This document shows, piece by piece, positions 1 through 64,000 of a stretch of DNA of 64,000 nt; the first letter of the stretch is position 1; each line of letters opens with the position of its first letter. The translations under genes were made by a program, and so were the position numbers. Under the pieces are notes generated by a model. It saw only the letters and a program-made list of their open reading frames with translations. It was not told where the DNA came from and made no database searches. Source of the stretch: Protonemura montana (lineage: Eukaryota > Arthropoda > Insecta > Plecoptera > Nemouridae). The stretch is taken from the NCBI GenBank assembly GCA_947568835.1, contig OX387603.1:12238651-12302650 (forward strand). The letters run 5' to 3'.

Positions 1-50
1 CCACCAATAGCAAAGGCAAACTCATTTGCACTATGTGGCCAATTCTAAGA

Positions 51-594
51 TGATTTCACCAACATCAGATTAAACTTAGTGTAAGCTTGATTTAAAAACT
101 TGGTCTATCAATAAGTGACATTTTGCAAACGTCAACCAAGTAAATTTAGGCAACACGCGTTAAACAATAAAAATGTAGCTTTAAGCACAGAGTTTAAATC
201 AAAGGGGAATGCTTTGTGGTATAGAAATTTGTTCCCGCTATGCTAGCACTATATTTTTTGAACATAAAGAGCGGTTTGAAATGTTTACCTCCATTGATAT
301 AGGTTCAGATTTTAAACAGAGATTGGCACAAAGAGAAAATAGTGACATCTATAAGATTAATTTTGTTTTGTGTTGTTTTACATTCATGTGTGGTATTCAG
401 AATTATGCAGGCATTACGCAGGCAACAATGCCTGCGTCAATGAATACCACACATGAATGTAAATTACCATATTTTTTCGAGTAAATATGTCATAATCTTC
501 TGTTAAACCTTTCTAAACTTTGGAATATCAGAAAAATTAACTTGACATTTAAATCTAAGTTTAAACCAAGTTTAGCTCAATGTTGGTGAAATCA
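51..594. mobile_element. MITE-like inverted-repeat element (544 bp)
   Basis: The two ends are inverted copies of each other. The left end begins TGATTTCACCAACAT and the right end finishes ATGTTGGTGAAATCA, a perfect 15-bp terminal inverted repeat. Looser similarity (a TAAACTT block, then a GTTTAAACTT-like block) continues for about 40 bp inward. The interior is AT-rich and has no transposase-like frame; a 91-codon ORF inside it is not recognisable. A long perfect hairpin lies near the centre-right. No clear target-site duplication is visible. I read it as a non-autonomous DNA transposon of unassigned superfamily. Confidence 0.6.
380..460. repeat. Perfect 20-bp hairpin nested in the MITE-like element
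   Basis: Positions 380-399 and 441-460 are exact reverse complements (arm ACATTCATGTGTGGTATTCA). Inside the loop a second perfect 9-bp hairpin (ACGCAGGCA at 416-424 with TGCCTGCGT at 429-437) has a 4-nt loop. The whole 81-nt stretch would fold into a stacked stem, either part of the transposon's structure or a small foldback inserted within it. Confidence 0.75.
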
Positions 595-707
595 GGCATC
601 AAACAAACAGGATCACTCTCCCACCGAGAGAAAATATACCGCTTGGCAGTTTTGCAGCACCAATGTCCACCGCCCCACAAAAGAAACAAACAGAAAGCAA
701 GACTCAC

Positions 708-3700
708 AATCTGCGCACGCCACGCGTTTCACCGGCTCCCTGCTCTTGTGACACGAGTGACCAGGAGCAGCGGCCGGTTTGGCACCTGCAGCTCGCGCTG
801 CCGACTTGACCAGGTCGGGCAGCGGCTGGCACGTGTGTCCGGAGTGTCCGTGCGTCTGCGTCGTAGAGTGCCGCACGATGTGGTGGATTCCACACTCCGA
901 CACGGGCAGTGGCTTCCGCATGCCTGTCGAAGTGCCCGCCGATGACGGGGTGGGCGGTGTGGGAGTGCCAGCCTGCAAGGACATCGGGAGTTAAGCGCAT
1001 GGTTTTTCTGACTTACTCAAACACATTTAGATTCTAGTATTGATTATTTAGTATCTCTTTTTCTAAATTACAGGGCAACCTTAGGGCAGTGGTCGTTTTT
1101 TTGCGAAGATAGTGTCACATTAGCGCTTAGACTCTTTTCCACGGCAATTTGAGCTCAGGATATAAAATCTATACATGTGTGTGTGGGCAGACCCAACTAA
1201 ATGTCGAACATTTATGACTGGTATCACTTGGCAGTTCAACAGCTCCCAAGTACTTCACAACTACTTCTAATGACTCACCGGCAAAGAGGTCCTGAGCGAG
1301 GCCATCGGTGCCGTCGTCGCTTTGCCTACTGGTTCCATCTTGGCCTTGCTTGGGCTGGTTTGCGTCGCCATTGAGCTCAGATCTCTAACCGCAGGAGACT
1401 TGGGTAGCGCCGCTGCAATGCTGGCCACCAGACCCGCACCCAGAGATTTGCAAGGAGGAGTCTTGCAAGGAGGAGTCTTGCACGGTGGATTTTTGCACGG
1501 TGGCGTCTTGCATGGTAGGCTCTTGCAAGGAGGAGTCTTGCAAGGAGGAGTCTTGCAAGGAGGCATCTTTGAGGGAGGCGTCTTACAGAGGGCGGTCTTG
1601 CATGGCAGTGCCTCTGGCGGCGTTTTACACGGTGGTGACTTGTTCGCCACAGCCTGCAGGGAAAAATGAGAAAACTTACTATTATTATCACAATGCCAAA
1701 TATACGTCTATTATGTGAAATATCAATTACAGGCATTAATCAATTAAATAAGATAAGCAAACTGTTAAACCTGCTAATGGAGCATTAAAGCCAACGTGGA
1801 AAAAAACAAACGGCTGAACATGTATGGATGACTAAAATATATTAGAGTTGCTGTTCTACAGGGAATAGACATTGCAGGTGAATAGCAAGTAGCTGAATCA
1901 AGTTAGTAAAAAATCACCAATGTGGCAAGCAGCCAATGAAGAACAATATAACCACTACTAGCTAAATCAAGAACATCAACTAACCTTTGTTTAAGTCGAT
2001 TACAAAACAACAGTTACATTTACCTGGCCCTAATGTTGAAATGCACAAAATGCTGGCTGCTAATTAAAAATTCATCGAGTTCATCTACGCAATCTCACCT
2101 TGACCGCTCCGTCCGGCACCGCCGTAGCCTGGTTCCAAGCGAGCGGATACAGGTCGTCGTCGTCGTCAGCTCGGTGCCCGCCAACGCCATTGACATGCGG
2201 GAAGCAGTGCATGGCGGCCGCAGCCAGCCCGCCAGCTGGAGGGAGACGTGAGCAGGGGGCAAGCAACGTGCCGACAGGTGGTAGGCGCGCACAAGCGGGT
2301 GGGCTCGCACACGAACGACAATCACACGGCGCAATCAAGTCTGGCTCACCGCCGACAGCGCCCTCCGAGTCCGCTCGCCGACCGCCTGATTTAAGGCCCA
2401 TCTGCGGAATGGTTTTTGGCTATGTTGACAAATGATGATCTGGATATTGCAGTGGGAAGAAGATCTTCAAAGTTTTTTTTTTAACTGGTCAACAGGGTTG
2501 TGCAAACTGTTCAAAATGGGAACCGAACTGAAATCAGGGCAGCAAGCCGATTTAACCTCGCCAGTCCATACCTGTTGGTACAGTGCCGCAGCTGCATCTG
2601 GCGCAGCGCCCAGCGCGCCGCAAGTCAGCAGGTGAGCCAGCGAGCACTCGTCGCACGCACACCGGCCAGCACACCCGCCGCACGGCGCCGCTGCCTCTCC
2701 GTCTGCCTCCGCCCCCTCGGCTGCTGCCCCGCACAACCGCAGGCTTGCCAGGGACATGAAGCGCTCGTCCAGCTCACGGAGCTCCGACGCTGTCTTGTTC
2801 CACATTTTCTTCTGAACGAGCTTGCGCTGCGCCTTGAACAGTTCCCAATCTTGGCGCAGGCTCAGCTGCTTGGCTTTCAGCACGGCTTGCTCTTGGCTGG
2901 AATTGAAAGTGGAAACAGACTTTAAGCAAGTGGAGAGTTAAAGGGGGATTGGTATTGACTGAAACAAAAAGAGGAACACCTTTTAAGCTGAAATGTGAAA
3001 CGAGAGGCATTTTTGTATTGTCAATATTGACAATGGAATTTAAACTGGCCAAAAAAGACTGACTGGAAGTAAGTGCAATGGGGAGAAGGACCTTCGAACA
3101 AGTACCACTATTTGAACAGAACTTCAGACAGCCATCTGGTTATTTTTAAGAAGTATTTATGGAATGATTATCAGCTAAAAAAAAAAGCTTGTAAAAACCA
3201 GTTTGTATGTGCAATGTATGGTTTCGCTGAACGGCTCGAGACTCACTTGTACTTGTCTACGTGCACCTCCACGTTGCGCCACTGACCGCCGACGAGGGTC
3301 ATCTCGTCGTCGAAGCCGAGATATCGGTAAACGAGTTCGCAGTATGAGTCGTTCTTCCCAGGAAGCAGATTCCGGAGCTAATTTCGGAAAAAAATTACAA
3401 GTTAGTTGCTGCTACAACTGAAATTTTATGCTCTTATAAGCTATGAAGTAAATCATGTGTGCAATGAGTTCAAGATGCAAATATAGTCACTAGTCTTCGA
3501 TTCCAAACCTATTTAACATTTCCTACATTTTTTAAGCCTGTTAAAAAATTAAGTAGTAACAGTTGGTGGCACTTAAGCCAATTATCGCCGTTAATATTAG
3601 CTGTGTTATGCCCCACAGCGCCTTGAATGTGTCCTGATTACCGCATCGCAACATGTTCTCTCCTTAAAGCACCTACGCAAACTCAGTGCTCCCATCGCAA

Positions 3701-6700
3701 TGCCTTCATCAGTACACATAATGGAAGACCACTCGAAATGGTCATTCATATGATAGTTTTTGTTTCAAATCTATCGTTTCAAAGCTAAAAAGTTAAAAAG
3801 TTTATTGTGTGCCCCGGTAAGACATTCCTTGGTACAAGAACCCACAATAAAAAAGCGATTGTCTACCTGAGCAATATATCGCGGTAGGTTATCTTGCACA
3901 TGAGAGTCCGTATAGACGCTGGTGAGGTACATGTGCTTGTTGAACAGCTCCCATGTGAGATGGAAACGCTCCAAATGGCTAGTTTCAAGCTCCACCAGCA
4001 CGGGAGTTAGCTGCCGGGCTGCCCAGCAGATGCCGTCATACCGGTCCAGCAGCCCTGGAAAAGCGACAAAACACACACACCAACCTGTTAAAATCGCTCG
4101 GCATGCCAGTGCGACAAAACAAAGACAGTTAAGGCCCTAGATCACCCCCTGGACAATCTCCCATAGCAGACCTATTTTTTGAGCGTTTTTGTGACTAACC
4201 CGTAAGAGATAGCCTTACATGGAAAAAAGAAAGTTGTTGATAAAGGATTGAGGAAGGTCTGTAGTGAGGTCGATTCTGGATTTTTTTGGCACGAAGGGAC
4301 GTTAATCAATTTAAAAAAGTGGAATATTTGGTAGTTTTGCGGTCTTTAATAAATAAAAACTAAAAGGAAATTGAAAAATCGGCCACGCTACTGACCAAAT
4401 TTCATCCTTTAGCTACAATATTGCCACTGGTTAATATGGTCTATCTTGAACAGCCTTGCCGCAAAAACGCTCAAAAATAAACTCTACATTTTCGATATTT
4501 GTGCACTGCTCGCAACCCCTGTGTTATGCGAGATAGGCAACTTATCTTTCAAATTCTAAGCCCCGCCTCCTGCTGTCAATCTTTTGCTTTGGCTTGTGAG
4601 ACTGCTTGTGAGGGTTTGTGTACCTGCTGCCGAGCACAGTTTATCTTGGTAAAGGGCATTTAGGTGATACACACACTTAGGTAGAAAAATAAAATTGCTA
4701 AGAAGCGTTGCTTCTAAAGCAAACCGTCCCGTGGACATGGATAGTCCGTCGACTTTGTCGTCAAAGTGAAGGTATGTTTTCAGTTCACATGAGTTTTTTT
4801 GTGACGGCGGCCGAACGACACTTGAAAGTGCGTTGTAAAGACATGTTAGTAGTAGTGTTTTTTGTAAATTGTTTTTCGAGACCACTTTTTTTTTTTTTTT
4901 GCAAATTGATGTCAATTTTTAACTTTGTTTGCTCTTTGTGCTGGTTCGGTAGTTTTCACATACCATAAATATCGCTACGCTCATTTAAAAATTGTTTTTT
5001 GAATAACATAATAAAAAGTACAATATAAGACAAATGAGAAATAGGTTTAATTTATTTTCTTTTATTGTGTTGTTATGTTTGGTATGTGTAGGTATGTTTG
5101 GTAACAGGTAGCATTCGCCCGTGTCCGTGCCTTTGGGCGCGCTAACATGGGGTCGCCGCCTAGGCCGCCGCACTCAGGGTTTTGCAAAAACGATGCTACG
5201 AAGTTCACGTCTCACAAGGCGACCAGCGCCAAAGTTGTAGCCAACACTTCAGGCTAAACAGTAGTGTGATTTATTCATTTTTTGGCAAATTTTTTTGTTT
5301 TTAACCTATAAATAGTGCGGTATTACTGGGTTTTTGATTTTTTAAACTATTTTTAGTATTTTACGACTACCTTTAACCAAGTATCCCACATTATTACTAC
5401 TTAAAATATAGTTATCATCAATCCGCGTCGATTGAGACTATGTAAAACTTTCTAAGCTAAAAAATGAAAGAGTTATTGGTTTTATTAGATTTTTCGATTG
5501 TTTACAAAATCGAAATCAAAATCGAATACATGTTTACTCCGCGTGGAGTAAGTAACTTGCTTGAGGAATTTACAACTAATAATATCACGATTTGCAGTCA
5601 CGTGACAAGCAAAAAGTTCAGCCCCTTTGAGCTTAAATCTCACACCCCCTGTCAATCAAAATCTCGAAAAGCAAAAGCCTTGCCAGGGATCTAGAGCCTT
5701 AATTTAGTCACATCCTTGCTCTGTTTGTAGCACAAGCTGGAAAACTATGCTGATTTTGTAAAGGGTGCCAAAGAAGAACATTTGTATGCTAGAAACCATA
5801 CCAATAAAACATACGCTTGATAAACTTGGAGTGGCATTTTTAGATTTGAGCCTAAAGTCGTTTCTAATTGTTTATACAACAAATTAACTAGAATGCAGAA
5901 TGTTAGAATCAAAACTGCACAGCGTAACAAAAATATTCGGTCCCTTATCTTACTTATAAACATTGCCAAGTTGGCAGCCTGGAAAACACACTCAACCAGT
6001 CCTCAGTTAACATCCTTTCATAACATGAATTGCAAAAATTCTCCTTAAATATTACAGAAATATAATTGATTGCTTTTACAGACCATAGGTGCATGATTCA
6101 GCAGGCATCGTTTTTCCAGGCCGTACCAAACAAAAACAAGAAAAGCAACGGATGTTTCTGGCCGTGCCCTTAATGATGTTTTTGCTTCTAATGCTAGATC
6201 ATTGTTTTGCACTGTTCTCAAAAGCTTTAGGCAGTGGTAGGAAGCTAATGACACCTGATCAGTATGTGACATTTGAGAGCCGGTGGTTTGCGGAAATACC
6301 AAATTATTTATCTTTTACGAAAAGGTTTCAAACGGGTGGCAAAATCCCTCTGAAGCTACACCATCAGTAATCTGAGAATCTTTAGAATAATTAGAATTGA
6401 CTTGTTTTTATCCTGGGCCCTAGAATTTAGGTGCTCCAGATACTTAACTATTGTGCAGCTTACCCCAAAAATTAAATGCCTCTATTTTGATAACATTTTA
6501 TCCAACATCAAAGAAGGTGATACATGATACATCTAATAAAAATTGCCATTATTGGTTTTGGTTTACTTGTCAGCAAGTCGGAAAGATTGCCAAGAGACCT
6601 TGTTTTACTGATACCCTTTACTGAGTCCGCAGGGTTTTTCTGAATGTCTGTTGCCACGAGACACTGGTATGTTAAGGTTAAACAGACTTAAGGGATATGA

Positions 6701-8377
6701 TTTTGTTGCTTCTGACCCTCCAATACAAAAATTACTGAACCCATTTAAAAATGTCACCGTCACAAACTAGGGGTAACTAAAGGTGCTGCCTTCTGAACTA
6801 CAAAATATTTACCTGTATGGACAGCAAAAGCATACACGTAAACGGCAAGGTTACCTGTTATAAAAGTGCGAGGCAGATCGACAGTCTGTTCTTCCTTATC
6901 GATGAGGGCCATCAGCTCGTTTTTAACCCCGTAGACAAAGTCTTGGACAACTCGTTCGAGCCTCTGGAAAAGCTGGTGGGGGTCGCGAGCGCAAAGCCTA
7001 AAACAAGAGAGCAAGCATGTAATTTGGTTGGCTCTTCTTCTTGCATCTTTGTTCCAGGTTTTGTACATAGCCTTGCAGGTTTTGTGCTTGTACCTTGGCA
7101 TAAAAATACCATTCGAGATCTGTTATTTTTGCATAATTCTCTTTCTACACCCAGGTTAGTCTATGAAACCAATCTCACAACATTAATATCTGTGAAACCA
7201 ATATGTCACTTCATCAATAAATGGGGGTTCAATTTTTATCTTTAATATTCTATTCAACTTCGCCAATACAGTTCCGATAATGTATGTCAACAAAATATCA
7301 TTAGTGGTAACTAATGCAAGACTTGATTTATGAATTGTGGCGTAAATTAGTTCACTCAAGTTAACTGTGTTGCATAAACTTGTTCTGTCTCAAACAAACT
7401 CGGAAAGATATTTTGGAGTAGGTGAAAGAAGAAAATTATGCTCTATCTAGGTGAACTACGTGACTGTAAGGTTAATAATTTGTCTATGTAACTAACTGTA
7501 AACTAGGTATTGCTGACTACTTACTTGTGGATAAGATCTTTGATCTTCGGGCCATTGTCTTCGAAGTCAAAATTCTTTGGCCGTGCTGTTGCAGAGAAGT
7601 GATAGACAGAACGTATGTACCATCGCAACTCCATCCAGTACGAGGTGAGCCGTTGTAGTTCCTCATCGTGTTCCACCGCCAGTTGTCTGGAAATTGGAAT
7701 CATGTTCAGCCAGGCCAAGCAGTTTTAAAAACTCCGAACGTTTAATATAATTAAACCATGGCACATCTTTTAAAAATAGAGTTTTATAGCTGGTAATGAC
7801 CTATTATTCAAGGCCTAAAATTATTGGACTCTACAATCACGTCTTTTTTAACAGAGCTTAAAACATCAATGAAATGCATGACATGTTTGACTCACCTTCT
7901 ACTCTTGCATGCTTCACACGTACAGTCGCCAGCCTGGTCCACCGCGGACTTCGGGCTAGCGCTAGCAGGCTCATATGATAACCTTCCCTGCTTCTCATCG
8001 AGCAATTCATCTCCCTGGTTCGGTAAAATAAAAAAGTTCTGTGTTATCACAAATAAGCATTTATCAGTCGTCAAAACTAGGGTAACACAAGGCAAGCAAT
8101 TGCCTAGTTCACCTAGGTGAGCAAGGTAGAATGTACCAACCACAAATATCTCCAGTCCATTCAAGTCACCGCCACCCTCCGTGTCAACACTCGATTCCGA
8201 GGACTTCTCGTCACCACTAGGGGCACCGTCAGCTTCTTCCCTCACAAATTCTTCTATAATTTCGTGCGGCATTTCATCTTTCTCGCCATCCCCGCATTCT
8301 TTGCCAAGAACGTCACCCATGTTTCCAATTTTGTAGCTCTTTCGTTTCTTTGATTTCTCGATATCCAAGCAACTCAT
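708..8377 (-). CDS. FAM193A: FAM193-family protein, 10 exons, 3' end beyond window
   Basis: Exons on the minus strand, in gene order: 8377-8141, 8014-7896, 7686-7525, 6997-6855, 4054-3867, 3377-3247, 2896-2572, 2401-2099, 1653-1279, 972-708. All other borders are GT-AG and every junction keeps phase, giving about 749 codons. The first donor could be 8141 or 8144. Conserved FAM193A-like blocks include CEACKSRRQLAVEHDEE, a CARDPHQLFQRLE segment, a WELFNKHMYL segment, NLPRYIAQLRNLLPGK, a DWELFKAQRK coiled-coil-like stretch, and the Cys cluster RCACDECSLAHLLTCG. A second cluster (CDCRSC) and a His/Cys stretch follow. The start is the first in-frame ATG (8377), with A at -3; a KKRK basic patch follows. 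The molecular function of the family is poorly defined. The conserved C-terminal FAM193 domain is not present, so the gene runs off the left edge. Exon 1653-1279 carries an unusual CKTPP repeat. Whether this is orthologous to vertebrate FAM193A or FAM193B is not decidable here. Confidence 0.88.
1446..1653 (-). repeat. CKTPP minisatellite inside a FAM193 exon
   Basis: A degenerate 15-bp tandem repeat (plus-strand unit GCAAGGAGGAGTCTT) runs through the 5' part of exon 1653-1279. In the coding frame it makes about 12 pentapeptides of the form Cys-Lys-Thr-Pro-Pro, with variants CKNPP, CKSLP, CKTAL and SKMPP. The repeat is in frame and the exon's acceptor, donor and phases agree with its neighbours, so it appears to be translated. 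It adds about a dozen Lys and Cys residues to a probably disordered linker. Confidence 0.8.
4055..6854 (-). other. FAM193A: Large FAM193 intron (2.8 kb)
   Basis: AT-rich intron between the exons ending at 6855 and starting at 4054. It holds one inverted-repeat element (4166-4487) and poly-T tracts near 4886-4900. Several ORFs of 60-120 codons occur on both strands (for example near 4556-4915 and 6089-6370), but none resembles a known protein or has matching splice sites. I see no further gene in it. Confidence 0.7.
4166..4487. mobile_element. Short inverted-repeat element (MITE-like, 322 bp)
   Basis: Arms of about 26 bp at 4166-4191 and 4462-4487 are inverted copies around the core TTTTTGAGCGTTTTTG, with a few mismatches. 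Weaker similarity continues inward. The element lies in an intron, is AT-rich and lacks a coding frame. Probably an old non-autonomous DNA transposon copy. No target duplication is evident. Confidence 0.45.
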
Positions 8378-8874
8378 TCTCCGACACAAGTTGACAGGTT
8401 AACTTAGAACCTATCGAAGAATGATTCGGCGATGAGGGACGAGAGAAAACTCCAACGTTCGGTAGCTTACCATCCAGCAAGTGATCAAAAGCAACTTGGG
8501 AAAATATTCGCTCAACGCTCAAAATCAATATGGCGCCTGGCGTTAGCGGGATGATTCTATTTTCTACCGTAAGGGAGCGCGTAATTCAAAATCGACAATT
8601 TTAGTTTAAATTTTTCCTTCATGTTTATTAGTTGTAGCCCATGATAACATAACAATTTGGCAATTTCGTCGCTAGATTATGAGTGTGGAATTGCCTCTAG
8701 TTCCAAATGAATACCGTGTAAAATAAAATAATACTTTCCCAATTGAATTTCCAAATGAAGTCGAGAATTGATATAGAAGGCGTACCACGTAGATGGCGGT
8801 GGGATAGGCATTTGCTACACTTTAACTGGCAGCTTTGAGGTTAATGTGTCAAAATTTTCTTTGCCTAGCTCGTT
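8378..8874. promoter_or_regulatory. Shared divergent promoter region, FAM193 / TM2D2
   Basis: The start codons of the minus-strand FAM193 gene (8377) and plus-strand TM2D2 (8875) are 497 bp apart and head-to-head. The interval must hold both 5' UTRs and both promoters. No clear TATA box is placed for either gene, as is usual for housekeeping genes. Sharing of elements is inferred from spacing alone. Confidence 0.5.
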
Positions 8875-10020
8875 ATGGGCACAATTTTGTTTCTGATATT
8901 ACTATGTTCGCTTGGTATTCGTGGCTCGGCAACACCATCTGTCGATTGTACGCCAGAGACTCCGCATATTGCTCTAGTAAACTGCGCATTCCTGTAAGCT
9001 GCAACAAGTTGTCAGAAATTTTCTTAATCTTGTAACTACTTTTGGTTCTTAATTACCTTGCTTTTTCTTTGTAGGCCATTAGAATTTTTGCATTGTGATG
9101 AGCCCATCGATCACAAAGGAAATGAGACTGCTAAAATAGTAGAAGACCGCGGGTGTGTCAAGGTATGCAAACTTACTATGTAGCACGTACATGTACCTAG
9201 TCACAATCTGTTTCATAGCATGGCTAACAAAGCAGCTAAATTTTTCTTCACTTCTCTTTACTTGGCTATAATTAACGTTTTTTCTTTAACTTATACATTT
9301 AAGGTGTATTCTTGGTGTAAAATCTTAAAACTTCAACCTATTTGGCAAATATGGTCACAAAAAAAAGGTCGGTTTATATCACATACAATTGGGTTCTAAG
9401 TTGAGAACACAAAATTTGTTCTAATCAGAGCAGGTGTTTGTCCACTATTTTTCAAACAAACACATAGAAAAAGAAAAAAACTCGAGTTACTTTTTCCTAG
9501 GATTTCTGATATTGAAGATTTTGCATTGCTTGCCAAGCCTATTAATGATGGTTGATGTTTTATTACAGCAGAATGTGATATTGAAAAGGCTTTCTGTGTG
9601 ATTTTCAGTTCGGTGGCTATCGCTATCAAGATGTCGAAAAGGCGAAGGTTTTATGTACCGTGCTCGCTGATATCGAATGTTGTGGGCCACGTACGTTCCT
9701 AAAGGGTGGCTTTCCCTGCATCAAGTAAGCAACAAAAATTAGTTAAACTTTTTTTATTTATTATTTTTTTGTTTAACTTGATCAAATATGTTCCATTACT
9801 TAACAGGTACAGCGGCCATTACTTTGCAACCACGCTGATCTACAGCATTTTGCTAGGTTTTTTGGGAATGGACCGCTTTTGCCTGGGCCAAACGGGCACA
9901 GCAGTAGGCAAACTTCTCACGCTTGGGGGAGTGGGGATTTGGTGGGTAATTGATATCGTCCTCCTAGTCACCAACAGGCTACAGCCAGAAGATGGAAGTA
10001 ACTGGAATCCAAATGTTTGA
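8875..10020 (+). CDS. TM2D2: TM2 domain-containing protein 2
   Basis: Exons 8875-8993, 9075-9162, 9609-9724 and 9807-10020 join in phase to 178 aa. An N-terminal signal peptide ([19 protein letters not shown]) is followed by a short Cys-rich luminal region with paired Cys residues ([19 protein letters not shown]). The TM2 domain follows: two transmembrane helices around residues 112-163 separated by the DRFCLG turn (DRF at 130-132), with the family signature [12 protein letters not shown] and the terminal GSNW. TM2D proteins are conserved membrane proteins; the Drosophila members (almondex, amaretto, biscotti) act with Notch signalling. The start was chosen because it opens directly on the signal peptide; a longer upstream ORF is in another frame. 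It is slightly shorter than the human protein because the pre-domain region is short. Confidence 0.93.
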
Positions 10021-12466
10021 CAGTAGCCCTTTGTCCCTTCTTAAGATCACGAATGAGATGGCTGTCCCTTAAGGTTGTGTCGATGCTGATTTGAAATTAA
10101 TTGTTAAAAATGGGTGTTGCAATCAGTGCCTGTTCACCATTCTACTTAAAAAACTGGAAAATTAGAACTATCTTGCAACCATCTGGAATTATTTGAGGAA
10201 AAACCGACTATGGTTTAAACTCCCTGTTTAAGTTTCTTTCCTATAGAACATGTCACTGCATGATTCAAGGTGCAAGGCCTTCTGGTTTTACAGGTATTGA
10301 CTATTGCAACATGGCTTGAAGATGAACTATCTTCAAGCCATGTTCTAGGGATCTTTGTAGGGTGTATTTAGCTACAACTTATGAAACTTACCTAAACAAA
10401 TTTCTTTGTACTTAGTGACATTGAGGAGAGTATCACTTGGAGTTCAGGTGGGTAGGAATATCAATGAATCATCAAGAAATGTTATTGTTACTGGTTAATA
10501 CATTCTTTGTTAATACTAGTATTTAGTTGGTTAATTTAATTTATTGAAACACTCTTGTCTTGTATTATTGGCATGTGATAGCTGTTGTCCAGCTGGTTTA
10601 TCGACAAATTTGTTGGATTATAAATTTACGTAAGCACGGCATATGACAAATAGGTACAGATTGGATTAAGTGTGCCAAAAGACTGAAGATTAAGTTTGGT
10701 GACAAAGATACAGACACAATCTAGCATTGTGTTGTCGTCGTCACCTTCTATTCGAAATAAAAACAGTCCTTTTTGTCATCGTGCAATGAGAGATTTAAAA
10801 AAGTGGTTATTTTTTCTCTGTAAATAAATTTTTATAAACCAAAGTGTAACTGTATTCATAAGTCATTGTAATTGGAATGGAGAAAAAAATGGGAAATTTT
10901 TGGTGGGAAGAATAGGTAATGTGAAGCCATCTTCCTTTTTTAAATTAAAATTACTCAACACTTTTTGCAACATTATTTTATTTTATTTTTCCCAAAATCA
11001 ACCCTGTAATATAATATCAATCTGGAGTAAATTTACAAGCACCTTTTAGGTACCTGCACGAACGGTTAACCAGTTCAAAATCACAACAATAAACCACTTA
11101 GGAGCCCATACCTATAAAAATTGCTAAATAGTAAATATAAATATAATATTTCCCTTGTAAAAAAAATACGTATCAAAAATATGACAATAACAACAAAGTG
11201 TGCTTTAAGTAATAGATAGACATATTTCAATTCAATAAAATCAATGTGAACTGTGAGGCCATTTTAACAGGTTACCCTCGAACATCAAACTAGCGACACT
11301 GCATCGTCAGAAAAAATGCGCTAGCGTTCGTAATTTCATTTCACAAAGAAGCACAAACCAAGAATAACGTTTCATGACTAAATTCTGCAAAATCACATAA
11401 CAGCTAGTGGATGCCGTAAAATGGCTGAGAAAGTAACATCCCCCATGTAAATATTATATAACCAAGTTTGCAAAATAGGAATTTAAGTCTTGCCACGAGC
11501 AATTAAACTCTCACAAACACAATGGCATCACTTCTTTGCAGTAATAAATATTTCCACAAATGAAACGAGAGTAATGAGTATTTTCCTTTTTTTTTTTATA
11601 TAAATAAACCAACTGTGACCTAGTTCAGTAATAGAATTGTGAAATTAATATTACAATCAATCCTTCATACTAATAACTGAACGAGAGGTGTCGAGCTTCT
11701 TGGTTTACATAGAGATTGTCAATTCACATACAAGATGAATTTAACTGTATGGGTGGTGTTAGATGGTCCTACCTTCATAAGCAAATGTTAATAAATAATA
11801 ATGATATATTTCTTATTTTCTCATGATATGATCATAAATACAGTGATATTGGAGCAAATGAGCCATGGAAGCATGAGTGTGGGACTTGCGGAACTGTCAA
11901 TATGTCGCCAGGAACTTGGTTATGAATGCTGCGGCCAGTTAACATACCATTTAACATGGTAGGCCGCTAACTTTGAGCCTGTGTTAATAGTTAAGAGACA
12001 TCATTATCTATTTCAGCTTTATCCAGTGTTCCAGCTTCAGCAGCTAATTTTAAGTTCTGCAAGTTCACCGTCTTAATCAATTCTAGCAACAATGAAGAAA
12101 TGGATTCAGGAACTTTTGGCTAGCAGTAGAGTCTATGAAAAAAAATCATTAGATTGCTAAATTTAGACATCTTTGTGACTCGCGTTATTTTTGCTTAAGA
12201 AAGTCCCCACTGGTGATTAGTTCCCGTTAACGAATCATGGGTGTTACACATAGGTTTTGTTACATTTACTATCACTTATATGAAAACAGTTGGATTTCAT
12301 CTATATAACTTGAGATAAAACATCAATTATTTTTCTCACCTACCTAAGTTCATAAAGCCAGTCATTTTAATAGGTACACTACTGATATTCTAGTACATTG
12401 TTAACCAAATCTTGGACCCGATGAAAGCGTTGCGTTCCGTTGTGATGCAAGAGATGGCAAGTCTTC
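10021..12466. other. Convergent 3' region between TM2D2 and QDPR
   Basis: AT-rich, with no ORF of note. It contains the TM2D2 3' UTR, with candidate AATAAA signals at 10756-10761 and 10823-10828 and a perfect hairpin at 10308-10344. It also contains the 3' UTR of QDPR read leftward, with a candidate signal (AATAAA on minus) at 10977-10982. Transcripts from the two strands may come within a few hundred bases of each other or overlap. Confidence 0.6.
10308..10344. repeat. Perfect 16-bp hairpin in TM2D2 3' UTR
   Basis: AACATGGCTTGAAGAT (10308-10323) and its exact reverse complement (10329-10344) flank a 5-nt loop, about 290 bp downstream of the TM2D2 stop codon and before its first poly(A) signal. 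It would form a very stable stem in the mRNA. It is shorter than a usual microRNA precursor. Confidence 0.7.
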
Positions 12467-15400
12467 TTAGACCAGCACTAGCTCTGTGCTGAAATCCTTG
12501 GTGACCAGCTGGACAAGACTGCCGTTGGGAGGGCGCTCTTCACCCTTCGACCAGTTGTGGAACAACCTGCGCAAGTTGAAAATATTTAATTGTCATGATT
12601 CCTGGTTAATGCTTGTAATTTATTGAGTTTGTGTCACATTTGCGTTTCTATTTTATAACCTGAAATTTTAAACTCGTTGGATTCTTATAGGTAGGCAACT
12701 GGTTCTTCTCTTTTCCTGTTTTAATCAGCTAATTAACCAATACCCTTTGAGACATGATACCCAAATAAATTATTTGAGACCTGCCTAACCAGTTGGCAAA
12801 CTACCCAAATTATTCATCAAACTCAAATCAAAAACTTCATTCCTAAAACTTGTGTACCAAGTTGAGTTTGTGGTCTGCTTGTTGGTGTTTGTCAAGAGCA
12901 GGCTTTTAAGAGGTGCCAGGTTTTCTACCAAAGAACAACATCACTTTTCCCCCATCTACTAAACCTTCGAGTCCAGTGCCTATCCAACACGACCCATTTG
13001 GGACATCATCGATCCTCGAATTCAACTCACTTGGCGACAAACTCGAGCGGTGTCCAGGTCGAGAAGTCAGCTCCAGCCATCCACTTGCGGTTCATGGGCG
13101 TGTCGAGGGTGATCGGCAAGATGGCTACCGAGAGGCTGCCCGAAGGGAGACCGCTGTCATCTGCGGCCAGCGACTTGGTCAGCTGGTGGATAGCGGCCTT
13201 GGCCATGCCGTAGCCGATCATACCGGGAGTTGAACCAACCTGATAAAAACAATGCAACGACAATATGAATGACAATTATATTTAAAATTGCATAGCCTCT
13301 CGAGCATATTTGAGAAGCCTGACAGAGCATTGCAATTCTGCTTTCTTATTTCAACGCAGATATACAGTCCATACTCGGAAAACTTTATTTTTAGAAACAA
13401 TTGGCAAGATTTGAAAATACAATTAATTAAGCAACATACTAAACATTGAGAGAAAACTGTTGATGATTCCAGTTTGTTTAGATTGGTGCCCACAGGGGCC
13501 TTGACACCAACATCACTTGCAGTGGAGCATAAAAGTATGATATAACATACATTTTAACCACATACATATAGCAGGTGCCATTTAGGTTAAATTAGCTTTT
13601 AAGAAGCAGCAGATTTTGTTCTATCCAGAATAAGTGCATACATTCCACATTAGTTTTCTTTACACCAACATTTATCTCAATCACTTTGCTCCTGCAAAAC
13701 CACCAATAAGTCGTAGATGATTAACTTTATTCATCAATTAATCTGCCATTAGGGCAGTAACATGGATGCAGAATAGCAGGTATGATAATATGAACAAAAA
13801 AGTTAGTTACTATACAAATACGCACAGCAAAAACTGAGAATTTTGGTGGGAAATTTGCTAAAACCCCAGATACGAGAAAGGGGAAAGTAGAGTGGAGTTA
13901 CAGACTTGCCACGAGAAACAATTGGCGAGAGTTTATAAGTTGTGTTGACGCTTAGGCTGTCACTTTGATCACCAGTAGCAAGAGGGACTTACAGCAGGCT
14001 TCGCACCCGGCAGGGAGATAAGACCGCCTTCCTTGAGGTGGTGAGCCGCAATGGCAGCCGCAATGGTGGAACTCCACACGCTCTGCCTCCACATCATATC
14101 CGCGTTCTTCACGAAGTCTGTCGACACAAAGCCACGTGTGTAAACAGATGAGGTCACGAATAGAAACAAAATTGCACAAGGGGCTGCAGCATATACGAGG
14201 TTTTATATAAGGTCTCTAGGAGCTAAGATAAGATATTAGTTTTGAAAGGTAGGAGAATGTGCTGTACAAACACATCTCAGGTATCCATTTTTATGTACTG
14301 GCAAGAGCTCAAAGATGGTAAAAAATGATGAATGTGCAATCGGCATTATAACCATACCCTTGGAGGCTGCGTTTCCACCGGCCCATCCGCCTGCCACACA
14401 TATGACGGCATCCACCTTCTCCCCTTTAAGAAGCTCGCCGACCTTGGTGAGTACGTCAATCTCCTGTAAGCGAAGTGAATGTTGACACCACATGCAAAAC
14501 TAGAACAATAAATTTATCTAGAAGCTAGATTAGTGTCTTATGAAGCTAATCTGTAATTTACCTGATCAATCCACCCAGCCTCATTCTTGACAAGGATGTT
14601 TGCATCTGCCTGATCGTTGGCATTTAGATCAATGCTTCCGACCCACTGTGGAAAAAAGGGAATAATTAGATTAGTATGCAAGGAAAACATCCTTTTTAAA
14701 GCTTTTTTATAGCTTTGAAAAACGATACTATTTTCAAATATAAGCAGGGGCGGTTCGTCCATATGGTCAGCCAGGGCTCGGCTGGCGGGTGGAGGAAGTA
14801 AGGAGAGAAATGAAAAAAGTAATAATAATTTTGCGATGCATTATAATTTTAAATTTTGGCTTGATAAACATTTGTAAAAATTTGTAGATAGTATCAACTT
14901 AGTTTGTTTAAGTAAGCTTTATCAATGAAGCCCGAAAACATTTTTTTTTAATCTCGAGCCAGTTAAAAATCTTGCAAACATGCTCGTACTTCGACTTAAA
15001 TGCTTCGAATACTGGGGCAAAAATGTTCCAAATATATTGAAATTGGTATTTCATTTAAGCTCGAATAATTGGGTAAACAACTGTAGATCTAAAAATACAA
15101 GGGGATTTTTGCTACTCAATTTACGCTGACCGCATGTATGCTCGTCTACCGGCCTACAAGGCTTTCGCTGCCTACCAGGACAAGCCCGGTCCACTGCTGA
15201 TGAAGATATCGGCTCTCGGTGGTAGCCGAGTAATATCAACAGATAGGCAATGAACTTGCTTATCTCTGTAAGTCCTGCTACACTTTTCCACTGGCAAACC
15301 TCGTATCTAACTTAAAGATGATGTCCTACAGGATCTTTTTTCATTTGTAAGCTAGACTGGAAAAATGAGCAACCGAACCGGGATACGAACCGGGGACCTC

Positions 15401-17366
15401 CTAATTGCCGGTCGGATGCACTATTAACTGAGCTATCCAATTTGTCTTTATAATGTTCAAAATTTTAGATGAAATGAAAGATGAATGTTTTTATTGCTTG
15501 ATGAATGGTGTTTACACCTGGGGGTCTATGTAGTAACTTTTTTCTAGTCCAAAGAAAGAACATCGCTATCGCAAAGCAAAGTCCCGTCATGTTAGCTATG
15601 CAATAACATTTTTCGATGCAAACTCGCTTTTATTCTGCTATCCTATCTTTTGAAAGCGAGGTCGAAACGGCAGTCGCTTTAAGCAATTAACATGTATCTT
15701 TTGGCTGAGCGTGGTTTGCTGACAACCCGAACTTCTTCTCGTGTTCTTTATTAATGCTTGATTGAGTTATTAATGTAAATATTTAAATATTTAGACTAAA
15801 TTAATTACTTGTTATTTAATTTGGTGATATTTTATTCTGTCTAGAATAAATAATTCCATTCACATCTATAATCCTAAGTGATCATGTTGTGATAACGAAG
15901 AAGTGCAGTATAAAAGATAAATAATTTTAATATAAATTTAAGTAAATAAATAAACAATTCTTCATTTTACATTGTCTCTAGAAAAAAACTTTTCCTAACA
16001 AAGCTATGTTAACCTAGGCTCAAGCGCTAATCTGATGATTTTTTTATGATTTATCTGATACCTAATTAGGATTTATTGGATGGTTAGGCATTAAAAATTT
16101 AGGAATAAGGAATTCACAATAAAGGAATGGAATTGACCAATGATTCTGTGACATTGTTATGAAAGATAATCCTTTAGTTTCACTCTAATCAACAAAAAAT
16201 AATTTGATATTTGTAAACTGACAGATTAAAGAGTGGCTCTTTCTTTTATTTTGATAGTGCAAGTCGCTTTCAGAGGTTAACAAGGTGCCAAAGATAGAAG
16301 CGGACATGACAGCTAGTGCATAGCAATATCAACTTCCAAAGAAAGAGGTCGCTATGGGCATGGTGAAAAAAGCTAAAGCTTTTGATAGCGAGATAGCGGG
16401 AGAAGAAGTTAGTGCATAGGCCTCCTGGTCTACACCTACAATGGCAATTTCCATGCAAAACTGTGTTTCAAACTAAAACAACAGTTGTTACTATTCAATT
16501 GTGTAAATAATGTATAAATATTGCAAACATGGAATTTTCTTTGCAATGGCTAAGTTCCCAAACTTATTTGGTGGCAAATAAATAAAATAAAAACAGAATA
16601 GGCAAATAAATATATTTGTTTAGATTGTAGCAAGTGATAAACACATTTCGTATTTAATTGCCAAATTGGGGTCAAAGACCTTTCAGTTCAATAAGGTCTA
16701 AAAATAACATTTACAGCCAAAAGAAAATAGTACTGCCGAAATATCTTTACTTGTTCTGAATTATGGCATGTGTCAGTCCGAGGTTAATGTATTTACATTT
16801 TGACAGTTAAATATCCATTTTCATCCACAAGGTTTCAGCAGGAGCTGCGTTCGTTTGTTCATGCAGGTAGATAAATGCAACATGATTGACTGGCGAGCCA
16901 ACCAATCAGCTTGGTTCTTCAAGACAAAATTTATCTGTCGTACTACAGCCCGAAGACGAGCACCGCAACCACTCTGTCCGCTATCAGCATTGAAATCGAC
17001 CGTGGACCAAAACGATGGTAGAAGCTGCCTTTTTGAACGGCCGCCTAGCCGAAATTGCGTCAACTTTTGGCGACGAAATGGCAGAAGAAACCTTCTTTTT
17101 ATGGATGGAAGAGCAAACAGAATCTCTTCGATTGAAACTTAGTAAGTATTAGGAAAGTCAGTCAGCTGTGAAGCAGAAGTCCACCCGTTTTAGAGTCAAA
17201 TGCTCTTAGAATGCCGTTAGAGTTTTGCTTATTATCAAGCAATTTGATAAAATTCAGGATTTATCATAATATTTACCCAGTTTTGAGCTTTGAAATGCGA
17301 AACGCACGCCGCACCAAGAGCACCTCGACCACCGTAAATGAACACACGTCCTGAAATTGCGGCCAT
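12467..17366 (-). CDS. QDPR: Dihydropteridine reductase (quinoid)
   Basis: Six exons in gene order (17366-17277, 14645-14562, 14463-14358, 14117-13993, 13239-13031, 12566-12467) join in phase to 237 aa; human QDPR has 244. The enzyme is a cytosolic short-chain dehydrogenase that uses NADH to regenerate tetrahydrobiopterin from quinonoid dihydrobiopterin, supporting the aromatic amino-acid hydroxylases. Visible features are the Rossmann nucleotide-binding motif YGGRGALG (residues 11-18), the core [13 protein letters not shown], the [13 protein letters not shown] strand, the catalytic Tyr-Gly-Met-Ala-Lys (about Y145/K149) and the [12 protein letters not shown] segment. The start codon sits just before the Rossmann fold. 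The long first intron (14646-17276) holds a tRNA-like repeat, a coding-like plus-strand fragment and a possible nested exon. Confidence 0.94.
15112..15251 (+). other. Coding-like GC-rich fragment in QDPR intron 1
   Basis: A short, relatively GC-rich stretch reads on plus as [18 protein letters not shown], then [18 protein letters not shown], before a stop at about 15251. It looks more protein-like than the flanking AT-rich intron. I do not recognise the family and see no matching donor or start codon. It could be a relic of a processed pseudogene or of a transposon ORF. Confidence 0.2.
15370..15442 (-). repeat. tRNA-derived SINE head / tRNA pseudogene
   Basis: Read on minus, these 73 nt fit a tRNA frame: a 7-bp acceptor stem with G-U pairs, A box TAGCTCAGTTAATAGTGCA, T-loop TTCGTAT, B box GGTTCGTATCC and a discriminator base. 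The D, anticodon and T stems each carry a mismatch and position 33 is not U; the triplet in the anticodon position would be GGC. The defects argue against a functional tRNA. A 19-bp sequence just 3' of it (plus 15349-15367) recurs at 23135-23153, which suggests a SINE family with a shared tail. Confidence 0.6.
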
Positions 17367-18682
17367 GTTGATCGAAACGAACGACTGATTTGCTATTTTC
17401 GAATGGAATGATGGGAAGAAAATTTCGTGACGTCATAATGGCCTAGTTGGGTTAGGTTTAGGATGGATAAATGTTGAAATTTTTTGTCGATTACAAGGTA
17501 AAAGCCTGACAATTTGGTCAAACGACTATCGTTATCAAAGCCAAATAATACGCATCGCTAAAACAATAGAGAAATCAAGTTGTGGAGCTGTTCTCGGGTG
17601 TAGGCCTACCCTGTGAAATGTCGCGACATGAAGGTGAGTGGTACCCCAGTTGCACAGGTCAGAATAATATGTGCCTCGATATAGGCCTATTGATACTGCT
17701 TTCATGGAAGACGAATTGACGGACGTCGTCTCCGCAATATATTTGTCAACATCTTCAATCTGATTTGTTGCTCCAGCATTCAAAATATACCAGTTTGATA
17801 GCAATTAAAGTGGCCTTTTAGGAGCCAAATGCTAAGCCTGCCAGATTAAGATAGGCCTTTACCTATGGTGTTCATTGGCCTATTTTGATTTATACTCTGA
17901 ATGTAATATTGTGTTTGGATTAGAGATGAAAGGACTAACTTATCAGACTGATAAATGTAAGTTTTTTATGAAGTTTCATTGCTCCACTTCAACTAAACCA
18001 TATATATTGCGCGGAAAAATACAGTTGTCGGCAACTGCTTTTGGATGTGGTTGCAGATCCTGTGTATCAAAAGAGAAATTGTAGTATTCTGTTATACGGT
18101 CTCTGGAGACATATGAAAGTTGTTAAACGACAACATCCATTTGATTTGCATCTCAATTGATTTGGATTGCACATGCCTGTGCAAAATCAATTGGAAAGAA
18201 ATGATAGTAGGTACCTAACATGTCTGCCTACTTTGTGATATTTCTTTTTTTACAATCATCAAATTTCTATTGTAAAACACTTAATTAGTGTTCTATTAAA
18301 AATGTGACAGATCATAATTCACGTGCATAAAATTGAGCAGTGTCTGCAGGCACTACTGTTTTTGGTATGAGTTGACTAATTCATTACGCTAAAATGATTT
18401 TTTCCAAGAATCTAAATACTTGTCATGTATATTTTTGGCCGCAATGTGAAGACAGACACTAGGACTCGAGAGCATCTGATTATTATACTCAATATGTAGT
18501 ATAACATTATTGCCAGTCATTTCTCAATACCAAAAAAGCCATATAATTCAGAGTTTGCCTGTAATAGTTCTAGACAAACATGCTACAATGTGGTAATTTC
18601 AAACTTCTTTTGCCTCCACTATTTAATACAACTTTCAGTTATTGAACGTAGGCTTAAATATTCAGGAAAACATTTCTGTTGA
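17015..18682 (+). CDS. Possible nested micro-gene antisense to QDPR intron 1
   Basis: A clean potential first exon (17015-17141) starts in good Kozak context (AACGATGG) and reads [20 protein letters not shown], then [20 protein letters not shown] and KL, ending at a strong donor (A|GTAAGT). A candidate terminal exon at 18639-18682 has a pyrimidine-rich acceptor and keeps phase. It would give 56 aa, ending IERRLKYSGKHFC. The product would be acidic and helical and is not recognised. The second exon is only a guess; the true continuation may lie elsewhere. The model overlaps QDPR exon 1 antisense and the KCMF1 promoter and first exon. Confidence 0.25.
17367..17617. promoter_or_regulatory. Shared divergent promoter region, QDPR / KCMF1
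   Basis: Only 251 bp separate the QDPR start codon (minus, 17366) from the KCMF1 start codon (plus, 17618). Both 5' UTRs and core promoters must fit in or next to this interval, so a bidirectional promoter is likely. No TATA box is evident. Two TAGGCCTA-like motifs occur in and just after the interval (near 17611 and 17678). Confidence 0.55.
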
Positions 18683-21600
18683 AAAATGTGGTTGTGCATA
18701 GTCTGCCAAGCTCTTTGGAAAAATGTAAATAATGCAAGCAACTACTGCTAGGAAAATAAGGATAATAATAAACTATAAGTCAGGAATCCATTCAAAGATT
18801 GCTGATAACAAATGACTGACATTGCTAAAACAGAAAAGTTGTTGAATCTATACATGTGACTATGAGAGAAGTCATTAGAAATAGGCAAAGAATCATATAA
18901 ACAAGCTTATAACCAATAAGCCAGAAATCATAACATTATTACAAATGAAACCTCTTAAAAAGTTAATAAGATGGAAAACCCCTGAACTTTAAATAGATAT
19001 TCATACTCACATATGTAGTACAAAATTGGAATTGTAAAACCAACTTGTCTCCTAGAAATAAAATGTAAATATTACTTTGTTTTGGTAATAGTGAATACTA
19101 TTAATAAGCCACAAAACTGACATAAAAACTGTCATAAATCCTAAACTAGGCTTGGGTTATTGCTTCGAGGTCATTTTACTGTTCCCGTCAGTATGATTGA
19201 AAACTTTTGGAAGCAACTTTCCTTTATGACTTTGTAAATATTACCATCCATGCATGTTAAGTTTAAACCATGTAGTAACTGATCCACCCAGACCAGGAAG
19301 TGCTTTCTTTCATTCACTGAGTACAATGTTCTTTGTTGAAGGAGTAAGCTGCGACGCTTGCCTGAAGGGAAATTTCCGTGGGCGACGGTACAAGTGTCTG
19401 ATTTGCTACGACTACGATCTTTGCGCTACGTGTTACGAGGTTGGCGCCACAACCACTCGACATACCAACGAACATCCCATGCAGTGCATACTCACGCGCT
19501 CTGATTTCGGTTGGTACCACTTTGCACATTAAGCTTTAAGGGAGCCTGAAAAGTTACATTCATATAGTTAAAGATTGCAGGCAGATAATCTTTGTTTGTC
19601 AGAAGTCCAATTTATTATGTTTTTTGTCTAATTTTTGACTAATTTCTGTAATAGTATATGCCCAAACTAGGGATGTTCAAAATATCACTGATTCAATCTA
19701 TGATGTGACTTTCAAATGATTAGCAATGACAAATGTTTGTAGAGTTTTCATTAAGTTATTAAACAGCAGATTCCAGCTTGAAGAAAGCATTGCCAGTTTT
19801 TTATGGGAGTTTCTTTCATAATTTATTTTTAATGAGAATTCTAGATAGAAGGTTTCCTAAATCTCTAGTGTTAACCTGTTTTGTGGTCTCACCATTGCAG
19901 TTTTTTTTTTTTTTTTAGTGTTGTTTAACAGTCATCTGGTTACTGTTTAAATGTCCTATCTGGCACGTTTACATGCACTTTAAGTGCATGTCTTATCTAG
20001 AAAGGAAGTTCACAAGTTGATACCTATTCATAGAATTTGTTGATCCTGTAGTACTCTAGTTAGAACGGCAGGTAAGAATCAACTTGTTTACCTTCTAAGA
20101 CAAATTAGTCGTGATGTGAATAAGATGTCTAGCTTTCAATTTTAGACATCAAAGAAAAATTGCTGATTTTTATTTTCCCAGTGTTGGTAGATTTCTATTG
20201 CCTGTATGGCATAACGTTGACGAAATATCCAGCCAGTGTGTCTAATACAGTTCTTTCCCTTAGACTTGTTCTATGGGGGCGAAGCGCTTACCTTGGAGCA
20301 GCCCCAGGCTTTCACCTGCCCATATTGTGGCAAGATGGGCTACACAGAAACCACGCTTCAAGAACACGTCTCTGCTGACCACACAGAGACCTCGTTTGAA
20401 GTGGTAAGTGGCACACGAGAAGATACACACAATTTATCTTAAATCTCATCAAACTTAACAATACTTACTCTTTCTGAAGTGAGTCTGAACATAAGTATTT
20501 CCTAACTGCTTGGTAATTGTAGCAAATGGTTATCATAAATACATTTTTCATCACCTATTGTAAGGAAGAAGTATACCTCGCAAACAGTTTTGCCAATTGT
20601 TTTGCACATTTTGATAAGTAAAGTTCGGTGTTTGCCGCTTTGTAATGGGAGGGGTAAATGACAGTGCCTTTTAGTCAGATTATTAAACAGATTTCTCTAG
20701 CTAAATAGGTCTAGTATTTACTGAACCTCCCATGATGCTAAACAATTACTGCTATATTTGGTTCTACGTGCAAACAATTGGCTTTGTTGGTAACACTTTC
20801 AATTGGGTTGCCAAGCTATTGTGCATTTACGTTAATTAGGCAGCCATTAATTTTGGTCAGGGAAGTAACTCAAAATTCCAGTATCGTAATGAAGTCTTCA
20901 CCTGAGTTTGGAATAAAACCTCGCTGAATTTGAAGCAAGTGCATACAATGTTGCCTATCTTACCTACTATAAGGTTTAGATTATTTGATATATATGCATG
21001 ATGATGCATGGTGATATATATGCAGTTGTGATAGCTCGTAGTTATATCTTTAGTTAGATAGTAGTGCAGTTATATTCAACGCAAGCAAAGATTCAACGCA
21101 AGCAGACAAATTCAGCAAGCTTACATAAGGCACTAAAATTTTTTTTACCTGCATTTGTATTTGTTTTCATGATAATGCCTGGTTTGTGATAAATCAGTAG
21201 CTATTGTTTAAGCGCAGAGATTAGAAAATATATACAACATACAAAAATTAATGATCAATGTAATGGTGATGTTAACAATAATATCATGCAAGCCTCTTAG
21301 CACAGAATTGTAAATTACTAGAGATAAATATACCAAGCAGCAACTGCAATTTAGGCTTGACAGAAGTGCCACCAAGCCAAGAGGGCAACAGTGAGGCTTA
21401 TTAAAAACATTTTTTGTGACACCTTATATGGATCTCAGAACTGTAAGTCTAGTGGAGGCCCAGCAACCACTATGAAAAAATATCAAAGTGTTTATATTCG
21501 ATCCTGCGTTAGCGCAGCGACAGTCAAGTTTCCCAAAAAGTCAGGACCTGTGCGAACGTGGCGTGAGCGAGTGGTTCCCATCCCGACTTGATTGCCACGG

Positions 21601-24600
21601 TGTTTGTTCCAGGTGTGCCCAGTATGCGCCTCTCTTCCGGGCGGCGATCCCAACTTGGTGACTGACGACTTTGCCGGGCATCTCACCTTGGAGCACCGCA
21701 GTGGACCTCGCGACTTGATTTCGTTCCTCATATCCTTTTACATACTTGCTGTGTAGTGCTTGTGACATATGTGTTAAAAGAGGTTTATTTTGAGAGTGGA
21801 GAGCAGCTGCATTTACTTTCAAGTAATTTTAGCTTTGCTTGCTATGTCACCACGAGTTTCTTTTGAACATTTTTAAAACATTTAAAATATGTGTCTTGCC
21901 GTGGCCTTGATTAACAAGTCTTGCCTTCCATTTATTTTTTGACTCCATGATAATATAACAATTTAATATAATATAATATAATAGGAATATTAATATAATT
22001 TAATAATAAAACAATTTAGGTTTTGGTGATGTAGCAAAATAGCTGGACATTTTTGGTTATATAAAGAATTAGAATTGCTAACTTATGACCTAAAATCTTA
22101 TGACTTTTTTCCTACTGAAAGTGTAAATGTAGATAAGGACAGGACTTCAATTTCTTCCCCACATTAGCGATGCAGTGTTTCAACATGTTTGACTTCTCTT
22201 GTCTGGCTGTCAAAACCGTTCAACTCTAATCACCCGTGGCAAAAAACACAAAAGTTTCTCCTTAACTTCATCGCACGATGAGCCGGCCGGATCTCGCCAC
22301 GGCGTACGCCGGATACCGCACCCGTCGCGCGGCGTGGGTGGTTCACGAACGCGTCGCTCTAACATGCACTTCAGCTCGTCGGGCGGCCTCTCCTCGCTAT
22401 CCCCGTCGAGCCGAGACAACGTAGATCCAATCGCCGAGCTCCTCTCGCAACTGTCTGGCGTTCGCCGGTCAACCACAGCACAGGGGTCGACACCATCTCA
22501 GCTGCAGCAGCTGCAGATGCAGTTGCAGATCGAGAGACAGCAGGTGAGGGTACGCACTCGACCCCTCATTATTTTTGTTTTTTTTGGATGAGTTTTGTTT
22601 CGTGGATGTCATGATGGGAATTCGGGGTTGTTGCTTTTTTATTACAAATTATCTGAAGGACAAGTTCTACTGGAAAAGATGACACTTGAAATACTATCTA
22701 ATGGGATTTTGGGAGGAAGTTCACTCATTTGGAGCTGGTACAAGCCTAGTGGAGAGCAAGACGTCATCAAGCAAGTTTTAAGTTGCCTTTGTCTTTGTTA
22801 ATCATGCTAGGCAATCATTCATAAAAAATAATAATGCATGCGACTGTATAAAAGAATCGCGGGAATTATTTTTTATTGCATGCCTTGTCCTGCACTTGAA
22901 AATAAAACATGGCCGCTCTGATAGCAGGTTAAATCAGGCATTTATCGTTGAGCTGACATTGCCAGTCAAAACTGACTTTTTCTTAGCCCACTCTTGCAGG
23001 CAACAAATCATTGAACATGCTTCATTATTCAGTCTTTTTTCTACCAGACAACAACATGTTTCACTCTTAGATTGCATCTGTATGACTTAATTGAAACAAG
23101 CTGTCCATTTATGGTTAACTTATCATTGGAAAAGAAGCTAGACTGGAAAAATGTCCAACTTAACTGGAATATGATCATATCATTGTCAGAAAATTAATAG
23201 AGCATCAATTCAACAGGATTATGCATGTTTGGTGATTTAATTATGGTTATCATAACGTACAATGTAAATCAAATGTGATAAGGGTATTAGAGTAACGATT
23301 CCTTCACCTCTGTGTGCCCAGGCGGCTAGACAACAACTGGAGCGACTACCGCGAAGACAGCCCCAGACAGCGGCGGCTGCTGGAGGCGGTACGGCTGGGG
23401 CGGCCACGTCGTCGGGCAACGCTTTGGCCAGCGCGATGCTGGAGGTGGCGACTGCATCCACCCAGGCCAGCGCAAGTGCCAACTCCCAGTTCCTGCTCTC
23501 TAGGTTGGTACCGTGCACTGGCTATTGGGCTTATTCCTGGTTTTGCAATTCTGGTCTGCTAGTAGGGTTAACTAATAGCCTGTTACTAAGTTCTTCGTTT
23601 GGTTTTGCACAGTCTAAAAACTAGAACTAATTGGAGTAAAACTTTCATATAATGTCTAAGCTAATTAAAGCTGGCTGATGATCTGCCATTTCAATCGAGC
23701 GCAACCAAAAATTTGTAGAAGGTGCAATAATGTTAAACTTGTAGTCTCCAAGCAAGCTGTATCACAAATGGAACAGAGACTAAGAAATATCATGTAATTT
23801 ATTAACATTCAAGCTTTTGAACACTATTTCTTTTCATATCGCGCAGGTGCATGGAGAGCGCTCTTACGGACACAGAACTGCAGGCCGCCGAGCAAGAGCG
23901 TGCCGACCGTAGCATGTTCGTGCAGGAGCTGGTGCTGTCCACGCTGGCCGAGGGCGCTGCTGCTCTGGCGCTCGAACGTAGCCCGACTGAGAATGAGACC
24001 ACCCTACGCGGTGCGGACTGGCGCGCTAGCCCCGAGGACACAAGCAGCTCGAGCTCGTCGCGAGCGTCGCCTTCTTCCAGCCAGACGTCACTGACCGCGC
24101 AGACGGCACAGCCAAAGACCAATGCCCCTGCGCGTCGCACGTCTCGTGGCGCCCTATCTCGCGGATCGGCGCATGCCCTGCGCGGGGCCGTCCCAGCACC
24201 GCAGCAGGTTAGCTTTTGCTAATTCTTATTCTAGGGTAACTTCTTGAGACGAAGTGAGGCACCTTTGATTACTATCTGGCAAGTGGTAATTATGACCTCT
24301 TATCTTCAAAGGTTCTTTAGAATGAGTGGTTGTTTGTTGCCTGCCCCAACCTGACATGCATTGCCATGCCTGAAACTACACTACGCGTTTCTCTTAATAT
24401 TAGGAAACAATTTTTAATTTAATTTCCAACTTTGACTTTTAGAGTTTTTTTCTCTTATCATTGCACTGAATGCTGACGTTCCATCTACCAGGAAAATATT
24501 CTTTCTAATTGCTTTATTCTGTATTCTTGTTACCAATTTCAAAGCCATTTTGTTAAGACTGAAGTGACCTTCTTGTTCTTGATTAGCCTCCCAGGCTTGC

Positions 24601-24971
24601 TACCAAGACTTTTTTGCTATCCTGCTGCAATTTGCCCAGTAGCAGGTTGGCTTATAAAAATAAATCTCAGTAGAAGTTGGTACCTTCATTGTAAAGCTTT
24701 ACATTTATAAATGAATTGCCACTCACTTGCGCCAACATTGTCAAGTGCACTAACGCCGGTTTTATTGTGTTGCCAGATCCCAGTGCGCATGGTGACCGGC
24801 ACGGGAACAATCCGAGAAGTGGTGCCCGCCGCCGGTGGTGGTGGGGGTGGCAGCTACGGAGGACGGGGGGCAGGCAGAGGTGGGGCGGTGTCGCCAGGAG
24901 CCACTCGGAGGAAGCCCGTTCGGCCCGTCGAGGGCAGGAACCAGGCTACCGAGCCCCCGCCCCCTCACTAA
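17618..24971 (+). CDS. KCMF1: E3 ubiquitin ligase KCMF1 (ZZ-type and C2H2 zinc fingers)
   Basis: Eight exons (17618-17633, 19342-19509, 20264-20403, 21613-21729, 22277-22543, 23322-23503, 23847-24207, 24777-24971) join in phase to 481 aa; the human protein has 381. The tiny first exon encodes MSRHEG, as in animal orthologues. A ZZ zinc finger (CDACLKGNFRGRRYKCLICYD begins near residue 9) is followed by a C2H2 finger (CPYCGKMGYTETTLQEH, about 80-101) and CPVCASLPGGDPN. The conserved RRSNMHF, DPIAELLSQLSGVRRS, QLQQLQMQLQ coiled coil and ERADRSMFVQELVLSTL blocks come next. KCMF1 works with UBR4 in ubiquitin-dependent turnover and stress signalling. The extra length is a Ser-rich and Gly/Arg-rich C-terminus (GGGGGGSYGGRGAGRGG). 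Intron 4 (21730-22276) has AT-AC ends and a U12-type branch site; all others are GT-AG. Confidence 0.94.
21730..22276 (+). other. KCMF1: U12-type AT-AC intron in KCMF1
   Basis: No GT donor restores the reading frame between the exon ending PRDLISFL and the one starting DEPAGSRHGVRR. The intron instead begins ATATCCTTTT, the minor-spliceosome 5' consensus, and ends in AC. CTCCTTAAC (branch A near 22264-22265) lies 11-12 nt before the end, matching the U12 branch consensus at the expected distance. Splicing here gives phase 0 and continuous KCMF1 homology. Confidence 0.88.
23135..23153 (+). repeat. Copy of SINE tail segment
   Basis: This 19-bp string (AAGCTAGACTGGAAAAATG) is identical to 15349-15367, next to the tRNA-like repeat in the QDPR intron. 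No tRNA-like head is recognisable beside this copy, so it may be a truncated or eroded element in a KCMF1 intron. Confidence 0.4.
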
Positions 24972-26722
24972 CGCCACGCCCGATCAAGCTTTCTAGTCCC
25001 CGACGCTTAGACGATTACCTTCTCCGCTATCCCACACATCCTTCGATGTCCAGGTGGACGTGAGTTTTTTATCATTATTATTCTTTCTCCTTGTATGAAA
25101 TTTGCCCGAAGAGAATAAAGTTGGTGAGACTTAGCGGGGGTGAATGGATCGCATTGTGTTAACTAAATAGACGTATGGCGTAGGCTAGTTGAGCAAGTTT
25201 CTTTTGGATTTGGATGTGGGTGCCGTGAGGAGGAGGGGGGTCGTCGTGAGCGTTACGATTCTTACGTTGGCTCTTTGAGGTGGGGAGCAGGATCTTATGA
25301 ACTATTATATAATCAAACGTGTAAACTTTGTAAATACCGGGGGAATATTATTATGCATTACCACTAAGTGTGCAAGGTGATGATGTACTATTTAAAAAGA
25401 AAACATTAATCCTTAAATGACTGTAAACAAATTACCTATGAGAATACCTACTCGCAGACTAGTACCTGTCATTTCAATTCAGTAGAAGCATACACTTTTG
25501 ATTGTTATTATTTGTGTTTTGTTAATAAACTCTGCAATTCTTTCTGGTAAAATGCAACCTTTGGTCTGGCCAACTTTTGTTGCCTCGTGTAAAGCTTGTT
25601 ATACGTGTGCTGCGTGAACGTTGCTGATGCCTGCTCGTGTGATCAGATTGTGAGCGTGAGGCCATCTCTGATTTTAACTGGTTTCTTGTTCACAACCAAA
25701 ATTGTTTCCTTGTTGGTGGAAATGATGCAGGGTGCTCCGTAACCAAAATATGTATTTTTAATAGTAAGTGCTAGGATTTCTTTTCTCGTAAAAAGTGAAT
25801 TTACTAGCAATAATAACATTTCTTCTTGTTGCATTGCATAAGTTTCCGTCTATACTGTTTTAGTGTCAGTTTGTGTGTTGCACTGGGCATTGAAAAAAGA
25901 TGTTACAGAACTTTGAAATATGAGTAAAGCTTTGTTTCTATTTTATAAGTGATGTAATAGGCTTATAGCCACTACCCATTACAAAAATTTGCGTTATTTG
26001 GAGAAGTTTGTTTCCTAAACTTAATATACTTTAAGTCTGTAATCTTCAAATATGTTGTTATTAAATTGAATCCAGGAAAATTTGTAGCACAGAAACATCA
26101 CTTCACTGTGTAGTGTGTACAATTCTTTATGTTTTCATGCCCTGTAAGCAATGAAACTACTAGTTACTTTCTAAAAGATATTAGAGTAAATACCTAAGCA
26201 GGCATAGCGTTTGGTGAGCGGCAGCAAAAGTTAGTTTGGACGTGGAAATAAACTTGTTGAAAAAAAAGTACCCTAGATGATTTGTCTTCAATGCAAGTAG
26301 TTAGGATTTAAAAAAGAGTTCTATCTAGTTACACGTAAAATTGATCAAGATCCCATTTCTTTCAGTGGGGAGGTAGTTCTGCATTAGCTCCATATTTGGG
26401 TATTACGCACAGTGCGCATGCATTTCGTAACATACAGAGTAAGAAAGACTACTAAAAGTGATAAGTTTTGTCGAAATTTTCATATTTGATATTAATATGG
26501 CTCGCTCATCTAAAAACTTGTCTGTAAAGTAGGTTGATGTTCACACTTAACCGGTCAATGGTATGGATATGATCGTATTTTCGCGCCTATTTAGTAGAGG
26601 GCAATAACCCTTTGGGCCAGGGTTCGACTCCCGTCGTCGATATGATTCCCCGGAATTTCTAACCTTACTCTTTGTAAATTTTTTGACAGAAGCCGTTCGG
26701 CAGTTTAAAGTTGGTTTAAAAG
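24972..26722. other. KCMF1 3' UTR and KCMF1-PIGO spacer
   Basis: No gene. Candidate AATAAA poly(A) signals for KCMF1 lie at 25114-25119 and 25524-25529. A tRNA-like B box (GGTTCGACTCC, 26621-26631) sits about 90 bp before PIGO. The rest is AT-rich. PIGO's promoter and 5' UTR should lie in the last few hundred bases; no TATA box is assigned. Confidence 0.6.
26586..26650 (+). repeat. tRNA-like fragment (A and B boxes)
   Basis: A TTTAGTAGAGGGC A-box-like motif and a consensus B box (GGTTCGACTCC at 26621) are spaced as in a tRNA, and the T stem has three GGG-CCC pairs. The acceptor stem does not close. Most likely a decayed tRNA-derived repeat just upstream of PIGO. Confidence 0.4.
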
Positions 26723-29700
26723 ATGGAACTTCATTGGAAGTACTTTTTATTTCTAGTGTGGATTTCCTATTTATTAGTTTCGGGTGTGTTATTGTTTTCC
26801 CGGGGATTTCTCCTCAATCGCAAGAGTCAACCTGACAAAACATTCTGCAAATTATCGAAGTGTAGGGACGGGGACGGACACTCCGAGTATGTTAATACCA
26901 AACAAGCCTTCAACCAAACGGAAAGTGACTCAAGACATTGTGATCGAGTAGATTCTGACTTGTGGAAAAGCATTGGCCATAATGACAATGTGGTATTGCC
27001 GTGTCTTTCGAGTGAAACCAAAGTGTTGTTAATTGTAATCGATGCTCTGAAATATGACTTTGCTGACTTTGTTGTGCATTTGAAAGATTCCGAACTTCAT
27101 CCATATCAAAACAAGCTGACAGTAATTCATGAATTGTTGGAAGAACAGCCAAGTCACTCTAAACTTTATAAGTTTATTGCAGACCCCCCAACAACTACTA
27201 TGCAAAGATTGAAAGGACTGACGACAGGAAGTCTGCCAACTTTTATAGACTTGGGCTCAAATTTTGCTACTCCTGAAATAAATGAAGACAATTTTCTTGA
27301 TCAACTACGATATCAGAATAAAAGTATTGTTTTCATGGGAGACGATACATGGGCAGGCTTGTATCCCAATCGCTTTTTGCGCGAGTATTCATTTCCTTCT
27401 TTCAACGTCTGGGATTTGGATTCAGTAGACTTCGGAATCATGAAGAATCTCTTCACAGAAATTGGCAAAGGAGACTGGAGTTTGCTTATAGCACATTTCC
27501 TTGGTGTTGATCACTGCGGCCACAGGTATGGACCATTTCATAGTGAGATGAGCCGTAAGCTGATGGAAATGAACAGCATGATCACAAAAGTGATTGAAGC
27601 AATGGACGATGACACTGTCCTGATTGTGGTTGGAGATCATGGGATGACGGCTTCAGGTGGGTCATACAATGGTAATGCTAAAATATAATTTAGACTAGCT
27701 TGGTGGCTTCTTAGCTCTCACAGTGTGCTCAAAAAATGAGCTTGGGATGATTTGATTGAGTTGGTTCACTTTATAAACACCATAAATATATAAAAGATCA
27801 TACAAAAAATTAAGTTTTATAAATATATATATATAGACTTTTTTTAAGGAAACAAATTTTTTTGTGTACTTTTAATTAAAATCAGCACTTTATTTGTGAA
27901 TCTTAAAATAAATAATAATGTCGCCAACCAGCGTTGCGTTAGAACCGTTGTAACTTGTAAGAGAAAAGAATTTCTCTTTTCTAAGGTTGTACCATCGTCA
28001 CTGAACGGAAAACATTTAAACATTTACTAGAATTATGGATGTTTTGATACGTCCGATCCAACAGAATTTAGGGTCCTCGAGGCTTGGCCAGACACGGTTT
28101 TTAGATCACACTAATGGCTACTGATCGAGTGACTTTCCGAACAGAAATGTAGCGGTGGACAGGGGATCGGTCACTTTTAAAACTCGCAGACTCTTGTGCT
28201 GTTTTATACCTAGCTTGTTCTGCTTTTATCTGTGTTTATACCTCTCTTCACTTAGCTTATCGTCATAATTTCAACAGTACTTTTATTGGAAACCAACAAA
28301 AATGATTCCCTTTTTTGTAAGATATTTCTTTCAAGAGATTTTGGCAGCTAATTGATTTTACCCAGATATTGTCTTGCTTGCCTTATTCATAGAAAAAGAT
28401 GGCACCTTGCCCAGCCTTAGTACTTTATTACAGCTTAAAACATTTATAAAAATGTTTATAAAAATAAAACTTTATCTTGAATGTGGTGTTCCATGGAACA
28501 ATCCATTATTTCTGCTTGCCATATTGCAGGCGATCACGGTGGTGACAGCGACAGCGAGATAACAGCGGCTATGTTTGTTCACTCTCATCGACCACTAACA
28601 TCGAGCGTTCCAAACGAGGAACCAATTGTGAGCCAAGTCGATTTGGTTCCCACCGTCGCTGCCCTGCTCGGTCTTCCCATGCCGTTCTCCAACCTGGGGG
28701 CTGTCGTTCTGGATGCCCTCCCACTCACCCCCTGGCCAAACCTGCTCGAAATTGTGTGGCTCAACGTCCGACAAGTCACTCACTATGTTCGACAATACGC
28801 AGAACACTCACGCCTCTTTTCTCACGAACAAATAGTCACTGTAACCGAACGGTACGATACGCTTTGGGCAAAAGTTGCTCAAGTGAAGGACACAAAAGGA
28901 TTCGTTGAATTTGCAGCACAAGCAAAGTTGCATGTGACCGAGCTCAAAGCAATGTGCGCGCAAGTTTGGGTGCAATTCGATGCTGACGCGATGTTTCAAG
29001 GACTTTTGGTGACATTCATTACGTTGTTCGTCGTGTTTGTTCTAATTGCGGGTATCCCTGGTGATGTGCTTCGAGATCGTCTGGGAAGCATTCTTGCTGC
29101 AGGATACGGCGGAGTGTTTTTGTCAGGAATTGCGAGTGTACTCACAGCGTCTGCTGGTCTTGTTGACAGTCTCGAACTGACTTTTTACTTTACGAGTGGC
29201 ATGATCTCTATCGTAGTTTTGTCGTCTGTAGTAATAAAGCATTGGCTGAGCATCGCTGAAAAACTTCATGAGCAACAGCAGGTATCCGATTGGACGGGAT
29301 TTGCAGCAAGATTTATCTTAATGTTCAGTCTCGCCGGATCATTCTCTAACAGTTACGTTATCGAAGAAGCAGCCGTATCATCATTTTTCCTTCTCTCGAT
29401 GGTTTGGCTTCTTGTTTTAAGCTTTAAGTCGGTCAAGGAAAGCTTTGCGACGAGGACAAAAGAAGTAGAAAGCCAGACAGCATCCTGGTTCAAGCTAAAG
29501 TCGAACGAAACAAGATGGACACTTGTCGGATTGGCGATTGTATTTAGCATTCTTATTCGAATGTCTCGGTATTACTGGAAGTGTCGGGAAGAGCAACCAG
29601 AATGCACGACTCGGGCTTCAACCAAATCTCCCAGTGGTCGATATCGGCAGGTATGCATTCAGTTTTCACAGCATTAATCATATGATTCCAAAACATCTGT

Positions 29701-32700
29701 AAATTAGCTCTGTAACCCACAATACCAAGAGCTTTGCCTGATTCCAGTCAATCCATAACTAGAACTGATCTCTTAAATGTAAATTGATTTGGGAAAAGTT
29801 AAGGTGGGGTAAATACCAAATATTTGGAAAGAACACATTATGGCAAGCTAGTCTTATACTTAATGTTTGTGGAAGGAAAATCGGCATACAAGTCTTATTT
29901 TAGAACTTATAACTTATAAACAGGTACAAAAAAATCACTTAAACCACCTTACTCATTGTGTGGAAACCTTAAAAAACTTGCTTTGTTTTCGTAGGCCGAG
30001 TGTCTGCTGACGCTGGTATGTGTGGCGCTTTTGGTGACTGCGGTGAGAATCTGGTTGAGAACGCGGGGTAACTTAGTCGGCTGGTCTGCCACGCAGCTTC
30101 TTGCGCGGTACGCGCCATCAGTGCTTGTCGTCTGTACAGGCGGTTACTGGATTGCTCAGTGTCTCACCAAGGTGAGTAGCAATTTGGACATTGGCATACT
30201 TACAGTTTTTGTTGCTAGGAAATTACGTAGTTTGTGATCACATTATATTAATAGGCTATTTTACATGATAACACTTTCAAATAGAATAGAATAGAATAGA
30301 ATAGAATAGAATAGAATAGGAGTTTATTTACAACTTTGGAAAACATTAAATGGAATGAACACATTTTTCTTCCTGTTGGTTGCAATAAATTGTAGATTTA
30401 AAAACTAGATTAACTAGAAAACTAGATTAAGTAGTTTTGTAATACTCGTGGTAGGTAACTAAAAGTCTTTTGCAGATTTGATTTTACTCATTTTCTTTCT
30501 GGGGATATTGTTCCAATCTCTTATTGTTCTGCCAATCAATGAGAAACGACCCAGGTCCGTCTTGTACCTGGGCAGAAACAGTTTTCTGTCGTGGTCTCCT
30601 CTCCCAGCGAATGTTCTTGTCTTGACACGCTCTGCGAGTTCTTTCCATGCCGGTTCTCCAGAGAGGGCTTTGAAGAGGTACCGTAGTCGGACTGAGCGTC
30701 TTCTGTCAACCAGTGATGGCCATTGGAGCATCGCCAAGATTTTTGTTACACTAGTCCAAGGTTTCTTCTTTGCCTTGGAACAGCGTTTCATCTTGTTGGT
30801 CACAAATCTCGCTGCTCTTCTCTGAACCATTTCTACTAAATGTGTTTGTGCATCTGAGTGAGGGTCCCACACTCCTGAGCAATACTCTATCGTAGGTCGG
30901 ATGAGACATTTGTAAGCGTGCTCCTTGGTTTTCAGGGCGCTACCTTTTAAGTTTCGCTCGATGAAGTTTGTGTTCCGCTTTGCTCTTGATACCATTTTGG
31001 TGATATGGTTATTCCAACTGAGATCCTGGGTGAGAGTGACACCTAAGTATTTGACAGAGTCACTTTTTGGTATGTGCGCTCCATCCAGTACATACGATGT
31101 GTCGATACTCTTTTTTTTTCTTGTAAAACTTATAATGTTTGTTTTTGCGTTGTTCAGTTTCATGCCATTTTCTTGTACCCATTTGTTGATTTGGGTTAGG
31201 TCAATTTGAAGTTTTTCTGAGTCTGCCTTACATTTAATTGCTGAGTAAAGGATGCAGTCGTCTGCAAAGAGGCGGACTCGTGAAGCAGTATTTTGAGCTA
31301 TGCTGTTTATGAATCCTATGAACAGTGTTGGTCCCAATACCGTTCCCTGTACTACGCCTGATGTGACATGGGCGGGTGTGGACTTCGAATTTCCTACTTC
31401 TACTACCTGTGTTCGCCCAGTGAGAAAAGCTTGTATCCAATTTACCACCCGCGAGTCCAATCCCATGGCTGCAAACTTTTCAATGAGTAGCTTGTGGGGA
31501 ACCACATCGAAAGCCTTTGAGAAATCCAGCAGAATAGCGTCCACTTGCCCCCCTTTGTCCAGCTCCTCTGCTAATTCTTGTGTAAAGCAGGCTAGTGAGG
31601 ATTCACATGAGTACCCCTTCCGAAAACCATTTTGGTTTTCGAACAACCAGTTTTCCTTAGACCAGGTAGTGTGGATGTAGTTTGTTATCAATCTTTCAAA
31701 TATCTTGCATGAAATTGCTGTATTGCTGATTGGTCTGTAAGTTGTCGGATTGTTTTTTGGTCCATTTTTGTAAATAGGATGGATTGTAGCAGAGCTCCAG
31801 TCGCTTGGTAATTGACAGTTGTTTATGGACATGGAGAAAATAAGATGTAGGTATGGGATGATTTCATTTCTACAGGTTTTCAGCATTTGCGATGTTACTC
31901 CATCTGGTCCTGTGCCGGTGTTGAACCTGATCTTCTTCAGGGCAAGATATATTGACTTGCTACTGAATGTGAAGCTAGGGGTGGATTCCAGTGTAGGTGT
32001 CCTGGTGTTTTTTTGCGTGTTGGTACTAAGCACCCACGTTGTGTCTGTGCTGAAGACCTTTTTGTACGTTTCACTCAGCATGTTTGCTTTATCACCGTCT
32101 GTTGTTGCTTCCGTGTTATGCATTAGTAGGGCAGGAATTTGATTTGATCCTCCTTTTTTGGCATTTATGTGCTTGTAGAACCTACTCCAATTTCCAGGGC
32201 GTTTAACATCTAGTAGGGTGTGCAGATGTGAATTTAGGGCAGTGATCTTGGCTAGATTTAATTTGCTTTTAAGGTTCTGGAAGACATTCTTCTTAATTTT
32301 CCGATTTTTGTACGCTTTTCGGCATTTCTTAATTAGTTGAGTTACTTCTCTGTTATAGTAGTTAGGATTTGGATTCTTTTTTCTGAGTTTCTTTGGGACA
32401 AAGTTTTGTTTAGCATAATCTAGGATCTTTTTAAACTCGGTCCAGTATGTGTTTACATCTCCAGACTGGGTGCTCCATTTTGCTGCTTGCTTTTTAGGTG
32501 GTCCATGATGCTTTGCACGTCCGCTTTCCTATACATCCATAGTACCTTACGTGGTAAGCTTTTGTCAGATTCACTGTTTACTTTGATTTCGAGGGCGATA
32601 AGCTTATGGTCACTTATCCCGTTCTCTATAGAGCTTTCTGTCCATATGTCCGGTGGAGTAACCAGAAACACATCAAGTATGTTATTACCATCATGTGTTG

Positions 32701-35700
32701 GTTCGGTGATTACCTGTAACATGTCGTGCTCATCAAGTATTGTGTTTACTGCCATTTGTGCGAGGCAGGTGGAGTACTGTGTCTTCCACGACACATGAGG
32801 TAGATTTAGGTCTCCTCCGATGACAATTGGGTGGAGTTTGTCTCCACCCATTGTTAAGCAATTTAACTGGTTATTTAGAGCGGATAGGAAAGAGACTGCA
32901 TTACAGCTGTGGGGGCGGTACGCTCCAAAATACTTATTTTGTGAACACATTTTTGTTCAACAAAATTCGTTAAAGTTGCAACAATATTGAAACAAAGCAA
33001 TTTTGTCTTATAAGTGTAATAAATAAACAATGCCCCAAGTTTAGTGGACCGTTGCTTTTTTACTTTTTAGTAATCACAAAATGACCAAAAAAAATATACA
33101 TAGCAAAATTTACAAAGAAATTTGATACCTCTTGATCTAGAGCTACATTCAAAGCTCTAAACTCTTCCTGTGTCCAGGTGGCCAAGACCAAGCTGTTCCT
33201 GCCATGGCAGCTGCAGTATCTCCCTTGGGTGGTTTATGCAGTTGTCGCCATTACGCTTGTCTGTCTGCTGATCGACCCTCTATGCGTATACATCATGCCT
33301 CCACACGGAAACCTCTCTGCAATGCATCTGCAGGTAACTATTCAACAATCAGAATAGCTATAAAATAGGCTCAACATTTTCTGGCAAGTATGCTCCTTAG
33401 ACTGTATACCATGCCATGTGCTCAGTACCTGCGTATATCTCATTCGCTGTTCGAAATCCACAAAACTAAACATTTCCCGTGCCGACTATTCTATGACTCC
33501 ACTGTTTGTTTATTTTATTGTGCAGCTGTACCAATGAATAGCACCAACACATGCTAAAATTCAGTATCTCAATGTTTTGCTGTTTTAGGGCAACAAAATC
33601 CCTGCTCTCTTCCGCGAAGCAAAAAGAGTGCTTGGGTCATCGGGGCACGAAGGTCACATGCCGATGGTGTACGGTCTTGCCACCGTCTACAGCTCGGCAT
33701 TCATCGTGCTCTGCCTGTTCACGTTGTTGCTGTTTGCGCTTGTGCTCGGTGACGTGCTTGCACCAGCAGCCGTTATCATGTTCACAGCAGGAGGTGTTCT
33801 GATTGCCGTGCTCGCAATTGTGAGGCTAGATAGCGTTCTACTTGCTGGTGAGGACAAGATAAGTGTAATTCAGGAAACATTATCAAGACTGGGTTTTGAA
33901 TGCGTTTTTTAAATTGATTGTATGGAATTGAGTGTCAAAGTTGTGGTTAAGTTTTAAAAAATGTTAGCTTTATCACTCAAGTTTGGTTTGCTACATAAAT
34001 CAGATAAACACTCTACCAAAATATTGGTTGAACTGGTCAAAATTACTACCATCAGATTCATAATTACATAATTGGGTGCCCGCTGCACCATGGGGACATT
34101 ACATTACAATCGTTATTCTGTTCGAACGTAGGCCAACTCTTCCATGTGCCGTGGTTTTCCGTAATCTGCTGGGCATTCTTCTCGTCGTATTTCTTCTACG
34201 GAACCGGGCACCAGCCAGCCTTCCCTGGTGAGTAGCTGATATTCTCTTTTGTACTTAGGTGCATCGCTTTCATTGTAAAACTTATTTTTATTTGTACTTG
34301 TTCAAAAGTAAAGTACTAATATGTAAAGATTTTTGCTCCTTTGCTCAATCCAGCTCTTTCAGTGTTTGTTTATAATTTAATGTAAAAGAGTGCCTAGAGT
34401 TTGAGTTTGTGCCTAGAGTCAGATTAGTTCCAACAGATCATTTTGGAGTAGAGTAGAGTAGTTAACGTTTACCTGGTGGTGTAAGTTGGTGCTAGCATTT
34501 TTTGTAAACGTATTATTTTTTAAAATTATTTACAGCTTACGAAACTAAAGTGAAACTAACATTTACAACTAAATATACATTGGGAGGCATTTACAGTGGT
34601 TAAAAAAATATTCAAGATGATCTACTGTACTCTGAACTAATTTATTCTGATCTGCCCTGGTCCAACAAAATTCTGACACTTCCAAACAATTCCGTTATTC
34701 TGTCGTTATTCTGAGTGGTTCAGTAAAATTGTTTAAATTTATCCTAACAGTCAGCATAATGTCACAAATCTGATATGCTAATTATAAATTTACAGCGATC
34801 CACTGGGAGGCAGCATTTGTTGGTTCAGGCGGTCAGATCAACAGTCACGTGATGCCAGCCGTGTTGGTGACGATCAACACCTTCGGCGCGCAGGTGGTGG
34901 CGGCGCTGGCTTTGCCGCTGCTGCTGATTGCACCGCTGACCATTGCCAGTGTATGGCCTGCGCTGGCCAACGACGACACTCGTCGCGGAGAGATGGCGTT
35001 GTTTGAACGACGGTCGCTACTTGACTCGGGGCTCTTTTTACTGTGCGCTAAGTTTGTCCTGGTGCTGGGATTGAAGGTGAGTTTGCTTGAGTTTGAGGCT
35101 TGAAAGCTGTACTAGGAAAGAAAGGTACCTACTGATGTACTTTGTTAGACTTCAGAAGAAATACAACCTACCAAAGTTGCAAACAGTTAAAATTCTAAAA
35201 GTTGTAATTTTTCAATTTTGGTAGTTTTGTTTCTTTGTTCCTCTTTTCCATTAGATGGTGTGGCCCTTTCCCACTCTTACCATTACTTTTAAGAGGTAAG
35301 AGTGACTAATGGCTGGTAAATGAATTGGAGCAGAGGTAAGAAGGAAATGCAACTTTTCAAAGTAGAACTTCGTGACTTGCAAAATATGAAACAAGAAGCC
35401 ATGACGTTTTAATTCCATATTTTTCTTCTTTTGCAATTGGGCTATTTCTACCTCATTATGTTGCATTCCTTCTTTCCTTCTTTTGCAGTAACCAATAATT
35501 CCTAAAGTACATTTTCTAAATGTTAAAAACATTTCAATTGCATTTTGAAGAAAAGCATATTGTCAAAGACTGCTGAAGCTTACTCTATAAAACCACTTTC
35601 ATGTTGTTCCATTTTGCATTCTGCATTGATGGGCATTCTTTACAATGCATAAAGTTAAACTTGCTGTTCAAGGCTCAAGACAGGACTGAAGACGAAGAGA

Positions 35701-35935
35701 AGACTCGAGTCAAGTTTAAGAAAACTCTTTTGTGTTGCAGATGTTTGCTTGCATGCTGGCCGCAACGGTGCACTGCCGCCACCTGATGGTTTGGAAGATC
35801 TTTGCCCCGCACCTCATGTTCGAAGGGTTGGCATTACTAGTAACATTACCAGCCGTTCTGTTGGCGTTTCTGCTCACCGCACGCATTTCAGCCAAAGTGG
35901 AGAACCTGCTAACACACCTAGGGAACGCAGACTGA
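26723..35935 (+). CDS. PIGO: GPI ethanolamine phosphate transferase 3
   Basis: Eight exons (26723-27656, 28530-29650, 29995-30171, 33178-33333, 33589-33847, 34132-34227, 34796-35076, 35741-35935) join in phase to 1072 aa; human PIG-O has 1089. In the ER, PIG-O adds ethanolamine phosphate to the third mannose of the GPI precursor, the group later joined to protein. An N-terminal membrane anchor (residues 8-27) precedes a luminal alkaline-phosphatase-like domain with LIVIDALKYDF (103-113), the nucleophile region DPPTTTMQRLKGLTTGSLPT (154-173), MGDDTW, HFLGVDHCGHRYGP (258-271), GDHGMT and GDHGGDSDSE. Multiple transmembrane helices follow. Late family blocks are GTGHQPAFPAIHWEAAFVG and CRHLMVWKIFAPHLMFE. 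The start codon directly precedes the anchor. Intron 3 carries an antisense LINE. It lies downstream of KCMF1 on the same strand. Confidence 0.94.
30280..30319 (+). repeat. (AATAG)8 microsatellite, LINE 3' tail
   Basis: Eight tandem AATAG units directly abut the 3' end of the antisense LINE. On the LINE's own strand they read as a (CTATT)n tail just after an AATAAA-like sequence. CR1/L2-type LINEs end in short tandem repeats rather than poly(A). Confidence 0.75.
30459..32490 (-). pseudogene. LINE reverse transcriptase ORF
   Basis: The frame is open from about 32490 down to the stop at 30459. It covers a connector (NYYNREVTQLIKKCRKAY, then a WSRFYKH motif) and a complete non-LTR reverse transcriptase: YRPISNTAISCKIFE, QNGFRKGYSCE, LLDFSKAFDVVPH, SGVVQGTVLGPTLF, the catalytic FADD box, MKLNNAKTNI, and the thumb and C-terminal region ending SAKDF. 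An internal ATG at 32123 opens a 554-aa stretch. No stop codon interrupts the RT, so the copy is fairly young, but it is separated from the endonuclease by a frameshift and lacks its 5' end. Confidence 0.85.
32453..32950 (-). pseudogene. LINE AP-endonuclease fragment
   Basis: This is the C-terminal two-thirds of an APE-type endonuclease, with YRPHS, IGGDLNLPHVSW, a DVFLVTP stretch and NGISDHKLI (SDH catalytic motif). The N-terminal metal-binding Asn and Glu motifs are absent because of 5' truncation. The frame shifts relative to the RT near a five-A run (minus strand, 32491-32495), which one lost base would explain. Confidence 0.8.
35272..35304. repeat. 10-bp hairpin in PIGO intron 7
   Basis: CACTCTTACC (35272-35281) and GGTAAGAGTG (35295-35304) are exact inverted copies, with an outer CCATTAG/CTAATGG pair extending the fold. 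It lies in an intron and nothing indicates a function. Confidence 0.5.
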
Positions 35936-38199
35936 TCGAACTGTGCGTTTATGAAAATTGCTCTAAGAATTGGAAGGTGAATCAGCAACCTTCTAGCTGG
36001 GCGTTAATTTGCCATAAAAAAATTCCTAGAAAGGTGGAATTTTTGATAAGGAAATTAATGTTTGTTAATTAATGTTCTGACAATTCTCAGCATTTTCAAT
36101 TCAAAGATAATCTATTATATGTTTCTGCCTCTTGCTAAATGTTTTGTCTTTGTCGTTTTTGTAGGTTGTACTAGGTTTACTGGTTTTCCGAAAGCAATTG
36201 TTACATGTTTTGCTTTACGGTTTACAATTCAGCATTTCTTGCATCATTTTAGTCAGGAATGTTGAAGTTTCTAGTGTAGTCTTCATTTTTTGATTCTCCA
36301 TTTCTGTTAACTTCTCACTTACTACCTCTTTCATTTGATGCTGCCCAACAACAACCAAAAATGTTAAAAATTAAATTTAAGGTTTGCATCTTGTTACATC
36401 CTGGTACAAAATCGGCTTTGGCTTAATCAAGTATAAGAAACCCGAACCATTTATTTTCAAGGGGTTGTATTTCTGTTAGTTACTGAGCAGAGTGCTGCAA
36501 CTTTGATTCGGAATGCCTCGTCCCAACTTAGTCGGAGAGGATTGATATAATTTTTAATCACAAAAAATGCTGTAGATTCGTACTAATTTTGACTTGATTA
36601 TATGAAAATGTTTCGCTCAGCGTTAGTGATCCCATAACGATGTTACACTGCCAAACTGCGCTTGAACGCTCATAATAAAGGATGTACTAAATGTTTAGTT
36701 GACAAGTTGTAGGTTTAGATTTTAGCCGTAAAGTTCAGACAAGTAATTTTGCAGTATTTTATGAGTGCACAAAGCTTCAGATCCCAAACTGTAATGTGTC
36801 CTCTGAGGTGCATGTTGGGTCTAGTCGTACATGTAGAAGCAGTTAAGTCAACTCACCCAACACAAAAGTAAACGTTAGCTGTTTGATAGGTTCAGTGTAT
36901 TTTATATTAGCTGTCACCACAAGTGTGTAAGATTTGGATCTGCATCAAAGTTCACCTTGGGAAAGATTCAACTTATCCAGAGGCAAACATTACTAGATTT
37001 CCATCAATTCACTTGCATCATCAAACTTCATATTCAGCCTGGTGGCTTCAATTCAGATACATTTTTTAATTAGGGACAGCTGTGTAAAATTGCATTGTAT
37101 ATGCAAGGCCTAAACTATTTGATAACTACTTATGAAATTATTTTCTTATTGTGCTTTTGAATGAATGAATAGTGTGGCTTAGAGGCGCATCAACCTTTTG
37201 GTCATTATGCGCCCGTATTGTGCTTTTGATGTGTTCATTTTTTGATGTGTAAATCACTAAATCGGTGGTAGGAAGCACTGAATTTGCACCGTAGCTGTTT
37301 CAAACGACAGATGAGGCCTAACCTCGTCTTACGTAGACTGATCCGGAGACGAGTTCAAGACATGCATGATAGCAATTGATGCTACAGTAGGGTACGCTAA
37401 GAATGTGCGTCATTTTCATCCTTGATCTACATGTTGTTATTTATTTATCTCAATGTGTGTTTAGGAAGTAGGAACACAGCCGTGTACTAACTAGTCACTG
37501 TGCTGCCGTTAAGATTTATGTACCAATTGTTTGCAAATCAAACATGTTAAATCTACAAAATAAAATGTAACTAATGTTGAAATCTTCTTTCACCACAGCT
37601 TAAACCCTTAATTTCATCAATTTTTCGGATACGTTTTTGAATAGGTGAGGAAGCCAATGGATTTTTAAAGGGTTAAATCACTTATTAATCAGGGATTTAT
37701 TTGTGGATCAGGGCACTTATTAACCACGGTGAACCATTTTACAACATTCTCGATCTGGAGACCAAGGTGTGAATCGAAATAATTTAGTACCATGGCTGGC
37801 ATGTACTCATTTTCTTCTGGTCAAAAATATTACTAGCTATCTACGTGCCAATCACATACATGGTCTAATAATGTATGGTAGCTTAGGCAGCATACAAAGA
37901 AATGACATCAAGGTGCACCTGTTAGCAGGGGCTGGGATTGGAGGGATCAGTAAATCCAAATTCAAATAAAAACCTATTTATTAGTTCCGTTGAATAAATG
38001 TGTTTGCTTAAATGCTTCTTTCAACTGATTACTTCGAGTGATTAAATTAACCTAGAAACTAACGTTTACAATTGCATACAATGTAAGAAAATGACGCATA
38101 CAGATAAGAAAAAAGGTTCCTTCCTCATCTTGCAACCTTTAGCCTCAACTGAAATAAAGAGGAAAATTGTTTAAATATTGCAAGATTCTCTGCAGGACT
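35936..38199. other. Convergent 3' region between PIGO and RBM8A
   Basis: No gene. It holds the PIGO 3' UTR (a candidate AATAAA at 36673-36678) and, on minus, the RBM8A 3' UTR with a candidate AATAAA at 37977-37982, about 220 bp after its stop. The small ORFs here are not recognisable. Confidence 0.6.
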
Positions 38200-39009
38200 T
38201 CACCGCCGACCACTTCGTGATTTCCTCTTCGAGCTTGTCCTGAAACAGAAAATGTCCATAAGGAAAGGAAAACGGTCAACTTAAAATAATAACTTGCAGA
38301 TCAAATATATCATGATCTCAAGTAATTTAACAAATCATCCATACTTCTTGGGTCCCTTGACGAAACACCAGTCGACACTGATTTGCTGACCAAGAATTTC
38401 CGAGCCATTGAGTGCCTCGCGGGCAAGTTGCGCCTCCTTGAAAGACTCGTATTCGACAAGTGCATAACCCTGAACAAACATAAATTACATAAATACTTTA
38501 TTAAATATGCTCTTGAGGCAAATTAATAAATGGGAGAATACATTTTAGCCAGATACGCACCTTTAAGAATCCTGTACGTCTGTCGAGGTTTAGATGGATG
38601 TTCTTTATCTCTCCATATTCAGAAAATTTCTCCTGGATGTCATCCTCTTGAGCTTCTTCATGTACAGATGTCACATAGAGAATCCAGCCCTCCACCGATC
38701 GCTGTGGACCTGGCACTGCACCATCGCCATCAACGGCCATCGTTTCATAATCTCGGATGTTCTCACGTGCAGAATGTTCAGCTCCGAAACCACGGCCCTT
38801 CCTCTTCTTAACCTTTTCCTTCAAACGAGCGATGCCCTCTAGAATAGTAACATTACAAATGTCAATGTGGTGCACTGAACTAAAATGAAGGGTTTAAAAT
38901 TGTTTAGGGTATTGTAAGTGTAAATAGTTTTGGAGGTTAGGCACTTACGATCACCATCGTCATCGACTTCGAATTCTTCGGCATTATCGATATCAAGAAC
39001 GTCAGCCAT
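38200..39009 (-). CDS. RBM8A: RNA-binding protein 8A (Y14, exon junction complex)
   Basis: Four exons in gene order (39009-38949, 38838-38561, 38469-38345, 38239-38200) join in phase to 167 aa; human RBM8A has 174. Y14 pairs with Magoh in the exon junction complex, marks spliced junctions in nuclear mRNA, and acts in mRNA localisation and nonsense-mediated decay. The sequence shows the acidic N-terminus [20 protein letters not shown], the basic [14 protein letters not shown] patch, [20 protein letters not shown] (RNP2 region), [20 protein letters not shown] (RNP1 at about 110-117), [11 protein letters not shown], and a short Ser/Arg-basic tail (KRKSRSGRR). The RRM spans about residues 72-148. 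The start is the first ATG and matches the family N-terminus. Confidence 0.95.
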
Positions 39010-40572
39010 TATTTACAGCTTTCGATGTAAATAGGCTAAAAAGGAACTCGAATGAAGCGTCGGAGTTTTCTTACAAGCGTTTTCTATCCACAACCCTCGC
39101 TCAACCGACCGCAAATAATTTCCACTGCCTTGTAATTAATTTAGACTTCAGATCGGCGTCCTAACATAGTACAAAGATATAACAGTCACCATTAATAGCG
39201 CTAGTAGTATCTGTGAGAAACGCGCAAAAGTTTGTAGCAACTAGCAAGAAATTCTGTAAGGACATGTATTATTCTTTCCCTTGTTTTAGGGTAAATGCTT
39301 GTAAACACTTTTTTTTTTTAATGCCACAGATATTTTATAACGAAATACTTAACAGTGAAACAGATATTTTTTAATGTTTCAAATTCAAATTAAATTCAGT
39401 TTAAATTAAAATGCTTATGCCCTTTTGAACGACCAGCGCACTTCTGTGAATGTTTGTATTGGTAAAAATGTGCTTTTTACATACAAATATGTTTTGATAT
39501 TAGATTGAGCTTGTGGGGTCACATCCTGTTTACAACCAAGAATAAATAATAATAATAATAACTCGAAGAGGCCGCCCGTGCGAACAACGAGCGATAATTC
39601 AGTTTCGACGAAAGCACCAATTGGTGGAAGATCCTCAACCTGCCCGCTAGCAAGCACCGCAAGACGACGGTTGTAAAAGTAAAAGTACACTGTCAACGTG
39701 TAGAAATCTTCGCTCGGCTAGACAGCGTACAGAATTCCTGAAAGGGACATTTTGAAAATCCCATGTATATTCTTGATATAATTATGCGGTTTCGTCTCAG
39801 TCACGTGGAGATTTCTGAAAACCTCCATGACCACTTGTCCCTTTCTGTGGCGATGGTCGTCGTTTTGGGACTGATCGACGATGACACGAACGTGTCGCGC
39901 ATGCGAGGTTTCACCTCGGCAGTTTTTTCATGAATTATTGTTCGTGATTCGATTTTTCATTTTGATAACGCGATAATTGAGTGTCGTTGGTTTGCAAGAG
40001 ACTTATAAAATAAATTCGCTTCTGCATTTTAATTGCAAATAAACTAAAAATAGACCCAATAGGTACTACAAATAATAACGTGATTTTCTCTTGTGCCGGC
40101 TTCGTGCTTGTTTAATTGGATTTTTGGATCCGACGCCGACTAAATAAAAATAATAATTTTAGGCATGTAGCTAGGAATTTTTCCCGAGAAATCAAGCAGA
40201 GCTCCAAATTAATCCGAACGCGGTGGCACGTTTCTGTCGGATATATAATTTTCTGTGACGTACCACAAGCAGGGAAATGTTGCTTGTTTTGGTGCAGCCG
40301 AAATGCACTCGCCATTCTAAATAAATATCTTGAAAATTTGTAACATTCAGAATTCAGACAAGCAATTATGAAATTAAATATGTATAACGTAGCAATTTTC
40401 TAGAAGTTCGAGTTTTAGTTCGGTTGACAGTGAAAAAAATTTCACGAGTGCGCGGTATAGACTTTTAGTACATACCATTGGGTAATCTTATGGTAATTAG
40501 ATTAAGTTAGCTATTCAAAATTGACAGTTGGCAGTATTATCTCAAATACTCTCAAAATACTCCAGTGACATT

Positions 40573-40657
40573 TGACTCAGAATACCCACGTAGCATATGA
40601 GTCAAATTGGTGAGTAGCATAGCTTGCGAGTCAAATAGCTCAGTAGCATATGACTCA
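40573..40657. promoter_or_regulatory. Four AP-1-like motifs in a degenerate tandem array
   Basis: TGACTCA (40573), TGAGTCA (40598), CGAGTCA (40627) and TGACTCA (40651) occur at 24-29 bp spacing, each within a loosely repeated CATATGASTCAAAT...CAGTAG unit. Three match the palindromic AP-1/bZIP site exactly. The array may be a bZIP-responsive enhancer or simply a short degenerate satellite whose unit contains the motif. Confidence 0.4.
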
Positions 40658-40949
40658 AATGCCTCAGTGGCTCTAAGGCCATGGTATAAAATTCAATGAT
40701 CCCTACCTCACCAGGAAAGCATGAGATTATTATTCGAACGAGTTGATATAAATTGTGTAATCTTATGAAATGTGTACAGTAAAACGATGACTAACCAAAT
40801 CAGGGTGAAAGTGGCGATTTGCCTCCCAAAACGCACTTTGCAAACTGTTGGCGCTATGAGCAACTATTTGACAAATTGCTTCTCAGTAACAGAAAATGCT
40901 GAATTGCATTCGTTGAATTGCTATGCTGCTGTACCTGTTGGTGGTCTTT

Positions 40950-41025
40950 ATAGCCAGGTTTCGAACCTGATACAAGCACCTTGTCGCTCGATCAAGAAGA
41001 TTGCAATCGCATTCTACCATCGATC
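40950..41025 (-). repeat. tRNA-like element
   Basis: On minus, an A-box-like TGGTAGAATGCG lies about 55 nt before a perfect B box (GGTTCGAAACC, plus 40957-40967). The T arm (TCAGG, loop TTCGAAA, CCTGG) is fully paired. The other arms are irregular, pointing to a tRNA-derived repeat rather than a working tRNA. It overlaps an unrecognised plus-strand ORF. Confidence 0.4.
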
Positions 41026-42748
41026 TTTGAAGTTAATTAGTCATCTAGACTCATTATTTTATGTGCAATTAATATTTACTGCTTCCATGACTGCAGAAAC
41101 CTGTGTGCCTGGTAAGAACCATCCATCTTTTGACTATCAAGGGGCAGATTTTTTAAAACCAATGTATGTTATATTAATTTTTTAACAGGTACAATTTTAA
41201 ACAACGCATGGCAATTACAATTCCAAATGGTCTATTACCTCATTTTTTCTCATCATTCGCTTCTTCTTTGATACTAACTTCTCCCAATTTTCTTGTCTTT
41301 TTCTTCATCATTAAACACGATTCCCGCCTCTCTATTTCCCATACAATATTTCTTGATATTCTTTCCTCGCTTATTTTCCCATACTTTCCAAACAATTTTA
41401 ACTTTATAGTTTCTTTGCCTATTTTTAAACCATTGTCTAACATTTGGGTAGAAGATAATTTGCAAAAACTAAATTCCTGACCAAAATAAAACTCCCACAC
41501 TTGAAGTGATTGATCACCAACCAATACCCAAAATCCCCAAAAGTCCAACCGCTTGAGACGAATGACTACTTGGGATTCATCTTGAGTTTTATCTTGACTC
41601 AAAATTCCAGCCGGAAAGAGAAGACAGATCTGAGCAACTCTCTGATGGCAATTATTTTGGTACCATGCACGAACTTCTTCGGGCTACATTTCAAATTATC
41701 TCATGCCATATGAGTTCTCCCTATTTGCAAAAATTACCCTTGCGACGTGTGAAACGACGTTTATACGGAAGTGATCGACAATTTGCAGATATATCCCAGG
41801 CAATTGCATGCAGACACGATTTAAATTATAATTTCCAAACATAGATCGGCCTCTCTTTCCGCTTTGAATTTGAAACCAATTAAATTACTTTTTAAAGTCT
41901 ACCCAATTTTCTTGACCAAGTACCAGAACCACACAACTACAATCTAACAGATGTGATAATTTAATTGCTTTTACTATGAATGAAATATATTTATTGAAAT
42001 AAAATAAACTAGACCGAAAAGCATGATAATGAAAATCTCACATTTTAATCGTCGGCCTAACTTACTAATTACTGACTTACGGTTCAATGTCAGTGGGTTA
42101 AATTGAGCGTCTGTCAGTCAATGCTCTTTACACTTTTCACCGATTTCCCAGCAAAAAATTACACGATTCCTTAATTCCCAACAACTTGTTAATAATGATT
42201 AAAACTTTTTTGTTTAAATACCCAGCATATCCGGCCACGCCATATCAAACTAAACGGGCTATTAATTTTATGCTTCTTCGTGGCACGCTTTTGAATCATC
42301 TTTTAAGACTTTTGATCCTCAGGGCAAGGGCGAGTCCTCTTTCCTTGCAAGATATGTTTGGCACTGAGCTGGTAAGTAAAACTGGCAATGGCTAGACATG
42401 GTAAGAAACGGTTGATATGGATTTTCCTTACATCGATGTTAAACAAGATACTGCCAATCGTCTTGATAATAAAGATTGACAGAAGATCAACGTTAGATCA
42501 ATAAATTTATAGTCACGCACGATTTACAAATCTAATGTGTTAGAAATAAGATCGTTAGCATATTTAAACAGTTTATACTATACCGACTCCGATACAGATT
42601 TAACAAAAAATTCTTATAAAGAAAACCGTCCCCTTGTCAACTGGACAATTAATCAACATCATAACTAATCATAGATCTGTCAACCAGCGGGAAATCATCC
42701 CTAATGAATCCTTCACTAGCAATAAGACTACAGCGGTTCTAATGATTA

Positions 42749-43033
42749 ATGCATTGGTTAGTTATTTGTAGCATTATGCTAATCTCATGCATGTGTGCCA
42801 ACGCTTTCACCTCTTTCAGCTTCCGGCAAGAATCGACTTTACATCCAAGATCGCTGCCGACGAAGGGAAAAGAAGCGGATTGTTATTATAGTATTAAAAA
42901 TGTTGTCCTTGACTTTCCGGTATGTAAGATGACTGGAAGAACGCGCGGTGTAAGAGGCATTGTTTTCTCTTTGATCGTTTATATAGATGGGAAAAGGTTA
43001 ATACGTCTTTGCGGGTTCATCACAATGGGATAG
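42749..43033 (+). CDS. Hypothetical small secreted protein
   Basis: A 94-aa ORF opens with a convincing signal peptide (MHWLVICSIMLISCMCANA) followed by a short polar region with few Cys. A strong splice donor (CCG|GTATGTAAG) lies inside the frame near 42920, so the true product may splice out after DFP rather than use the ORF stop at 43033. No family is recognised and no TATA box or next exon is identified. It could be chance in AT-rich DNA. Confidence 0.22.
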   Translation: MHWLVICSIMLISCMCANAFTSFSFRQESTLHPRSLPTKGKEADCYYSIKNVVLDFPVCKMTGRTRGVRGIVFSLIVYIDGKRLIRLCGFITMG

Positions 43034-44060
43034 GTGCATGAATCGTACGGTTAATACAGAAAATAACAAGTACCTACTCTTCATGGTAAGTCTGAGGTGA
43101 TGAGTTTGGTTATGAATAACTGGGAAAACTCTAAGATGTATCTTGTACAATTGTTTTTTCAGGTGACAATAGCGTAATGCGCCTTACATACAAACAATCG
43201 AAATATTATCAATTTATGCGGAAGCTAGACTATGTAGACTATAGAGCAAATAAGCGCGAGAAAAAATAAAAACCAGACATTTTTTCTTTCTCTATTCGAT
43301 GTTAATTTTATAACAAGCTGACAATTTCGCGTGTCTGTGTAAATCCCCAGCACGCAACATGCTATTGTTTTTGTTGTTTCTTTCGGTCATCGCCCGGTTA
43401 TTTCACAATTGTGAGAAAATGATGGCACCACAATCTGTTTAAAAATACTGACATCCCATGTAGTAACAGAAGAAATTGAAGAAAATGAACTGAGACAGAT
43501 TCACTGCAATTTTACTCATGATGTGTAATTATGAAATAGACCGAAATTAGCAATTTTTGCATTCATTTTTCAATAGTTCCCTTTTTTCTTGGTAATTGAG
43601 TAATTTCAGAATGCATTTATTTCCTTGGCTCTCTGAATCCCAGATCTAGGTACTAAAGTAGGCTCTTAAATTTCTAATTTAACATCGGCAAGAAAAAATT
43701 GTCAAAATAATATCAAATTCCACGTGAGAACCATTCGTTTCTGGCGAGCCCGAACACATCAAAAACCGGTGGCAATCTGGCTAGACGCGAATTTGATACG
43801 GTTTTTGGCACACCAACCAAACCTCGCTCAGCAATTATGCACCTGCTATTGTAAATTTTCCTTTCGCGCGAAATCGAAACTAGACGCAGCCGGTGTGTAT
43901 ACGCGCCTTGCAGTCGAAACGGAGGGCCACTCCTCTTGGGCGCAAATCCGATCGATCATGGACCATGACCTCCATCAGGCGGCAGCATCTCACTGCCACT
44001 TTCCCCGGTTGGCCAGGTCGGTCGATGCCCACTCGGAGTTGGCCCATCCGGAATGCCCCG

Positions 44061-44380
44061 ACGGCGCGTGGTAGCGCCCACAAGGATCATATTGCACCCC
44101 ATTCTTTGGCCATAACCTGCTCAAATTGGTCGCATACCACCTCTTATTGCACAGAGATTTATTGGTATCATCTTTTGCCCGGGTACGCCGAGAATTCTCT
44201 GAAAGCGCGGGTGCTCCCCATGAGCTGCGAGTAACTCCCCTTTTTTGTGTCATGGCGCGCCCGAATTAGTTCTTGTCGCCACTTTTTTCCCCGTTTGCGT
44301 GAGACCTTTGGTGTCTTTGGAAACCCCCAAACAGCGCGTGGAGACGCTCACAAGGGTTATGGTGCGCCTCTTTTCTAAGT
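44061..44380 (+). repeat. Degenerate 50-bp direct repeat, 270 bp apart
   Basis: 44061-44110 and 44331-44380 align without gaps at roughly 70 percent identity (core GCGCGTGG...CACAAGG). They lie in a patch GC-richer than its surroundings. Possibly the remains of a tandemly duplicated or transposed sequence. Confidence 0.35.
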
Positions 44381-47084
44381 TCTAGCACGTTTTAGTTATA
44401 ATTGTCCACACTGTCACTTGTCCACACTGACTTCACAGCCATCATCAACAAGATGGTCATGGTCAACTTATTTTTCTGACGATTTGCCCAATCCCATCCG
44501 CACGCGGTCTTCGGGAATTTAGACCGATTGCTTCCCATTCCCCCCTCATTGCGCTTAATTAAGAAAGAGCTGGGTGTTGTCTGGCTCAAGTATGTCGTCA
44601 AATTAAAAATGTTGCAGTAACATATTATCAACATGCAGGACCAGTTTCGATCCTGGATCAAGCAACTCAAATGTTTGCAGTCCTGTCGGTTCTCGAGCCA
44701 ATCCTCTCAAGGTCACGTGGGACAATAAGTGAAACTTGGAAACTTGAGTAAATACACTGTCCTACGGTACATAGCAAGAATCTTTTTTCTTTATGGACAG
44801 TGACACATCGCACCCATAATCACTCTGTAATAACTTAAGTTATTTCCACGGGCACGGGCATGTTTCTGGCATAAATATGCAAGGCTTCGGAGATCTTAGA
44901 GTCGCCTTAGCATTGCCTCCCGCCAGTTAATTATTCTTTTCAGTTTTTGGACACCCAAAAAAGTCACCGCTACTCTACATTTTTATCGTACCTTTCTATT
45001 TTCTGCATACTATTACTGCATACAAAATCACCTCAGACTACAAAACCCAACAGCTTTATACCATTAAATGGACATGCGAGGTGTGAAAATTAGCGAAGAA
45101 TGAAGTAAAAGTGTGACTAGGCCACGGCGTTGTGTCGGTATGCTGTGGACTGGATGCTGCCTCAAGACCAAACGGGATTATTAGGACCATTGATGACAAC
45201 GCAGTGGCTCTCTTCAACAAAAAGTCGTGTGTCGGCTGTCGCAAGAAGATTTCACTCTATCAAATTATTAATTTAGAAGTTAGAACAATTATTTAGCATC
45301 CGCTTATGGACTTACCTTTGGACGTACTCTAATTGAGAGCGGATATGAGGGTGTAGATACACCGGTTTTTCGGTAGGTTATTAAAGTAAAACATCATTGG
45401 TTCGCTTTTAATTTAGCTCGTGTCTTCGTGATGATAATTACAAGTTGTAAAGGTTTGCGAGCAGTTAGGGCATGGGCTTGGTTTTAGGTTTGCCACTTTT
45501 CAAAGTCCAGTTATGATTCACTGGTCCGCTCGCTGTCAAATCTTGCTCCTATCACTTTTAATTTAAAAAAAATCTGAACATTTCGCCAATTGATCGCTGT
45601 CCAAACCCACAAATTCGGTAGTGGCGACCAGTAACGGTCATCTTACCACAAAATAGCTAGTAATTAAGTTGCCTAACCTGCAATGGTCACCATTGTGTCA
45701 TAATGTGTTAATATAAAAAAAATATCAAACATTTCAGGATTAATCAGCCTTCTAACAACATTCGTCCTTAAGAGCCAAAAGATAAGAAAGCTTTAAGTCT
45801 AGAAAATATTAAAATAAAACACGCAGAAAGTCGTAGATTCGTAAATGAATTATTATCTGAAACAGACAGTTCTACTCTCACATCACTGTATTCTTAGTTT
45901 TGTGTCCAGCATCCATTCTCTGGACCAGACAGTAGACCAAAAATCAGGCAGCGAGGCTGTAGCGAAAGAAAGGAGGGCAACGATACGATCGAGAGTGAGC
46001 TCAAGACAATAATAACCGAGAAATATTTCATGGCTGATGAATCCGACCATCTCGCGAACACACAGCACACTAACTTGTCATGCGTGTAGCCAAGAAAGAG
46101 AGACGTGCGTTTCCTCATGCTGCAGCTTTGGGTATTCGCATTGTGATGATTGGCGGGTTGAATTCAGCGGTCGTGAATCAAGGATTGATTCGCAAAGGTT
46201 TGATCGTGAGAATTCTGTTTGATTATCGAATTAGCGAAAGATGATACGATCGTTCGCCGTTGTTAATCTATTTTGCCTGAGATGTGCTCGTGATTTCCTG
46301 TATCCTCGACACTCTCAAATGTCCTGGATAGAAAAAGATTGATGGAAGAGAATTGTTTTTTTTCTTGCTTCAGAATTAGATCATTGGGTTTCTTTTGCTG
46401 AATTTCAATTGCTTCTTACGCCAAACATAGGATATAGATGTGATAATTACTAAGATGTACATTCGATCATATGTATTATTAATTGTCTGCTACAGTTTCA
46501 GAATAGATTGTATACAGGCAAAATGTGATATATTCCATGGGACAGAATCCACAAGCAGAGTTGTAAACTTAGCTAATTTAGGGGCTAATTTGTTATCATC
46601 ATGGTAACAACCCCCGAAAATCTGGGAATTCTATCAGGGATTGGCTAATCATCTGTAAACACCGGAGGTTAAATTTAAATTCCGAATAATATCTACGGCA
46701 CTGATAAAAGGATGAATTGCCAGCATTCAATGATTCTAGTTCAAAAAAAAAATGTATGGCAAGATAAGGTGTTCGGCCTTCCCCATCTTCGGTGAAACAG
46801 ATCGTTTCCAAAAGTGCATTTAACTCAACGCTAATGACTAAGCATAAAACGTTCCTTCTCTAAGTGATGAACGTATACATCATGTAGGTAGGTACTCACC
46901 ATGCATGTAATCCAATCAACTCAGTTTGAGGTTAGCGTGAAGAGAGCTGCTATCAACCGAGTAATCCAATCCTAATTTGTTTCTATTTTTAAAACACTTC
47001 ACAGACTAATTACGCTAATTGAATACGTTAGTTTAGGAATAAAATACATTTAAATCATGTTTTACAGCACCAAACTATTTGCTG

Positions 47085-47106
47085 CTAGACCGTCATGACG
47101 GTCTAG
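47085..47106. repeat. 22-bp perfect palindrome
   Basis: CTAGACCGTCATGACGGTCTAG is its own reverse complement. A further CATGACGGT copy follows within 15 bp, and CCGACCG after that. There is no gene nearby. It may be a dimeric-factor binding site or a recombination product. Confidence 0.6.
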
Positions 47107-47753
47107 AGATCATGACGGTTTCCGACCGTTTGATAATTATGGCGAACACCGTGACCTTACCCATCCATTCGAAGGTTAGAACATTTCAACCGAGTTTTTA
47201 AACAGATCCCCGTATAACGGTAGTAGACTATGGATTCCAAATACAAAACCAGGAAATAACGATAGTATAGATTCTACAGGTTAAATTAGTGACCACCACG
47301 AAAATATTCCTCCGTATATCCCAATAAAATATTCACATCAACACGTAAAATCAAGAAGAATGCAGAAAAATATAGTCACCCGTGGTTTGTTTTGCTTTTA
47401 CAAATCATTAAAAACCAGTTGCAACATTTAGGAAGCAGAGTTCATGATACAAGAATTAGATAGTTGTGATGTGACTGCAGAATACTAAAACCTAGTTTGG
47501 GGCTAGTATTTTTAAGAATTACTAGTTAGCACCGGTTTAGTCTTTACAGGAAAGGTACGATGGAAATAAAATGCGCAAAAAAATAGTATTTTGCAAGAAA
47601 TTAGTGACTAGAGTCCACTAGCTTTAAAAGGTACAGCGATGTATAGAGTATAAACTGTGTTTATATGAATAAACCTATGGCAGTGAGACTAGTAGCTAAG
47701 ACTTGAAATCTATGGTAAGCCACAAACGAGGGTTAGAAAATTGTATGGATGCT

Positions 47754-47815
47754 GGAATCGAACCCAAACGATAAAACCGCGCGTAACCACCACAAGCCAC
47801 TTGCTAATACATTTA
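47754..47815 (-). repeat. tRNA-like element with consensus A and B boxes
   Basis: Read on minus, TGGCTTGTGGTGGTTACGCG resembles a tRNA A box, and GGTTCGATTCC (minus of 47755-47765) matches the B-box consensus. The acceptor stem does not close cleanly. Likely a tRNA-derived SINE fragment. Confidence 0.45.
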
Positions 47816-50800
47816 ATTGAGGCTTGCTTCCCGTCGATTATTTAGCAGTGTCAAATAAATTACATGCATTGTTTACTATATAGATTGTAGGCCTACTTTC
47901 ACGCTCAAGAAATTGCCTTATTACGCCGAGCTAGTTACCGAAAGGAATTGGGTTTGTTGGTTGTTGATGAATGTACCTTCTCCTTTTCTTCAATTAAAAC
48001 CTTGCCCTTTTCGATCAAACGAAAGAGACAACCGCAGTAGCAAATAACCCAGTCCAAATGCATAGAGCGCATTTCATTTGGTAGAGACAGAGGTATATTA
48101 TTATGAACATATTCTTTAAAACATTGTTCGAATCAAAACCACAAAATGTTTTATTTAAACCTATCCTTCAATATCATCTTGCGGCTAAGAAATATTTATT
48201 GTTGGTCGACATTATCGATCAATCTAATCTATTGACTGCAAGCAGATATGTTTGTTTTGATCATGTTTTATTATCGTCGAATACTTGGTTTAGTACCGCG
48301 TCAAATGCATTGCTTACTCGAGCTCGTCTTCGTGTGATCATTACTCCGACCTACATATATAGCAATATAATTGCTTGAATATAAGTGAAGGGATTCTCGT
48401 GAACAAATGGGATAGAACAAATTGGAACCGTGTGTCTAATTTTATTATTATTTTAAATTAAGAAATGTAATTTAAAGGAACACCTAAATAAAATAAAACT
48501 ATCGGTAAACAGCAGTGACAGCATAGAGAGCTTGGAGTAGTACACTTAACAGCTGGCACACCTTGTCAATAGTTATACACCTTTCATTGTTATGTTTGGT
48601 GCATAGACGATTTCCACTGCAATTAGAGAACCTTTCAGAATTTACTATGCTCTAATCATGCAACCCTTTGGCGCTATTCAAATTTGGACTTGGTACAGAA
48701 TGAGAGAAAACATATTTAAGGTATTGATGTATTGAGAACTGCAAGGAGCAGTCTTATATAATTGTTGAGATTGTGAAAAAATAAATGTGGTACATTTACA
48801 CCTCCGAACTGATATTAGATTCTCAAGTTCCTTATCTTTTTCTATTTATCCAATCCTTGTCCAAGTTCTCCGGGGGAGGCTCACCTTTGAGACAAGTGTG
48901 TCTTTTCGAACTAAAATAGCTCCTAAATATAAGCCGAAATTGTCTAAAAGGGTCAATCTACCATTATTCTTAGAATCAGAAAGCATCCACTTTTGAGTTT
49001 TTATAAATTTAATTCAATATATCACTTGCCCTTCACGCAAATAAAGCAAAATCATTGTGTGCCGTACCTTTATACCATTTATCACAAATTTCTTTGTAAA
49101 GTGGTTTATAAACTATAAACAAAGTTCAAAAGACCAGTAGATCTTCGACCTAAGAAAACCTGCACCACGATAAGCACAACTAATAAGTAATTAGTGCACT
49201 AACAGAACAGCACCATAAATATCCACTGGAATGCCGCGACGTAGAAGATCGGCGGTATAGCCATAGAAATCACTAAGATACGTGAGAGATGCATGAACCC
49301 ATTTCCCTCTTTTGGTCTCTATTTTGCTCTGCACACAGCTATGCAGTTGTGAAGAAAGTTTTCTCGCCTTCTTATTCTAATTTCCATAAGCGATTCTCCA
49401 TTCGCGTAACGCGTTACAACCCACTTCCTTCCTGAGACCCGACAATTGTTGGATCATTGTTCACTATTTCCTATACTAGCATTGCCTTTCTCAACCACAC
49501 CAACAATGTGCCTGCCTGCATTATTTTGAGGATATAATAGCACGTATTTTAAACTATAAGACTGTCTATAAATCTGATGAGGAGCAAAACAATGGAGAGA
49601 AATGGATATGAGATCAGTAGTCCGAAGTGAGAGCCTAATGCACTAAAATGATGATAGTGAAGTATGTGTGTATTAGCACATGTTCGTACTAATGATGGTT
49701 AATTGTTGATGATTCTAGACGTGGTTGGTAATTAGAAGAAGTTGCATTGATTGCGAGTGAAGTGCAGTGTTTAATGACGGTTGGTATGTAGAGTACATGG
49801 CACTATGGATTCGCGGGCAAGGTGTTGGTCGTGTGAAAGTGTTAAGAGATTGGTGGGGATCGCGGGAAATGGTTTTCTATTGAAAGTCAGTGATCATAGA
49901 TGTGATTAGCGCGGGAAGATCGGGAATGGTTGGACATTATCGGGCATGGGTTACTTTTTACCATAATTTAAGAGGTTCTCTAGGTTATGTCATTGCCATC
50001 ATTACAAAGACAGTACCACAATGTCAATGCAATCAAGTACCTATGAGTTTAATTCCTATGAAATGAAGAAAGAGATCTTGTGAGTCGGATATATTTCAAT
50101 GATTACCGAAATATAAAAAGTTTTGGAGTTTTGTTTTGAGAAAAAATAAAGAAAGAGGCAATGAAGTCCTCCTCGTAAATGCTGCTCCTCGTTTACTCGC
50201 GAGATGTACGTGGTGTAAATGACAATCCGATTTTCTTATTTAAATCTTACACACAATCCCGTTCGCTCATTTTAAGTAAAAAAAAACTAGCCGGAATGAT
50301 ATTATAAAGTATAACCGTTCGATTAATTCAGTTTTTTTGTCTTCACATAAGTATGACTATGAGAAAAATGCGTACATTTTACGTCACTTTGCTTATTTTT
50401 CATAAAATGTATCGATACACGACAAAAAAATGTGTGAAACAGAAGTAAGTTTTCGTTTCCTATTACTTTTACCAAAAGTAAGCTCTCGCTTCCAAAAAGC
50501 ACATAAAAAAACATAGCTGCGAGCAATAAGTCTACTCCGCCAACTGACAAGTTACATTTTTATGATAATATCCCAAGTGTGATCATCATAGCATTCATCA
50601 TCAGAATATCTCGCAGTCATCGGTCGACGTACCTTACCTTACACTGTTATAGCCCCTCATATTATAGTGGTCTTGACCCAGTTAACAGGGTAACATCCGT
50701 TTTCACTTTCTCAGAGCTTGATTTGGTAACCGAGATGCTGGGGCAGGTCTGCACGCGATACCCCGGGGCGGCTGCGGTGTTCGACCAAAGCCAAAGGGTC

Positions 50801-51781
50801 GGTGAATTCGGGGCGGGTTTAAACCCAACCTAGGACTTGACAGGGACCTGAATTCGTGGGAAGAGATAAGTACTTTTTATGGTGCGTCCCAAAAACTCAG
50901 GTTTAATGATTTTTCAAGTTTTCAAGGAACAAATGGGATGGTTTTTGTTTGATTCGTGTTTATCTTGTTAGGTGTCGACATTTCAACACACCCGGACTCG
51001 ACTTAATTGTCATACTAACTCACGTACCTATCCTCATCCCTTCTCGGCAGGTGAACACAAGAAATAGAATTCCAATGCAATCCAAACCATCCGGCAACAA
51101 AGCCGAAAAACTATTTTGACAGCTAACATGTTTAAGAGGTAAATATTGACTTCAAAAAATTGCGTGAATAATAGCATTGTTAGAAACCGATGAATCTTGT
51201 TTTTGGAATACACTAAACCACATAAAACCTCCTGGAAGTAAACTTCTCTTACCGCGATTTCAATTACTGTAATTTAAATCAAATATGCCTTTAAATGTAC
51301 ACGCAGGTTGATTGTCGGATAGTATATATAGTAAATATAGTTGTAGGTACAAATATATTTTTTTTGCATTTTTGCAGATTTTCAAATATGAAATAATCCT
51401 ATGGTACTTAACAGACATTACAAACGTCTTTGAAACCAGGCGTTTGCGTCAATTAAAGATCTGCCAACATCGAGGACTGTACTCTAACGAGGTCTTTACG
51501 AGACCAAACCAGAAACCACATTTTTACTTCTCTTTTAACTGATAGCAATTACTATCATCGTCAACTGTAATTGATATCTGTGTAGCGATTATGATGAGTG
51601 ATGACACAACATCACGCTTCAGGCACAAAAATCTGCCATGAAAGCCGCGCGATCCCAAAATGTGGCCGATGGACCATACCATGGGCACACCCCAAGTTTG
51701 CCCCTGCCGAAGAACGACTCTCGCCCCACTGTCTAGGCACCATCATCGCCCCACTTTCCTTCGTGGACAGAACTGGAACAG

Positions 51782-51962
51782 TATAAGAGTGTTAGCGGAG
51801 AGGGGCGCACCTGACTTTCTTCCTGCAGCCTTCGAGAGAGACGGTGCAACTCGGCGAAGACGGTGGTTTTGTGTTAGGAAGAGAGAGAATTTCGTTGTGT
51901 GATTTCTTCGGTGGTTACCGGCGACCAAATTTTATTGCTGCCTTGGGATAATCTTTTAACAG
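51782..51962 (+). promoter_or_regulatory. TATA promoter and 5' non-coding exon
   Basis: TATAAGAG at 51782 lies about 30 bp before CTGACTT (51811), which fits an arthropod initiator. From there to 51962 the sequence has no ATG at all and ends at a strong donor (AACAG|GTGAGT). The content is richer in GC and purine blocks than its surroundings. I infer a 5' untranslated exon of about 150 nt. The next plausible plus-strand acceptor followed by a coding exon is at 59805/59806, so it probably belongs to the secreted-protein gene there. Confidence 0.5.
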
Positions 51963-52264
51963 GTGAGTGTTTTTTGGCCGGATTGGTTTTTTTTTGTGGT
52001 GTTGTTTAAAAGAGTGCAACACTTCAGTTGATGGTTGTTGGTACTTTGAGTTAATTTAAAACTTAATGTGCTTAGATGTTCAGGCTGTCGACCTATAATT
52101 ATGTTTGTGGTTATCTTTCTTGCTTTCGGTGGTAATTCCTCAAAGAAAATTATTGATAAAACGTTGATACTTGCGTCAAACAAGTTCCTATTTTTTGGTT
52201 GTGAACATTTTTAAACAGTTAACTTGTGAGTACTTGAAGACTCTTGACTCTAAATTAGAAGAAA

Positions 52265-52391
52265 GATGCTGGTGATGTAGTTGGCGGTTTTGCTCTGTTT
52301 GGTTTGACTTTTGGACCTGGGTCCTGGGTCCTTTTTAGGACTAACAGTAAATTGAAACAGAGCAAAACCGTCCATTACTACACCATCAGAT
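52265..52391. repeat. Long imperfect hairpin, microRNA-precursor-like
   Basis: CGGTTTTGCTCTGTTT (52285-52300) pairs perfectly with 52355-52370, and pairing extends outward for about 20 more positions with few mismatches (GATG...GTAGTTGG against CCATTACTAC...ATC). The 54-nt interior contains its own GGGTCCT/AGGACT pairing. Size and shape are compatible with a microRNA hairpin, or with a small foldback transposon. Confidence 0.55.
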
Positions 52392-52826
52392 CGCGGATCT
52401 GAACCACTTCACCATTCCAAGACTTTGTTGCAGCGTAAATATTCAGTTGCATTTCAAATATATAGCGAATATCTGTGGTTATTTTATATTTGCGGCCGCA
52501 GTGGTGGGTCAGCCCGGATGTGGGATCGTAAGACAATGAGCAAGTGAAAGATACAGCGACTACACTTGCAGCTAGGGTTTTGAGTGCAATGATGCTTACA
52601 GAGCTCGAGACTGCGCGTCAAAACCAAACTAAGTCGAGCGAAACGCATGTAGGTTTTGTTTGTTTTACACCTTCAAGACAGAATTCGTTGAATTCAACTG
52701 TACGTAGACATTCGTTTCCAGAAGATTCACGTGTAGATAACATTTATTTTGATGACATATGTTCGATTGAATTGATTGTAAAAAGATTTAAATATTTAGT
52801 GTTAAATAATAAAATGTATTTTTTAG

Positions 52827-52856
52827 TATATATATATTATATATATATATATATAT
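52827..52856. repeat. (AT)n microsatellite
   Basis: An almost pure TA/AT dinucleotide run with one interruption, followed by a T tract. Confidence 0.8.
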
Positions 52857-55800
52857 TTTTTTTAACTAAGTCGAAAAAAAGGAAGACTAGGTCAAAGCTA
52901 AAGCAAGAAAGAGTTTGATCGAGACTACCCTGCTAAATGCATCCTTGATGACAGACGGAAGTCCCCATCAGCTGACACGGAATGCGCTTTTATATGTGAG
53001 GCTTCACTATTCGTAGTGGACTGAACGTAACGGTGAGAGGACAAAAAGCAATCTGCCTCCGAAATTCACCTACTTTTACCATAAAAATACAATTAGGGAT
53101 TCTATTATTATTTCAGTTTACTTTTTTAGCAGACAGAGTGATTCGAAATCTGCATTTCACTTGGTGGACTAGATGTGTGACCAGATTTTAACAAAAAATT
53201 AAAACCAGTGGCTGAAATATTATGGTATCTTAGAGGAATTTTGAACAACTTTGAACAAGATTCTTGTACTCATGCTAAAAATAACACACTTTTTATGTAT
53301 GTAGTGATGCTGGATCCAGACCATGTATTTAATTCTGAAGACATTTCATAACTTCGTGCCAATTTCGCTCATAATTTGATACCTTAATCTTGATAGCAAG
53401 ATCTAATTAAGCAATGCAAGCAACTCATTTAATTACATACCCACATGCTGTCGCGATCTTGTCTAAGACCATGCCATTACACGCTATTCAAAACACGTGC
53501 CAACAATTGACTGCCAAATACCGATCGCAACCGATTGCGCAACGAAACTCACCTCATCAAAATCGATTATGTTTTCAATCGAAAGCTTATATCACTCGAC
53601 AAAATGACACATGAATAGTTTTTTTTCAGATCACGATTCTGTCACAAAATCTTTAAATCGTTCACTAGACAAATTCGCCACGCGTTTTGTCTGACTTTTT
53701 ATAAATTACACGGTAAAGTGAGATTCAAATTTCACGTTGTATTTTTAAGAATTTGTTCAATTCAAAGTAAAGCGTTCCTAAAACGCTTGACTGACCAGGC
53801 ATACTATACACTGAAATTATCGCGAATACCCTGTATTAACATCAATAAAACTATTATTTAATTTTTATACACGCGATTTCACGGTGTTTTAAACGAAAAG
53901 CAAACGAAACGGTGTCATGCACTCTCTCGCCTAACTATAGTCCTGGCCAAAGACTGTCCTGACTAAACCGATTCAAGGAAGCGACAATTGTCATTTTTCG
54001 CGACAAAATAATTTAAAGTCTGTTATGTAACTAATAGACCAGTTTTACTCTACATGCTTGCTCATCAATTGATAACTATTTTCTTTTCTCTTTTGATAAA
54101 TGCAGATGGTCAGTTAAAATTAACAAAATTAACGGCACATAGTTTGTTTTATTAGAAGCACCGTGTTAGATTTCTGCAATAATTTGTTTACACTAGCTCT
54201 TATTGCAAAAATTCCTCTAGATGGCTTTGAAATGGGTATTCTTTTAAAAAAATGTACTATAACACTGTCACAGAAAAGAAAGGTTTTTATTTTAATTTCG
54301 ATTGAATCTTGAACGAAGCTAGGCCCAAAGTGATATCAGCTTTTTTAATTTTAAACTATCTCCGTATACGGAACTGCCTTCTTGATTCCATAATAGTTGA
54401 GAGCTGTTATGGGAAGCACCTAAAGCAAATCATGCAAATTATTTCCTGATCGAAACTCTGTAACTTTTAATTCCTTACTGAAACTGGAAGTGCCTTTAGC
54501 TAAAGTCATGCGGTTTCGACGCCAGTTCCTATAGAGTAGCATAAGTATCTAGTAGAAGAAGGTAAAAGTCTAAGAGTATCTCGATCGTTAATAAAACATA
54601 CTGGTACGTGCGAGACGTACGACCCTTTGGGCACAATTCACTCTCACTTTGATCATCAGCTTGTTTCGCCTCTCGATTCAGTTTATTGCTCTCGAAAGCG
54701 GTCGTTCATCATTATGGAACGCGGGATGTCCGAGTAATATGATTAGAGACCATTATGGAGGGTATCTGTTAACAGGGACAGAGAGCAAAAGGGTCACCAC
54801 CTGCAAACACCTTTCTCGGTCGATTGGGATCAGACCACCGACCGACAAGCTGTGTGTCTAGAGACAAAGGGCAAGCCCCGAACTTGTCGAAAGTGTGCCA
54901 ATCGGGTGATGAAGCCGAGAGTGAAACTGTTCAAACTTGGAAGACACATGAGCCACAGAAAATGCATCGAAAGTTGAAATTTTTGTTCACGATGAAAAAT
55001 TAATAAAATATTAGTTGTTTTGTTTTTCGTGTTTGTGAATAGGCATATTTAATAAATTAACGGTTCTCTTTTTTTTTAGTTCGATTAATACGGTGGGTAA
55101 CTTTAATTTGATGACTAGCTAATTAAACGCGATCCTGGTTCCTAAACGTAAAACTATTTCGTAGACCATTGTCACGAGCATTTGGAGCATTTTTGCCATT
55201 CGATCCGTATAACAATGTGCGTTGAGGATCTTTTCATTCATGATATATCATGTGTTGTCTCATATGAGCAAAACAAAGCATTTATGTGTTCCTATAGGTC
55301 TTGCTAAACTGATGAATTTTCTTTTTTCTTACAATTCAAGTGGTATACTCGAATCGAAAGTGAACAATTGTCGACCTGGATCTTAAAGTCTAGGGACACT
55401 CAGAACAGTGATGAGAGGACAAATACGAAATGTCACCAGAGGAAAACCAGAAATTTCGCAACTATCCCCAAGTTCAAGTCTACAATTCAAGGTCGCTCTC
55501 TATCGGGTTTCTGGTTTCGGGAAATTTCAATGGCAGAACTTTCTGCCGTCAACGAAACAACGGCATGATCTTCGAAAGGAGAAAGTCAGCATCGAATTGA
55601 AAGGTCGAGTATGGTTCACCGGTTCCTTGGGGTTTTCTTCAAGTGCTTGATCGTGATTTCTGGAGTAGTTAGGGCTTCGTTACTCACGATATCTGTGCAG
55701 GGCGTTATTATGTCAGCAGGGAGGAGGCTTGTAGTGATATCACTGTTTCAGTTGAATATTCGTTAGAGTAAAATATAAATTTTTGCTATTAATGAGACTG

Positions 55801-58021
55801 GCCTGACTGAAAGATGAAAATTGAATAAATTACCCTGGCATTGAATAAAGGTTTGATGGTCTAGACCTGTGAGATCCGTGCACGAGCAAAAAGCACAATA
55901 TGTCGAATGGTTCCGGCTTCTCGTTAGAAAATACCCCGAAATCTGTAATACCAGCACGATAAAAATCAAGACTATTATTGTCTGATTCATTATCACATAT
56001 TTAAAATCTAATTATTTGATTTCGTGAACTAGTATAATAATGTATTGACAGCTGCAGTTATACGTCGTGTTCCCCGAGATGTTATCAGTTGGTTACATTT
56101 TAACTTTCAAATGCTGCCTACATTGCCTAAGGGCATCGGATTGGTCATTTTACATGTTGAAATACAAAACAGATCGACCAATGTTTCCGTAATTTATTTT
56201 TACAACACGCGAAGGTAATACAAATATTTTAAATTAAATCGATCGCCACAAGGAATTTACTTTGTTTTTACATCATCGAAATTCCATATGGAAAGACCAT
56301 GACGAATTTCAAAATCTAATTGTGTACCAGAATTTAAACGTCTGGTTCCTGCAGGCGATAACCAAAAGACCGTTACGCGTTTAAAAAAATACGCGATTTT
56401 AGTTGTAACGATTTGTCGAATCCAATTGCGTAAAACCTTCTGCAGTGAGATGAGACCGAACGCCCGTCCGCGCACTCGAGCGCAATGCATTTCTAATTGC
56501 CAAATGCTAATTGCCAACCATCGTGACTATGCAATTGAGCCAGTGAACTATATTCCTCGCACTTGTAGTTTTCTAGGCGGCTGCATGGAGCACGCGAGTA
56601 CAAACCGTAATTTAATCTTCTCTCACGATGACCAGGAGATCTTCTGTCTGCATGCACAGAAGCTGTCTGCTTCTCAGGTTGCTTGAGGTCTGATGGACTT
56701 GTCTCGGTCTACCTAGGAATCTTATGTAGTGGTCATGCAATTGCATCTCTTTTTGTTAAAAATACACGCGTGAAATGAGCTCACAACAATCTTTAAACTT
56801 GAATAAGACAAAATCATGCAATTATTAAGATCCACGTAAAATTAAGTTACAACAGATTATCTTTTGTGTGTGTTAAATTGAATCTATGTGCAAAATTCTA
56901 CAAGTAACGTGTGGTACTTAATTCGAATTACACGCAAAATAGTACATGCTTGCCAACCCGAACTTTTAAATTATGCTTATTTCATTTACCATTATCAATG
57001 TCTATCCTGAGGAATATCTTTGAGTACACGTGATAGTCACGATTTATAGCCATTGCTGCGCACTATAGCTATAATAAATGCATAAGTGCAATTTATTGCA
57101 TTTTCCAGATGTAATCAAAATGAAATCGCTCGTTCTCTGCGGTATCGATAAAGCATTCTCGGAAACCACTGCACGGCCAGGTTTTGATATCGTGCTTTCT
57201 CAAAGACATTAGTTACTGACCATTCTTGACCAAGCCTCCAAGGAAGACATTGTTATAGCAAGAAATGGTTCACGATCATAATGAGCTGGCAGAAATTCTC
57301 CAATGATTTCTGATGTCCGATGTATAGTGGAACAATGCGATAGCTATACGGTACGGCCTAGATCGCAAACCATCAGGATGTGTATCAAAAGTAAATGTAT
57401 CCTTACTTTCCAATGTAATAATAACAATAATTAGCAGAATCAACAAAGGAAACGACCGAGTTTGATTGCATAGAGAATGTTTCGACATTTTTTTAGGCTC
57501 GAACTAAGTTTTTGTCGTGGTTTTTTAAGCGTTCGATGACTGGTGAAACGTAGTGTACTCACACTATCATTGGTGTTTGCTGGTAATTCGGTGTCATTTT
57601 TACAAGCGATTTCCTAGTGGATAGCAATTATCGGCAGTAATGAGTGAACATCGGCCACTAGGAGGTTTCGAAAACAAATAACACACATTCCGTCGGCTTT
57701 CGGCTGGGCACGCGATCATATGTGGGCAGGACGATTGTTTGAAGACCGAAATAGAGACTTTCTGTTTCGGTCGCGCATTCATGTCACCGGACATGAACGG
57801 GGTTACGGATCATTGCTTTTAGGCTCGAAATAAAAGTGTGCGTGTACTACTTGTGAGTTTTCATTTTTTGAAAACGAACTTTTAGACAATAAGCAAGATG
57901 ATATTAGTTTTCAGAGAGATTGTTAGAGATTTCTGCACTTGTTATTTATCGAACTAACACTGCAATTTTGATCTAGACCAAATTTATAAAAGCGCATCGA
58001 ACTTTATGTTTAAATTTCAGT

Positions 58022-58080
58022 ATGATCAGAGCAACACCCGCGATAGGTAGAGATCGGGTTCAAGTCCCCGGCTGGAAATG
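58022..58080 (+). repeat. tRNA-like element
   Basis: TGATCAGAGCAACACCCGC resembles an A-box region, and GGTTCAAGTCC (58057-58067) is a B-box match, followed by CCGGCTGG as in a tRNA 3' stem. The spacing is slightly short and the 5' acceptor strand does not pair, so it is probably a tRNA-derived SINE fragment. Confidence 0.45.
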
Positions 58081-59313
58081 TTTGATAGGATTAGTGTTCC
58101 TGATAGTAAAATACTCTTCCCATTGGAAATATTTGCATTTTAACTCAGATTTCCCAGCTTTTCAGTGTGAGTAAAACGATGAAAGAATATGAGCAAATAC
58201 TCAACACGATGTAAATACACTCAGCGTCGACCACATCTATCTATTTGAAAATGTGCACTAGCTAATCCACCTTCTTATGTGGTTTTTTTTTTTTTTGTTT
58301 GCATCGAAAGACCAAGGTCGTGACCAGCGATCGCCCCTTAGACTTAACGAACGAGTTTTGTTCATTTTTCTATAAATAGCACCTCTTATTTCTTACCTTC
58401 TTCATAAACATGAACCGTTTTGATATCACTGTATGAACTCAAATTAGTCATATTCGTTGCCAACTTTGAAAACAAAAAATACTATTCAATGGTAGATTCA
58501 ACGCTTGGTAGCCAACGTCTGACAGCGTCTCAAATCTGCTTTCTTAAGTTACCGCGTGTATAGGAAAGTTTAACCTATGGTAAGGTAAGCAATAAACCAG
58601 CCTCAGGCTATCGGCAACAATTAATGCATGTGTCGAAGGCGGTTTGATAAGTAATTTTAATTTCACGCCCAATTTAGGAATGCATTTCATGCAAAAATTG
58701 CTCTGATCTAATGTAGCATCGCAGCAGATTAGTTTTGCAACTTTAAGCTGGACTTGAAATTATCTCGACACCAGTGAAAGTAGCGACTGCGTGGTGACAG
58801 CCCCAAAACGTTTAAAAAAACCGAGAAGAATGGTTGAAAAGCTGCATCCAATTATTGCCCACAAGAATTTGCCATCATTGACAGATGCTAGCTACGATGG
58901 CGCGCAGAATCTGTTGGGACATGCGACACACTGTTTTGATGACGAAGGGAAAAGAAAGTGAATCTATGACAAACTTGATTGAGATTATAAATTCTTGTGA
59001 AATTATCTCCATCGGTATTTTTGGGTTGGGCGTTTCGTCTAATGGAACATACTCTAGGAGGGCTCTGAGTCACAAATGAAGAGGTTGTGAAACAGACGAG
59101 AATTCGTATATCACTTGGGGCAGAGTGTTTTCATTGTTGGGAATTTCAATATGACCTCTTAATTCTTGATTAAATGCACTAAATGCTTTTAGGGATTTCA
59201 GATTGTATTATAAAAAGAAAACTATACCTATTTTAGGGTATGAGTATTTCTTATAAGAAACATTCTCTAACCATTTGCTCTGCAAATTGAATTGACCGAC
59301 CTATCACTGAAAT

Positions 59314-59718
59314 TCAGCGCCTACCAAAACAAAAAGGGGTGAAAGTCATCTTGTTCTGGTTTGAAAAACTGTTCACAAGTTCGAGCAGCCGCCTTTCGAC
59401 AGATTTAGTCGCTGCTCGACGAAGTTTTTCCGCACCCGCGGTCACAAGAAACGCAGACTGAAAAAAATAACCCATTCGTTCAAACATCGTCTGGCTTGAT
59501 CTTATTCCCGACAAGGCACGGTTTATTGTGTCGTCATTCGCTACACCATGGGGCGTTGCATCTTGTACCATTGGGTGTAACGCACATTGTTCAATGTAAC
59601 ATTTATTAAGCTTCGTCACAAGCATCTCACTGCCCTTAATTGGCCAATGACATTGAGTAATAACCTGGTTGTGGTAGGTTCTGCTGTCGCGAAGTAGTGA
59701 AGGAAGCCATATCCTCAT
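59314..59718 (-). CDS. Unrecognised 134-aa ORF
   Basis: A single uninterrupted ATG-to-stop frame on minus, just upstream of and divergent from the secreted-protein coding exon. The composition is mixed, with a few Cys and a basic, helical C-terminus (EKLRRAATKSVERRLLELV). No signal peptide, domain or family is recognised. It may be a transposon remnant, an orphan gene or chance. It lies inside the inferred first intron. Confidence 0.22.
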   Translation of the reverse strand: MRIWLPSLLRDSRTYHNQVITQCHWPIKGSEMLVTKLNKCYIEQCALHPMVQDATPHGVANDDTINRALSGIRSSQTMFERMGYFFQSAFLVTAGAEKLRRAATKSVERRLLELVNSFSNQNKMTFTPFCFGRR

Positions 59719-59805
59719 ACTTCATTGCCTTCGTAACCCAGACGCAAATCTAGTCAGATATAAAATGAAGCAGACTTTTGCTAAAACTTCGCCTTCTGAT
59801 TACAG

Positions 59806-62800
59806 CGCCCGCGCACACATCTCGGCCATGGGCCTGCCAGCTGCGCGTCTCCTGGCGCTGTCGCTTGCGCTCGCCGCCGCCAGCGCCGTCACCAACGACG
59901 CCCCGCGCTGGAGCCGCTCATCCTCCGACTGGATTCCAGTCCCCCGCGCAGTCGAGCCTGCCGTCCCCCGGTCAGCCGAGTCGCTAATTGCTGCCGAGTC
60001 TAGCCACGTGGGTAGCCTACTGACACCACCGCTACCCCAGGCCCTCGCCTTCGCACAGCCGCCCACCTTCCAGCCGCACAAACCGTTCCGCGAACCTCCG
60101 AGACAACTGCACGCCGCACCCACGCAGCACCAGTTCGTTCCGCAGCGCGAATTCGCGCAGTTCCCACCGCTGCGCACGCAGCAGTTTGGCTCAAACGCAC
60201 AGCGATTCCATGATGTCCGTCCATCGCCGCAGGCTGCTGAGCAAAACCAGCTGTTCTCGTACGAGAACTCAAATGGACAGCAGTTCCAAGGACAGGACAA
60301 CGCTGACCCCGCGACAAACTCCATCAACCAATTTCAAACCAACCAGTTCCAAGGCAACCAGTTCCAGCAGTTCCTAAGCGACGTCCAGGCACAGACCGCT
60401 GCTCCCCAGCGTCATCCTGTGCAACATACGAGCCCGTCGTCGGTTGGCGTAGAGGAGCAGAAACCGGACGTGCAGCTAGTGTACGTGCCAGTGGAGACAC
60501 TGCGTCAGCGGCAGGCGGCGTTGACCAGCACGACAACGACCAACGCACCGGTCACCACGACCAAGCCAGTACCGCACCAGCCACCACTGTCCGTTTACAT
60601 GGGCAAGGAGGGACATCTCGTCAACATCGCCGACGTCATTAAGGTGCTGAAAGACGCCAAGTCCATCGCCGTCCTGAACAGCGTCGGTCCCGACACCCCG
60701 CAGGTGTTCGTCGGTCCGTCGAACCTGAATCCTCCAGACAGCTACGCGAAGTTCGAGCTGCCGTACTTGTCATCGATCGAATCAAACCGTGTCGAGCGTA
60801 AGGTTGACCAGTTGCCATTTTTTGTGGCACCGTTGAACTTCAAGCCGCCGCCGGGATACTCGAAGATTCCGTTCCCAGCGCCCCACATTGGGTCGGTGGT
60901 TATTAGTAACCAGACCGAGGCGTTGAATTCGCAGGTGACGCCGTCAGCGCAGACGCTCGACGAGTACCTGGTGGAGGCGTCGAGGGGGCAGCACAGACAG
61001 CACCGGTTCCAGGAACCAGCGACGGCGACGGCGAACTCTGTTCAGCAAGGGGACGTCTTTTTGACGCCGAACCACGAGCAAAACAGGCAGACAAACCATC
61101 TAGCGGAACAGGAACAGCAGCTACCTGTCGTGAGACAGGAGACGCCGTTCCGTCAGCAAAATCATCAGCAAAACCAGCAACAACAACTTCCATTCGTCAG
61201 GCAAGAGTCGCAGTTCCACCAGCAACCCCAGGAGCAACAGGTCGAAGCCACAGCCGCGCCTCAAGAACAGTTCCAGCAGCAGCTCCCCCGCTTCCACCAG
61301 AACCAGCCGTTCCACCAAAACCAGTTCCACCAAAACCAACAGTTCCAGCCAAACCAACCGTTCCACCAAGCGCAACAATTCCAACAAACACCAACACCAT
61401 TCCCTGAACACTTCCAGTCAAGCACGCCGTTCCCATCGCAGTCCCACTTCCAGCAGCCCGGCCAGTTCTCCCAGAACTCCCAGTTCCCTCACAACCAGTT
61501 CCAGCCGTCGCCCCCCGCACCCCATTTCTTCCAGCACGTCACGCAGCCCGCCCCTGCTGCGCATGACTTTACCCCCAGCTCTTTCATCACCCAGAGCCCC
61601 CGGTTCCCCTCGCACTTCTCCACGCAATCAGCCACCGAAGCAGCCCCGGAAGTGAACCAGGAAGCCGTCGAACAACCCCAGGAAGAAGAGGAGGTTACCA
61701 CGCAAGCCCCCCGCCGACCTACCCAACGCACACGCCCTCGCACTACTCAGGCGCCTCCCGTCGAAGAAGAGCCATTGACGACTACTCGAAGACCTTACCA
61801 GCGGCGTCGCCCTGTGCACACCCGAGTCCAGGAAAGCGTGCAGACGGACGGGCAGGGCGAGGATCAGCAACGCATCAACTCGCCCCGTCCGCGCATCCGC
61901 AACTCGCACCGCGTGGTCGGCCATCGGCTGCCTGCGTTCCACAAGACCGAAGGGCAGCAGGAGCAGCAGCAGGAGCAGCACGCGGTCAGGACGGTGACGC
62001 ACAGGGCAAGGCCCCAGCAGGCGTTCACGACCGAGTCGACGACAACGACCGAAGTAACGTCGGAAGAGGTGGGTAACAAACGATACCTGATGCTAGATCT
62101 GTTTGAGACAGCTACTGGTATCATGAGCAAGGATTCGCGTTTCCGCTTATGTAGATTTTTACGATAGCTTGATCTCTTGTTCTTCAGTCAAATGGAACAC
62201 ACATTTCGGACTAGTTTGCGACGCCAGTAGCTTGCTCTCGGAATGTATTTGATGAGTGACACTCAATTATAATCGATGTTGCAGATCCAGTACCAACCGC
62301 AGCCGCAGCCGCAAGAACAAGACGGTGGCCTCAGCGTGGACCAGGGTTTGACCCTCGGCTTCCAAAACGCGTTGCTTCACTCCCCAACCCGCGGACCCCT
62401 CACCGACTACCAACAGCCCCCACAACGCGTCGCAGCAGAGATCCCCCAGCCCCAGGAAGAGCAACCCCTAGAAGCTCAGCAAGAATATGTACCACAGCAA
62501 CATGTGCAGCAACAAGAGGTGCTGCCCGAAGCCCAGCCAGTGCCGACGACCACGCACCGCGCAGAGTTCCACCGACAGCGCAGCCAGTTTTCTGCGCCGG
62601 CACGTACTCAGCAGCTCGACGGAATGCCACGTTTTGAGGTGCCTGTCAAAGTATCTGTCCAAAGACAAACAGAGGCGCCGCTGCCCGAAGACACGCCCCG
62701 ACCAGTCTTCTTGCGAACCCGTGGGCAGGTTCGACCCCCTCCAGCCCAAAGGCCTGCCGAGGTCGCCGCCGAAGAGCCCGAGGAGGAGTATGGTTTCCTT

Positions 62801-64000
62801 CGACCGATGAATTTCGCACCGTCAGTGCCGCAGCCTCCGCAAGTGGTGCCCGTTGAGCAGCTACCGGTAGAGCCTGAGGAGGTGAAGGTCGTCGAGGAGA
62901 TCCCAACGACAACGCCAGGCCGCAGGAAAAACTTCCGTGGTCGAACGAGGGCGCAGGTAGAAAGCACGACGAGCACGTCGTCGACGACCAGCGCGGTGAG
63001 ACGGCGCCCAGTGGATAGGCAACAGGTCAGGCTAACGAGTGTGCGCGGACGCGTGCGACGCCCATCGACTTCGACCGAGACGTCAGAGTCTTCCGATGCG
63101 TCGACAACCGAAAGGACGGTGCGACGGAGGCCAGGAAGTAGGTACACGACACAGTCTTCGGTTGAGGAAGGAGCGACGTCGCGCAAGTACGAGGCTCCCA
63201 GAGGCCGCGGATCAGCCAGCTTCCGGCGGCCGGCTGGTCAGGATTCGGCCACAACCAGCAGCTTCCGAGTGACCGTGCCCGACGAGCCTGAAAACTACCC
63301 ACCCGGTTTCGATTTGGCATCGCATAACAGCGCTCCACGACCGAGCTACGCGTTGAGCAGCGATTTGGAAGGCGGCTCTGAGAGCCAGTGGTCGTCAAAA
63401 CGGCTGCACTACGTCGCCGTCGACAACGCATCCACACCCGACGTCTATTTCACGAGCCCGGTTGTCACAACGACACCGTCCAGCAGCGAGTTCGTGACTG
63501 AAGTACCGGAAGTTTTTGTTGCTGAGCAGGTTGTTGCCGAGGTGGCGACTGTTGCCGAGGAGCCTAGAGCGCCTACGGCAAAGCCGGAAGAGAGCGTGAC
63601 GGAAGCCGATGTTTTGACGACGGTAGCCCCGATCGAGGAAGTGACAACGCTTGCCCTCGAAGAGGTTGACGATCAAGTCGTTCCAAAGGAGACAAAGACC
63701 GAGATTAAAAAGGCTGCCGACTATCACTTCCAGAAGAAGAACCCGTCCGGGCGAAGAGGACAGTGGGTCCGCGTGCGGAAAGTCGGAAGACCCGGAGACG
63801 TATTGGAGACGGCCGAGTCTCAGAATGTAGGGGCGCTCTCCAAGAACCAGCTGTCTAAGGGTAAGCCGGCACAAGATTCTTGGTCTTTGCCGCTGCCCCA
63901 CGAAGAGCTTGGCGATGTGATTTTTGACGTGCCCAAAATATCAGCTGTTGAGAGCTACAGCACCCTTGGACAAAACCTTCCAGAGGACTTTGAGCAAACT
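59806..64000 (+). CDS. Large secreted Gln/Pro/Thr-rich protein, 3' end beyond window
   Basis: Coding exon 1 begins after a splice acceptor (TCTGATTACAG|, exon from 59806), with the start ATG at 59828, and ends at 62068 (GAG|GTGGGT). Coding exon 2 starts at 62285 (GTTGCAG|) in the same phase and stays open for 572 codons to the window edge, giving at least 1319 aa. The signal peptide is MGLPAARLLALSLALAAASA. Gln/Phe/His/Asn-rich repeats (NQFQ, FHQNQPFHQ) follow, then a non-repetitive island at about residues 230-360 (SVYMGKEGHLVNIADVIKVL; NLNPPDSYAKFELPYLSSIE; PPPGYSKIPFPAPHIGSVV), more FHQNQ repeats, and Thr/Arg blocks (TTRRPYQRRRP, TTTTEVTSEE). Later come acidic/Val stretches and GRRGQWVRVRKVGRPGD. 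I infer an extracellular-matrix or cuticle-associated protein; no named orthologue is recognised. No transmembrane segment is visible so far. Confidence 0.78.
60800..61420 (+). repeat. Gln-rich FHQNQ tandem repeat region of the secreted protein
   Basis: Within coding exon 1, and densest at about 61270-61400, tandem Phe-His-Gln-Asn-Gln-Pro units and poly-Gln runs are encoded by CAG/CAA-rich DNA (TTCCACCAAAACCAG-type units). Such low-complexity arrays typically vary in copy number within a species. Confidence 0.6.

Follow-up and report, generated by a model that had tools for sequence, protein, structure and literature searches.

The question raised by this locus is whether a gene in the 64-kb stretch of arthropod DNA analysed here (the window), which appears to encode the ubiquitin ligase KCMF1, carries an AT-AC intron of the U12 type that would be removed by the minor spliceosome, or a major-spliceosome intron with other borders. 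The gene model comprises eight exons encoding 481 amino acids (window positions 17618–24971, forward strand) and seven introns, six of them GT-AG and one, the fourth, AT-AC. Its parts, with the evidence for each in brackets, are the following.

17618–17633, forward strand: putative exon 1 of KCMF1 (MSRHE), ATGTCGCGACATGAAG followed by gtgagt, joined in frame to exon 2
19342–19509, forward strand: exon 2, encoding the ZZ zinc finger (phmmer against KCMF1 of the PDB, E = 3.6e-32; Pfam ZZ)
20264–20403, forward strand: exon 3 (GT-AG borders, frame, alignment with KCMF1 of the PDB)
21613–21729, forward strand: exon 4, last residues GPRDLISFL (frame, alignment)
21718–21729, forward strand: 12-nt stretch ATTTCGTTCCTC encoding ISFL, 7/12 to the donor and without counterpart in KCMF1 of the PDB (alignment)
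21730–22276, forward strand: predicted AT-AC intron of the U12 type, intron 4 of 7, 547 nt, phase 0 (motifs, frame, pair statistics)
21730–21739, forward strand: U12-type 5' splice site ATATCCTTTT (motif, pairing with U6atac)
22258–22266, forward strand: U12 branch-point sequence CTCCTTAAC, branch A at 22264 or 22265 (motif, pairing with U12)
22275–22276, forward strand: 3' splice site AC (11–12 nt past the branch A)
22277–22543, forward strand: exon 5, first letters DEPAGSRHGVRR (alignment, frame)
23322–23503, forward strand: exon 6 (frame, GT-AG borders)
23847–24207, forward strand: exon 7 (frame, GT-AG borders)
24777–24971, forward strand: exon 8, ending in PPPPH and a stop codon (frame, AG acceptor)

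The identity of the host gene, given as KCMF1 in the initial annotation, is borne out by homology. A 173-aa query spanning the AT-AC intron aligned along its entire length with its best matches, the KCMF1 chains in the PDB (9hxw and others; E = 1.8e-72), which we take to be human, and also matched the worm kcmf-1 chain 9hyf (E = 7.1e-06); the protein contains the Pfam domains ZZ and zf-Di19. Exons 2–8 are based on frame and borders, and up to exon 5 on homology as well. Exon 1 was placed with a pattern built on the KCMF1 N-terminus, and an in-frame ATG just 5' of exon 2 (MFFVEGVSC) provides a possible alternative start. When the first 236 residues were searched against the organism's own 258-Mb assembly (G000; 258,480,905 bases in 34 contigs), eight matches were returned, four being the gene's own exons and four being weaker and restricted to the ZZ region; no second copy or retrocopy of KCMF1 was detected with this query. 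Relatives were likewise not confirmed by tblastn in pattern-selected stretches (104 viral, 241 from genomes) of the other collections searched, which is expected, since these hold no animal genomes.

The exon ahead of the intron ends in TTCCTC, the intron opens with ATATCCTTTT at position 21730 and closes with GCAC at 22276, and the following exon resumes with GATGAG; joining 21729 to 22277 keeps the frame and yields the junction protein PRDLISFL/DEPAGSRH. The consensus of U12-type introns is RTATCCTTT at the donor and TTCCTTAAC at the branch site. Against this consensus, the donor matches at all ten of ten positions and the branch motif CTCCTTAAC at eight of nine. The location of this motif at 22258–22266 places the branch A either 12 nt (22264) or 11 nt (22265) from the last intron base, and by eye the 3' end of the intron (GTGGCAAAAAACACAAAAGTTTCTCCTTAACTTCATCGCAC) has no distinct polypyrimidine tract. 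In U12 introns the optimum for the distance from branch point to 3' splice site is 11–13 nt, a distinct pyrimidine tract is typically lacking, and either A of the branch motif can be used (PMC3584512). Donor, branch sequence, branch distance, the absence of a pyrimidine tract and the presence of minor snRNA genes in the organism (see below) thus all agree with a U12-type AT-AC intron. The borders proposed in the initial annotation prove exact at the sequence level, and motif matching upholds the signals it had named: the donor, a branch motif 11–12 nt from the end and a terminal AC.

Taken singly, neither motif is rarer than chance: RTATCCTTT occurs once in the window (1.27 expected) and TCCTTRAC three times (3.82 expected). 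Strict pairs were defined as a perfect donor followed within 60–3000 nt by a branch motif with at most one mismatch, itself 9–13 nt before matching termini. The window contains one such pair, and 60 first-order Markov simulations, serving as the null, gave means per 64 kb (both strands) of 0.067 for AT-AC pairs and 0.167 for AT-AC and GT-AG pairs together. This pair coincides with the exon junction that yields the conserved KCMF1 protein. When one donor mismatch was also allowed, three pairs were observed against 2.95 expected, so that only the strict pair carries weight. The two further lenient pairs, at 24496–26029 and 41356–42185, each have a single donor mismatch and a single mismatch in the branch motif.

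Genes for the minor-spliceosome RNAs are present in the same assembly. U12 (113.9 bits), U6atac (99.6 bits), U11 (92.7 bits) and two copies of U4atac (74.9 and 65.2 bits) all score above their Rfam cut-offs, and the same searches found no minor snRNA in 14 control genomes. Both U4atac-like genes (L021 and L022) are situated on one contig (C2), and one of them is more divergent. In RNAduplex calculations, the donor (21730–21739) pairs with the 5' end of the organism's own U6atac at −8.2 kcal/mol. The branch motif (22258–22266) pairs with its own U12, also at −8.2 kcal/mol, with a single unpaired base, read as A, between two helices.

An AT-AC intron in KCMF1 is already known from other animals. 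CG11984/KCMF1 is listed as AT-AC, intron 3 of 6 in the fly, and of the U12 type in both fly and human (PMC2831892, Table 2), and CG11984 is also named among the fly U12 genes in PMC2952598. The same table gives nineteen fly U12 introns, of which we count nine AT-AC rows against the eight stated in the paper's text, and sixteen human U12 orthologues share their subtype with the fly introns (PMC2831892). The intron described here has the gene, the U12 type and the AT-AC subtype in common with its Drosophila and human counterparts; compared by gene, intron number and termini, it differs from the Drosophila intron (3 of 6) in being number 4 of 7 in the gene model. Because the same AT-AC subtype is listed for fly and human, the KCMF1 AT-AC intron counts as conserved and its presence here is unsurprising, the present case being one further instance of it. 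By contrast, U2-type AT-AC introns, as found in sodium channel genes, share the termini and carry G at position +5 (PMC2831892); the KCMF1 intron has C at this position, together with a U12 branch motif.

Frame-keeping AT-AC introns with U12 signals were found in all three genes examined from the fly–human list, namely KCMF1, PHB2 and STX6. In PHB2 (locus L024 of the same assembly), the intron starts with ATATCCTTTC at position 3950, contains GTTCTTAAC (7/9) and ends in AC at 4329, giving a length of 380 nt; the joined protein, EAAKM/LGQA, and Prohibitin-2 of the PDB align with no gap where the exons meet, in contrast to the KCMF1 junction with its ISFL residues. In STX6 (locus L025, reverse strand, same assembly; gene assigned by PF09177), the intron of 178 nt has ATATCCTTTT, TTCCTTAAC and a terminal AC, and the joined frame reads DLDDTISIVEKNP, with a split serine codon. 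The introns of PHB2 and STX6 thus resemble that of KCMF1 in being AT-AC, in having a ATATCCTTT donor and in carrying a TTAAC-type branch motif near the terminal AC.

Could other borders explain the locus equally well? Enumeration of donors at 21640–21899 and acceptors at 22150–22419 gave 944 pairs, of which 102 stay in frame without a stop (38 AT-AC, 32 GT-AC, 12 GC-AG, 12 GT-AG and 8 AT-AG). Frame alone therefore does not pick 21730/22276, since 24 GT-AG or GC-AG pairs and 38 AT-AC pairs keep it. The initial annotation had held that no GT-AG choice restores the conserved frame; this was too strong, because twelve GT-AG pairs do maintain a frame, and what stands is that none of them among the 944 pairs restores the conserved junction. 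The same is true of all 24 frame-keeping GT-AG and GC-AG pairs, the very pairs that would allow an intron removed by the major spliceosome: each either drops conserved residues or adds intron-coded ones. The closest GT-AG reading (21723/22254) would put SLTSSH in place of L and use a poor donor, GTTCCT, and a GT-AG intron would leave the U12 signals unexplained, all of which makes it very improbable. It is scarcely credible that the motifs are chance occurrences in a KCMF1 gene that is no longer functional: although a window of this size should contain the donor motif by itself about once, the 481-aa frame is open across eight exons, conservation is strong and a second copy was not detected.

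Another reading retains an AT-AC intron and the acceptor at 22276 and moves the donor 12 nt upstream, to 21718 (ATTTCGTTCC), so that ISFL would be intronic. This pair is also in frame, it reproduces the PRDL/DEPAG arrangement as in KCMF1 of the PDB, and its donor pairs only slightly less well with U6atac (−7.3 against −8.2 kcal/mol). However, the stretch at 21718 matches the consensus at 6/10 positions (hand count), whereas a 10/10 donor sits 12 nt downstream, and over its first nine bases every difference from that donor falls on a third codon position, the pattern that coding sequence would show. We consider it very unlikely that 21718 is the donor in use.

Motifs, frame, homology, the genes for four minor snRNAs and the two sister introns instead make it almost certain that the known AT-AC U12-type intron of KCMF1 has its arthropod orthologue at 21730–22276, which by its sequence is a predicted substrate of the minor spliceosome. 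The assignment to this machinery made in the initial annotation is thus supported by sequence, homology and snRNA genes. ATATCCTTTT would be recognised by U11 and then by U6atac, and CTCCTTAAC would base-pair with U12 such that an A bulges out to serve as the branch nucleotide. Joining of 21729 to 22277 by the minor spliceosome would give an in-frame KCMF1 message and make production of the ubiquitin ligase dependent on minor splicing. This dependence may be incomplete, since in flies the Kcmf1-a intron is still partly spliced upon disruption of the minor spliceosome (PMC7644725).

The four codons directly before the donor deserve separate consideration. KCMF1 of the PDB reads PRDL-DESSG where the protein described here reads PRDL-ISFL-DEPAG, the exon ahead of the donor thus having four extra codons. 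The ISFL stretch ATTTCGTTCCTC and the donor ATATCCTTTTAC are identical at seven of twelve positions, and as the mismatches within their first nine bases are confined to third codon positions, both read I-S-F. ISF is hence also what the U12 donor encodes in this phase, the donor itself reading ISFY; at the fourth codon CTC faces TAC, with mismatches at positions 1 and 2. The KCMF1 protein contains ISF a single time, with an expectation from composition of 3.9e-05 per site. When codons of the gene were drawn at random, the match to the donor at codon positions 1 and 2 of the first three codons was obtained in 8.75e-05 of draws, and a match of at least 7/12 in 0.5%; the likeness was picked post hoc and is modest at the nucleotide level, with two others among 478 in-frame 12-mers of the coding sequence reaching 7/12. 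In simulated sequence, adjacent 12-mers match at seven or more positions at 1.7% of sites, and 3.4% of sites match the consensus at 6/10 or better.

A tentative explanation, which we regard as possible though doubtful, is that two U12 donors once stood in tandem and in frame, whether through a 12-nt duplication or through look-alike codons. This arthropod would use the downstream copy, with the upstream copy surviving as the exon codons I-S-F-L, weakened at third positions, and with vertebrate KCMF1 lacking them. The comparison, of one arthropod gene with one vertebrate protein, suggests that different lineages use different copies of a once-tandem donor, and gives no direction of change. Such a mechanism has a precedent of its kind, in that a 2010 paper cited in PMC7730772 reportedly described novel intron positions in Drosophila genes that arose through sliding or tandem duplication. 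Intron sliding is regarded as at most very rare (PMC10639083). A slide of the KCMF1 donor is not described in the available portions of PMC10639083 and PMC7730772, and a literature search for the string PRDLISFLDE returned no match; the donor slide may be the only part of the present case that is new.

The remainder of the window and of the assembly yielded several further observations. An Rfam scan of the 64-kb window gave no matches, and a tRNA scan of it with bacterial settings gave none either. The gene adjoining KCMF1 on the forward strand (26720–30237), which is probably PIGO, has a phosphodiesterase domain (PF01663) followed by frames that appear membrane-spanning by eye, with no Pfam match in 28481–29674. 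The reverse strand harbors the remains of a non-LTR retrotransposon at 30459–32956, in two adjoining frames (reverse transcriptase PF00078, E = 8.5e-37; endonuclease PF14529, E = 3.5e-10), and an RRM exon at 38501–38893 (PF00076, E = 1.2e-05), which we take to resemble RBM8A/Y14. A stop-to-stop frame of 829 aa on the forward strand (59678–62167), rich in Gln, Pro and Phe by eye and without a Pfam match, continues into the window's GC-rich end (58–60% GC). TTAGG telomeres are typical of arthropods, and TTAGG arrays are abundant in the assembly: a pattern of five repeats gave 7938 + 7633 (15571) overlapping matches, and its backward control 1 + 0. The matches listed include arrays at several places of contig C1, for example at 916562–916656, 963644–963948, 1042484–1042583, 1101522–1101646 and 11637666–11638095 (L011 and L012); these arrays may be telomere repeats in interstitial positions, or elements that target telomeres.

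A survey of more than 3000 genomes reported strong losses in several arthropod groups (PMC10639083), and its main text does not mention KCMF1. The lineage studied here keeps the full set of minor-snRNA genes together with three or more AT-AC introns that carry U12 signals, and one more arthropod is added to a minor intron common to fly and human. If the tandem-donor explanation of the ISFL codons were true, the donor of the KCMF1 minor intron would have slid by 12 nt within the reading frame, the abandoned splice site would persist as protein sequence, and vertebrate introns would begin with ATATCCTT right after PRDL and have a second donor-like stretch 12 nt further on. The locus would then allow the sliding of a minor intron to be traced.
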